From the NCBI GenBank assembly GCA_002205965.3, contig NADL03000037.1, positions 248,001 through 312,000 of the forward strand: a stretch of 64,000 bases of DNA. The letters are read 5' to 3'. The notes below the pieces were generated by a model, which was given only the letters and a program-made list of their open reading frames with translations, had not been told where the DNA came from and did not search any database. The stretch is from Kappaphycus alvarezii (lineage: Eukaryota > Rhodophyta > Florideophyceae > Gigartinales > Solieriaceae). The position numbers and the translations under genes were made by a program. Shown here piece after piece: positions 1 through 64,000 of the stretch. Within the stretch, counting starts at the first letter, position 1; every line of letters starts with the position of its first letter.

Positions 1-1400
1 AGAGTGGTTGTCGGATAGGTATGAGCCTACTCATTGCAGCAAAAGCGGCAAAGAATTCACTCCTTCAATGCGGCGGATCTGGAAGCGTTAACCGAGGCAC
101 GATGATAGGAAGTGTGTACCCACCGGCATCCCGTTGCCGCTCTGGAAGCACTGCAGGAGGTGATTTCCGAAATGATACGCGGTCTCCGGGCTCTGAGCAA
201 AGCTACAGCCCCTCCGCTAGGAAGTGCGCTTCACGCTATATTGTGCAATACCAGCCGTACGATGTGAATACATCATATGATGGTTTAAAAGTAATCAACT
301 AGTATGTGACGCGAGAGAAATGTAGTGCAATTAGCAGGAGACAAAACGGCGGCTGCCTTGCGGTGGGCAGGAGGAAAGCAGCTGCGGAGCTTTGCCGCTA
401 GGGCAATGCCGAGTATCCGGCTCGGATGAGCCTGGATGGAGTCATCCGCGCAGGAGTCATCGTGCCAGTTGGCCTTTGCCAATGCCTCCTACTGCACCCG
501 CAATTAAGTGGCCATAGAGGGAGGTTATAACAAGAAATACCGATGTCCGGGTACCTTAGTGTACAGGCAAACACTATTGTACCACAGCTCCGTCGTTGCA
601 AATCAGCAATGAAGAGGCTCAATAACCACTACCTTTCAGAATCATAGGGCCGAGTTTCGACCGTCCTGGTTCAGACTTACCGCTCCGATGTTGGGAGCGA
701 CATTCGGACGAATGGCTGAAACAAGCAGCACCCACAGTTGAGAAAATGCAAAAATGGTGAAGCATAGCAGCTAGGATGGACGCGGAACCAAGGGACAGTC
801 CTGCAGTACGAGCGAGCAAGACAGTCGTGGTACGTGACAATGGGCACCCAGAGTACCATAAGCGAACGGGACAAACGTCAAAAGCACAGAGGGTATCACA
901 GCCGAGTCGGTTTAGGGGAGGGCCTGCTGAAGTTGGGTATTGTGGGTCCGCATCTTATCGCAATCAGTGCGGTTGGCGGCAGGCCGTGGGGCCGAGATGC
1001 GCGACGAAAGGATGACGAGTAGAGACTACGCACGGTGACATCTTTGCCGGTTGGGGCAGGAGGAAGGGGCGCGGAGGGAGTATCAGAGACTGGACTAGGT
1101 TTGCGGGGCTGAAAAAAGCTATATGGGCTAGAGGGTGGGCCTCGAGCTTCGTGTGAAGGTCGGCAGAGCGTGGCCAGTGGTAAACAAGGCCATTCCGCAC
1201 ATTGGTTTGTCACGGAATATCGCGGTAGTGCTATGGCCGCAGGTGCTCTAAGGAATTTTTTTTGTGTCTGTTAAAGAACCGTACATAGTACAGCACAGTA
1301 CTGTACAGTATGGGGTCAACGTTTCACCACTCATCAACGCTGCTCTCCTCTCAGCTGCGCTTTTCCGAGGTATCCCCATCCCGTAAGATCATCGTGCGCC
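1..1400. other. Unassigned leader region
   Basis: No recognisable gene. Short open frames exist on both strands (for example a 93-codon + frame at 21-302) but they show no known domain and have antisense competitors. A cluster of overlapping CAGTA/CTGTA units lies at about 1290-1310, just upstream of the sufS gene. A run of T sits near 1257-1262. Confidence 0.4.
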
Positions 1401-2774
1401 ATGATGGCTTCAAACCTGGCGTTCCTCACAGCAACCAACCCTCGCCTCCCACTCCGTTCCCCCCCGCCCCTCTCCAAGCGCTCACCTTTATTGCCTCATA
1501 GCCACCGATCACGCTGGCAAGCAACCCTACAAACCGCCCCAAGTCTCGCCCCGCGCACTGACTTCCCCATCCTGCACCAGCAGGTCCACGGCCATCCCCT
1601 CGTTTACCTCGACTCAGCTGCCACCTCCCAAAAGCCAAAGGCAGTTATAGACGCCCTCACCGCTTACTACGATTCCGTCAACTCCAACGTACACCGCGGA
1701 GCGCATGAACTTGCCGCACGTGCCACAAATGCTTACGAGCAGACTCGCCACGCCGTCGCAACCCTCATCAATGCAAAATCTGATGATGTCGTATTCACAA
1801 GAAATGCCACAGAGGGTATCAACCTGGTGGCCTCATCATGGGGCTATGCCAATTTGAAAAGGGGCGACCGTATCCTCGTCTCCGTCATGGAGCATCACGC
1901 AAACCTCGTCCCATGGCAAATGCTTGCCGAGTCCACTGGGGCAACGATCACCCCCATCCTACTCGATCACCAACAGTCTTACGATGTCGACGCTCTGGCC
2001 CGCGAACTAGACGCAGGTGGCGTTAAACTGGTTGCCTGCTCCCACGTCTCTAACGTTCTGGGCTGTTTCAACCCTGTCCAACAAATCGTCAAACTCGCCC
2101 ATAAACACGACGCTTTAGTGCTGGTGGACGCGTGCCAGTCCGTCCCGCATATGCCAGTTGATGTCGCTGCATTGGGTTGCGACTTTCTTGTTGCCAGTGC
2201 CCACAAAATGTGCGGCCCCACGGGGGTTGGCTTCTTATGGGGTAGGAACGAATTGCTTGATGCCATGCCGCCGTATATGGGAGGTGGGGAGATGATTTCC
2301 GACGTTTATTTGGACCGCTCAACATACGCAAAGCCGCCGCATAAGTTTGAAGCGGGAACCCCCGCCATTGGCGAGATTGTCGCCTTTGGCGCCGCTATTG
2401 ACTACCTTCAGAAACTGGGCTTGGATGATATGCATAAGTTTGAGCTGCAGTTGGCCGACTATTTGTACCGTAGATTGACACAGTTTCAAGAAGTAACGGT
2501 GTACGGACCCCCGCCGCCTAGAGCAGCTCTATGCGCCTTTAACGTTGAGGGCGTTCATAGCAGTGACCTGGCCACGATGTTGGACTTGGAAGGTGTGGCC
2601 GTTAGGTCCGGGCATCACTGCGCTCAGCCGTTGCATCGAGAGTTGGGCATTTCGCATTCAGCTAGGGCAAGCTTGTATATCTATAATACTATGGATGAGA
2701 TTGATGTGTTTATAGAGGCATTGAAAGGTGCGGTAGATGTGCTAGGGGGGAAGCTCACACCGAAACCGTCCTAG
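1401..2774 (+). CDS. sufS: Cysteine desulfurase SufS, probably plastid-targeted
   Basis: Class-V PLP-dependent aminotransferase fold. SufS removes sulfur from L-cysteine as an enzyme persulfide and, with SufE, feeds Fe-S cluster assembly in the plastid. The 457-residue frame is intact. Residues 1-50 are rich in Ser, Pro, Leu and Arg with few acids, like a transit peptide, and the conserved core begins near residue 54 (TDFPILHQ). The PLP lysine is K269 in [10 protein letters not shown]. The catalytic cysteine is C407 in [10 protein letters not shown], the short-loop SufS arrangement. [10 protein letters not shown] at 421-430 is the usual C-terminal motif. The length fits a bacterial-type SufS (about 406 aa) plus a leader. 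I took the first of two adjacent ATGs (1401 and 1404). No intron is needed. Coding-strand composition drifts from C/T-rich at the 5' end to G/A-rich at the 3' end. AATAAA follows at 2790. Confidence 0.93.
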
Positions 2775-2789
2775 AGTCTTGGATAAAGA

Positions 2790-2795
2790 AATAAA
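2790..2795 (+). terminator. Candidate polyadenylation signal of sufS
   Basis: AATAAA lies 16 bases after the sufS stop codon. It is placed as expected for an algal mRNA 3' end, but this rests on the hexamer alone. Confidence 0.35.
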
Positions 2796-2990
2796 GAGCA
2801 GGGGACTCACCGTATTCTTTGCGTGCTCTGAGAAGAAATTATTCTTATCTTGCTACTATCCGCCCTCAAGGCAGCACTTGGGATGAAATGCAGAGGTGAT
2901 TTTTGCAAGCCATCGCTTACTTTGCAATAACACGTCATCATGTCCGCAAACGGGGCATTTAAGGAATGGAGACCCAATTTGCTTTCTTTA

Positions 2991-3840
2991 TTAACAAGTC
3001 CTACGAGAACCGTGGTCTCCTTCGGTTCTTCTACTAGAATAATATACACCTTCGAACTTTGCATCTATTTCCTGCGAAGGGGCGCCAAAGTCAACTACTC
3101 GCTCTTCACCTGAAAATTGAGATACAGTTGGTGTAATCGCTGGTGTAGACGATCGCCTTGGGAATGGAGGAGTGGAGGCACCTGCCGACTTCCCGTGGGA
3201 ATATCCTGAAAATCCAGGTGGGGCGCCACCCTGAAATCCTTGAGTTCCACTCCCCGGAAATCCTGGAGGTCCCCCAGCCACCCCTGGTGGTCGAGAAATA
3301 GATGGGGACCCCGCAACGTATGGTTGGTTCGCCTTCGATCCAAATGCCAAGGGGCGATGTAGGCTATGGCGTCTGGGGACGAACCGTGCAGCCCCGGATG
3401 GTGTGCTCATTTGGGTGTTATCTTTTAAGCACTGCAGGCAAATCGTCAGGATCAGATTCCTCACTCAGATTGCTGGAGAGTCTCTTTCTATGCTGCTCAA
3501 ATGCATTAGGCTGGTAGAGAGATAGGGCCATCGCTCGACATTGGACTTCGGCACTCATAACTCGAGAAAGCGGCTGGATTGCGACAAGTTCATGTCTGTG
3601 ATATGCCCTCCTGGTTGGTATTGATGCCACCACGACCTCCTCGTCCTCCTGTCCAAGTTGTTCCGAAATCAAGACCCCCATCACTTTTCTGAACGAGGCC
3701 CCTTTCGACTTGCTCAGAGGATCTTTCCACGTCTGTTGTACCTTTACGGACACCAATGATTCTTGATGAGATTGCTTTCTGCTGATTCCCACGTGCTCTG
3801 CGGACAAATGGGTGCAATGGTACTTGCTCTTGTAGTTCAA
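2991..3840 (-). CDS. Possible C-terminal extension of IRE1, or a separate unknown gene
   Basis: Two overlapping minus-strand frames (3840-3418 and 3464-2991) follow directly downstream of the IRE1 KEN domain. The first has natural-looking mixed composition with a Ser/Asp/Glu patch (SNLSEESDPDDLPAVLK). The second is rich in Gly, Pro, Phe and Ser with collagen-like GGPPGFPGSG and GGAPPGFSGY segments. The frame passes from one to the other around 3420-3460, where LPAVLK and QCLKDNTQ read the same bases, so one indel probably separates them. No start codon context marks an independent gene, and its spacing to the KEN domain suggests a low-complexity tail on IRE1. That is unusual, because IRE1 proteins normally end just after the KEN domain. 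I recognise no domain here. Confidence 0.35.
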
Positions 3841-6737
3841 ATGGTTTCAGGCCGTATCGCTGAAAGTGTTGCTGATCAATGAGCAATGGGTTCTCTATGG
3901 CATACTGGTACACACACATCAGCAGTTGTGGTACCCGAGACGTGAAGTAGGTCAAAAAGTTAGTCCTACCGTGGAGACTCTCATCTGCATCCTCAGGACT
4001 GTCTGGCCTAGCGGAAAACTTTGGTGAGCTATGCTTCTCCTCTGGTAGCTCTCCTACATCTTTCTAGAGAGGCAGGAAGTTCGAGTAGTGATTTCTCTTG
4101 TTACGGATCACCCTCAGTAAGCCCGAGGCAGTATTCTCGTAACCCCTCCCTAGTTCCGTTAATAACTCCATGTCCATCCTGACCAGCCAGTCGCTGCAAT
4201 ACTTCCGAGATTGCTCATATCGATCCAGATTCTGAGTGTACCTTGCCGGGTCATGCCTAGTGTCGTACAAACGATCAGAGATATCAACAAGGAACGATAA
4301 CTTCATCGCGTCTGACCAGAAGAAAGGGTGTTTCAAAGCTTCATCCGCGCTTGGGCGCTTGCTGGCAACAGGGTCTATCATTTTGCGAACAATGTCCGTA
4401 GCTTCTGGTAGTTGGAGTGCCTCTAACGACTCTAGGGATGGCTTCCCTGCGGCAATATTTCCGTCACGCCCAAAAATTGCATTTCCAAACGGGTGCTCAC
4501 CTCCTGTCACAACAAAACTGACTACGCACCCGCGGCAAATATATCCACCGCTTTGGTCTGCCTTCCTCCGCTTAGAACCTCTGGTGCCCGCCACCCTGTC
4601 GTCCCTACCCCACCACCAGCGTTTGTCACAGCCGTATAGCTCGAGCGATTTGCAGCCAATCGTAATGCCAGCCCCACGTCTGCGAGTTTCACGTCTCCCC
4701 GACTTGATGTCGATGAGCGTGCTATGAGGACATTCTGAGGTTTCACGTCCCGATGGACTACCCCAACGCGATGCAGATCGGCAAGTCCTAGCAAGAGTTG
4801 CCTCAAGGCGCGGGTGCAATAAAGTGGTGGAGGCCCTCCAACATAAGACGCTGGCGGGACCGGCGGTTGTCTCTCGGTGACTCGCTCAGCAAGGGAGGCA
4901 GCGCAAAGCTCCAGAGCCAGATATATAAACTCAGAGTCCTCTTCCATTGCAAAATAGCGAACCACATGCGGAGAGGCCTCGTCAAGCTCGACCAATAAAG
5001 AAATTTCCTTGCGTGCCGACTCGTAGAACTGCCTAAGCAATCGCTTCACTGCAACTTTGCGCTCGCCTGGCATCATTTTTCCCTCATACACAACTGTGCC
5101 ATGTGCGCCGACACCAAGCACTTTTGAGGAGACCATCAGACATCCTACGGACATCCATCCAGATTTGGATCGATTCGACGTGACACCTCCGCCACCACTG
5201 CCTGTGCTCCCCGTCGACGATTCTAAATTGTGCGTCTGCAACAGGGAATCGCTGATTCCCTGCTAGTCCTCCATCACGGATTGTGGAAACATCGCCAGTC
5301 CTTCCCTCTCCAATTTTAACGTTGTACTTTTCATGCTCTTCTCCATGAAGTTCCTCAGTGTCTTCAGGATCTGTTTCTGAGCCTCCTGGGCTAACATCCC
5401 CTTCACCAGTATCTGCATCAGGGTCTACGTCGACATTATCAACCATCGCAGGTTTCCTCTTTCTTCTCTTCACCTTCCGCTTCTGTTTATCTGTTTTTCT
5501 TGGATGTCTTCCCACGACATACCCTACTAAACCAACAAGAATCAGAGTCACCAATCCCAAACCCGCTTCCCTCGAGGTAACCATGAAATGCACATCGCCT
5601 CCGCTTAACGCCTCGTCTCTAACCGTCTCTCTCCTTGACGGGACTCTTTCGCCCCTTGCACCGTTTTCGCTAGGTTCCAACGCCAAATAGTCTCCTCCTT
5701 CCGCTCTCAAGCGGTATCTTTTCTCCTCCCTTCCATCATTCAAACGCTGCACGTGGTCCACTTCCTGATCCTCTGGCCCAGCAAGCATAGCATAAGTATA
5801 ACCAGCCTCCTTCGCCACGATAACGTCCTTGTCGCCCTCTCCGATCATCTCTTCTCTACCTCCGCCTCCAATTCGGACCCCTCCCATTCCATGTACCTCT
5901 ACGACAGGACTGGCCACTTCCTTACTCCACAAAATCTTTCCATTGCGACGACTCTTTACGGTAACGCGATCTCGCCCAGCTGTCATGTAGGCTACGTACA
6001 TATCCTCACCGTTGCCATCCTTCAGACACCTCCCCCTATCCAAATAGGAAGGGACGGTATGAAGCAAACTCGCGTTCGCCAAAATGCGACCACTCTCCAC
6101 CTCCATGACCCTCACCCCGACCCGCTGTTCGGCTGACAACAATTACATGGTCGGACCTGCCCGGTAACAAAGGCCCTTTGTCGGGCATTTCTCCGAAGTT
6201 TACCTCTCGCAGGATACGACCTGTGCGCAAATCGACATACAAAACACTGCTCTCTTCCTGGGTAAGAATTACAGCATCTGCTCCAATATCAGCAACATCA
6301 GCAAAGGGTTCTGTTGCAGGAGCGATAACATCAGCATCTTGAAGAGAATGCTCAGAGTTTGGAGGAGGCTGTTGCCGGGTGGCACGAAGGTTGACAAATT
6401 TGGAGTCAACAAGATGGGCCTCCTCTGTGGTACGGTCAATACGATACAAATGGCCGTCCAAGGAGGGAACATACTCGTGGACGCCGGGTGCGGCCCAGGA
6501 ATCGACGGCGGGACGATTGTCACGATGAGTAAAGAGAACATCCCCTGTGTGGGCGTCGAAGGCCGATACGGTGCCGTCCATAGTGGAAAGCATGAGAAGG
6601 GGGGCGCGAGGGGAGGAGGGTTTGGAGGAGGTAGTGTCAAGAGTGGGAGAACTGGCATGAGAGAGAGTGGGGTAGACAACGGCAAAGAGGAGGGCGAGAA
6701 GGCCGAGAAAGGTGGAAAACGGTATGAGGGGCATCAT
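3840..6737 (-). CDS. IRE1: IRE1-like ER stress sensor: luminal domain, kinase, KEN RNase (frame-broken)
   Basis: Transmembrane kinase/endoribonuclease of the unfolded protein response, acting in the ER membrane. The start at 6737 begins MMPLIPFSTFLGLLALLFAV, a good signal peptide. An alternative upstream ATG lies at 6851. A PQQ-like propeller strand follows (STMDGTVSAFDAHTGD). The membrane segment GLVTLILVGLVGYVVG lies at about 5512-5565 and is followed by a Lys/Arg-rich stretch. The kinase has a glycine loop LGVGAHGTVVYEG, the VAVK lysine, HRDVKPQN near 4755, DVG in place of DFG near 4675, and a GWRAPEVL activation segment. The KEN domain has RNKRNHY near 4090, keeping the Arg, Asn and His of the RNase site, and TSRVPQLLMCVYQY near 3930. 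Frame breaks lie near 6130, in the Gly-rich linker (5165-5260) and near 4530. An in-frame TAG lies at 4064-4066. It is either a decaying gene or an assembly with indel errors. Confidence 0.85.
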
Positions 6738-8704
6738 GGTGTGATGGCGATGGGGAGGGGAGTTGAGAGGGTGGGAAGTCGCAAGGGGAAGGACTCTGAA
6801 ACGGGCGGGCGGGAGAGGTAGCGGTCGTTGAACGTTGCTTTTAAATCGCAATTTGGAAGAATGGGTTTAATTTGCAAGCAGGGTGTTTGGACAAAGGGAA
6901 AAGAAACATGACTGGTGCAATTTTTTCTATATTTTTGCAACTCTGAGCCACTGCACTGGTGGTTGAAGGGGATTGGGTGAAGCGCTACAATAGCGTGGTA
7001 CAATCCTCTACAGAACTACACAATTGCATAGTACAGTACTAAGCAATCACTGCCCTTAGAAAGCCGTGCTAGTCAAATGGGCCATAAGTTGATTGCGTTT
7101 TCAGAATATACTGTACTGTACAGTACTGTGTGGGTTACTGTACTATTGGGAAACTCTGCTACTGTAATTACTATTTTTCCAACTGTAATGGACATGTGGT
7201 TATTCACTTTGGTAGGAACAAGATCACCGTCCACACGGAAGAGATTACCCAAATTTTTTCCAGGCCAACTGTAAGGATATTGCACGTACAGTACACAACT
7301 GCTTACAGTAAGAACTGTATTCCTGTATCTGTAGCGCAACAATCATTCAGTACGTACGCAGCTACTGTAGGGTGAAACAACCCCAGGAGGGTTCTGTAGG
7401 ACAGCACTGTCCCGCCCTTGGGTCGATCGCCGCAGTATTCAAAGTCTCTCAGCACTGACCCGGGCCCGAACAGTGGAAACGAGAACACTGTGCGATACCA
7501 TGTTGTGCCGAGGTTTTTGACCCTCCACCATTGATACGGTATCTTCGGATAAATCGGACCAACCGGACTTGAGGTTCTTCATGACATTAACAACTATTCA
7601 GCATTTCGTCGAGGAAAGCACTCTCTGTCTGAACTTCCCGGTTGGCTCTTAGTCGTATAGTCAGACCTGCAGTGTACGATACTCACTGAAGTAAAGCTTC
7701 TCTTCTCTGAGTCCTTGAATATCAAGCCACGTGTCGCGGCGATCGTTCTACAGTACATCGCAGTCAGGCTGAATCACCGAAAACTGTGCACATATGTTCC
7801 CTATCCTGACCTCCAGGCGGCATGCGTGGCATTCGTGACCCCCCTATAGGCTTTATGAAATGCTGTAAAAGATCTCTTTTACACTCTCTTAAGACGCACG
7901 TGTCCATCTTTCCAACCATGCCTCTCCATCCTACCAAAAACGACATCCTCCCGTTCTCATTTGGCCCGACCTCCGAGCGCTGTAACACTGCTCAACCACA
8001 CGACGTCGCTAAGCTACAACTTGCACTGCATCAACCCGGCAGCAGAAGGCGTCATGCAAGTTAGCACCATGTAGAGACACAAAGCGCTTGGAATCATGCA
8101 TCCACCCGCAGTAGGCAACAACAGTTCCAATTCACGACGGGGGACTGCCTCGCGGTCGTGCAGGACTTTGCGCCGCATGCATCCCGTGCCACTGTCCTCC
8201 TCCCGCCCTCAAGGCCCATGCGCTTCTTTCCACCTCGTCCCGATTTCTCCGTCTACCCTCAACCATTCACGAATTGGAATCCCCGGTTGGTTCCATTTCG
8301 CGAACCACGCCCTCCGCCAATCCATTTTTGCGGCTTGAGTATTCCTGCAGAACTCGACTCCCGCATCACTTCGTCGCTCGTCCGCCTCGAGCAGCGGACG
8401 GGTGATGCTGACCACAATCGACCTTTCGATTCCCTTTCTGCATGCCGCAGAACCTGAACCCCCGTCCCCTTCCTATGCCCCTCCTGCATGTCACCGTGCC
8501 TCGCATCTTGACCGTGACTTTTTTGTCTTCCGGACCGCCCAATCATTCACGAAAGTCTCGTGCCTAACCTGCACTGCAATTTGCTCGCTCATTGTAAGAC
8601 CAGCAACTCAATGTTTGGACAACTGCGCAACCACTTGAGGGCGATATCCAAGCCTTTCGCCGGTCCCCGGCGAAAGGCTCCAGTCTGCAATCACAACTGA
8701 ACTC
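6738..8704. other. Intergenic spacer upstream of IRE1
   Basis: About 2 kb without a recognisable gene. It contains several runs of overlapping TACTGTA/TACAGTA (7109-7130, 7285-7370). From about 8096 to 8700 there are C-rich + frames that may be the degraded upstream part of the RLE-type LINE tail starting at 8705, but nothing conserved is readable in them. Confidence 0.35.
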
Positions 8705-9524
8705 ATGCTATCGAAGTCCGATAGGCTGTTCTTGTCCGCAGCAGCACCCGACCAAGCACGGCACCTCTTCGTGCGCACATCTTCCTCCTCCTCTGTTTTC
8801 TCCTCGCTTCCTCACCCCCACCGCGGTACGTACATGCCCTCCTCTGCGTGGAAAGTCGCTCTGGCTCTCCGTCTGGGCATCGCGCCATTCCCTGGATCTA
8901 CTCGCTGTGCGGTCTGCTCCCGTCGCTCGGCCGACATCGCACCTGTCTTAGATCCAAGCGGCCAACGCGCGTTGACCTGCAAATACGAAGACGGAATGAC
9001 TCATCGGCATCACGTCCTCCGCAACGTTCTTGCCCGCTACTGTAAGGAAGTTGGGATCGCCGCCCTCGTCGAGCATCCGCTCCTCTACCAGGTTCCCAAC
9101 TCGTCTGGGCATTCGGAGTCCCCCGCGTTACGAATGGACATTTTCATTCCCGCTGCATACGGGCTTCACAGTACCGATATCGCCGTCGACGTCACTGTGC
9201 CCACCCCTCCGCTCGCCGCCACATCTCGGCAAGTACAGTACGGTTACCGCAGGCGCTGCCGCGACACTCGCAGAGCGCGGGAAACATCGTCATTACGGCA
9301 CCTACTGCGATCAAATCGATATCCTCCTCTCCCCCGTCGGGAATAATATCTGTGGCGCCTTGGGCTACGACGGCCAGGGTTTTTTCCGCCGCCTCGCTTC
9401 CTTCGCTGATTCCCGTCGCGGTTCCTCCCCTGAACAGGAGCTCCGCGATTTCGTTACCCGTTTTGCCTTTAGTCTCCAAGAAATGCAGGCGCGACAGGTT
9501 TCCAACTGTCGCCCCTATTCGTAG
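8705..9524 (+). CDS. RLE-type LINE tail, copy 1 (5'-truncated)
   Basis: C-terminal part of a non-LTR retroelement protein with the signature of the restriction-like endonuclease found in R2/CRE/Dualen-type LINEs. In order it shows WKVALALRLGIAPFP, a C-x2-C knuckle (CAVCSRR), DPSGQRALTC, a Thr/Arg-His-His stretch (THRHHVLRNVLARYC), then a catalytic-type pair: LRMDIFI (normally R-P-D) and AVDVTVPTPP. The first frame runs 8705-9346. The downstream helical part (AAATLAERGKHRHYGTYC ... FFRRLASFA) continues in another frame that stops at 9524, so at least one frameshift lies near 9230. No reverse transcriptase is present, as expected for a 5'-truncated LINE insertion. An alternative is a free-standing nuclease family, since several RT-less copies occur in this window. 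Confidence 0.6.
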
Positions 9525-9933
9525 TTAATTCCTGAATACCCTCCGCACGCTTCTGTGCAACATTGTACAACCCATAAAGATTTACCACCACCACAATGCA
9601 AAGCCTTTTCCTATTTGAGTGCAGCCTAGGTCATGGATGTTGGATTAGCTACGATCTCAGTTAAAGCCTTGGTGAGCATTGAACATTTACTAGCAGTCCG
9701 CGATATGACCCTCAATTTCGCCAGTTTTACTTGCCCCAACACGGGGCTTGACATAATTGAACGCAAGCAACGTGAGCAAGTGAAAATAAGTCTGCTGTCG
9801 AAAGAGAGAGTGCGCAATCTTCTGGATAATTTTCAGCTTATATATTTTCAGTTCTGAAACTAGCGACCCGATTACATGGACTTCTCGGAGCTCACGTTTA
9901 GCGACCTCTGCCTCTCACACCCTTTTCGGAGGG
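9525..9933. other. Spacer between LINE tail and Copia fossil
   Basis: A 74-codon + frame (9633-9857) has no recognisable domain. Nothing else supported. Confidence 0.3.
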
Positions 9934-10112
9934 TGATGATCTCGTTCTTTAGAGCAATAACTGATCGTAATCTACAGATTTCAATGTAAGCTTAATGTCT
10001 CGTATTTAGGGTCCTCGTCCTAACCCAGAGTCTCGCTTCTCCATCATTGTTATCCTCACTTTTTATTACACAGTTGGTTACCCAACAAGCACGCTACGCT
10101 ATTCCACGTCTC
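9934..10112 (+). repeat. 5' LTR of the Copia fossil (approximate ends)
   Basis: Direct repeat of the segment at 14226-14405. Both begin near TGA(T/A)GATCTCGT and end near CTACGCTATTYCACGTCTC. The ends are approximate because similarity continues a few bases past the last CA dinucleotide. Confidence 0.65.
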
Positions 10113-13100
10113 ATTCCCGAATAGACCGGAAGGCTACGAGAACGCGAACCTTCGTCTGCTGGCTGGCGAGAGTAAGCAGAACTTTGACTAGAGGTAGCAC
10201 GAAAGTGCGCGAACTCGTTACCCAACCACAACCAGGGCTAAGTTACCCTATTGTCGATATCAACGTTACGGAAGCAGACGCGCAAACATGACAAACGTTG
10301 GGGAGTTTCATGATGGTGAGTTAGACAACTTTATGGACGATACTGGTACTGAAGGAGTTGCAGGAAATGACCTGCTAGTCCGGTTCCGAGAGGACATCAA
10401 CACTGAGAACAGTATAAAGTCTACGAATGGTTCAAGGCACAGGATCAGGGATTAACTTGAGAGTAAAGGAGTGATGTGTGGCAAAGGGACCGGCGATTCT
10501 ATTCCGAACAGGCTTTTGGACTTGTTAGGACACAATCTCGCAGTATTGGCTAATAACGCAGTCACTGGCCCACTAATTTTAGCCCTGTCGTCAACCATGA
10601 GTCCAGCAAATCAGGCCAAACGAGATTTCTTAAAACTATCACACCAGGCATCCGATCAATACTCCGGACCTTATGACGGTCCAATAACATCGACTGTCAA
10701 ACGTAAGTGTATTCAAGTTTGTGATGCGTTTTGATGTATCTGAGTTCCAACGAAAACCGGTACTGCACGTCATGTTCCGAGAAGATGCGCTTCGGTACTA
10801 TACTGATCATATCGCCCAAGTAGCAACATCAGTAGAGGACGCCTTTAACAGAATCACATCACATTTCATGACGCCCGCACATTGTGACACCTGCACGACC
10901 GAATGGAACAACTTAACACACAAGGAGATCAAATTCAAAAACCCCAGCAAGCCAAGCTCACAATTGCTCGACATCTTATTTCAACGCGCAAGAGATTTAA
11001 AATCTCTACTGGACCCGGCATACCACTCGCCACTTCTGCTCCGCGACTGCATCGTGAATGCCGTCAAGTCCGAGCCATTTTATGTTCCCCGTATAACCCC
11101 CGCTATTCCAACCGACCTGAATATTTTGCACACGCGCCTCCATCAGTGTATCTGCCAACTTGATACGTCAAGCAGCCAGAAAATATCACCCACCAAACCG
11201 TCTCCTTCTAACGTTTTCCTCCTCAATGATGAAAACACGGAGACAACACCCATCGATTTGTATTATAGCGAGGACGGCAATGCATAATTTGAACGGAAAA
11301 TAATGAGAGGCTGTTCGTCTTTCTCAACTCCGAATTACCGCGGTCCCAAATACCTGAGTCCGAAGCAACGATCATTCACCCACTCGCGACCGAACCGATT
11401 CCAACGCAAAGTTACCTTTTCCCCGATACGCAATCAGAACGGTCCAGATGGAAAACCGCTCCACTGCAGTTTCTATAATTCGTTTTTTACTTGAACCGTA
11501 ACTGCCCAGATCGCCCTGACACGAACGTCCATTTCTCAGTGCAAGACGGAAACCTCACAGAGAACGCACATACCGCAGAATCATCAGCGCACGCTTTGCA
11601 ATGTAGTTTTGAACGCTCAAATGACGAGTTCAGTTTTGTTGAAGCAACTAACAGACTCGCAAATGAAGATCACGAACATAAAACCAGAGACCAAGGGATC
11701 CTGTTTCTGACCTTGGTTTATCATGCGAAAATGGAGTTTGCTGACCAACAGCACGAGCACTCGTAATAAGTCTCGCAAGTACCTACGAATTTCCTCAACG
11801 ATCTGTTCAAACGTTTTCCGGATTTCAAGCTCGTTCCCGCTGCACCATTTCACGGTTATTGTCTCGATGAGGGAGCACTCCAATCTGTAACCGGCCTCCT
11901 AAAGTGGCTCGTTTTCATACGATTGTATCATTTGCCCTCGCATTTCTACACCTCTTCACCGCTGACAACTTCTATCAAATTTGGTGGCCAGGCACGGAAC
12001 AAAGTCCAAGTACGCACAATCGGAAAAGTCACTATACGAATACCGCTCCCCGGATATACATACTCTGACTACGTCTCAATATTGATCCCAAATGACGTAC
12101 CAATGTTGATCGGGCTTGCGACCCAATGAAACATGCACACAATCACAGACAAGCACCCAGAAAAGCCGACAGCACACTTTCAGATCATTGGAGTCAAGGT
12201 TCCACTTACCTATCTCTATGGTCATTTCTATAACCGTTCTGACGAAACACCTGATTACCTCCTCTCGACAGCAGAGTTAGCGCAATTTCACAGAAAATTG
12301 GGACATGCTCCGCCCGGCTCAGTCTATAGTGCACTACGACGTGCATATACTGTTGAAACCGGCGCCTCAGACTTAACCAAATTGAAAGAGATTAGACGTA
12401 CATGCCATGTATGTCAATTATAAGCAGAGGCCCAACTGCTACAGAGCTGTTGTCCCAGAACAGTGTGTATTCAACTTTGAAGTTGCCATAGACGTCATGT
12501 ATATCAAGGGCACCCCCATCCTCCATGCATTATGCAGACAGACACACTTCTCGTGCGCCATTATCCTCCATAAGCAAGACTCTTGCACCTTGTGGGAATC
12601 ATTTATGACTATTTATGACTATTTGGGTTATTTCATATCTGGGGGTCCCACACAATCTCTGAGTGGATCAGGCCAAAGCATCATTTCCGTGCAGCCCAAA
12701 ACACTGGCATCATCACTAGGATGCAATGTAATACCCATCGCAGTCGAAGCCCATTGATCTCTCATATCTGAACGCTACCACGACCAGTTCCGCAAAATTG
12801 TTAACAAACTCGTCGTCGACCACCCCTCAGCCGCGCTCGCTCTTATTGTCGACTAGGCGAACCTCGCGATGTCGCATACCATCGGCCCGGAAGGATATAC
12901 CCCCGCAATACTCGCTTTTGGCGCCCAACCGAGACTTCCAATCGGACAATACGAACAATAGCTAAAGTAAGTCGTGAACCGCATGGATCTCATGTCCACC
13001 GGAAGAAGAGAGTATGAATCCATTGTCCCCCAGCTCCGCATACGCAAATCTCTCAATAGTGCATCGCCCAACGAAGCTGGTGTTGACCTCACCGCATGGG

Positions 13101-14225
13101 ACGAAGTCCTTGTACACAGTGAAGACACAAGCTGGGAAGGCCCATCCACATTTCTCTTTCGAGATGGCAATCTAGTCGTCACTCTGGACGACAAAGGCAG
13201 AGGGCAAACGTTTCACTCCACCATGATCAAGCCGTATCAGCGACCCAAAATCACAATTCAGGATTTTTTGAACCCTTCAGACACACCCGAAGACGAAAAA
13301 CAGACACAGGACATACAGGCACACCTCGTTGAGTCAATAAAAAGATCCAGCAGACCCACGATTTGCGCAATGCAAGCAAGCAGAATGCAATGTTATTCTA
13401 GAGAAAGGTGGTGTTAAGAGTGTTCACATCAGCAGCCTCCCTCTAAACGCGAGCTTCTTCGGCAACAGAGACGTCCTTTGTATGAAATACACAGGCACAC
13501 CCACGCAACGATACAAAGCCAGATAAAATTTCCAGGGACATCAGGACCGTTTTCGCCGCAAAATTTCGGACAATTCACCCATTCTCATGAGACTAACGCT
13601 CAGAATCATCGAGTCATTCTCCGCCATTTTCGTGGTGGTTTATTTTGCACACGCGAAGTCGAAAAAACTTATATGCAGTCACCTCCACTTCAAAGAGATG
13701 TTTTCACACGCCCACGTTCAGAAGCCAAGCTGACACCTGACCACGTTCTCAAAATTAAGCTTCCACATTACGAACTTTTCGAGTCAAGCTTATGCTTTTT
13801 CGACGCCTATTACTCGTTACTTGCGACAGAACTCAAGATGCGCTCAGCACCTTTCGATCCCTGCTTTCTCTACAAGACAGAAAGCTGTTTCACCAGATGC
13901 ATATCAGTTTACCCCTCTTCCTGTTCAGGGATTCTAAAAGCATCTTTCAAACCATAACCGCGTCAAAACTTTTGCGTGAATCAAGCCTGATGAAAGAACT
14001 CTCAGACATAAGCCTAGCTTAAAAAGACGGCGAAATTACCAACGTTTGATGGATACGGTCCAAAAAGAACATCGCAGACAACCTCACACGAATACAAGGA
14101 AAGAACATCCTCAACTGGACCCTGGCTACCGGAGTTTCATCATTCAGAAATTGGTCTACAACGAAACAACACACCAAACTCTTCAACAGTTCGCTCAGAC
14201 TGAAGAAGAAGAAAACATACCAGTG

Positions 14226-14405
14226 TGAAGATCTCGTACTTTAGAACAATAAATGACCATAATCTACAGATTTCACTGTAAGCTTAATGTCTCTTATTTA
14301 GGATCTCTATCCTAACCCAGAGTCTCGTTTCTCCATCATCATTATCATCACTTTTTACCATACAGTTGTTTACCCAACAAGAACGCTACGCTATTTCACG
14401 TCTCC
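14226..14405 (+). repeat. 3' LTR of the Copia fossil (approximate ends)
   Basis: Partner of the repeat at 9934-10112, with scattered substitutions. The piggyBac-like element begins about 220 bp downstream, leaving a short spacer with no gene. Confidence 0.65.
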
Positions 14406-14625
14406 CCGAGAGAATCCCTGTGTTGAGGGCGTTTCCGACGCGCGGAGGGAGGGGAGCAGCGGATGCGGTGATGGAGGGCGGATGCGGTGGTGGAGGTCGG
14501 ATGGAAACGATCTTGATAACGAACAGGTTTCCTCTGACGGCATTGGTATCCTGGGACCTTTTCCTTCCGGATGAAACCACTCGCCTAATGCTTACTTCTG
14601 GCCGATTAAAATATCTAAAAGCTAG

Positions 14626-17384
14626 TGCCCAAAGGACAAGCAAATGTACTCATATGAGTACAAATGATTGTTAAAATTATACACTGGCACGCTGAATCCC
14701 TGAAAAATAACTTCCCCTAACTATAAAAGAAGTAGTTTCATCCTCATTCACAACAACCGCTGTGGCCTAATTGGCTTCAAGTAAAGAATGAACAATGAAA
14801 TCGTGAGTACGACTCGCTGCGCTCCACAGGAGGGCAAAAAATTCCTTCAGGAAGGTCGACATTTCTGCGACAGCTGCTTCCTCAGTTTGTCTTAGCGCGC
14901 CCACTTGAACATGAACAGAGGGATTAACTCACTGATCACTCATAAAGGGGAATAACGCCATAGGTAAGTATGCTAATTCCGCAAGTCGAACGACGCGAAT
15001 CAGAAATGTAGGCGGCTATAGTCAAGGACTCAATTTTTTTCATTTTTACTCATTCAACCTACATAAAATGTAAGCGTAGACAAGTAAACATCACTATAGA
15101 GTAGTATAAAGCATCTTCTAATTATGACAGAAGTGGACATCGCGTAAGTGATTTTGAAAGCAGTTACGTCCTGTCTCTGAATGGCATATCCAAACCTCTT
15201 TGTTCAGTTTCAGGCACTCAGAGCAGAGAAATTTGGACTTCTTGTCAGATTTGCAAATTTTGCATCTGCTTTGAAACGCCGCTTTCGTTGGGGCCCCATT
15301 GGCTCCTTTGCGCCTTTTCACTGTGGGCACCAGGTGGATTCCAGTACCGCAGGCCAATGAGGGAACAGAATCCTCTGGAACGTCAATATCAGATCTGCGG
15401 AGGCCAATAGCATCAAATGAATTGTCAATGAGTTGCTCTGCAAGTTTTGCATAAAAATCTTTTTGAGACATGCAATTTCTTGCACCCATCAAACCCTTGT
15501 ATAGCAGCCATGAGTCAACGATGCAAATTGCAAGCAAAGATGTATTAACCCTCAACGACCAATCATTGACTTCGAATTTCTTCTCCAATCCAAGGTCATC
15601 CTGTCTGCATCTGTTATGCCTGTCAATCTGGGAGCACGTTTGATAATATGTGCTGACAACCGCTGGAACTGGAATTTCCATTTCCACAAGTAGCGTTTCA
15701 TTACCAGCAGATCTCCAACGAGACCTTCTGATAGGCTCTGACGGAAGTGTTGTACCGGAGGTGCTGACAAAGTATCTTCTGTCTCTATCCATCCACAGAA
15801 CGGCCATCATAGAAGGGTGGCTTTCCGTCCTCTGACTTACCATACAGATATGATCTCCGCGCCTGAAAGTTCCAGCCCTGACAAAAATGACATAGGAAAC
15901 TGCCTTGTCGCATTCTTGACGAGACACCTGTAAACCTCAGTCCATATTCAAAAACGCATTTGCTGTGGCCACAAAGCAAATGCAGAGTCTGCACAGACAA
16001 GTCGATTTGAATGAAACCAAGGCTCTGTAAGGCGAAGAACAATAGCAGTACCATGAGGGAAATTTGACTCGTAACGCCGATTACTGCTGTCAGATGCTGA
16101 CAAAACAATCTCCAAATTCAATACAATGCCACCTGACACCGCAGCACGCAGTCTTGATCTCACATCCGTTTTCAGGCTTACGGTCAATGGCGACATAGTG
16201 CGGTAGTCCTTCTGACATCCAATCCCACCCATTCCGTACCAGCGTGACATGCTTTCATCCACGCAAATTCTCTCCGATGGCGAAAAACTTGACCTCCTAT
16301 GCCGTTTTATGGCCTCCACGAATCCGCTGACCCAAGAAAATCTTCTGTCAGTGCTTTCAGTTTCAGTATAGCGGCTGAATGTAATAAATGAAACCAGTGC
16401 TTCGAAACGGTTCCTCGAAATATTTTTCCAAAAGCCGCCAATGGAATGTATTTGGATGTCAACAGTGTACTCCAAAGTGACCTTCTGCTTGTAAACTCGA
16501 ATCTGCATAGCAATATGAGAATTCCAAAAAACTTTAGAATTTCACCAGCTGTTGTACGCATGTGCCCACCATTAGCGAGTTTCCGGTTTGTAAGTTCGGT
16601 AATTGTGGAAAGGTGTTCGAGAGGAAACATGCAAAGGAAAAAATCATACGGGGTCTTCTCATACTCGGTATGACCTTGTATGTACGTGTTCCCTGCTGGA
16701 CCAATTACCTTCCATGGCCGATATGCCGTTGATCCATTCAACGGTAATACTACCTCCTGATTGGTCCAAATTTTTCCATGCACTTCTTTGCATACCCCTC
16801 CTACTCCGGCCATCCCATTGGCTTCTTCTCGAGGTTCTTCAACAGAAGGTTGACGATTCGGTAGCTCGACCTCAGCAGCAGTTGTCTCCATTTCATTGGA
16901 CGTTGCTAGGCCACCTTCAGATGCTTCTCCTGGCTTGATGTTGACGAGTTTCAAGCTGACGCGCTTTGTCCTGTCCTGAATGGACCAGTCTGCGGTGACC
17001 GAAGTCTGACGTCTTCCGGTAGATGTGTCAACTTCGATGCTGACCACGGTTCCGTTGACGCGCTTACTTCTCCAAAGGGAACCGAATAGTCGCTTACACT
17101 CAGCCGCTGACGTGACAAGGGTTGCGCGAGTGTTGACAAGGTTTCCGGGCTGTTGACGGGGGTCATTTGGATTCGTCATTTTTGGTTAAATTTTTCGATG
17201 TTGACAAACTTGTTGTGTGTTTGAATGAACAGTTGAGGAGTAAACTCCGAAGTTTTGCACGGTTGACTACCTAAGGGTGCTATTAGATATGGTGAAAAGC
17301 TAATGGTGTCATTATGTTAGTTTTTTGTATAAAATCTAGCCGTTAGAAATATGGACTCATATGAGTACAATTGTCCTTTGGACA
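14626..17384 (-). mobile_element. piggyBac-like DNA transposon, 2.76 kb, with TIRs
   Basis: Terminal inverted repeats TGCCCAAAGGACAA (left, 14626) and TGTCCAAAGGACAA (right end read on the minus strand, 17384) match at 13 of 14 positions. Both are followed inward by a palindrome: GTACTCATATGAGTAC at 14646-14661, and the same with one mismatch at 17353-17368. CTAG flanks both ends (14622-14625 and 17385-17388) and looks like the target duplication, whereas piggyBac normally uses TTAA. The interior codes for a DDE_Tnp_1_7-type transposase on the minus strand. Confidence 0.8.
15118..17179 (-). pseudogene. piggyBac-like transposase (DDE_Tnp_1_7), frame-broken
   Basis: The ATG at 17179 opens a 290-codon frame with TPYDFFLCMFPLEHLSTI and AGEILKFFGILILLCRFEF, the helical N-terminal half of the family. 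The catalytic half continues in frames 16508-15948 and 15927-15118. It shows ICVDESMSRWYGMGG (first Asp), LVCADSAF (second), AVLWMDRDRRYFVSTSGTT (third) and a YYQTCSQIDRHNRCRQD block. The C-terminus is a Cys-rich zinc region (CKICKSDKKSKFLCSEC, then HLRDVHFCHN), typical of piggyBac. Frameshifts lie near 16400 and 15940. The catalytic residues all appear present, so decay is limited. The family moves DNA by cut-and-paste in the nucleus. Confidence 0.8.
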
Positions 17385-17388
17385 CTAG

Positions 17389-20300
17389 ATAGCGTAGTAT
17401 TGTACTGTACACACCTAGCGGAGGCTTTCAGAAGCTCGAGATGCACCCTACCGGATGCTCTGGAGACAAACAGGAGACCTGGGCCCCACGAATTCTGACC
17501 AGCGGCGGAGGGTATAAAGAGGGGGACGATGCTACAGTGCCTACGCACCTCCAGCCCTTTTCCCGTACCAAGTCTCGTTACAAATCTCCTCCGACGCCCA
17601 AAACACTCCGCAACGATTAGTTTCTGAAGAAAACGTGCAATGCGCGATGCAGCAACCCAAACATGTGCTTGAACAGCCGATAAAACCACCTTCTTAGGCG
17701 GTAAAAGAACATTCCTTGCTTATCTCTGATTCTAAAGGCAAGATCTTATTGATGTTTTCAGCCATTCATCTCCGCGCAAATCAAGTGTCGGCAGTATAGG
17801 AGAGTGGCAGCAGTGAGTACAATTATCGACTGTTGTCGAATAGGTCCTGAAAAAGTATTGGAATACTTTCGAGTTCATTCATCTGGGGCGGACACTCAAT
17901 TGAACGGTTCAGCTCGTGCCACAACTATCAAGCGAGGAGGCTCAGTTATCTTTCCTAAGCGATCTTTTGAAGCTAAAAAGACCATCAAAGAAGCTCAAGA
18001 GACCTCCGAAAAAACTTTCTCATGTTAAGCTTCTGAAGATTATTCGTTTCTCATTGCAATCAGACAGGCTATGTACGACAAATTAAGTACTTAATTTGGT
18101 CAAAACAACCCTTTTCTCTCACATATGATAATTATAACGTTCAAAAAGAGGTAAAGAAGTTTCGTGGCCAGACCAAACCTACATTGTGTTCGGAAAGTTT
18201 TCTAACGTTCCCTGTTCTTATCTTTACGGTCAGATAGGAAGACTTTGGAGATGGGTTTCATCATCGAAATGAGCCGCAGTTTTGTCACACCACCAACCCA
18301 TCAGTTTCGCGATTAGTTGCCGAGGACAAATGGGAAAACTTCGAGGGTTAACTTGAACGATCTGACGCATTTCTTCTGGTTCCAGGAAAATGTTTTTTCT
18401 AACGTTAAATCAAAGTCAGGAGGTGTCAAATCCAGGAAGTTGTTAAGGGGAAACCTTGTTTCGAAATCATGATATTGCCTTATATTGGAAACTGAAATTT
18501 GGTTGGAAAGATTAAGGTTCTAGTTTTTGTGCGGAGAAGGTGTAGCGTTGATCACAGAAAATATCTTCTCATCAATATAAAGACATCAGGTGAGTATTAC
18601 TAGATATTTTCAAGTGACTTTGCATTCCAAAAACTAACTTGATTCTCTATTTTGAGTTTCAATCTCGATGAATGAGCCTTAGAGAAATAAAACCCTTAAA
18701 TTGTATGATGTAGAGAAATTATCCAGCTATGGCTCGTAAAATGTTCTGTAAAACAGGAGTATTAGATCTTGATGTGTTATAGAGGTGTTTTTATGAATAT
18801 GTTCCTGTCGAAAATGGAGCAGCGCAACAATTTTAAGACTCTGAGGACTTTTAAGATTCTTTCGCAAAAATGAAGAAGGTATTTGTCCCAAATTCACTGC
18901 ACTGTGGTCTCTATCTTGATTTTATTACCCTATATCAAATGCACCGACTTGATAAAGGTATTCTACTGACTGTAGACAATTAAGAGATCCCTATGCAATA
19001 CATAATTATATACAGATCTGAATTATAATTTTGCGAAACATCCTCTGTAATTGATTTGATTGCGTACTTCTTTACATCAACATATTCTGGCATAATATTG
19101 CGTTCAATTTTCAATATAAACAAAAATTTAATCGATATGAACAACACTGCCGATAAGTTGATCTTGGCGCGAACTTGAAGCAAATTTTTATTTGTCGGCT
19201 GCTGAAATTTTGAAGACAGTTCCAGACTGTTCTACCTATTTGTACCGCACTTGCAAAAAATCCAACGAAAGGATTTTTCTTTCAGCAAGAAAGCGTCCTT
19301 ATGCATTCATTTTCTATATAAACTTTATTGCAGCTACACATCTGCGGTAAAGTTCCCAATAATTCCTCCATACGAATAAATCATTCTATGAGTACGTGAT
19401 TCCGCTCGCCATACTCATCAAATATGCAATTTATTAATCATGTTAACGTATTATTATCGCACATGGAGTATCCACCAGATTTACTGTATTAATGACCCCT
19501 GAGCTCCAGAAAAATGAAGACGAATGTCAAATATCCATGGTATTTTATTTGATTGGTGCACATCGCGCGTCAGGTACTCTTCGAGTTTATTCTGTCGGAA
19601 TTTTTGTGGAAAAAAAGTGAGATCACTATTGAAGAATTGAGCAAGAGAAGGCGAATCCCCTAATGAAAGCCAGAGGTCCTCAGCTCCCTTTGCTCATGTA
19701 TCCGTCCTCAACGGTGGAATGATTTGTATTCACCAGGTAGACGCATTTAATATTTACTGCGTCTGACAAATAGTTTGAATTAAGTTATTTGAGAGAATCA
19801 GCATTTCGAATGATACTTACCACCTATAGATATTGGAAGCAATAAAAGGAGCCCATGGCGGCGCATAACTTCTTGTTGAAACGCGTTTATGCAATATTAT
19901 ATGGAAATGAACTTTACGTAAACTTACTGGGTGACTATAAAGCCATTTAGAGGTTAAGAGGATGTTAATTTGAGAATTACCCTCTATTTTTTTGACAAGA
20001 AAAAAACTACGTGGTTAGAAGTTTTGGTTGGCACGGAAGATGAGTCTCGTAATAGATGCAAAGAATTAAATAAATTTGTCACGGATTGCCCACTCTTACA
20101 AAACCAGTCTTTAAACTGAAATATTCTATTTGGATTGAACCAAATACAGCAACAAGCTGTAAATAAGTCTGGGGATGGTTTATTCTTTTTTCTTTTGGGA
20201 ACATCGCTCAAACCTAAAGCTCTTCTAATTCGAGATAGATGAAGATTAGACAAACTCAAAAGAGGAGAGCATTCCAAAGAATTTCAGCGACAATGAAAGA

Positions 20301-22600
20301 ATACGACAAAAGATTTAACCCTTTCAGAAAAGATTCATAGTAGGGACTTCGTTGTGATAGCTGCATGCAGGTCGGTGAAGAATTTAAAATCATTCCGGTC
20401 ACTTAGTTCTGAACTAAACGATTCTCTCCATATTTTGATGGAAGTATCTGGAGCCTTCGAGCGAAATGTGTGATTTTAAAGGTCTTTCTGTTTGTTCACT
20501 GGCAATCACTTTTACATTTGCAGAGCTTTTCACTCCGTCGTAAGGGCTTCAAAGTTGCGTATCGTAATTAGTGTGGCAGAAATTTGCGGTTGAACCGCAG
20601 CACGATGGTCTTTAATTACAAGGGGTTTTACAGCCTTTGAGAAGTGCAAACTATCTTGAAAGTTTGGATCCGGACTTTGGTTCCAGCTAATCTTTATGCA
20701 TATAGAGACAGAACTTTTCTTGAGAACCGCAGAGGTTCTCTCCTTGAATAAAGAACTATTTTAGGTTAAGTGATATTGGTCATCAGAAAAATTGATAGCT
20801 GTATACAGGGGAAGATATTCTGCGACATACAAGTGTACATGTAGTTCAATTATATTACTCAACTATATTCTTATTTAATTACCTATTATTTACCAATAGA
20901 TACGAAACGTTCGTCCCCCTCTTGTCCATGATACAGGTTTCAATTTGTCTATATTTTATTTTGATTATTGCAAGACCATAGAAATGAGCATAGATATCAA
21001 AACTAAGTCAATGGATTGTAATCATAGAGAAAAATTTCTTTTTTAAAAAAATGTTTCTGGAGCTCAACTTTGATAAAGCTCTGAATACTTCGACATTCTT
21101 AATGTTCATATCAGTTCACGCTGAAAACTTTTAAGTAAATTAAGCTTCTCAAGACTTAATTAAATTTTCTGAATACCAACTTTGGCACATCAGCACAGTT
21201 CTCTGCAGAAACGGTATTCCTCACCTTATTCATTTCGCTAATCATCCAAGAATTAGATGAGAAATTTCGTCCCTTTCCTGGTATCTGTTCATTGAAAATC
21301 GCATGTTGGTTCTTTTGGTACAATAATACCTCAAATATCTCCTCAAACATGGCTTTCTAGACGCCTTCCTTTTCCACAACAAAGTATTGGGAAAAAAATC
21401 AACACCAATTACTTGATATATCGATTTGAAAGCGAATGAAGCTTTGAAATACTTTCTCATTGTCCAAGTACTGTGTGGAATTTTTTAGACGTAAAATGAC
21501 TTTCTATTTTCTCCGGAGAAATTTACGCAAATATAGGGCAAAACTGGGCTCGAAAACCTCAAAGTTACAGCATTTCTAAAAAGTGAATATTCTGTAACTT
21601 TGAGGCAGGCACATCATCTTTTAGCTCCAGAAGGGGGATTACACAAAATATGTAATATAAATGCACGCCCAACTTTTTCATCACTGAGCTATGAAAGCTA
21701 CTGATTAAACGCAATATTCTGTGTTAGATTCTCCGCTTTTTTTCGCGATCGTATATCTTTTTGGAAAACAGTTCTACTAGAATTGTATTTTTGCTGTCAT
21801 ATTCTAGCCCATTGTGCTGTATAGCTATAAAGATGACAACAGAGCTGGATAAAGTTGAGTATGATACGTTTACGACCACTGTTCAGATTGGAATCACAGC
21901 GATTGCGCCTCTCATCTCCTATCATTAACTCTTCTTGAGCTCTGTCTGGATGGAAATTTGAACCTATAGAATCCGGTCTCTGGCTTCTGTAAACTATAAA
22001 ATGAAGCTTCTCGTGTTGAGAACGTTACATAAATTTGGGCATGGTTTTCTGATGACGAAGTAGTATCATATGTTCTTCATGTACCTTATTGAGTTTGTTT
22101 TATGCATAAATCCAATGAAAAGCTAATATAAGATATAGATCATCCACATATATCTAATTCATTCTAAACTAAAGGGAAATTACCATAAATTGAAGCCTCC
22201 AAGAGAAGTTCATAATCTAAGTGATGACAACCTTCTGAAATATTTGATCTGCGAAAAGGTTGCTGAGACGAAGAGTTGATGGTGAAAGCGTGGGCTCTAG
22301 TCCAAGGAAAATAGCAATAGGCACAGATGTATTTTTTTAGTCTCACGGCCGCGGAATGATTCTTTTATAGTCCTCAATATTCCCTCGCTTCATGAAAAGT
22401 AGAAAGTATAGATTTTCAGCCAAATAGGTGATTTGAAATAAAGAATATTCTGTGAAGAGGATGTCTAAGGATTCAACAAAGCAAAGTATTAGAGGTCTTA
22501 CGAACCGGATATTTCGTGTGGTATTACCGCGAAATTTTCACTGCGGAACTGAGACGAAATGTCAATACTAAAGGGAAAACTTAGGTTCACATGGGAGAAT
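17389..22600. other. AT-rich, almost gene-free island
   Basis: About 5 kb in which the longest open frames are under 100 codons and none is recognisable. From about 18.03 kb the base composition turns clearly AT-rich, unlike the host genes at 1-7 kb and 35-37 kb. A 74-codon + frame at 17804-18028 just before it has no known domain. No inverted or direct terminal repeats were found by eye. It could be old decayed transposon DNA or DNA captured from an AT-rich replicon. Confidence 0.5.
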
Positions 22601-22674
22601 AATGTATGCATCCATTTTTACGCTTACACAACTTTTCCACCATCTTCCATCCTCGTTTCATCGCCCAACAATAA

Positions 22675-23610
22675 ATGCGACAAAAAGCCTACGTCATATC
22701 GCAGGCAAAACGGCGCCTCCGCAAACGATCTCGACTAATACGGCTCGCCCTTGTTACAGACGCCTCAACCGAGAGATGTCAACGTCTTTATAGTCGCGTT
22801 TCGAACGCGAAAAACGACATCCGCAAGCTAACGATTCGATCGGTACAAATAAGCTCTGTTTCATTCAACTTAAATGGTTTCATTGAACAAGAATATCTCC
22901 GATCGTTCCGCTTCCGGACTTGCGAAATAACAATAATCGCACAACTCATTGCACCTAACCACTACAAAACAAAACGCAATGGATACCGCACTAATCCTGT
23001 AACTTCATGCTGTATTGTCCTTCGCCGGCTTGCAACTCTCACAAGATGGTGCGACCTCGAAATTATGTTTGGAATGCACTCTAGTGCTCTTAGCGAGATA
23101 TTTTGGGAAACGACCGAGTACTTTTTGTCTTGTTTTCGACGTTTGCTTGAGTTTCGCACAGAGTTGATGACGGAGAGGGCTGCGCTGTACGCACAAGCTG
23201 TTAAAGACAAATGGGCTCCTTTGGGTTGCATTGTCGGATTTATTGATTGCACAAAGGTTCGGATGTGCCGTCCTGGTGGAAATGGAGTGCTTCAGCGTGC
23301 GTGCTATTCAGGTCACAAACGGTTTCACTGCCTCATATATCAGACTGTTACTACTCCAAATGGGCCGATATTTCATATGTACGGACCACAGGTTGGAAGA
23401 AGGCGCGATATGAATCTGTTTCATCAAAGTAGACTGCCGGGTGTCTTGTCGGAAAGTATGTATATAAACAACAAGCAATTCGCACTATATGGCGATGCTG
23501 CATACATACTGCGACCGTGGCTACAGGTCGGATTCGCAACAGTAAACGCGACGCCGGCACAGGCAGCCTTCAACACTGCAATGAGTGCTGTTCGGGAAGC
23601 TGTTTGTTGA
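22675..23610 (+). pseudogene. PIF/Harbinger transposase (DDE_Tnp_4), C-terminally truncated
   Basis: The 311-codon frame carries the Harbinger nuclease core. VGFIDCTKVRMCRPGG gives the first Asp, followed by YSGHKRFHCLIYQTV, the glycine-rich GPQVGRRRDMNLFHQS, and FALYGDAAYIL with the second Asp. FNTAMSAVREAV leads to the position of the third acidic residue, where the frame ends. A TGTT duplication appears to shift it: the bases after it read EWSYKDIV in another frame, the expected continuation. Sequence beyond about 23.66 kb no longer resembles the family, so the last part of the protein is lost. The family uses a separate Myb-like partner protein, and none was recognised nearby. The upstream boundary and TIRs were not identified. 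Confidence 0.8.
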
Positions 23611-25754
23611 ATGGTCGTATAAAGATATTGTAGGACGACATACTACATCCGTTTGATGGTCACGCTACCTTCAGCGAATGTAGTAAGGAGTTCTCAATAT
23701 CTGTAAAGGAGAGGGAGGGGGGGTCTGGATTTCGGTTACTTTGTTAATCTCATTTACGACTAACTTCGAGCATATAGCGATTACCAACTCGATGACTTCC
23801 GGAATTTTGCACTTTATTCCTTTTAGATCAACATATGATATATTCCCGAAAAACTCATCTCGCAAAAACTCATTGCAAATCCCAAGTAGATATAATAGAC
23901 TCAGTGTTACTGGTGAAAACAATTTTAGTTATTTCTACAAGTGGAATCTTAACATTCTCCTTATAATCTACACTGATATCCAAATCTTTAACGGTTGCGT
24001 ATTCTTCCCGAAAATTCTGCAACAAAATCCAGCCAGTCTTGCTCCCGTGGACGAAACAATTCTGTTGATAGTCTTTTCGCTTAGAAAGGACTGTACTTGG
24101 TTTTTTCTCCTCCTTTTCCGCAGCTGTGGTCGATTTACACAACAAAGTAAGGCTTGAACAAATTCAAGTACATTTTTTCTAAATCGATGACTTCTTTTGA
24201 GTGAATGGAACGATAGAGAAAACAACGGCAAAAGCAACGATTCTTCGGATATTTGAACGGACATTCTCCTGAAAGATTGATTTGTTTCCTTCTGGATCAA
24301 TTAAAATACCGGGAACGGATATAGGACGAAGCAATACTCTAAACAAAAACTTTATTCACAACAATTTACCCCGCTTCAGAAGGCGCTGGCGTTACGAAAA
24401 TATTTCTTGCTAACCTCTGTTAGATAAGTACAAGATTACGAAAAATATCACTAATCAATGTGAAAGAAATCGTCAACGCGTCAAGTTTTCTTGACCTCCA
24501 AGCGCTGAATGAGCAGAATAACCAAAGGAGAAGAAAAAAACTAGAAAAATACGGTGACTCACCCTCCAGCTTACCCATCCAACGTCTTCTCTTCCGGGAA
24601 ATTTCAAATTCGCCGATTGATGTCTCAACGCAAGGAGGAGGTGATCGCTGGCTGAAGTAGTGAAGTGTCCTGTCGTTGACGGTCGTGAGTCACGGCTGGG
24701 GATTGATGAAAGGTTGGCCGCTCTGGGAGGTGCGGTTTGTGAGGCCTGCTTATATGTGGTTGAAAGGGCTTTAAAGTACCCCCGTTTATGGCTCTGGGTT
24801 TCCATCTACATCGGGCATGATCTAGTGTTTAGATCTCATAATATCACTGTACAGTATCTTGTATGATTTCTACTTTATGATGAGAAAAAATATTGTATTC
24901 CTTACATGTTCCATTCTTCTATGACTATGCCATTTTTTCATAAATATGTCCTAAATTATTATTATTAGATGCGTCCTTGTGACTAGATTGCTGTTTCAGG
25001 TGAGCTTAGTTATTAGAGAGCTTACGCACAAAGATTTCAGAAATAAAACAGCCAAATTTCAGCAATAGAATTACAGTCTGTAATTCAATTGCAGAATTCT
25101 GGAATGAAGTCGTGAGGTAAATTGCTGAAATGTGACCAGTTAGTGAAGACCCGTGAGAAATGGTTGTGAGGAATAAAGATCGTACAGCAGGAGTTTTCGC
25201 GCCAGTTCATGCGTAATCACGTTTTCAAATTTCAGAAAATCACTTCAGAAATACTTTTCAGAAATTTATCATACTACCTATTTCTGAAGACTTTTCAGAA
25301 TTCTGTTTTTGCGTTAGCTCACTATTATAACCTCAGAATATTCTACGAACATTTACAGCGACCATGTGTACGAGTACTGTAATATTTTAATTATTACAGT
25401 AGACCGTACGGTACTGATTTGATTATTGCAGTAGAAATTTTTATTGCGCTACAGTACCTACTAATATTCATATTTTAATAAACCCTTAAAAAATTGCTAA
25501 AACTAGCGGAAATATTTTCATTGTGTTATTAAATTGTTTTCTCATAATACGAATTACTCCCCGTCGTAATTATATTAATTTCATTATGATATCGTATTTA
25601 AATTCATATAATTGTAACTGTAATCCAGGCTTACAATTTCTTTACAGTATCCTCACTTATTAATCTAACCTATACTGTGCACTGGGTGGGTGGGTGGGAA
25701 TACATACAGTATCGTGCTGTACTGTATCATACAACTGTACATGTACGCACGTTA
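23611..25754. other. AT-rich spacer with short unassigned ORFs
   Basis: Frames of 66-138 codons occur on both strands (23741-24157 +, 23968-24300 -, 24473-24805 -) without a recognisable domain and with overlapping antisense frames. TACTGTA/TACAGTA units occur at 24846, 25375-25455 and 25708-25742, and a GGGT repeat at about 25685-25698. Confidence 0.35.
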
Positions 25755-25912
25755 GAGCATCTCTAGCGCACACGTAAAAACAGGTTCTATTTGCCTTTTT
25801 CGAGCTCCCTCGTTGGGAGATCTATGGGATAGATTGACATGAAAACCCTTTTTTATCATGTCGATTATATCAGCCCTACCGCGTCCGGCTATGTAAAGCA
25901 GTCGAGCGCGCC

Positions 25913-27309
25913 ATGGCGGAGTCAGACGAGTTGATCGAGGACGAAGCTCTGTCTTACCTTGCCGTTACTGGCATCCTGCCCGGGCTCGAGCCACAGCGTT
26001 TTCCCCACCGCACTGGGTTTCAATATGAAAAAATCTCCAACGTCACCCGCGACTTCAACGCTGCGTTGGATCGCCTGTTGGGCGACTACTTTGGCGCCGC
26101 GCCGAAGTACGGAGAAGAAACGTTTGAGCGCCGTTTTAGGATGCCCCGCAAGGTCTTCGAACACGTCTTCAGGAAACTACAGGGACACGGGATATTCGCC
26201 CGAAGGGAAGAAGGTTTAGAAAAGCAAGGCATTCACCCGTTGCAGCGCACAGTAGCGGCAGTGCGGATGCTAGAGTACGGAGTCACCGCAGATGCCTTAG
26301 AAAAGTACCTACAGATGTCAGAAGGTTCTGAACTACTGTCTGTAAAAGCTTTCTACTGTTTGATTGTCGAAGAGTTTGGCGAAGAGTACTTGCGCAAGCC
26401 GACGGAGCAGGATCTGAGGCGCATCATCAAGATCAATGCTGCACGTGGCTTCCCGGGCTACATTGGTACCATAGGCTTCCAACACTGGAATTGGAAGAAT
26501 TGTCTGGTCGCTTGGGCTGGGCAGTACAAGGGGAAAGAGAAGAAACCAATAGTAGTGCTCGAGGCGATCTGTGATGCCGAAATCTAGATATGGCATGCAA
26601 ATTTCGGAAGTTCTGGATCTTTTAACGACCTGAAAGTCCTGGACACGTCTGCAACCATGCAGAAGATATGCTAGCAAGAGTTACCTCCTTACCTTCCGTA
26701 CGCCTTAAATGGTACACCGCGTACTATGGTATACAACCTGGTAGACAGCATCTACCCTAACTGGGCCATCTTTGCGAAAAAAATCAAGGACACATGCAGC
26801 GTAGAAGAACGTGCTTTCTCTAAGGCTCAGAAGCCTTCAGAAAGGATATAGGGCGCGCTTTTGGAGTTCTTGTACCTCGTTTCAGCATTTTACAGCGCCC
26901 GTACAGGATGTGGAAGGGCACGGACATGGCTTATGTTATGAAAGCATGCATAACGCTACACAATATGGTAGTTGAGGCCCGAATGGACACATATGACGGC
27001 TGCATGAGCGGTCTGGTGCACTTCCAGGAGGTGGTCGCCATGTTCAATAAATTTCAGAGCTCCAAATGGAAGTCATTCAAAACTACTCAAGAGATACGTC
27101 TTGCGCACTGCATCGAAAAAAGCTGCGTTCTCAGGCTTTTACTGTGCTTCAGAGAGGAGATCGATATGGCGTTCTTCTCTTCAAATATTTCCGACTTTCT
27201 CTTAGCGGATGATGCTAACTACAGGACAACTTGCGTGCGTAACTCCTCTTGCTTGATGACCTTAGCGTTGCGGCTGCCGATGCCAAAACGATCTTCTGCT
27301 TTACGTTGA
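25913..27309 (+). pseudogene. PIF/Harbinger transposase (plant-transposon type), broken
   Basis: The first frame, 25913-26587 (224 codons), contains FERRFRMPRKVFEHVFRKL and GIHPLQRTVAAVRMLEYG, then the core entry GTIGFQHWNWKNCLVAW and GQYKGKEKKPIVVLEA. In active members this motif reads (S/T)-I-D-x-x-H-W; here Gly replaces the first catalytic Asp. After the stop at 26585-26587, family-like sequence continues (SIYPNWAIFAKKI near 26.75 kb; AYVMKACITLHNMVVEARMD near 26.95 kb, in the frame 26908-27309). The middle portion, including the second catalytic region, is degraded. The copy is therefore inactive, although its ends are well kept. Confidence 0.78.
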
Positions 27310-27656
27310 GGTGTCTTCTTGGCTGGCGAGCGCTCAAGAGGCTCGGTAGAGCTTTCCTCTACATCGCCAGAAAGTTCCTGGCTCCGGGATGACTCCGTTC
27401 ATGGCGGTGTGCACCACTTAGGGTGGTGACGGAGCACCTTCCAGGCGTCGAAGTACAACCACTTCGTGAAACGGAAGTCGTTGAAGTCTTAGGATATAAC
27501 GTTCTTCTTGCCAAGGTGTATGCTCACAGCAATTGACTCGTTCAGTTCCGAAACTCCGGTTGGGTTAGATGCCTCGACTCTGCACATGGCGACTCGAAAC
27601 TTCTGAAAATCTGCAGACATGTCGGAGAAATGTAATGCAATACTATTCGTAGTACG

Positions 27657-27941
27657 CTATCCATACCTACCTTCCGTCTTCTGCAAATGATCTGGACCGA
27701 GCTCGACAAAACACCTCTTGACGGTCTCTATGAACACCTTGCTTGTTTGATCAACGCCAGCGATAGGGTCTTCTGATGCTTCAACCCACGCATTCGCGAG
27801 CGTTTCATTCTCTAAAAGGTCCCAGTTCTTTCCGCATCCCATGGTGGAAAAGAACAGCAGACGTAGGAAGTAGTTAGCGGGGGTGGGCGGATGGTCTGAG
27901 AAATGGGAAGGGTCAAGGTGTTTGTGTTGGGGAATAGGCAT
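27657..27941 (-). CDS. Harbinger Myb/trihelix-like partner protein (fragment)
   Basis: 94 codons with GKNWDLLENETLANAWVEAS and EDPIAGVDQTSKVFIETV. This is the pattern of the Myb-like second protein of Harbinger elements: R-G-x-x-(F/W)-(T/S)...E-x-x-x-L...A-W...SEDP-x-x-G-x-(D/N)-Q. The partner binds the element ends and helps import the transposase into the nucleus. The more likely start is the Met of TMGCGKNW, giving about 62 residues. The domain is cut short at 27657, and the following 300 bp towards the transposase show no clear continuation. Its place beside the transposase inside one TIR pair supports the assignment. Confidence 0.65.
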   Translation of the reverse strand: MPIPQHKHLDPSHFSDHPPTPANYFLRLLFFSTMGCGKNWDLLENETLANAWVEASEDPIAGVDQTSKVFIETVKRCFVELGPDHLQKTEGRYG

Positions 27942-28165
27942 TTGGCGGCAAGAGTTTTATTCGCGGTCCAATCACGAGAGCCATACAGTAATTTCTATTC
28001 GTTCCATTAGATTCACTTCAACCTCTAGTGGGGGGTCCGATAAAGAAATTTTGACCTCTAAAGAAAAGGGAAATGAAAAGGGTAGATTACAATATCTGCG
28101 GTAGAGTTGCGTTTTTATCCTGGGGCATGAAAATCTCGGATAAATTTTCTGCGGTAGAGATGCTC

Positions 28166-28902
28166 TAAGTGTATATAGTAGCCTGTGCACCTACTCATTA
28201 CGAAAATAGAATATACGTGTATACAATATAATTACTGCTGCACAGTACTTTTATCCGTACCTGTGTGACTTCTGTTGGCAGAACTGTAATGGTTGACAGA
28301 ACTGTAATGTTTCACAAAACAAAACAGAGTCGGCACAGACTCGCAGTGACAGACGCAATCACCTCCAACTTCAGTCTTTACCTTACAAACTGAACGAACA
28401 GGCAGTATCCAGCAGAGGTACCAACAGAAAAGTGAACAACAGAGTTACGCGGACAGGCAACTAGAGAAAAAGAGTTACAATCAGCAAATCGAAACAGCCC
28501 ACAGTCACGGAACAGTGACAAAAACAGGGCAATAGGAACACATGAGTCTCAGATTAATCCCCTTGTATCTGACTCCTTGGTCTGTTGAAACTTGGTTTCG
28601 AATCTTATATAGACGAATATTTCCGGAGTTCGTCATGACATGAATGAAATTACTCGTGTTGCATTTATCCAATTCATACACAACAGAAAGCTAAGTTGTC
28701 AGCATTTCTGACGTCCTTTCACAAAGGTACACATACATAAGTGATGACTACTACTGTCAGCCAAGGAACTTGCATCATTCCCGCTTTACAGTATTACAGG
28801 AATACTGTTCAGTCCGCAGCAGTACTGTACTGTACTTTGCTGTACTGTATATTAACTTAATACTGTACAACAGTGCAATAATTCACTCACTTCAGACAGA
28901 TA
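28166..28902. other. Spacer between two transposons
   Basis: No gene seen. A dense CTGTA/TACTGTA cluster lies at 28815-28868, directly next to the TIR of the Tigger element. Confidence 0.4.
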
Positions 28903-31519
28903 CAGTGTTTCCCGGATAAGATCATACCGCTTAAGCGCATATCCCGCATTATTTGCACACCATATTGGTCCACAGACCAAAAAATCGTGGAAATTGGCCT
29001 CTATTTGAAACATGCATGATTTCCCGCATATTAGTGCAAACGCACCGTTAGGCAAACCTACTTTTAATTAAATTTATGAGAAAGTGGAATGCATGTGGAT
29101 GCACAGCGAAAATTGTTGTGGTCCCAGTCAAAGGTGTGCTGTACAGTAAATTCAAACGGATCAACTCAAAAAGGTCTTAGGCATGTACGCATGTTCCGTT
29201 CGAAGAGGCTGTGAATTTCCAACTCCTGGGGAAACTCTTTACTGCGTCGACGAAACCAGAACACCGAATCTTCGCTGCAAAAGGAACTGCTGTGACTAAC
29301 ATAACAGTTCCTTGCAAGGCGTTAAAGCAGGAACACTGTACATGAATCACATAGACAGTGGGGAAGAGGTTTGGGTGTTTTACTCTTGGAAGATATATCC
29401 GATCTATCCCATGGTTTTCCAGACAACCACAATCGACTCAAAAAAGGGTATACCGACACAGTAATGGGGATATAAAGCTACTGTAGTGGTCGAGACAGAT
29501 CCAAGAGCTGTCACAGTAATACTTTTACTCCATAATACAAACGGTCAAAGATTCCAACAAATAAATGCCAACGAAGCTTCTCATTGAGCTTGAACTATCA
29601 TAAACAAAAGTTAAATAACAGAACAGGAACGGGTGGAACTGCTACGAATCTCTATCACAAATCTAGCAGTCCCTTTTACCGACCCAGCGCAAAAGGAACA
29701 ATGCTGACAGAATCCCGACGCCTCCAGATCTACGAGTAGTTTTTACGACGTATTACTAAAGGAGAAAATACTGAACAAAAGCTTTTGGCCTGTTGAGCGC
29801 ATGAAAAATTCAAGCTCAAAGCCGTCCCCAACCAGTCCACGATATTTCGAATTATCAGGGAAGAAAAGAGTCCAAGATAAACACGGAAAATTGGAGTGAG
29901 GCACCGTGATCGTACGGGACAGAACCATGTATTGGAGGAAGTACTCTATCGGTGGTTATGCAATCAGTACTGCAGAAGAATTTGCAAGTAAGGTCGTATG
30001 ATACAGGAAAAGGCAACCCGGCCATAATTGTTGGCTAACAAGTTGTTGAATGGGCAGGACCAGTTCAAAAACACATTTGACACTGGATGATTGAGTCTAT
30101 TTTAAGACAGTTGGCCGCTGAAATGTCGGATAACTGTTGGTAATGCTGGTGATGCTGATGAACATGGTGTGGCAGCCGGTTTAGCTCGTCTACGGCCTCT
30201 TGTTCAAAAATGTAATACCTCTGATGTTTGGAATGCTGACAAGTTCGGTTTGTTTTTCAATATGCCACCGGATAATACAATCTCTGCGCGAGAGTTGGGA
30301 GGGCGAAAAAAAGAAAAGAAACGTATCACTGGCCTTGCATGTTGCAATGCCAACGGGGGTCGAAAATATCCTCTAATGACTATTGGCAAATCTTGTCGTC
30401 TTTGGTGCTTTAAAAAGAAGACAGGGCAGGAGATGGGTTTCTATTATCAATACAACAAGAAGGCATGGATGACTTCGTCGCTGTTTTTTCAATGATTGCG
30501 GAGGTTTAACAACTATATAAGGATTAGGGTTGGGCATCAAGCGTTATTGCTCATTGACAACTGTTTGGCGCATGGCACTGCAGAAACCATTCCAGATCTC
30601 GATTTTGGTCAGGTGTAATTTCTTCCTCCCAACAGAACCTCTAGAACTCAGCCATGTGATGTTGGTATAATTGCAGCTCTCAAATGCACATTTAGACAGT
30701 TACAGATGGAAAGGGTTATTGATTTAATTGATGTTGATGCTACTAAGATTTACAAGCTCGATCAGTTAGCTGCTATGAATTGGATTACTGAATCATGGGG
30801 AGAACTCCCTGAGACTATTATTTCGAATTGTTGGAAACATACTGGGCTGTTGCGTGGGCATTCATCGTCAGTCATGTCGATCCGTACTTTGTTGAATGAG
30901 ACTACCAAAATGCTGGAATCTCACATTGCTTCAGCTGTTACACTAGCGAATAGGATGTCTGTAGAGCAGTTTCTATACCCGGAAGATGAGAAAAATGTTT
31001 TTGAAGTTTTTAAAGAAAATTCTATCGTTAACGATATTGTGACGCAGTGTCGTACACCGGATGACGGGTTTGTGAATGAAGAGACGAGCAAGGAGGAGGA
31101 AAAATTTTAGCTACCATCTCTGAAAGAACAACAGAGAATTGTAGCAATGGCGAAAATTATATGTCGCTCGGCTTTGCCTAACGAACGGGATGGATTTAAG
31201 GGTTTGGTTGTCGTCCAGGATAAGTTGCGAAAGTTTAGCCGAGAGGCTCAATCCCAGACTCGAATTGAGCAGTACTTTAAGCCTTTATAGTTCCGGTGTA
31301 CTGCTCTGAGCTGAAATACAGGGGTTTCTATGCCTGTGAAGACCATTCGATGGCCTTGCAGTCTGATTCCCGCTTATATTCATTTCCCGCTTAAGCTGCA
31401 TAAATAACTGTAGCATGTCCATCAACGGGGGAAATGTCTGGGTGCTTTAATTTTTTGAAAAATGTGGTCGGTTGGGGCCCGGGGTCCATCAACTGTATGC
31501 GATTAAGCAGGAAATACTG
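28903..31519 (+). mobile_element. pogo/Tigger-type DNA transposon with TIRs and TA flanks, 2.6 kb
   Basis: The left end, CAGTGTTTCCCGGATAAG at 28903, and the right end, read on the minus strand from 31519 as CAGTATTTCCTGCTTAAT, are imperfect inverted repeats. Each is flanked by TA (28901-28902 and 31520-31521), the Tc1/mariner/pogo target. The interior encodes a CENP-B/DDE_1-type transposase on the + strand. Confidence 0.82.
29740..31290 (+). pseudogene. pogo/Tigger transposase (HTH_CENPB + DDE_1), broken
   Basis: Remnants of the CENP-B-type helix-turn-helix region are readable at about 29.75-30.05 kb in mixed frames. The DDE_1 core is better kept. Frame 30169-30495 has DVWNADKFGLFFNMPP (first Asp, with K where the family has E after it), LGGRKKEKKRITGLACCNANG and KKAWMTSSLFF. 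At 30541-30576 ALLLIDNCLAHG carries the second Asp. TSRTQPCDVGIIAALKC near 30.64 kb has the third. Frame 30706-31110 then gives IYKLDQLAAMNWITESW and ISNCWKHTGLL. Several stops interrupt it. About 500 residues would be normal, and the spread here agrees with one decayed full-length gene. Confidence 0.8.
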
Positions 31520-31579
31520 TAGCCCAAAAAGGGGGAAAACGGTGGGTTAATTTACTATGGTAGAAATGGTTTGATTACA

Positions 31580-31775
31580 AGTACAGAGGACTCCCAACCT
31601 TCCCATTACTCGCAGTAAACCAACCCAATTTCCGAGAACCGAGAACCATTTTTCCCCCTTTATTCTGGAGAGCAAATACAGAGGACTCCCAACCGTTCCA
31701 TTACTCGCAGTAAAACAATACCAATTTACCCAATTTCCGTATTTGCTCTCCAGAATAAAGGGGGAAAAATGGTTC
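31580..31775. repeat. Nested short direct and inverted repeats beside the hairpin
   Basis: AGAGGACTCCCAACC followed by TTACTCGCAGTAAA occurs twice (about 31580-31617 and 31679-31715). The stretch at 31645-31682 (through CCCCCTTTATTCTGGAGAGC) is repeated as a perfect inverted copy at 31738-31775. Both lie against the outer end of the long inverted duplication at 31771. Confidence 0.65.
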
Positions 31776-31812
31776 TCTGGAATACACTGTATACACAATT
31801 TCAAGTTGTAGC

Positions 31813-32970
31813 CTAAGTGTCGCTCAAGACTCCTTCCAACAAACAACTGGCGTTATTCTGGACGAGTCTCGCCGCGTGACGAGCGAACAATGTTCGCTGC
31901 GCATCAGCAATCGGAACGGCTGCCCGTGCGGCAATGCCATTCGCAACCCGGTTGGCGAAGTCCCGAGCGGAAGGGTGCCAGCCCCCCAACGTGGAGAGTG
32001 GAAGGGCAATGAAGCGATGCCCAGGACCGTTGGAACGTATCAACTCGGCAAAGCGAGTGTCCTTGCCCAGGCGAGCATGGTTAAGGGGCTTGAGTGGGCA
32101 TCGCGCCAGGGAGGGAAGGCGGGCGGGGGTCAGGGGATGGATAACGGTTACATCGTAATAGTCCGTGCCCCCGTTCTCTCCAAGCGCCTTGATGTCCGGG
32201 CGAACTGCATGGCCGGGTTGTGGCGGCTCGAGGACAGGGTGTCGGCAGCTTTGGAGAGATCTGCAGCAAACAAACGTGTCTGCGAGTTATGCCGCCACCC
32301 GCGTGTGGATCCATAGGCACAGCACAGCGCGTGGTCACCATACTGATCCATGAGGGTCGTGCATCCCCTTTGTGGCATTTCGAGGCTGGAGGAAACAGTG
32401 GCACTCTGCAATAGAACTGCAACCACGTCTTGTAATTGCGGTCCGGGATGTAGGTACCCAACCCCGGAGCCGTTGGCATGACAGCCAGTCCTTGCAACCC
32501 TCCACTGACAACGAGGCTCGGAATGCAACAGTCCTCTCATCCCCCTTCGGCATGGCATCAAAGGCCTTTTCCTCAACTGGGCGGACGAGTTGGCCCTGCC
32601 CAAACCTCTGCACTGAGTCGATAGCCGTGAAATGGACCACCTTCTCGGGTGCCACTTGTGTCTTCCAGTCGTCGTGCGCCCGAACTGCGGATTTGTATGA
32701 ATGAAGAGCAGTGTTCGGTAGCACAGGCAGAAGGGTAGAGCAAAGGGCACGCGTGAGGGACACGGAGGAAAGGAACGCAGCCGCCGCAGTGAGCTTCGCA
32801 GAGCGAAGCCCAATGCCAAAAGTTGGCTTGAGGGGGCCGAAGGGCGCCACAGGGAGTTGTAATTCCCGAAAAGTGTTGCTGTCCAGAACCCCGCCCATCA
32901 ACCCCCGCAGTGTAGCTTCAACAGCGGAATCGAATTCCGCGGCCCCCTTAGCAGTGGAATGAGTACCCAA
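31813..32970 (-). pseudogene. RLE-type LINE tail, copy 2 (left arm plus loop)
   Basis: Minus-strand frames 32970-32335, 32819-32148 and 32043-31813 together hold the same C-terminal module as the other RLE copies. A helical region (SVSLTRALCSTLLPVLPNTA) and a stretch ending WLSCQRLRGWVPTS come first. Then come QYGDHALCCAYG with the zinc-type His and Cys residues, RLFAADLSKAA, and the end piece RFIALPLSTLGGWHPSARDF. The frame changes at least twice, so it is broken. No reverse transcriptase lies upstream, consistent with 5' truncation. The 3' half is shared almost exactly with copy 3. Confidence 0.6.
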
Positions 32971-33055
32971 TTTCCGTAAAAATCAGTATGGTGACCACGC
33001 GCTGTGCTGTGCCTATGGATCCACACGCGGGTGGCGGCATAACTCGCAGACACGT

Positions 33056-33514
33056 TTGTTTGCTGCAGATCTCTCCAAAGCTGCCCGACACCCTGTCCTC
33101 GAGCCGCCACAACCCGGCCATGCAGTTCGCCCGGACATCAAGGCGCTTGGAGAGAACGGGGGCACGGACTATTACGATGTAACCGTTATCCATCCCCTGA
33201 CCCCCGCCCGCCTTCCCTCCCTGGCGCGATGCCCACTCAAGCCCCTTAACCATGCTCGCCTGGGCAAGGACACTCGCTTTGCCGAGTTGATACGTTCCAA
33301 CGGTCCTGGGCATCGCTTCATTGCCCTTCCACTCTCCACGTTGGGGGGCTGGCACCCTTCCGCTCGGGACTTCGCCAACCGGGTTGCGAATGGCATTGCC
33401 GCACGGGCAGCCGTTCCGATTGCTGATGCGCAGCGAACATTGTTCGCTCGTCACGCGGCGAGACTCGTCCAGAATAATGCCAGTTGTTTGTTAGGAGTCT
33501 TGAGCGACACTTAG
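33056..33514 (+). pseudogene. RLE-type LINE tail, copy 3 (right arm of the hairpin)
   Basis: A single 152-codon frame covers the catalytic part. HAVRPDIKALG contains the R-P-D motif and GGTDYYDVTVIHPL the following Asp-Val-Thr, the spacing of a PD-(D/E)XK-like nuclease. FIALPLSTLGGWHPSARDFA is the conserved C-terminal block. The copy lacks the zinc knuckle because the arm starts inside it. This is the most legible active-site region of the family here, together with copy 5. Confidence 0.62.
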
Positions 33515-33556
33515 GCTACAACTTGAAATTGTGTATACAGTGAATTCCAGAGAACC

Positions 33557-34100
33557 TCCGTTCTGAGGGTATGTACAGTAAGTGGTTACCCTACGTACAG
33601 TAGTCCTCGTCTTTGATTGCTCCTGGCAGGAAAATTAAGTATACCAACCCATTCGACTGTAAGCCCCATTCACCCATTCAAGTAAAACCAATTTCCCCCT
33701 GTGGTAGAAATCTAGGTTGGTACCCAGTAAATTTGTACCAACGCAACAACATGCAGAGTTTAGCCACCCTATTCAAACCTAGTTATTATAGGTTTGTTAC
33801 TGTGCGGTATTCAAGACTTTGCAAGTAGGTACTGAATGCATTAAACTTCTTTCTGTTGCACCTGCATGTGTCTGTGGTAAAGTGAGATATTATTATTACT
33901 ACCATTAGCGTAGGTACCGTGTACTGGCCAAACCAATTGTGAAACCGTACAATGCCTCGAAAAACTGTAGATGACACTCCAATCTACCAGGTGGAAGGGA
34001 GGCCAGCCAGCAAACAAGCGGCATATAGTTAGGACGTGCGCAGTCCCCAGTAGATACGGAATGCATTAAACTTCTTTCTTGGAGGCTACTGTCAATGCGG
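33557..34100. other. Spacer with a 21-bp direct repeat
   Basis: The same 21 bases (starting GAATGCATTAAACTTC) occur at 33834-33854 and 34059-34079, enclosing 204 bp without a gene. It may be a target duplication around a small insertion. TACAGTA units occur at about 33573-33602. Confidence 0.45.
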
Positions 34101-34123
34101 AGTGCCGCTGTAAAAGAATGCCT

Positions 34124-34510
34124 CTAACCTTCGAAAACCGTTCCATTGCGCGAGTGGCAACAGTTCTCACGAGTTCCTTGACGACGGAGAACGCCGCCGG
34201 ATGTCATCTTCCTAGCGTTGAGATGGGAACAGGAACCAGCCTGTTTCTCCCCGGGCAGCTCAGCAAGGAACCCTTGGTATTTCCGCTGCTTCTCTGCGTG
34301 GGCTGCTTTTAGGGTCGTGAGTGGGTTGAAAGCCCTGGCTCTTGCGTGGGAGGGAGCGAGCGGGTTGATGAAGGTTACGTCAAAATAATCCGTGCCACCG
34401 ACAGCTCCCATCGCCCTGATGTCCGGCCTTGTCCTGATTTGGTAGTGTAAACGAGGTTCAATGAATGGACGTCGGGCGGCTCTTGCAAGATCATTCCCCA
34501 GTAAAGTCAC
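34124..34510 (-). pseudogene. RLE-type LINE tail, copy 4 (fragment)
   Basis: 128 codons contain RTRPDIRAMGAVGGTDYFDV and TFINPLAPSH, the R-P-D ... D-V-T pair, followed by a different and shortened C-terminus (KAAHAEKQRKYQGFLAELPG). The Lys/Arg-rich helix fits the family, but the terminal LGGW block is missing. It is diverged from copies 2 and 3, so it came from an independent insertion. Confidence 0.55.
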
Positions 34511-35171
34511 CTGGTTGTGGCGAGTATTCCCGCTCGCAGCCGCAGCGACAATGTATGTAGCAAGTGGTCCCCTTAGATATCCAGCATTAAATGCATCAAA
34601 AGGTCCTGAAATTTTCAGGACTCCCTGCTTTTGGGCAAGCCGTAAAAGGCCGCTTGCACTTCAGTACAGTACAGTACAGTACAGTACTGTATGGTACTGC
34701 AGGCCGCCCCCTCAAACTGTCCTGGGTTATTTACAGGGAGACACTGTGTACAGCACGGTACAGTACTGTGAAACAGAAGTCCGCTATCCGATCCTAGCCA
34801 ACTTGGCAACTGTAGAGTCTGCGCGCTTGATCGCAATTGCTGTTGGGAGGAAGCAAGTTTCTTTGGCGCCCAGTTAATAGTGACCTTCGGTAGGAATTAC
34901 ATGTATACCTGCGACCTGTGGTAGGAGGGCCAGGAAACTGCAGAGAAGATCGTACCTGCGACTTGTGCAGTTGTACAGCATTAGATCTCACCTTTTCAGT
35001 TGCATAGCACTGAGAATTAGTGATACTGTACAGTATGTACTGTAGCGGTACGCCTACGCATATTTAAGAATTCATCAGTTCCCCAGCTCATCGGCAACAT
35101 TAGACTGCATTTCACTGACCCCGATCATCGTTCCCAAGTATCTCTATCGGCAACCTCCTCTCCTCCCTTTC
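34511..35171. other. Spacer downstream of NTRC
   Basis: No gene recognised. A long TACAG run lies at 34662-34691 and further units at 34750-34770 and 35025-35043. Confidence 0.4.
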
Positions 35172-36835
35172 CTACCCAACAGGAACTTTGTTCAACAAAT
35201 CCTCCACCACCCTTCGGTATTCACTCTTCATCCTAACGCCCCGAAACTCCTTTTCTAACGCCTTCTCGTAAAATATCTGCACCGTGGGACTCCCTGTCAC
35301 TCCCGCCGCCTCAGCAATCTCTGGATCCTTTGTTATGTCAATCTCTACATAGTGCACCCTTCCCTCTAAAGACCGCACCACGGCATGCAACATCGGCTTC
35401 AACTGTCGACAAGGTCCACATCCCGGGCTCACGTATTTCACAATGAGCGGTCTCTTGCTCTCATGATACAACTTGCGCAGAGCAAATTGCCCTGAATGCC
35501 ATGTCTCGTCAATGTCGTAACTCTCCTCATCATCAACCTTACCTTCCGCCCGTCGCTCCGCCTCTGACTCCCTCTGCTCCACCTCTGCCCTCGCTGGTGC
35601 CAATCCCAAATCCTCTTCATGATGGTATTCCCTCACTAAACCTTTCGCCGTTAGATATTTTTCCGCGGCCAGTGCCGCCATACATCCACTCCCCGCCGCC
35701 GTGACAGCCTGTCTCCACTCTGAATCAGCAACATCCCCCGCCGCAAACACGCCATCCAACGGAGTTACCGGTCCCCCCTCTTTAGTCACCATGTACCCTT
35801 TGTCGTCAAACCTCAACCGACTGGTACCCCTTAGGAATCCCGTATTTGGAGTATGACCAATCGCATAAAACATACCCCTCACCTCAATTACTTCTTCCTT
35901 GCCACCCGCCCTCTTCACACGCACCCCCTTCAGCGGTGACCCGACCCTCTCCACACCATTTCCCCCCCCGCCCTTCTCCCCAAGCGCCTCCACGACAGTG
36001 GTCCCGAAATGCACTGTAACACTAGGGTGATTCCTCACCCTATCCTGCAACGTCTTACTCGCCCGCAATTCTTTTCCTCGAACCAACAAATGGACATGTG
36101 CCGCATACTTACACAAGTACACCGCCTCCTCACACGCGGAATCTCTCCACCACCCACCACGGCCAGCGACTGCCCCGCAAAGATAGGCGCGGCGCCATCA
36201 CAAATTGCACACGCCGAAATCCCGCGACTCCAAAAGGTCTCCTCCCCCGGCACCTGCAACCGCTTCGCCGACGCCCCAGTAGCCACAATGACTGCATGTG
36301 ATCGTAATTCGCCTGACATGGCGGTGGTAATACGAAAGGGAGTGGTATCCAGATCGACAGACACCGCATCATCGGAGAGCATCTCCGAACCCCATCGTTG
36401 CGCTTGTCGACGCATTTGGGACATGAGAACGGGGCCTTGAATGCCGTCCGGGAAGCCGGGGAAATTTTCGACATCTGTGGTGGTCATGAGTTGGCCGCCG
36501 GGAACGCCGGTGGTCATTCCTTCGAGAACAACTGGTTTAAGGTTCGCGCGACCGGCATAGATGGCGGCGGTGTAGCCAGCGGGACCGGACCCGATGACGA
36601 CAAGGTTTTCGACGGGGCGCGGCGGCGACGCAGTGGCAATGGGGTGGGTTGGGGGGCGGGTACGTGGGCGGGTTCGAGGGGCTGGGAGGGTCAGGGTGCG
36701 GCAGGATAGGGGGAAAGGGGTGAGGCCAAAGGCTGGAAGGGTCATTGTGAGAATTTGGACGGGGGAGGAAGGGGCGGAGGGATGCGGGAGGGTAGGGGAC
36801 GCTCCAAAGCAAAGAGGTGATCTGCTGGATTCCAC
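35172..36835 (-). CDS. NTRC: NADPH-thioredoxin reductase C (NTRC), plastid type, one frame break
   Basis: Bifunctional redox enzyme: an NTR domain fused to a thioredoxin. It passes electrons from NADPH to 2-Cys peroxiredoxins and other plastid targets. The 36835-36035 frame starts with a Ser/Pro/Arg/Thr-rich leader of about 70 residues, transit-like; M31 is an alternative start. FAD site GSGPAG lies at 82-87, [20 protein letters not shown] follows, and the redox pair is C209-A-I-C212 in CAICDG. The 36122-35172 frame holds the NADPH part ([13 protein letters not shown]), [11 protein letters not shown], the FAD motif [20 protein letters not shown], and a C-terminal thioredoxin with CGPC in [15 protein letters not shown]. 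The two frames meet near 36140, inside the Gly-Gly-Gly-(Asp-Ser) motif, where GAGA in place of GA shifts the frame. It is otherwise complete, so this could be an assembly error. Confidence 0.9.
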
Positions 36836-37536
36836 TCACGGGAGATATCAGAGATCGATGCCACTATGAATGAATGCGAGTGCCGTCGACCAACTCACCG
36901 GAAATGCAGTTGACAATGTTCACAGGGCTTGATCATTTGTTCGTTGGATAGGATTGTGGTACTACGTAGAATCGGGAAACATGCCATTGCCTTAGTCGTA
37001 GGGATTATCCCGCAAGAATTTTAATTTTGCAGTGGAATTGACGGGCATTGAACGGGTGCAAGATGGCCACACAAAACGGGTGGAGGTGAACCATTTCAAA
37101 ATGACAATTCGTAAAGTCAAGTTGGTAGACCTTTGAGCCACATGACTTGATAGGCAAAACTACTGTACTGTACAGTACTGTACTGTACAATATTAAGAAA
37201 AGTATGCTATGGCGGCAAAAACAAATATCAGTAAAGGTCTAGCTAGCGCTGTAACGAGAGGCGCAAAGTAACGTCTGGCAGAGGCTGCACAACAGTCAAA
37301 GGACCCCGTGGGTGCCCTATGGGTGCTTCGGCTGTTAGCATACGTACTGTATAGTGCTTGTGCCAAATTTTGACGTCCTATTTGGAAACATAGGGTTCAG
37401 ATTGAATCGAGATTTTTGTCTCTTGACCTTTTCAAGCTGTTGATGTTGAGGCAAAATCATGGATAATTTGCTGTATTTTTTCATCTTTTATCACTGGTGT
37501 ACAGTCCAAATGTGCAACGTTGCAAAGTACATAAAA
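36836..37536. other. Upstream region of NTRC and spacer
   Basis: No gene seen. A dense TACTGTA/TACAGTA array lies at 37161-37189, and a single unit near 37345. Confidence 0.4.
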
Positions 37537-38547
37537 TTAAATTGGAATTGGGTGGCTAACCTCTGCGTATTGCGATGCGCGACAAATTACGGATGCTGCA
37601 CATGTTGACCAGATTAAGTAGCTAAGCTTCTGATACAGGCAAGTCTTCACTTCTGCAGTCCAGCATCCACTACGAGATGCTACTGCTGCCGCGTATGTCT
37701 CTATAACCTTGGATGTTTTCAAAGAGGGTATTCCTAACGAGTCGAAGGCTAGTGATGCAAAATCCCACCCTAGCCTTGATCGTCCCGGCATTGCCTCGCC
37801 TAGAATCGCTGCCATTTTCGTAGCTAAGTCTCTCTTCTTCCGCTTTCCTGCTGCGTATGCAACAGCTCGCGCTTCCCGTGCTGCCATTGACTTATAGCTC
37901 TCTTTGAACGGGGATGATACAGTCACGTCATACGCCACTGGGAGAGGGGACTGGGTGTTTGTTGCATCAGACCTTGGGTACACCAGAATGTCTGCGTGTC
38001 GCGCGTTCAGTCCAGGAAGTAGGTACTTCACTTCGTATTGAACGCTGACTCCTGCTGCCTTGAACAGCTCCCGGCCAAGTACCTTTACCACCGCTGTATG
38101 ACGGTTGGTCCATCCGAGACCTTTGTTGCATAAGTCTGCTGCATGGTCTCCTAGAACGTCCATGGGCCTGTGGCACTCCGCGCACCGCAGCGGAGCAGTG
38201 TCGTCAAACACGGGCACACCCAGATGGCGACGGAGCATTACTGTCCACATCTCGTCGTTGGTTCGGTTGACCGCAGACGGATGCGCAGTGAGGAACGCTG
38301 CTCCAGGCGTCCCCATGTATGCTTGGCGGCGAATCCTTCGCCGAATATCTTCTTCCGAGTGCGTTGCGGGGTTGGGGAATCTTGCCCATTCATCATCCTT
38401 CCAGAAGGACTTTGCTGCCGACTCGCACCAGGCTCGATACAGGACGTTGTGTGGATTATCGGGCTTTATTGCTGTATCGTTCTCGACATTTTGTAAAGTA
38501 CAGATGTACAGTATGCAGTACTGGTCTTCATGAGGATGTTTACGCAC
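37537..38547 (-). CDS. RLE-type LINE tail, copy 5 (longest intact frame)
   Basis: 336 uninterrupted codons. A helical region (DIRRRIRRQAYMGTPGAAFL, then RRHLGVPV) leads into a zinc knuckle with C122, C125, H135 and C140 (CAECHRPMD, GDHAADLC), R149-H150, and the catalytic-type pair RHADILVYPRSD (183-194) and VAYDVTVSSP (204-213). A Lys/Arg-rich helix (AVAYAAGKRKKRDLATKM) and a degenerate C-terminal block follow. In other copies the first motif is R-P-D; here it is R-H-A-D. No reverse transcriptase is found upstream, where a Copia LTR begins 220 bp away. The intact frame is notable among decayed neighbours. It is either a recent 5'-truncated LINE insertion or an expressed RT-less nuclease-like gene. 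Confidence 0.6.
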   Translation of the reverse strand: MRKHPHEDQYCILYICTLQNVENDTAIKPDNPHNVLYRAWCESAAKSFWKDDEWARFPNPATHSEEDIRRRIRRQAYMGTPGAAFLTAHPSAVNRTNDEMWTVMLRRHLGVPVFDDTAPLRCAECHRPMDVLGDHAADLCNKGLGWTNRHTAVVKVLGRELFKAAGVSVQYEVKYLLPGLNARHADILVYPRSDATNTQSPLPVAYDVTVSSPFKESYKSMAAREARAVAYAAGKRKKRDLATKMAAILGEAMPGRSRLGWDFASLAFDSLGIPSLKTSKVIETYAAAVASRSGCWTAEVKTCLYQKLSYLIWSTCAASVICRASQYAEVSHPIPI

Positions 38548-38768
38548 TCACTATTTCGATTTCAATAAATCTCAAACACAAAGACCCACTTTCTGCGCAA
38601 CATTGAGAGTAGTTTCTCTTGATAGCTTACAGTAATATCACACTAAATGCATTAAAAATTTGGTTAAAAATCGATAATTTACTTGCAAAAATGGTATCCC
38701 TACTGCCAATTAGTGAATAGGAACGTAAAGTTGAGCAAATACACAATGCATGCGCAAATGCAAATTTT

Positions 38769-39182
38769 TGTCGTGAATTCCAAGGTTAAAAAGCAGAGTG
38801 GTGCTTGCGGGCGACTCTGAAAAAACAGAAGTGTTTTGGTAGCGGGGTCTGAGTTGAAGATGGAGGAATTGGTTGCTCCCTTCACTCACCGCAGTGCGGC
38901 AATCGCACTACTTACACGCAATCCCGGCACCGTCGATTAGCCCCAGCATGCGCGGGAAGTTGTGTCTACTAGGATAACAATCTTTACAGTATCCATAAAT
39001 ATTTACTGTAGTAAATATCTATACAATCTGTGGCCTAGATAGACCTGAAATATATATATATATCAATGGAATATCTACTGTATAGGTAGAGTAGAATTAC
39101 ACCCTCGTAAAAGGGTACAGGGGCGTAGAATACAGTATAGTGTAAGATGCGCGCAAGACGCATATGCGTAAATTTTTTCTAT
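38769..39182 (-). repeat. LTR (3' LTR in element orientation)
   Basis: Near-copy of 45776-46190. Both contain GGAGGAATTGGTTGCTCC, a TA-rich block around 39050 and GATGCGCGCAAGACGCATAT near the other end. Confidence 0.85.
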
Positions 39183-42100
39183 ACTCCCTCTCTCTCGCCA
39201 ATATTCTTCCTCTATTATACATCCGATCGTAGGATCCATTGTTCATCTGGTAAATCACATTTCTTTTGGAAAAGTACTCTGATGAGAGCTTCGCATTTCC
39301 CAATCTTCGTAAAACCATCAGCAGGATTGTTCGAAGGTCGCACAAAGCCGACATGACATATCTCATTCCTCTGGTACGCATGACGTACAACGCTTACGTC
39401 TATCATCGATCGTTCCTTCAAGGTTGAAGAGCACTTTGTGATCAAATCGAATAGGCTCTTAAAGTCCGTGAACAATGATAAGGGTATCTTTGTTCCCAGG
39501 ATTGATTCTAGGTCGTGCTTGATTATATAAGCCGCATCAAAAGCGTCAGCGAAGGCGTAAACTTCCGCACCTAGGACAGAACGCGTGACTCTTCGGCTTT
39601 TGAGACTCGAGTATGTCAGTACAATGCACCTGTCAGATTCGTCCGTAAGGAGCACAATGTAACTTAGTTGCGATGTGTTGTCATTATTATTGGAGAAGGA
39701 AGAGTACCCGTAAACCTTTAACCTCAGTGTGTTGAAGTCAAGATTATAGTACTTGAGAGGTACAAATGGGTCCTTCTTCACGTGCAGGACAATTCTATTG
39801 ATGCGATTAATGTCGTCTTTAGAGAACCTACTCTCAGTTACATGAGCGGCCATATTGAATGCGCCACATATCTCCGGCCCTGTGTGCGTAAGCCTGGCTA
39901 GTTTGTTTCTTAATGACCTAAAATCCGAGAATTTTCCATCAGATTCAAGTATCTTGAGACTCTTTGAATATTGGTGTTGACTGAGCTTGAAGCCAAAATC
40001 GGTTTTTGGGCTCTTACACTCGCAAATATGGTATCATCGTACTCCCTCTCTCTCGATATATAAATTTGCAAAGCGTCAGTTTCTTAAACTGATCATTACC
40101 TGTGGGTTGTTAAGCGCACACGAGCAGATCAAGGTAGAACTGTGGTTGAAATTTTGGTTGAGACTGGCTGGGTTAAGCCGGACGCTCCAAACCAGGGTTT
40201 ATATAGAACGGAAGATAGCTACAAACTAAAGGAAAATGCAGTCTAACAGTAGCGAATTCAAAGGTTTTCCCGTCAAACAGCCCTGACGGTATCGTAAGTA
40301 GCGCTTTCAGAGTTGTAGTCGGCACGAGTGACATACTCTTACAAGATGTAAGAAGTACATTGGTCCAGGCGGCATGAGATAGCAAGGCAAGTTTTGATTG
40401 GTAAAGCAATGATATAATATCCCAGTGTGCAACTCGTCCGCAACTATTCCAAGTTTACCAATGGGGTCAAACGCTGTGTTCAGAACTGTAAGGAAAGTGT
40501 AATGACAGCAAAGTGCCTAGTAGCCCTGGTTGTAAGGTTACCAGTGGTTTGAATCTACAGTACAGTAGATGCAGTGAATTAGTGTAAAGCTGTACGGTCT
40601 GTGAAGGGAAATGCAACGTTACCGCAGGCCAATGAGTCATCCACGTAAGTTCCGATCATCCCTATCAGTTCAGAATTTTCGTGTTTGGTAAACACAGAAA
40701 GATCACCGTTGGCAGGCTTCATTCCTAAGTCCTGCGTTAAGTGGAGACATATAGTCCTGTTTCAGTAGTCTCCGGAGTCCGAAAGTCCGTACAGGGGCTT
40801 AATCAGCTAAAGCAGATATCCATCAGGTATCCCGAGATCCTTAGGAGGTTTCAAGTAAAAATTTCTCAAAAGGTTTCCCTTGGACTGCGAGTACGCCTGT
40901 TTGACGTCTTGCGACCATATGTCGAATCCAAGTATCGCTGCTACGGATACTGGAATTCTCGTTGAACTTTGCCTCATAGTTGTGGCATCGTGGACTAGAA
41001 ACCTTTTTTCTTTGTCCTTGTATCCCTGACCAACAAAACCTAGCTTTCGGGTATTCCTCCTCGGTACCCATATTATTCACAGAAAGCACAAATCTTCCAG
41101 TCAATATGTTGGAGTCGGCGGGTACATCCTTTTTCAATACTTTCTTCCAAGTGCCCTTCTTAATTAGCCCTTGTAGTTCTTTATCTTTGGCTTCCCTAAA
41201 GGCTCGAGAGTAGCACCTAGGATCCTTGGGATGGAATACTTCGGTAACATGGGTTCCAATCAAGACCCCCAAGAACCCCATGTATCATCGAAGTAAGGCT
41301 TTACCTGTGCCCTAGAGTGTTGAACCTCTGATCCATTACGATCAATGAATACTTGCTTACCTTCAATACGAGTGATATCGTATGGCCCCGTTCACTTTTA
41401 TGGTCTAGCATTCTCGCGATACGCAAGTACTTTCTGTCCCTCCCTTTAACTCATGTTTTGAGGTATTTGGTATCTGGCAGTTAAATGAGGTCTGGACTCT
41501 CAATTCAGATGTTATCGTTTCCATTTCCGCCAGAGCCATCTGTAGTGCTCTCATTTGATCAGCCTGGTTTGGGAGTTGGCTATTAATAGCGGGGAATCTT
41601 AGCATAGTACCGAACACAAGAAGGGATGGAGCTAATCCGTTGGAGTTCATTGTATCATTCGTTGCTTTGATACTAAGCGTTAAGGCGAATTCAGGCTCAA
41701 CTTCTGGCTCTGAATACCTTATTTTCTGTTATACTCGGCGTAGAGGGGAATTATATCGTTCCCTTGGTCCAATGGAGTTTTGGCTCTCAATGCCCGACGA
41801 GGAAAGCTTAATTCCGCTTTCCTTCATAAGTTCCTTCTATGATCTCGATACGAATTGACTTCCCTGGTCGACGGACATCCGATCAGGGTGGCCTGTGTAT
41901 ATGGTTGACCAGCACTCAAGGAAGGCGTTCCACCCTGCCTGTGTTGACAGACTGTGCAGGAATATTGCGTTCGAAACGTGCGTTTGTGTGAAGACTACAT
42001 GCGGTACAGGTAAATTATCGAGATACGTCATATACAGGGAAATATCCTGATTGAAAACTATGCCGCTTGGTATAGTAACTTGGAACGATCTTGGCCTTGG

Positions 42101-44499
42101 CTCAAAGCGCTGGCATGTCTTGCATGACTCGCTGATCTCATCGATTAATTTACGAGTCTCAGGCGTTGCCTGCTCTGGCTTGGCTCTTGATATCAAATTA
42201 AATAATTTCCTTGCCGAGGGATGGAAGAAGTGAAGGTGGAGACGCTTCATCTGATTCCTTGTCAACAGTATCTCATTACAATACAATTCTGCGTACAGGT
42301 GTCCTCCCTTCGGTAAAATTGGATTTTTCCAATTTGCCGACTTAGATACAAGTACGTTGTCGACGTTATCGACAATCAGTTTATGAGATTCGAGTATCTC
42401 TAGTCCGATCAGTAACGATATGTTTGCATCGACCACGTCCACTTTGATGCATATGGCGCCGCCATCTGGGGTCGGTATCTTCACAGGTATTTTACCTATA
42501 CTTGTAAAAATGCCATCCCCAAATTTGAAGTGTGTGTTCTGCGGTCGTCTTTTGAATATGATTCCCACAGGTCTACAGTAGGCATTGGCTTAAGCTTTTC
42601 CAATGACCGATTTTGAGCCCCGGTGTCGAGGCACATTCCGTGAAATTGCTCCGCGCGACTCCCCATTCTGATCCTGTCGGTGATGACATTTAGTGTTTCG
42701 TACACGTTTGGATCTGAGTGGAAGATGTCCCGATTTTTCTGATCTCTCTTCATCTTTCGAGTTGGGGGGCGCAATAAAAATCCATTTTGGCGCTTTGATT
42801 CCGAATTTTTCACAGTTTGCCCTTTCGTAGGAGTACTTCGGCTTTTTTGAGTACTCCTGACCGAAAATCCTCCAGCACATTTGATAGGGAGGGGCATAGT
42901 GATCCGGAACGGGAGAATCGTGGAAAGAATTGCTCATTAAGGTTACTGGGCTCTTCATGTAAATCATCTTGTGACATCTGCCCGTCAAGGTCGTTTGATT
43001 CAAAAATCGCTATCCATGATGTCGCAAAAGAAATCTTCAGCGGACTGGGATTCATTACTTTCCGAGTCATAATCATCAGTACGATCGTCATCACTATTTT
43101 GATTATCTAGCTCGGCGCAAAGCTCAAAGAGAACCCGTTTCGAGGCCTTTACAGGATCCTTCGAGAACCTCTGTTGGTAATATTGTACCGTACGAGTAAC
43201 ACATGTGAGACAGACTTGGGGCAGTCAGATACTTTGTGCCCGGGACGACCACATCCCCAGCTGCGAAGTTTGCTAGTTTCCCCTTATTTATTTGTAGGGC
43301 GCCTATCGAAGTTCGGCCTTTGCTTGTACAGTGTCGTTGGTGTACTATGCGTTTCATATCTATGGCTCCCACGGACATTGTTGGGACGTCGAACATAGCG
43401 TCCCTGTCCATTATAGAGAGCCTCCGAAACTCTACTGCGCAGCACTAAATCAATCTCATTTACCGAAGAAAAACGAAGACTTTTCTGATCCCTCATTCGT
43501 CCCAATTTCTCTTCCTGCTCGAACTGCACGGCGGCGATCAGCTGGCCGTAGAGGGGTTGGTAAGAAAGATCACCTGTGTTTGACCGACTGCAAGCATCCT
43601 TAGTCCAGGAGTATCCAATAACAGCGGATTGAAGGTACTCCATTTTGTGCATTTCAGATCTCGCGTGTTCTGGGGGCCTGAGGTGTAAGTTTCGATATCT
43701 CTTCATGAATCCTTTCAATGGCGTCACTTACAGTGCAGTTCGGAGTAATGAAGTGGCCAATTTTTAGGCTTCGGAGGTACGACGCTATGCGGTTCTGGAG
43801 AGATGCCGAGTTTCATTCTTTGTCCAACACTTTGATGGCCTGGCGGAAGTCTTGGAAGTTTCCCTCCACATGTCGATTATAGAAACGTTTTGCGTTGTCG
43901 GTAAGGAGGTGGTGTAGGTATTGAAGGCGTTGCATCGGCGTTAAAGAATAGTACTGACAAGCATAGCCGTACTCCGAGAGATACTCACTCCTACATTCGC
44001 CTAGGACCGCAGAGAATTTCTTGTCTTCGTCTCTAAATCTCTTAGATATATAATGAGATAATTTGTCCTCAGATAGGTGACCTGAGCCCGTAGAACTGCC
44101 ACTAGACACCCTCTGATACGATTTACTTCCTGTAGACTGCGGACTACCTATAGATAAATGGGAATCAATGCATCTCAGAGCGGTCAAGAGATCAGTATTG
44201 CAGTATATAGTTGACGAAATTGTTTTGAAGAACATCCCTGACTCATTTGACACTGTGTTGATTCCCTTTGTCGTAAGGAAGGCCGAAAACCTGCGCAATA
44301 GTGTCGTATTAGATCGAATAGACAGACCAAAGAGTAGCGTAGGGGGATAGCCGGCAGAGATGAGATCCTTGAGGGCTGCACCGTTCAGAGTGGTGGCTGC
44401 CTCATAGTCACGAACACGCTCAGCAAACCCGCGCTGGACGTCATTATACTGGCCGATACCTTGGCCGAACGTCATTCTGTTTCGTATATGAAAAAAGAG

Positions 44500-44740
44500 T
44501 CAACTCATTTCCCCCCATTTTTATGTATTTTCTTTCGTTATTTTTTCCCTTTTTTGTTTTCTTTGTTTTTGAGTCCCTTCGCCTGGTTTTTCCTTTACAC
44601 GTGTACTTTCTGGCTCAAAATCCTTTTTTAGAGGGGAACCTCTTTTGAGTGCAGTATACTATACTCTGGGATTTTTAATTTTTTAACTATTTTTTTTTCA
44701 TTTTTTTTGGCAAAGGTTTTTTTTGAAATCAATACCAAAC
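44500..44740. other. T-rich untranslated stretch in the Copia fossil
   Basis: Long runs of T on the + strand (A-rich in the element's sense) between gag and the leader ORF. No coding signal. Confidence 0.4.
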
Positions 44741-44896
44741 TTACTGTACTAGATCCAGTCGCGCAGGTAGACTACACTAAAGACTGTCTGCCAACATGGC
44801 CTTATGGGCCTTTACACTAAGATGGCGCTCTAAGTGAGAGCGGCTTTCGAAGCTCTTGGAGCCAGTCTTACAGTAAGGTTGGTCCTTTTTGATAGC

Positions 44897-45613
44897 TCAG
44901 CGATTCAAGTACTTACGGCTAAGGGGACGGTCGAGAAATGTCTTCTGGCTGTTGCAGGTGACGTCGCACAGCTTACAGTTCCTCTTCGCCTTAGGTCCTC
45001 GCGAAGAAGTCTTCTTAGAAACCCCGGCTCGATCAGCAAGGCGGCGGCCTTGCTTAAGGCGCTCTCGAATCGGAAAACGACCCTCTCTTTTTGCCAGAAC
45101 TCTCTTGAATCCGTTTCGTCGCGTACGTGGCACACGTGGCACACAAGGCAGCTCCTTATTCGCTTCCGAAGCTTGATTCGAAATAGGGGTCTTTCGGGTT
45201 CCACTTGTCCCTTTTTCAGTGGACCTTCCCTTAACTGCTGAGACCTGATTGGTAGCTGCTGCAAAAGAAGCGTTTTGATTGGTCGAAGATCTCATACGTG
45301 TCGAAATATCGTTCGAAGTGGGGGTTTTCTTGGTTCCACTTGGCATTTTTGGATTGGTCTCAACTGCATTCTGATTCTCCAGATTAGGGACACGTGGCAG
45401 CTGGAGAGGGATATTAGAGTTCAAAGAGCTTGCTGAGAGCGTGACTGTTACCTTAGCGCAGTTGCTGCTGTTGACGGCTCGCAACCAGTCGCAGAAGGAG
45501 CTACGACACTGCTGAACACTAACCATCCGGGCGGGTCTGGATCTAGACGCAAGCAGTGCCGGGCCTTGCACAGGGCGGGGCACTATGGCGCTTTCTGGTT
45601 GATGTGCGGGCAC
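44897..45613 (-). other. Extra ORF in the leader of the Copia fossil, with a zinc-finger-like end
   Basis: A 238-codon frame lies between the 5' LTR and gag. It is rich in Ser, Thr, Asn, Lys and Arg and ends in KRNCKLCDVTCNSQKTFL, which resembles the first half of a U1-type C2H2 zinc finger as seen in nucleic-acid-binding proteins. Copia elements usually have no ORF upstream of gag, so this is either captured host sequence or a lineage trait. It belongs to the fossil and is described only as such. Confidence 0.5.
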
Positions 45614-45775
45614 TACCAGGTGTTCAAAGAATAAAAGAGGTAATCGTATGGTTAGAATTTGCAGACTTACACGTAGCTCTAAGCAACACTGTAAACCGTA
45701 ACTGATAGGTTTAGTTTCACTGAATAATGCAAAAAACTACTTTTAAAAAACCTGAAAACACGGATAAATCCGGAT

Positions 45776-46190
45776 TGTCGTGAATTCCAAGGTAAAAATG
45801 CAGAGCGGCGCTTTCGGGCGACTCTGAAAAAAACAGAAGTGTTTTTGCTAGCTGGGTCTGAGTTGAAGATGGAGGAATTGGTTGCTCCTTTTACTCACCG
45901 CAGTACGGCAATCGCACTACTTACACACAATCCCGGCACCGTCGGTTAGCCCTAGCATGCACGGGAAGTTGTGTCTACTAGGATAAAAATCTTTACAGTA
46001 TCCATAAATATCTACTGTAGTAAATATCCATAGACTCTGTGGCCTAGATAGACCTGAAATATATATAAATATCAATGGAATATCTACTGTATAGGTAGAG
46101 TAGAATTACATCCTCGTAAAAGGGTGCAGGGGCGTAGAATACAGTATAGTGTAAGATGCGCGCAAGACGCATATGCGTAGATTTTTCTAT
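45776..46190 (-). repeat. LTR (5' LTR in element orientation)
   Basis: Partner of 38769-39182. The element's transcript would start here and run toward lower coordinates. Confidence 0.85.
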
Positions 46191-46833
46191 ATTTTTCAAA
46201 TTAATACAGCACTCTCCGCTTTCCGCTTCAGTGCTTCTCCCCCTGCCATGCTACCTACAATTGGAGTTGATACAGCTGGCAGATGAGGGTGCTGATGGGG
46301 TAATGCGAGGTGTTACTGCAACCATTTACGGGGGGGGGGGGGCGGGAGCTGGTGTAATACATGAGTTTGCGGCGGGGTGGAGGTGGAGATTGTACACAGG
46401 TAATTGGGGGGGGATGGGTGCTGGGCTAGTGCGAGGTGCTGCGGGTGGTAGGTGTGGCCTGATGGGTGTCGCTTGGGGGTTTAGGCTGGGAGCTGTGACT
46501 GTGGGGTATCACTGGGAGGAGTGGCTTGGGGGGAGGGGAGGGTTGGGAGAGGTGGCAACGACGCTTGTTGCGATAAAGCGTTTGGGTTTGCTTGCGCTTT
46601 TCGCTAAGTTCGTTTCCAATGGAATAGAGGCTAATTTTTACGCTGCGGTGATGCGCGGCGCCTTCGGAGTGCAGTGGATGCATCTGAACATGTACATTAG
46701 TCAAGGCTGCGCATGACCAGAAGAATGAGCCGTAACAATCCTTATTTCATCTCCATTTCCCGCCCATTATGCCCCATAGCATCTTTAACGTCCCGAACCA
46801 GTTCTCTACTATGATGCGGTCAGACGATATATT
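46191..46833. other. G-rich spacer
   Basis: Contains a run of 12 G at 46331-46342 and a strongly G-rich + strand to about 46560. A long + open frame (46156-46716) is Gly/Ala-rich and probably reflects composition only. The minus strand is C/T-rich. Confidence 0.4.
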
Positions 46834-47965
46834 TTAGTTTGTTACTGCCTCTTCTATACTTAACCGTCCAATATTGGGCTTCTTCTTTGGGATGATAGTA
46901 CGCACTAACTCTGCCGCCTCTTGATACTCCTTGTCCGGGAGTACGACCCGAGAATTTGGATACTGCACAGACAACGGGCCGATGTCAGAAGTTACTGCAC
47001 AATCACCATCTTTCTTCCGCATGGCCTTCTTGTGGAACCGAGCATTTCTCTGATATATTTATAGATCTGCAAGTCTTCCTGGGTAGTGCGTAGTGTTATC
47101 GAGAGCGACGCCATTCCTGAGCACACCAACTTCTACTTTATATCTGTACAACTTCTGTTTCCCAGAGTAGTACAGCTTCCCCTCTCGCATACTACCATTT
47201 GACCGATTTCAATGCTGAAATGTCACATCAGTGGCATACCTTGCAAAAGGGTAGTAGCATACCTTGCAAACGGGTAGTAGCATACCTTGCAAAAGGATAA
47301 TTTTGAAACCTCACACCGTCCTCAGTGAGCTCTCCAAACTTGAAATTCATCTCGTTGTCCTTGACTAGGGTACCAAAGGCGGCATCGGAGAGATTTGCAA
47401 TAAACTTGATGACCATCTTTTTCAAAAGTTGGACCCTTGATATTAAAAATTCTTGCTACAATATCCCAAGGCGTTCCAAACTTGAGAGCTACCAAACACA
47501 TGAATAGGACATCCTTACGGGTATATGGGCACTTTCGGTCGGGCCCGATGTTATGGAATGCTCATATAGTGTCTTCAAATGTATTCCACAGTGTACTGTA
47601 TTCGTCAGCGTCGAAATTAATCATTTCACGAACGCCAGCTGCTCCATCAGTGTCGTAGAACGGTCAAATACAGAAAAGTCAGAGTTATTCTCTTCATCGC
47701 TTTCAACTGCGTTCTGCGTATCTGCGAACCGAGCGAGATCTTCAGCCCTGTCTGCAGCGGCGTCGGCTAAGAGAGCCAATGCGTTTTGAGCTTGAGAACC
47801 AGAAGGAACGGGCACACTGTGTTGCAGAGGGGTGGTCCTGGACGTGCTGGGGTTAGGTGGCATTGTGGTTTGGGCAAGGTAATGTAATTGAAGAGCTGCT
47901 CTGTGGAAGAAAGTAAGATATGAGATGTACTGCAATGTATTCAGTAACGTACTAAGTAAATTCAC
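46834..47965 (-). pseudogene. DDE_Tnp_4 (Harbinger-superfamily) transposase remnant
   Basis: Read on the minus strand, an acidic N-terminus (47965-47621) is followed by RKDVLFMCLVALKFGTPWD near 47.5 kb, then KKMVIKFIANLSDAAFGTLV (47425-47228 frame), FQNYPFARYAT, YYSGKQKLYRYKVEVGVL near 47.15 kb, MRKKDGDCAVTSDIGP at 47022, and ELVRTIIPKKKPNIGRLS near 46.85 kb. This order matches the DDE_Tnp_4 transposases of oomycetes and algae, where ATD-V-T-F-Q and ADKGYQGA carry two of the acidic residues. Here the latter reads LPDKEYQEAA. Several frame changes and stops interrupt it. A 23-bp tandem triplication sits in the coding region at 47232-47300. Confidence 0.62.
47232..47300. repeat. Three tandem 23-bp units
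   Basis: Each unit contains GCATACCTTGCAAA(A/C)GG. The copies lie at 47232-47254, 47255-47277 and 47278-47300 with one to three differences. They lie in the transposase remnant just after FQNYPFARYAT and have expanded locally. Confidence 0.8.
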
Positions 47966-49600
47966 AATTCTAGAAATCTCATGTGTGCGTCGCTATCTTT
48001 ACTGAGTGTGGCCCACTGTTGGGCAAAGCCGGTCCGGCTAAAAGGGACCATTAATTACAGTTACCCTAGTATCTGCGAGATATGAGAGTTTAAGCGCTTT
48101 GGGGGAAGCCAGCGCTGTAGCTCTGAATGAGACCGTAGAGGGTCAATAAGTAAACTGGCGAGAGGGCCGCGGGTAAGTGAGAGCAAGGCACTAACACCAT
48201 CGTGATATTCACGTAAAAGGCACCGTCTCCTTTTGCAAACGTTTTCTGTTGTGCATTTACCGCCAATTGAATTTACTGGCGCGTGTTTCCTCATTACGGA
48301 AATATGACTTAATTTTCCCAAGAATTTCTAGAATTTTAATAATTTCTATTTTCGGCAATTACTGATAACTTAAACAAAATATTCGGATTTCATACTACTC
48401 TATTCGAATTTTATTGGCTCCCATACCAGTGCCTACATATTTGATCGAGAGGGCTAATGTCACTAATTTTGCAATTTGCATTACCAACTGTAAGCCGGTA
48501 TTGAAATTGTGCTGTTGCTTGTAACATTGGTGCTCAAATCCCGCCTTCTACCGTAGTGAATACTTCTGAAATGTACTGTACTGTTTTAAGAGTCGCAGTC
48601 CGGGTGACTCGCTGACATACGTCCTGAAGAAGCCCTCGCTGGCTACTCAACTGACGACTATCTTGTCAGGACGTTCCCAGAGGTCTGTCAGGATTTACCC
48701 GCATATTCGGAGGCCCTTCGGACTCATTAAATTGTACACGTACATGGCTGAAGCCCTTTGCTTGTTGGTTAAGAATATATTGCGCCCGCATTGGCGGAGC
48801 CGTTCGTTGATTGTATTTGCATTGCACCCGCAATGACGGAGGCCGAGAACAGGTGCATTTACTATTACCGGTTTTACGGAGGACCTTAGTCGGCTAACTA
48901 TATCAGAGCTCGAACACGTCGGAGCTACTCATTATCTGCCTATAATGCACCCGCATTACCATTGGCCTGTCTTGGCTTCATTCTTTCTACTCGCAATTGG
49001 CGGAGGCCCTTGGTGTCTCACTTGCACTTACATGTGCCGAATTGTATTACGGTGACACTGTGCGCTACTAGCAGCGCTTCCTAACGGGCTCGGATTGGCC
49101 CGTTTGAGATGTTTAACCTCGACGTTCCCAAAGCGGATTGAGAATGCCATTGAGCATATTTCTGAGCGCGGCACTGCTAAATTCAGTGACAGCCTGCAAA
49201 CCCGTGGACGCGATAATTAACCTGCATTACCTCTTTAGGCGGGCCACGACAAATGCAAATGGGAAGCATGCATTATGAAAATATGCTGAGGTTTCGAGGG
49301 ATGTCTTGCTCTGGTTGGTGCCTATATAGTGCGAGGTCACGGTGGGTCAGTGGATGAGAAAAAGGGGTAGGACGAAACGAGAGAAAGAACTTAGAGGAGG
49401 ATAACTCAACACTTCAGAGAAGGCGCGTCGTCTTCCCCTGCATACAAGCTACTTCAATTACCCAGTGAACTAGTTACATTGATAAACTAACGAGTAAAGG
49501 TTTCAACAGGTATGGGCCCAGATGATGGTGCCGCCCCGAAGAATTAAACCTCCCTTTTGATTCCACCGATCCTTTCTGAAAACACGGACAAGTTGGAATA
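47966..49600. other. Spacer with degenerate CCCGCATT-CGGAGGCC repeats
   Basis: No gene. Imperfect copies of a block combining CCCGCA(T/A)T with (G/A)CGGAGGCC lie near 48695, 48785, 48825, 48950 and 49000. They may be part of a decayed LTR or leader of the retroelement that follows, or an unrelated degenerate repeat. Confidence 0.35.
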
Positions 49601-51760
49601 GAGTCAACTAGTCCGAGAGTTGGCAAGCACAGTTCAAGCCAGAAGCGACGCTGGAGATAACAGAGCGAAATGAAGTGCAGCGACTCTTGGCGTTACTTTC
49701 ATTCACTCCCTTGACAAGGGGAAGTAAAAACTCGCAAGGGAACAAGAAATAGCTAGTGAAGTGGTTCTTGACCCTACCATCGAGAATGCTCCCTCAGATC
49801 AGAAAGATGTAGTGGAGAAGATCATACAGATAGTTGGACTCGATGAGCCCTTAGAAGTTATCAAGAGGGTTGTAAGCAACAACAAACAAGCCCATCTTTG
49901 CAAACGCAATAACGGAGAATCGTTGAAAAGCTTCACCTCAAGATTTGCAAAGCGAGCAAAGTCCTATCTCAATTTGAAGAGAGCGAGTAGAGATGGAGTG
50001 GATAGCCAAAACCTGGCCAAACGCTGGAATTACTACCCACACATTTTCCTACGTTGTCAGTTCCCTTGTTCAAACAGCCGGTTTGAAGCAGATAAGGGAC
50101 TACTCCAGTGTAACAGTAACTGGGGAGCGTGCAAACGTAATATTCACCGCTGTTGAAAGAAGTGATCACGAATGTCGCGACGAGTTTATCAAAACATTGA
50201 AAGCGTCGATTGAGGCATCAAAGAAGAAAAGACAAAGCGAAAGCTCGGAGAATCCCATAACGCTCTCACATACAAATACAATCAAGGTCCTAGAGACGAT
50301 TGCTGTGGATCGAACGGATCTCATCGAGACACAGAAAGAAGCCCCTTATATTTCCAATGGCTTAACAGGTGGCAACAGATTTGAGCATGGATCAGGACAA
50401 TTTGGGCGTCATGGGTACAATCGCCACAAACACATTAGGCCAGGTTATCGTCAAAGAAACTACCTAGTAATTCCGAGATATAGACAGGATTTTTCATTTC
50501 CCGAAGACAATTTCAAGGATCAGTACGAGAAAGGTAGCTGCGGGGACATCGCAGGTCGAAAAAAAAGAAATCGTTATCGCAGTAATGGGAGTGAAGACAT
50601 ACGCAAAAATGAAGGTACCCACACCAAGCGGGCAAGCCAGCGACAGATATTCCGGCGTCGCCTCCGAGCTCGTAGGGAGTGAAGGATGTGAAGCCGGTTT
50701 TTCGTTAAGGGGTTCGGAGCACTTTTACGACCCGAACCCCATATTGGATGAGGGTAGTACCACAACCAACGGCGGGATAAGCGCCGCCGTTCGATTATCG
50801 GCTTTCCTTGGAATTGATCTCACAGTAGGGAGCGTCAGTGAAAGATACCTTCGCGGCTGGGGAGAAAATGGCAGTGAAGCGAAACTAGTTGTGTGCACAT
50901 GGTCGTTGACAGTACAAGATAAAAACAACCAAACTGTATCTCTCCCTTTTGATCTTGTCGAAGACGACTACCCGCTTGTAATTGGACTGGATGTGAAGCA
51001 TTTTTCAGTAACGGATAATATTGTGGGAATGACTTCTATATCAAGGCCTACCGACAAGATTTCACGTGTACTGCTCACGTAAATTTCCGCCACCAGTCGA
51101 CTGGATATCAGATGCCGCGATATGAACGTTGAGCCCGTACAAATAACGGATCAAATCGCCTCGACACTGAAAAGATGGGATGGGCACCGAGCCCTAGCCA
51201 CCGCGAAGCGACTATATCGATATACGCATGCAGCTGAAAAAGAAATCATTAGCCTTTTTAAGCAAACAAGATGGAACAATGGGGGTATTTATGATGCTCT
51301 AGTTCGTGTACACAAAGCGTGTAAGGTATGTAACAAAAAAAAAGACCCGCGCACAGTAAGAAAAATTTCTTGACTCACGTGAATGAAGCATTCAATGAAG
51401 AGCTGCAGCTAGATTTCTTCTACTGCTATAAAATGGGGCTGCGACACATCTCATTTATCAGGACCAATGCGGGTACTGCATATTCATCTTCGAGTTTAGT
51501 GTCCACTCGGGACCGCAAAACGATTATCGAATCGCTCTAATTGTGCTGGTTCACAACACATGGGGCGCCAAAACGTCTCTCCTTCGATGATGAGTTCAAT
51601 CAAAGGCCCCTGAAAGAATATCTACAAGGGAGTGGAATTGAGATCTTACCACGCCCCTTCAGGAGTCACAACAAGATTGGAATAGTATGACGCAATAATG
51701 GAACGATCAAGGCCGTTCTAGCGAGGCTAACCGGCAGCTCGAACACGAGGTCGTTCGTGT
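49600..51760 (+). mobile_element. LTR-retroelement fossil (Copia-like), incomplete
   Basis: Plus-strand remnants of gag (49.75-50.15 kb), a knuckle/linker region (50.0-50.7), a protease-like region (50.7-51.08), the integrase zinc-binding segment with a C-x2-C (51.12-51.37) and integrase core sequence to about 51.7 kb. No reverse transcriptase or paired LTRs were found, so the 3' half is missing. It is broken in many places and looks old. Confidence 0.6.
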
Positions 51761-52971
51761 TGAGTGTCCTGAAAAGCTTAAGTTTCCTCGACATTTTCGT
51801 GTTACTGCTTTAATGATAGTTTACAGTGACCCACTATTTGAAATTAAAATGTAGTGCATTGCTGCCCATGTTTTGAAAAATAATGTTCCGTTCGGCAGCC
51901 CTGTACAGTACTGTACTGTGCCGTTTAGAACACTAAGAAAGAATTAGTCCTAGCTAACTATTGGTTGATGCGAAACTTGGTCTAGAGAAAAACTGGAATG
52001 AAGGCGAAACTGCACCCAAACTGTTTTTTTTAAAAAAATTCGGGATCATGTTTCGGGTTAAATAGTTGAGTTTTTTTAAAAAAACATTCTTGCATAGTTT
52101 GCAGTGTACCATATAGTTGTGTCCAAGTTTCGTTTACTCTAACCTCTTTCAAAAAGCATTTGGTGCATTCCTAATTTCGGACCTGAAACCCTGTCTTATT
52201 TGTAGGGGGACACTTTCACAATTTTTTCGGCGAAATTTTTTCGAGTTGATTTTTGCAGCTTACAGTAAATACAGTAGGGCATTTTTAGCTATATAATGGA
52301 AACTGTTTACAGCTCGCGAAAACAATTATACTGTTTCATAGTACTGCAGGCATATCCCGCACCTCCCTATACAGAACAGTGAACGTTATAGTTAAAACAT
52401 TGTGCCTGGTCTATAGTATTGTATGTACTGTACAGTACAGTACAATAGGGCTATTCTGTACAGTACTATATAGTACTACATAAAAAGTTGTACAGTACAG
52501 TACTGTACAGTTGTTTACAGTTTCGAATTTTATCGCAAGCCCAGCGCCAAATAAAATTTATTTATGTACTATTTACAGTCCTGTACTGTAGAGTAGTATT
52601 TCCCCCTTACTACTATTTTCATCCTACGTAGTCTATATTTTCTCTATCCTATTGTACTGTTAGCGATGCCTACTAGGACCGTTGTAGTGTAAGGGTCACT
52701 AGGTCCGTCCGCAGGACTATCCGTTAGGGAATTTGGTAAGTAGTTAGTAGATGTGCTAGAGATAGTCGACGGTACCTACTACCTATGAAAGTCCTAGCCG
52801 CCTTGGGCACTGAAGTAAAACAACATCAATATTTTTATTTCAACCTATGCAACTTGTCTACCTTAGGCAAAAACGACTACAGGTTTTTTCAGGCTCGCCG
52901 CTAACGGTGCCAGTCTGCTTTTTATCTCTTGAATTTTCGCGACAGTTATCCCAATCCAATTTGTATCAAGT
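51761..52971. other. Spacer rich in TA(CAG/CTG)TA arrays
   Basis: No gene. Arrays occur at 51901-51919, 52424-52443, 52457-52470 and 52489-52511, the densest in the window. Weak homopolymer runs of T and A lie near 52022-52090. Confidence 0.5.
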
Positions 52972-52996
52972 CGTCGGTGTTCCGGGAATGCTAGTT
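52972..52996 (+). repeat. Left TIR of the unclassified element
   Basis: 25 bp, inverse of 60391-60415 with two adjacent mismatches. A matching pair of this length 7.4 kb apart is very unlikely by chance. Confidence 0.75.
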
Positions 52997-53344
52997 TAGT
53001 GATCAAAAAAGGACGAAAAGAAATGACCTGAAAACCGGTGAAATTAATCAAATTTGGAAACCCAAATTTCCCAAAATGAATCCATACATTCAGATTGCCA
53101 GTTTTTCTTGGAACAGAAACTCGCACTTAACTACCCAGACTCTAGTTCCTGCACACAGAAAACTAGGACATAACTCCAATATCCCTAGTTTCACGTTCGT
53201 GAGATTGAGGATTACAAACAGCACAAATAGAATAGATGGTGAAATAGGTGGTATCCTCAGTCTATCTGTAGAAGCGATCTGGTATTACATCATCAACTAC
53301 CCCACACCCACTCCCCGCCAACACTTCCACACTGCTACAACACG

Positions 53345-54713
53345 TTGCCATCACATGCACTCCATTCCTTTCGCCGCCCATCCCCTCCCCGTGCGCCATA
53401 TTGCATACCCTTCACACCAATACACCCCGCGACGCACCGTCGTTTCCAATTCACGCATTCCCTTCCCACCATGCCACACTGCTACCTCCCCGGCTTTTCC
53501 TTCTTCGCACACAACATCCCCGCCATCCAGAGGCGCCAAAGACGTTGCCCCCATCGTCTCACCCCAAACAAACGATCCTCTCCCCCGGCCCCGGCCTCAA
53601 TCACTTCCCCCCACACACAAAGCGCCACAAGTCCACCCCAAAAACTTCCCCTTCGAAACCCCTCCAACAGACCCTCCGATAACGTCCCCCTCTCCAACGA
53701 GGACTCCTATCACCAGGACCAGTTCGCCGTTTCCCTACGAACCGAGGACGCCCTCAACATTGTCAACAGCGCCACCCCCTTAATCTCCTCCCTCGCTCCC
53801 ACCGCCCCCTCCAACCTCCCCCATCTCGAACAGCTCTTCCACTGCATATCATCCAACGCCTCAAACCTAGGCCTCCGCAAAGCAGACGGGCTCAAATCCC
53901 TCCTCACTCACCCCGTCTTCTCCAAGTCCTCCTTCCAGAATTACGTCTCCTTCGCAAAACAGTGCCTCGATATCCATAAGAACCTCTTCAACCAACGAGT
54001 CAGCTTCCACCGGCTTCTCCCGCCGCTCCATCACAGACTCCGAACACCGCTTCTCCGCCACCCTCTTCCAGAAGAACGCAATAGATGTCCTCAAACAACA
54101 ACTGTCACTCGCCCACTTCAACAACGCCTTCTTCCATCCCGTCTCCCACCGAACAGCCTCAGGATCCCCCGCTTTCGCTCATCCCAAGGCAGCGGCCCTC
54201 GGAAAGCAAGCAGTCCCCACCATCAAGGCCGCTATCATGCAGTCCTCCGAACAACAAATCGTCTGTCAAAACCCCCTCATCACCATAATCGATTCCTTCA
54301 TTGGCCGCGTCAAGGTCTACTCCGACAAGTCCTCTACTTCCCTCAAAAGCTCCTCCATCATATCATATCCGCTCCACCTCATCCTCCTCAACTTCTCCGA
54401 CTCCTTTCGCCGCAAAGTATATTCCAAAACCTCACTCTCGTCGGCTACATCCCAACCTCCTTCCAACCCACCTCACCCTCCGCAGATGGCGACCACATCT
54501 CTCAGACCTCCTCAGACATCACCCGCGAAACAAAAATGGAACCCACTCAGCTCGGACTCTCCAACCTCCTCCAGCCCATCATATGGACGCCAAGTATCCG
54601 TATGCCTTCAAGGGTCCCGAGGAGCCGCCAAGCACTCTGAAGGAGATGGTAACGGCCGGCGTATACGCGTAGGATATATCCATGATGGCGCTTCTCGGCG
54701 CGAGTGGTGCTGA
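53345..54713 (+). CDS. Unknown Ser/Pro-rich reading frame, first part of the left gene set
   Basis: Not recognised. The 431-codon frame from 53345 starts with a low-complexity region rich in Pro, Ser, His and Arg, then has a more ordered stretch (EDALNIVNSATPLISSLAPT ... HPVFSKSSFQNYVSFAKQCL). From about 54.0 kb the natural-looking sequence lies in a neighbouring frame (QKNAIDVLKQQLSLAHFNNA; IDSFIGRVKVYS) that stays open to 54713. The coding strand is strongly C/T-rich, as at the 5' ends of sufS, IRE1 and NTRC. That fits this being the start of one long gene continuing to 57.66 kb. Antisense frames exist but are short. An alternative is two separate small genes. Confidence 0.35.
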
Positions 54714-54945
54714 ACAGGGAGCAGCGAGAAGGATGGCGCCACAGAGGGCCAAAACGAAGAAGGCGGTGGAGCCGGCTGCGGAGCCGCCTATCATTATCGA
54801 CAAATCGGACTCAGGAGATGATGTGGTTGAAGTAGTTGAGTCGCTGAGGGGCCCCAAGCTGGACTTATTTGATGATAAAGACTCCGTTCCGTCTGAAAAT
54901 GTGGACGAAACTCTGGGTGTGGTGAAAATTTTGGTTTCGGACTAA
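54682..54945 (+). CDS. Unknown acidic linker frame in the TIR element
   Basis: 87 codons: a basic N-terminal part (RRMAPQRAKTKKAVEP) followed by an acidic one (IIIDKSDSGDDVVEVVES). After its stop, family-neutral but natural sequence continues in the same frame (YKLVVDIDLIQIPSKTV) to about 55.05 kb. It probably belongs to the same gene set as its neighbours on both sides. No domain recognised. Confidence 0.3.
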   Translation: MMALLGASGAEQGAARRMAPQRAKTKKAVEPAAEPPIIIDKSDSGDDVVEVVESLRGPKLDLFDDKDSVPSENVDETLGVVKILVSD

Positions 54946-55086
54946 GGCCAGTACAAGTTAGTAGTGGACATTGATCTCATCCAAATCCCAAGTAAGACGG
55001 TTCGAAGTGTGAAGATGGAGCACAAGAAGGATATCCTCAACAAGTGCAAGTAATTTGGCTAGCTTTCATCGGCGGGGTCTATTGCG

Positions 55087-56280
55087 GTGGTTCTCGTTGA
55101 CGAAGAGGAGTTAGAAGTTGGAATTTTGGGCGGAAAGTTGGTTTTAGCCGTAACCCTTGCAGATAGATACCATCGGTTCCTTGCATTGGTGGACCTCTGC
55201 GAAGAAGGGGGAAAGTGGACTGACATTGATCGTTCACTGGATGTTATCTTATGGCGGCGCAAGGAAAAGAAGACAATGACGCTGAACGAGATGCTCGCGC
55301 TTGGCAATTTGCTTAATGAAATGAGCTCAAATGTCTTGAAGATGTCGTTTGCAGACAAGATCCACAGCACTGTCTCCTTCATCGAGAACGCTCTGCAAGA
55401 CAGGTCTGTTGGGTTTGACACCGTTACTCCTTTTCAAGTAGCCGGCACTCTGAAAAGAAGTGAAGCTATAGGAGACTATAGCGTGCGACCCTTGTGTCGG
55501 TATGCGAGTCTGGGGTTGAAGTTCGCGCGAAGCGAGGGGGTTTCGGAGTTCTTTGAAAAGTTTTGCGAGGAAGGACCAGTGATTGGGTTGACATATGTTT
55601 CCAGTGACCTTCTTTTGGATCTCCCGGAGTCTGAGTTTCGCTTTGTTCTACGATGGTTGCAGTCGCGCTTGCATCTGAGAACTAGTTCGGGGGACAAGAT
55701 GGGGCGCTTTGAGGACATGCGGATGTACCTATTCCAATGTGCGATAGGTATGTTCCGCATATGCGCAGAGATTGCGACGAAAAAGAACACCAGTACTGCA
55801 AACGCCAGCCATAAAACTCCGTCTGCTCCATCTCATTCTGCAGAAGAGTCTTCCGTTATTGATGATGGGGCAAGAAACGTGAAAACCGGTTTGAATCGGA
55901 GGACTCGTAATAGGAAAGCGACAGTCTCTTTACCTGAGGTAGGCGCAGAGGGTGTTCCTAGGTATAAGATGACGACAAGAAAGAGGAAGGAGACTAATGT
56001 GGGTGGGAAAGAAGAACCTCAAGGACCTCCTTCGAAGCGAAGGGGAAGGGCTGCCGGGAGGAACGTACTGGAAGAGGCGGCAAGTGTGTTGAGGAGAATT
56101 TCGAAGAAGGAGTTGAGGAAGTTGCTGAGGGATGAATGTATCGTGGAGCTGTCGACAAGCGAGGATGAACCAGAGGTCGTTTTCGAGGAGGATAGCGGGC
56201 TCACGGGCGACGAGAAGGAAAGAAAAAACCCATGCATCTTTGAGGACAACAACCCGAAGGTTGTTTTAAGGGGTTTGTAA
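55087..56280 (+). CDS. Unknown 397-residue protein of the TIR element
   Basis: Not recognised. The uninterrupted frame has an N-terminal ordered half (GGKLVLAVTLADRYHRFLAL; SSDLLLDLPESEFRFVLRWL; MRMYLFQCAIGMFRICAEIA). The basic, Ser/Thr-rich C-terminal half (RRTRNRKATVSL, TTRKRKETN, PPSKRRGRAAGR) suggests nuclear localisation and nucleic-acid contact. It ends in an acidic tail. GTG at 55087 is listed first, but upstream in-frame sequence to about 55.04 kb looks coding too, so the true start may be further 5'. The coding strand is G/A-rich. It is separated from the next frame by 68 bp. Confidence 0.45.
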   Translation: MVLVDEEELEVGILGGKLVLAVTLADRYHRFLALVDLCEEGGKWTDIDRSLDVILWRRKEKKTMTLNEMLALGNLLNEMSSNVLKMSFADKIHSTVSFIENALQDRSVGFDTVTPFQVAGTLKRSEAIGDYSVRPLCRYASLGLKFARSEGVSEFFEKFCEEGPVIGLTYVSSDLLLDLPESEFRFVLRWLQSRLHLRTSSGDKMGRFEDMRMYLFQCAIGMFRICAEIATKKNTSTANASHKTPSAPSHSAEESSVIDDGARNVKTGLNRRTRNRKATVSLPEVGAEGVPRYKMTTRKRKETNVGGKEEPQGPPSKRRGRAAGRNVLEEAASVLRRISKKELRKLLRDECIVELSTSEDEPEVVFEEDSGLTGDEKERKNPCIFEDNNPKVVLRGL

Positions 56281-56348
56281 AGAGGTACGGAGTACTCTGG
56301 GAGTTCGGATATGTCGTGATTAAGCCTGGTGGATGCGCTGCCGAGTGA

Positions 56349-57664
56349 ATGGCCAGAAGGGGTGAATGCAGTGAAGCATCTGGTGCCATGGGTGGACGTG
56401 ATTCATTTGAGGAAGGGTCACCGTGGTTGTTTGTGGTGGAGGAGTTGAGGGGTGTGCATCATGCGGTACACTGGCGCGCTGCTCTGAATTTGCATGAAAA
56501 GCTTGGCACTACGAAGGAAGCTGTGCTGGGGGTGAAGTTGCCGGTGAAGGGGAGTCCCTCGAATGAGGAGGAGGCATTGCGGATGGCTGCAATGGAAAGG
56601 GACGACCTCGCTCGCGAGTACTTTGTGACGAAGCGAATGGAGTTGATGGAGAAAGTCTGCTGTGTCCTGGAGGACTTTGGGATGGACGAGAGGATGAGTG
56701 GAGGAGCGAAGGAGAGGGGTATCACGATTGATGAAGATGTGGCAGGGAATTTGTTGGAATTCTTTGAAGCCAACTTCATGAAGCAACCGGACTTAAGGCT
56801 GGAGGATAATAGGAAGAATTGGAATCTGATTATGAACGCCGGAGCTGTAAAAGATGATAAGAATAGGAAGCATTGGTTAGGAAGTTACATTACGACGAGG
56901 ATTGGGATTGTGGATTCTGTGGAGGCGAACGAAGAGAATTTGCTGATTGTGAATGCGAGGTTTGGGCAGATTGCAGCTGCGCTCCGGCTTTGCAACCATA
57001 GAAAGGCTGTGGAGAAGATGTATGCGCCAATAACGGGAGGGCGTGTGTTCTGTACTAGAGAGGGACGCCTGAGGCAAGTGCTACATACGGACTTTCGGGT
57101 GCTGACGGTGCCGGAGAGGGAGGCTGGAGAAAATCCTGGGTACTCTATGATGGCATCAGGGAGGAGTGCGTTTATGCTGTGGGTGTGTGAGAGGTCACAC
57201 AACTTGTACTCAACGGACGACAACAGGAGCTTGAAGAGTTTGTCTAGTGCTTTGATGGTGAGGAAGTTCCAGGTTCCGCCGTGTTCGTTCTTATTGGCAG
57301 GGGAGATGTGTTCCATGCTGGAGCGGGTTCCGAGGATGTTTTTCCGAAGGAACACTGTTTCAGGTACCATACGTACCTTGTACCCGACGGGTACAACCTC
57401 CCTGATGCGGTGCATCGAGCTCCGGCATTTCGATCTCGGTTTCTGGAGGAGGACTTTGGTCTTGGTGAAGATCCCAACGACCAACTGGACGACGAAGAAG
57501 AAATGGAGTCCGGAGATGAAGAAGAGATGGGGGATATAGAAAGGGAGGGGTTGTATGAGGAGGAGCACGAAGAGGGGAATATAGGCGGGGCACGTAATCC
57601 ATACAATACTGATGGAGATTACGAAGAGTCAGAAGGAGACCTGGTAAGAGATGAGGATAAATAG
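56349..57664 (+). CDS. 2-oxoglutarate/Fe(II) dioxygenase-like protein with acidic tail
   Basis: Frame 56349-57539 and the overlapping frame 57281-57664 carry the parts of a double-stranded beta-helix dioxygenase. RQVLHTDFRVL has the H-x-D metal pair (H246 and D248, bases 57084-57092), followed by GYSMMASGRSAFMLWVCERS. Then RGDVFHAGAGSED has the distal His (57314), and FRYHTYLVPDG an Arg (57362) at the place of the 2OG-binding Arg. The Q-x-x-H-x-D ... R-G-D-x-x-H-A-G ... R-x-H-x-Y-L pattern is one I associate with PhyH/P4H-like oxygenases of algae and large DNA viruses; that comes from memory, not a search. The tail is very acidic (DDEEEMESGDEEEMGD). The N-terminal 200 residues are unassigned helices. 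The frame changes once near 57.28 kb. Confidence 0.5.
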
Positions 57665-58216
57665 TGCGGGCTGCTGCGGCTGTACAATTGTCTAGGACGT
57701 AAAATGCTTTGTTTTGCTTTGCTAGTAATGCTTTTGGCACGATACATGTAACAATTATAGAGTTTGAGGACGGCTAGTGATGTTGAAGAAGGGATATATG
57801 AGAACTATTGTAATCGTGCGTCGCTGAGGTTAAGTTGTATGGGGGAGGGAAATTTGTTGCGCTTATGCGTGAATGTGAAACTGTCGGAGGAGGTGATTGG
57901 TGGATGTAGAAGTAGTTTATTTGTTTTGAAATGTGATCAGTCTTCTTGATGTTAGAATTGGTGTACAATTGGTTCCATGCGAGTTAGAATATCACTGAAG
58001 TTAACCAGTTCATTATGAAGAATTGCATTTGATGCTATCAAGTTTATCACGTACACTGTGTTACCAACCAAAATTGGAGTCCTCACACCGCCTAAGCCAG
58101 TTGTAGACACAAACACTGAGGCCAGTGCGGCTAGGGTGCAGGAAGGCATCCTGCTACCCAGTAGTCGGAAAGTATGTGCTGGATTTGCTAGGAAGAGAGC
58201 GTCATTAAAGGATTTA
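57665..58216. other. Convergent intergenic gap inside the TIR element
   Basis: Lies between the 3' ends of the two convergent gene sets. Short frames on both strands, none convincing. Confidence 0.3.
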
Positions 58217-58993
58217 TCATTGCCAACAAGTTAGCCTCAGAATCTTCTTTTTGCAAGATTCAGGGTCCATGGTGATCTTGTTGTTGAGAGGGAACCTCGT
58301 GACGTACGAGCTGGAGTGTGTAACTGCACACACCCACATAGCGCCTCCGGCAGAAAAGGCGACACAATTTGTCTTCAAATTGGAGGGTAGGGATTTTTCC
58401 GGAGGGAGGAATCGATGGACGATGAAGAGAATAACGTTGAATGAGACAAGAAGCGTGAAAAGCGGGGAGCCAAATTCCAGCATGGCTCGCTTTCTCCATG
58501 TGTAGCGCTGCCTGGGATTAAATGAGGTACTTTGTAGGGATCCATAGAGCGACTTCAAACAGTGAACACCTCCTTCGATTATCGGAATGTGGAGAAAGCT
58601 TTTGATGAGGCATCGAAATAAGGTGGTAATGGCGAAAGGGAGGAGGGAGTTAGGCTGCCCTGTGATGATTTGGTTTAGACAAGTGTCTATAATTCTGAAC
58701 AAGAGATTAATGGTGATTGTGAATAATCGTGTGGAGGAAAACAGTCTGTGAAAGCTGAGCATGCTTGCAAAGTGGTTTCGTTGACCAAGGGCTGCGGTGC
58801 GCTGGATGTAAGAAGCGATTTGATAGCGGCTGCTGAAGAGCTGGTTGAGGACATCCTGCTCGTTCAAGCTGGTGCGAGATGGTAACTGTACAATAGCATT
58901 ACAAATGTCGTGAATCTCATCGAGAAAGTCTCTTGTCATGTGCTTTTCAAAGTCCCTGACTTCAAAAACTTTGTGAGTTGTTAGGAGCTTCAA
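58217..58993 (-). CDS. Unknown protein with hydrophobic segments, converging gene of the TIR element
   Basis: 258 uninterrupted codons with natural composition. An N-terminal helical part (DFLDEIHDICNAIVQLPSRT) is followed by three hydrophobic stretches: LFTITINLLFRIIDTCL, LLPFAITTLFRCLIKSFLHI and LFTLLVSFNVILFIVHRFL. They could be membrane segments or buried helices. A short C-terminal part with GGAMWVCAVTHSSSYVTRF follows. No family recognised. The coding strand is C/T-rich and the frame set upstream (60082-59054) is even more so, which agrees with the 5'-to-3' composition gradient of other genes here and supports the minus strand over the short + frames. Confidence 0.42.
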   Translation of the reverse strand: MKLLTTHKVFEVRDFEKHMTRDFLDEIHDICNAIVQLPSRTSLNEQDVLNQLFSSRYQIASYIQRTAALGQRNHFASMLSFHRLFSSTRLFTITINLLFRIIDTCLNQIITGQPNSLLPFAITTLFRCLIKSFLHIPIIEGGVHCLKSLYGSLQSTSFNPRQRYTWRKRAMLEFGSPLFTLLVSFNVILFIVHRFLPPEKSLPSNLKTNCVAFSAGGAMWVCAVTHSSSYVTRFPLNNKITMDPESCKKKILRLTCWQ

Positions 58994-59053
58994 TTGTAGG
59001 GCGTTTTCGATTGTGATGAAGGTGCGCTGTGGAAGAATAATGGCTGATGTAGT

Positions 59054-60082
59054 TCATTGTATTGCTGGACCGCGTGGGATGGAGACGAGAGCGTCGTGCT
59101 GCTGCATTCTTGAGAGAGAATGTAGTTGGTACTGAACGTGAGAAGAGCTGGATAGGTACGCTTTGGAAGCAGGAGGAGGAAATGTTGGGGGGTCTCTTTG
59201 ATGGTGGTTCAGAGAGTGTAATAAGGTGCACTGAATAGTGTCAGTCAGAAAGGAGGATATTACGGTATGAGAGTCATGTTTTTGCCAGTTAAGAATTGGG
59301 TTGAACGCGGGAAATGGAGGTGGGGGTGGTCCCGAGGAAGAGTTTGTGAGGGAGATGAAGGAGCGAGTGAGGAGGAAGGGAGCTGGGTTGAAGGAGCAGG
59401 TTGATGATTTGATTGTGGAGGCGGTGAGCGAAGTGGGGGGCCTTGTGTTGAGTTTGTCATAGTTTGGGATGCCAGTGGAGGTGATTTTTATGGTTCGGAA
59501 GCGTTTGAAGATGGTTGGGAAGAAGGTGGGGATGCAAGCGGATGGGATAGTGGAATGTGTGGCGAGGGAGGTGAGGAAGGTGTGGAGGAAGAACGGGGAG
59601 CTGGAGGGGAGGGTGAAGGTGTTGGAGGAGCAGATGGAAGGGGTGGTGAGAGCGTGCGAACACATGGAGGAGATGAAGGGGATGCTGAAATAAGGAGGCG
59701 CTGAGAGAGGGGGGTTGTGAAGGGGAGGGGACGCCGATGAATGTGGTGATAGGAGGTGATAATGGTGAGGTGAGAAGTGGAAAGAAGAGGGGAGTGGTGA
59801 AAGGGTCACCGGTAGCGCCTGTAAATCGGGGGAGCCAGCTAAAGAAGAGGAGGAAAGGGCAGCGGAGGGAAGAGAGGGGTGGTGAGGATTATGTTCCGCC
59901 GCAGCTGCCGGGAGATGCGCCACTGGTGGGATTCCGTAGTGCTGCCCACGCTGCGCGTGGTGAAGAAGGTACGTTGGAGGAGCAGAAGGAGAAGTGGCTG
60001 GTAGGGATGGAGAGCCGGGTGGGGGCGAGGAAGGTGTTTTAGGGGAGAACTGTGTGCTGTACTTCTTTGAGTTGACGTTCAA
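59054..60082 (-). CDS. Ser/Pro/His-rich frame, possible N-terminal part of the converging gene
   Basis: 342 open codons dominated by Ser, Pro, Leu, His and Thr, starting about 310 bp inside the right TIR. Low complexity makes coding uncertain. The opposite strand also has plausible helical frames, notably 59469-59693 with a Lys/Glu heptad-like run (REVRKVWRKNGELEGRVKVL) that could be a coiled coil, and 59737-60042. I lean to the minus strand because genes in this window start pyrimidine-rich and because the left gene set has the same kind of leader. The choice is open. Confidence 0.3.
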   Translation of the reverse strand: MNVNSKKYSTQFSPKTPSSPPPGSPSLPATSPSAPPTYLLHHAQRGQHYGIPPVAHLPAAAAEHNPHHPSLPSAALSSSSLAGSPDLQALPVTLSPLPSSFHFSPHHYHLLSPHSSASPPLHNPPLSAPPYFSIPFISSMCSHALTTPSICSSNTFTLPSSSPFFLHTFLTSLATHSTIPSACIPTFFPTIFKRFRTIKITSTGIPNYDKLNTRPPTSLTASTIKSSTCSFNPAPFLLTRSFISLTNSSSGPPPPPFPAFNPILNWQKHDSHTVISSFLTDTIQCTLLHSLNHHQRDPPTFPPPASKAYLSSSSHVQYQLHSLSRMQQHDALVSIPRGPAIQ

Positions 60083-60390
60083 AGAGACCGAGACGCAGGA
60101 CCCGGATGCTTGAGTGGCGGGAGAAGCAAAAACGAGGTTGTTTTGTTGTTAGAATTTGCAAGATTGGTTAGTAGACGTGTGCAAATGAAGGGTTCAGCAT
60201 GAAATTAATCTTTCAGCGAATGACGGTGTAACTGAAAACTAGGGCGAAACTCCGATTTGTGAACGGGGACATGCACTGGGCGAAATTTTTGTTCCAAAAT
60301 TCGTTTGCTACGGCCTTGCAACTAGCGCGAACTCCAAAAAATGAAGATTTTCTGGATTTTGATTTTCATACATTGCAAACTAGCAGGTCC

Positions 60391-60415
60391 AACTAGCATT
60401 CCGAGAACACCGACG
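60391..60415 (-). repeat. Right TIR of the unclassified element
   Basis: 25 bp, inverse of 52972-52996. Further AACTAGC copies lie just inside at 60322 and 60378. Confidence 0.75.
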
Positions 60416-62080
60416 GTTCTAAACATACAGCTGCAGTGGAACTGGCATTAACACTCTACTGGCACTTGCAGTGTAGTATCACAGCCTAAAATGTATGACA
60501 CGCGTAGAGCCGTAAACAGTACTGTGCATGGCTCTAGGCAACTAATTATGACATCTCTGAGCATTGCAGCTCTCCTGAAAGCCGCTAAATATGGACTATA
60601 GGGGCTACTTTTTAGGTTTTTTTAAACTCTTAGAATCAAAAAGGGATTTTTTACGTTCCAAGTGTCCTCCATATAATGACTGGCTGACGGGGTCCGAGCC
60701 TCGACTTGCCGGACAAGCCAGGCCAAAACACACACACACGCACCCATCACCAATATTTCCTTGCCTCAAAGCAGAGGTATCCCTTATATTATTTGACTTA
60801 CGGTGTGTGTACCGAAGTGACTGGGGGTAATACCCATTATACTGCCGATGTCACTTGGACTTTAGGTGCGTAGATCGAAGTTCAAATGGGTCAATACCCT
60901 CAATGATTGGTCTAATTAAAACTTCATGGTTGCTGAATGGAATGGCCGGAGAACAAAGGAAAGCATTTGTGGACTCCAAAGGATCACCGCTGTACCAGGA
61001 ACTACGCCACAGGGAGAAGACTGCAGGTTTGCTAAACAGGATGGCCGAAGAGATAGGAGATGGAAGCTGTAGAGGCGACTCCCGTGTAACGAAGTACCTT
61101 CAGTACCCCCTCATTGACGAAGAAGCCGAGGGAAGGCCAGAAGATTCCGAGTCTGAACTCAACTTCTTCCGCATCGGGTCTTCTTCCTAGGCCTTTTGTC
61201 ACTCGAAACCGGACCTCCGTTCTCCGCAGTCCCCCTCTCGTCACTCTCACCGCACAACCGCCCTCGAGTCCTCTTACGAGGCTACTTTTTACTGAGCCTA
61301 GGCCCAAATAGACCTCGCCTGCACCATCGCGTTCAAGTTTGCAACGGATCGTGAGAGGCGGGAGAGGGACCAGAAAGGGAAGAAGCCCAAACTTTACTGT
61401 CTCACCTTGGATATCGAGTTTATCAGTGGGAAGCAACAGGCTATTCCACAAGGCTGGTGGGAGAATCAGAGGTAAGCAGCAAGGCTACTGGAGAGAAGGG
61501 ATTCCCCGTGATGTGCCTCTTTCGATTTCACTTTCACCCAGGAGATCGACCAACAAAAATACCTTCGCAGTAACAAGTATCGTACGAAACCTTACTTTCT
61601 AGCCGATAGAATACTTAATTAGAATCTTTTAAAGATTTTATATGTTGAGGACCAAAATGAAAAGAAAAAAACAAATAACACTGGAAACCCTTAGATAGAA
61701 GTGCGAAAACAAAAGAAATAAACCAGAGAAATCCTTCCAGTGCCTAAAAATAACTAGGTCTCATACAATGCGATGGATCGAAAGAGGTTTCTATGGTTGA
61801 GGTGCAGTTATCATTTGCGTTCAAGGTTTTTTCAGTCGCAGAAATGCAAATATTATTTTTATGATGGAGCCATTGGATTCAAAGCTCCAGTACCAGATTA
61901 ACAGAATGCATAAAACGCGCCTCTTGTGTCCGCTGTAAGGGCTTTGTTCCTCATGAAGCAAAGACGGACGTACTTGATGGGTAACGCGTGCACAGGGAGG
62001 ATGATATGTTACGTTTTTCGTGCACTTTATGTGTGTGCTAGACCACAAAGTAATTAAAAATATAGTGTTTAATCGGGTGA
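60416..62080. other. Spacer with unassigned ORFs at 60.6-61.6 kb
   Basis: The + frame 60855-61190 (111 codons) includes EQRKAFVDSKGSPLYQELRH and an acidic end, and about 61.33-61.47 kb reads RERDQKGKKPKLYCLTLDIE in another frame. Both look like former coding sequence of an unrecognised protein. The antisense frame 61032-61451 is Gly/Arg/Val-rich. A CA repeat lies at 60729-60741. Nothing recognisable between 61.6 and 62.05 kb. Confidence 0.35.
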
Positions 62081-62560
62081 CTGAGTTCTGCGTGTTGCGG
62101 AGCAAGAAAAACTACAGGCTCCGCATATGTGGGCCAAATTATTTAGCTAAGTTTCTGATATAAGCCAGTATTGCTCCTCCAGTACACCATCCGTTGCGAG
62201 ATGCGACAGTTGCCGCGTGTTTGTATTTGACCCTGGATGATTTCTCAAAGGGTTATACAAACGACTCAAAAGGAAGCGGCACAAAATTTTACCCCTGTCT
62301 CGATCGTCCCAGCAGGACCTTGCCAGGAATTGCAGTCACTGCCGTGACTAGGTCCCTCTTCTTCCGCATTTCTTCTGCATTGGAAACGGCTCGCGCTTTC
62401 CGAGCTCCAATAGACATGTAGCTCTCCTGTAATGGAGATGATTTGGTGATTTCATGGAACAATAAGATGCAGGGCGAAGTTTTCATTGTGTCAGACCGCG
62501 GATACACTAGAATATCTGCAGGTTGCACATGGAGTCCGGGGAGTTGATACAGTAGAATAC
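62080..62560 (-). pseudogene. RLE-type LINE tail, copy 6 (fragment)
   Basis: The minus frame 62528-62289 has ADILVYPRSDTMKTSPC and a following KARAVSNAEEMRKKRDLVT, a clear relative of copy 5 (RHADILVYPRSD ... AVAYAAGKRKKRDL). DNA similarity to 37545-38040 continues downstream to about 62080. The D-V-T segment is altered (FHEITKSSPL), and the zinc knuckle is absent because the copy ends at about 62.53 kb. It belongs to the same subfamily as copy 5 and is older. Confidence 0.65.
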
Positions 62561-62599
62561 AGTATCTACTGTAGCGCTAAAGCCTTTTGGCTAAGTTTT

Positions 62600-64000
62600 A
62601 AAGTAATGTAGAGCACTAACTCTGATTATTCTTTGGATTTGGCTTCGCTTCTTCTTTTTATAATATTTTGTGCTTGGGGTAGGCTGACTTGGTTGCTTTG
62701 TTGATTGCAACGTTGATTTCCGTTTTCTGTGTTGTTGCTTAGTTGATTTGTCGGTCCCGGGTGAAAACGGGAAATCAGCGTTGTTATTGTTGTATTACGA
62801 GCTGCTAGGCGGGTTGTTGATGTTGCGGCTGCTGGGTTGGGTTGGGTGATTTTGAGTACGGGGATGGTGTTCACCTGCATCTGAGTTCAGTTTTGCCAGG
62901 ATTTGAGACGTTAAAGGGCCTTGGTAAGGTCGTTAGCGATGTTATGTTGAAATGAGATGTTTGTGACTGTGACACTGCCCTTATTAACGTTACCGACGTT
63001 GTGGTGCACAGCTGTGTCTATTACCTTTAACCTTTGGCGGGGGATGTGCTATTGGCGACATGTACGCTCGACGTATTCTCGATAAGGAGCTTAGATGGTC
63101 GGGGATCATTGATGCCACATTCGGTGATAAGGCGGCGGAGCCAGATCATTCGCTAGATGGCGTCGGGGGCCGGCGACTTATTCGGCTTCATACGCAGATT
63201 TGGCCAAGATTGGCTGTTTAGAGCTCGACCATGCGATTGGGGAGCCCCACGCCGTGTCTAGGATACCTAGCCGCGACTTCTTGTCGGCTGCATTGGCGTA
63301 GTCGACATCGCTGAACATAGTGATTTGCTGGCCTTTAGTGTTTTGGTTTTGGCCGTTTCGACAGGTGATGCCGTGGCTCGGTGTTGCTTTGAGATATTGG
63401 ATTAGCCATTTGAGTATGTTTTGGTGGTGGTTGGTAGGGTAATGCATGACTTCAGCCATTTGGTTGACGGAAAATGGATATCGGGCCTCGTACTTTCTGT
63501 CAAATAGCGTAGATCGCCGAGGGTGCTTTGGGATTGAGTCATATGGCTGGGTGGGAGCAGGGATCCGGTGAGCGCGTTTCCATTTGGCGTGTTCTGGAAC
63601 GAATGTTGTACGCGGGTTGCATTGCGTCATACTGGTTTTGTATAGGATGCTTTGAAAGATATGGGGCTGTGATATATGAATGTCAACGTTTTGGGCGGTG
63701 TTGACGCGCCATTATAGGTACTTTTTTATCGTTCCTAGGCCGCTTATGATTTATTTGGCACTGAGCACATTGTAGACCAGATTTTTGGGGGTTGTTTGGA
63801 GGTAGAAGTCGGTAAGAAGTCGTCCATACTGACCGCTATGGGTATGAGGCTGCCATTATCTTATTTGTAGAACAAACAACGGTCAGCCTGCCCTAGCTGG
63901 AACCCTTGATTAGTGAAATACTTTACCAGGAATTTGTAGTAGATGCGCTTGGCCGCAAGCGTGCCATAAAAGTTGTTTGAGATACTTCCCATTTATCCCG
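62600..64000 (-). mobile_element. Copia-type retroelement fossil running off the window
   Basis: On the minus strand, reverse-transcriptase remnants lie at about 63.65-64.0 kb and a Copia RNase H region at 63178-63630 with PFSVNQMAEVMHYPTNHH and SDVDYANAADKKSRLG. Sequence below 63.17 kb is probably its 3' end. It is broken in several places, and the rest lies outside the window. Confidence 0.7.

Follow-up and report, generated by a model that had tools for sequence, protein, structure and literature searches.

The stretch of DNA analysed here, referred to as the window, comprises 64,000 nucleotides of the red alga Kappaphycus alvarezii (contig NADL03000037.1, positions 248,001 to 312,000). 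Between positions 52972 and 60415 of the window, two short inverted ends enclose about five decayed reading frames (g1-g5) that occupy most of the space between them. The left terminal inverted repeat (52972-52996, plus strand) and the right one (60391-60415, minus strand) are each 25 bp long, and an inverted-repeat comparison found them to be complementary at 23 of 25 positions (92%). This match breaks off sharply on both sides, the flanks beyond the arms are unlike each other, and the ends read CGTCGG..CCGACG or, alternatively, TCGGTG..CACCGA. A 22-base core of the arms, searched with up to three mismatches, matched the window twice, i.e., at the left and the right arm, and not once in 100 shuffles, while a simple binomial estimate gives ca. 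0.0013 expected pairs of 25 bases with at least 23 matches within 8 kb. The inverse ends that a first-pass annotation had pointed out are thus present and go beyond chance. The window holds 53 inverted pairs of at least 22 nt in total, and the arm pair ranks 20th among the best 25 of these 53, many of which are CAGTAC-type simple repeats or parts of a nested pair at 31.8-33.6 kb. When the 64-kb window was compared to itself, neither the 7.4-kb element nor a portion of it recurred.

No error-free target duplication of 3-10 bp was detected at end offsets of 0-6. What can be seen is a possible 2-bp duplication, GT, directly outside the arms (52970-52971 on the left and 60416-60417 on the right) or, if the true ends start 2 bp inward, CG/CG, and a 2-bp match of either kind is weak by itself. 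Comparisons of 7-9 bp over the same offsets gave 2 to 9 mismatches, with the lowest value (2/7) at offset 6 and therefore inside the arms. Since the arms are still 92% alike, a duplication of 6-9 bp created upon insertion should have remained visible, and its absence argues against transposon classes with duplications of 6-9 bp.

Each 301-bp end of the element contains four copies of the hexamer AACTAG, as had been noted before, if the one copy within each arm is included. The others lie at 53142, 53161, and 53185 in the left subterminal region (52997-53272) and at 60237, 60320, and 60378 in the right one (60115-60390). Eight of the 28 AACTAG copies in the window thus fall into these 602 bp, where it is the most enriched hexamer (Poisson 3.8e-11), and six copies are left outside the arms where 0.17 would be expected (3.0e-8). 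As a control for having picked the best hexamer, 2000 pairs of 301-bp stretches were drawn at random. Of these, 34 held a hexamer that was at least as extreme, and the ten most extreme hexamers printed there were AAAAAA or CCCCCC. Mirror symmetry of the motifs is mostly but not strictly kept because the left end has three copies as CTAGTT and one as AACTAG, whereas all four at the right end read AACTAG. In addition, positions 53155-53180 and 60231-60256 form a direct repeat at similar depth from each end (21/26, i.e., 81%). A longer subterminal motif built from the two ends, AACTAGSRCRWAACTCC, has two exact matches, one per end. With up to three mismatches it has three matches compared to 1.57 expected, a count that is equalled in 23 of 100 shuffles, so that the motif at this tolerance provides no evidence.

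The plus strand of the region is C-rich up to ca. 54.7 kb and then G-rich up to 60 kb. The GC skew of 53-54 kb is -0.48 and that of 59-60 kb is +0.62, and it changes sign inside the element at ca. 54.7 kb. Skew of this kind makes open frames longer, and each stretch was therefore compared in ORF length to 500 of its own dinucleotide shuffles. No shuffle reached the longest frame in four stretches, and 3/500 did so for 59057-60148. Third positions of the frames as read mostly end in C for g1 and g4 and in G for g2, g3a, and g5, while g3b has no clear preference. Frames were further assessed with a codon-usage score trained on 1309 codons, all from this window, and with a composition score. In control windows, the latter found the correct frame of a SufS gene in 6/6, of a thioredoxin-reductase gene in 7/8, and of a decayed piggyBac-like gene in 4/10 cases, and is therefore weak for decayed genes. 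There was no similarity among g1-g5 themselves (best E 0.49).

Both g2 (54583-56280, plus strand) and g3 (56349-57664, plus strand) are remnants of genes that are clearly coding by codon usage and amino-acid composition, and the open reading frames listed for them in the first-pass annotation (55087-56280 and 56349-57539) do exist. g2 has in-frame stops at 54670, 54943, 55051, and 55060 ahead of an open part at 55063-56277 (405 aa), is the top frame by both scores along the gene, and had its longest frame exceeded by 0/500 shuffles. g3 is interrupted by a frame break near 57280. Taken together, the two remnants have four in-frame stops and one or more frame breaks. For g1 (53588-54440), we give a plus-strand reading with a frame change at ca. 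53995, but its strand is ambiguous: Neither plus-strand piece contains a stop and C occupies 0.61-0.65 of third positions (which a G-ending minus frame would mirror), whereas codon usage prefers the minus frame in 5/5 windows from 53212 to 54531 and the composition score is split. The strand of g4 (58217-59053; 278 codons, minus strand as read) is similarly ambiguous, as the minus frame is stop-free and as long a frame occurred in 0/500 shuffles, yet plus frame 2 scores slightly above it despite three to seven stops per 450-bp window.

The last frame, g5 (59310-60111, plus strand), consists of pieces at 59310-59693 and 59737-60042 and a final one up to ca. 60111, and these appear by eye to read like a coiled coil. 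Plus frames 0 and then 1 rank first by composition in 7/7 windows from 58972 to 60321 and also by codon usage in 59212-60291, with G at 0.55-0.67 of third positions. Against this stands the stop-free minus frame at 59057-60148, which is more likely a shadow because the plus frames score best and look coiled-coil-like, even though the mere 3/500 shuffles that reach its length speak against outright dismissal. The two convergent sets of frames proposed at first thus find little backing, with the strand being open or different in three of five frames when codon usage, stops, and composition are considered. A convergent gene layout is doubtful since 59.3-60.1 kb favours the plus strand and the strands of g1 and g4 are ambiguous.

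Fe(II)/2-oxoglutarate dioxygenases share an HxD...H...R motif on a double-stranded beta-helix fold. By eye, g3 contains HTDF at 57084, GDVFHAG at 57302, and RYHTYL at 57362, and we take the order and spacing of these motifs to recall this family, which makes g3 a candidate. However, the motif halves sit in different frames across the break near 57280, and no profile reaches its cut-off, so the oxygenase-like domain of the first-pass annotation becomes a lead and not a finding. The joined oxygenase piece of g3 had no Pfam match up to E 10 and only a coatomer at 0.14 when compared to the PDB by sequence, and no TET/JBP profile matched in g3. Two single-sequence structure models were useless, with a mean pLDDT of 34.0 for 56349-57536 (a model lacking the correctly framed second half) and of 37.0 for the other. 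When relatives of the joined region were sought in genome contigs, 115 stretches matched the pattern and none was confirmed. In viral contigs, a degenerate GDxxHAGA pattern matched at least 120 stretches, and the frames surrounding those listed were without family likeness; three weak tblastn matches to the g3 region among the 80 listed (E 0.032, 0.082, and 0.22) were not accepted as relatives. A Rieske domain in the frame starting at 56349 was rejected as well; its Pfam score of 12.8 bits (E 0.11) falls short of the cut-off, 20.3.

Scanning all six frames against Pfam, with X in place of stop codons, found no transposase, matching the earlier impression that none of the frames resembles one, though searches with decayed single sequences miss distant families. 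Eight frames, including the one that starts at 56349, had no Pfam match at the curated cut-off, and seven frames searched against PHROGs and NCBIfam gave nothing better than E 0.08 (for PHROGs, nothing better than E 0.19). The weakest frame E-values across Pfam, PHROGs, and NCBIfam (0.05-0.3) are noise. Sequence comparison of g2 and g3 to the PDB also yielded no match. Protein patterns matched one stretch for g3, eight for g2, seven for g4, and eight for g1 in viral contigs without any being confirmed, the arm pattern matched 0 stretches there, and no relatives of the element's frames were found in viral or prokaryotic contigs. A literature search with most subscription papers and Repbase outside its scope returned no description of this element. 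Given that the genes are decayed, the unrecognised transposase may have rotted, may have been lost, or may act in trans.

In our view, the locus is best explained as a DNA transposon of class II that is bounded by terminal inverted repeats (23/25 over 25 bp) and carries subterminal motifs. This part of the original interpretation stands. The further step of placing it in a new or little-known group of mobile elements is unsupported, given the four stops and the frame break or breaks that interrupt its two best frames. Specifically, we suggest that this copy of a multi-gene element of ca. 7.4 kb, possibly CACTA/EnSpm-like, is dead or lacks a transposase, a reading to which we assign a probability of roughly 0.55. 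The presence of other transposon genes in the window (DDE_Tnp_1_7, DDE_Tnp_4, and Plant_tran) speaks for a transposon, whereas its single copy there and the fact that inverted pairs this long are not rare, if simple repeats are counted, speak against it.

Such an element would once have carried several genes. In working relatives, the 25-bp inverted repeats and the AACTAG motifs within the ends would serve as binding sites for a transposase, which would join the ends, excise the element, and reinsert it by cut-and-paste with a target duplication no longer than 2 bp. This enzyme might be encoded by an unrecognised decayed frame of the element itself or be supplied in trans by another copy. The remaining genes would be accessory, and one may have encoded a dioxygenase of the Fe(II)/2-oxoglutarate type acting on DNA or chromatin that might weaken silencing, by analogy with what is proposed for the TET/JBP enzymes of fungal transposons (PMC12730594).

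Less probable is that the locus belongs to CACTA/EnSpm proper as a decayed or rearranged copy of a large multi-ORF family of red algae whose transposase was lost or is too decayed. CACTA elements carry subterminal repeats, and the AACTAG enrichment beside short inverted ends agrees with this feature. CACTA/EnSpm (CMCT) elements are further described to have CAC..GTG or CA..TG termini and to generate duplications of 2 to 5 bp (PMC12730594). The GT/GT or CG/CG seen here would fit the lower end of this range, as a 2-bp match that is weak alone, but neither CGTCGG..CCGACG nor TCGGTG..CACCGA corresponds to these termini, and no profile of an EnSpm DDE transposase with C(2)C and H(3-4)H motifs matched in six frames. 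Because of these termini and the missing transposase, we did not file the element under CACTA/EnSpm. The closest precedent are enlarged En/Spm families of 16-20 kb with four to five ORFs that are described in Chondrus crispus (PMC6431247). They share short inverted ends, dense subterminal motifs, a duplication compatible with at most 2 bp, and several ORFs with our element, which differs from them by its size of ca. 7.4 kb, by ends other than CA..TG, and by having no recognisable transposase. For Chondrus, 1181 entries of Repbase are listed in PMC4455052.

Inverted ends are also found in hAT, Mutator, and KDZ (Zisupton/Kyakuja/Dileera) transposons. Of these, hAT and Mutator carry subterminal motifs, and Mutator creates target duplications of about 9 bp. 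Duplications of usually 8 bp for hAT and of 7-8 bp for KDZ are described in PMC12730594. Unlike these groups, our element shows no 7-9 bp duplication at its ends and no match to a transposase profile.

It is unlikely that the element represents a new superfamily of DNA transposons with g1, g2, g4, or g5 as its unrecognised transposase. Such a scenario would suit the clearly coding g2 and g3, neither of which matched the PDB, and frames without meaningful matches in Pfam, PHROGs, or NCBIfam, but broken frames searched as single sequences would let distant transposases be missed, and no relatives were found for building profiles. We regard it as improbable that chance or unrelated inverted repeats merely surround decayed host or viral genes without forming one element, as the single copy, the 53 inverted pairs, and the 34/2000 random pairs with an equally enriched hexamer might suggest, because the arms match closely at low chance expectation, are not simple repeats, and coincide at the same two places with an independent motif enrichment.

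Returning to the preferred reading of a dead or transposase-less multi-gene element, its candidate dioxygenase can be compared to fungal cases in which a TET/JBP dioxygenase is carried by transposons of many classes (Kojima 2025, PMC12730594). The likeness lies in an extra gene, here for a candidate dioxygenase, on an element like a DNA transposon, and the differences from the cases described there are a domain at the level of motifs, no TET/JBP profile match, an algal host, and no transposase seen. The odds are slim that we see one dead copy of an algal DNA-transposon lineage with an undescribed transposase and an anti-silencing accessory dioxygenase outside TET/JBP. We see in the element an unproven addition to a kind already known, and it is only slightly likely that it marks a new lineage. 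If intact copies exist, they would show greater variety among the enlarged multi-gene DNA transposons of red algae than is listed, or else the existence of an unrecognised transposase. Finding a dioxygenase in an element of this type beyond the fungi would, if true, suggest that transposons of at least two kingdoms have armed themselves to resist silencing. A single decayed copy reveals the ends of an element and little about its machinery. An integrated red-algal plasmid was considered as a further reading; for Chondrus, PMC4814812 reports that there is none, and its passages on the subject show no inverted repeat.

Elsewhere in the window, a class-V aminotransferase gene of the SufS type lies at 1275-2771. 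A thioredoxin-reductase frame at 36038-36835 (minus strand) continues to 35175 in another frame and ends with a CGPC thioredoxin-like motif, and the whole (35175-36835) presumably resembles the plastid NTRC fusion, with the change of frame being due to an intron, an error, or a mutation. Together with the SufS gene, this frame hints at a photosynthetic eukaryote that has few introns. Transposase remnants are found at 15121-17185 (minus strand, DDE_Tnp_1_7), 22675-23607 (plus strand, DDE_Tnp_4), and 25838-26584 (plus strand, Plant_tran), of which we take the first to be of the piggyBac type and the other two of the Harbinger type. Direct repeats of about 417 bp at 38768-39183 and 45775-46191 (93.8% identical) enclose an H2C2 integrase-like frame at 41840-42589 (E 0.0036, below the Pfam cut-off), and this arrangement of about 7.4 kb looks like an LTR retrotransposon. 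Shorter direct repeats of 183 bp at 9930-10112 and 14222-14404 (86.9% identical, ca. 4.3 kb apart) may be LTRs that belong to a small retrotransposon. An inverted pair of about 578 bp at 31771-32347 and 32982-33556 (99% identical, ca. 630 bp apart) either arose from a large, recent inverted duplication or is an artefact of the assembly. Finally, palindromic simple repeats of the type GTACAGTAC/CAGTACTG are scattered at 28820-28847, 34662-34702, 37160-37190, and 52425-52521.
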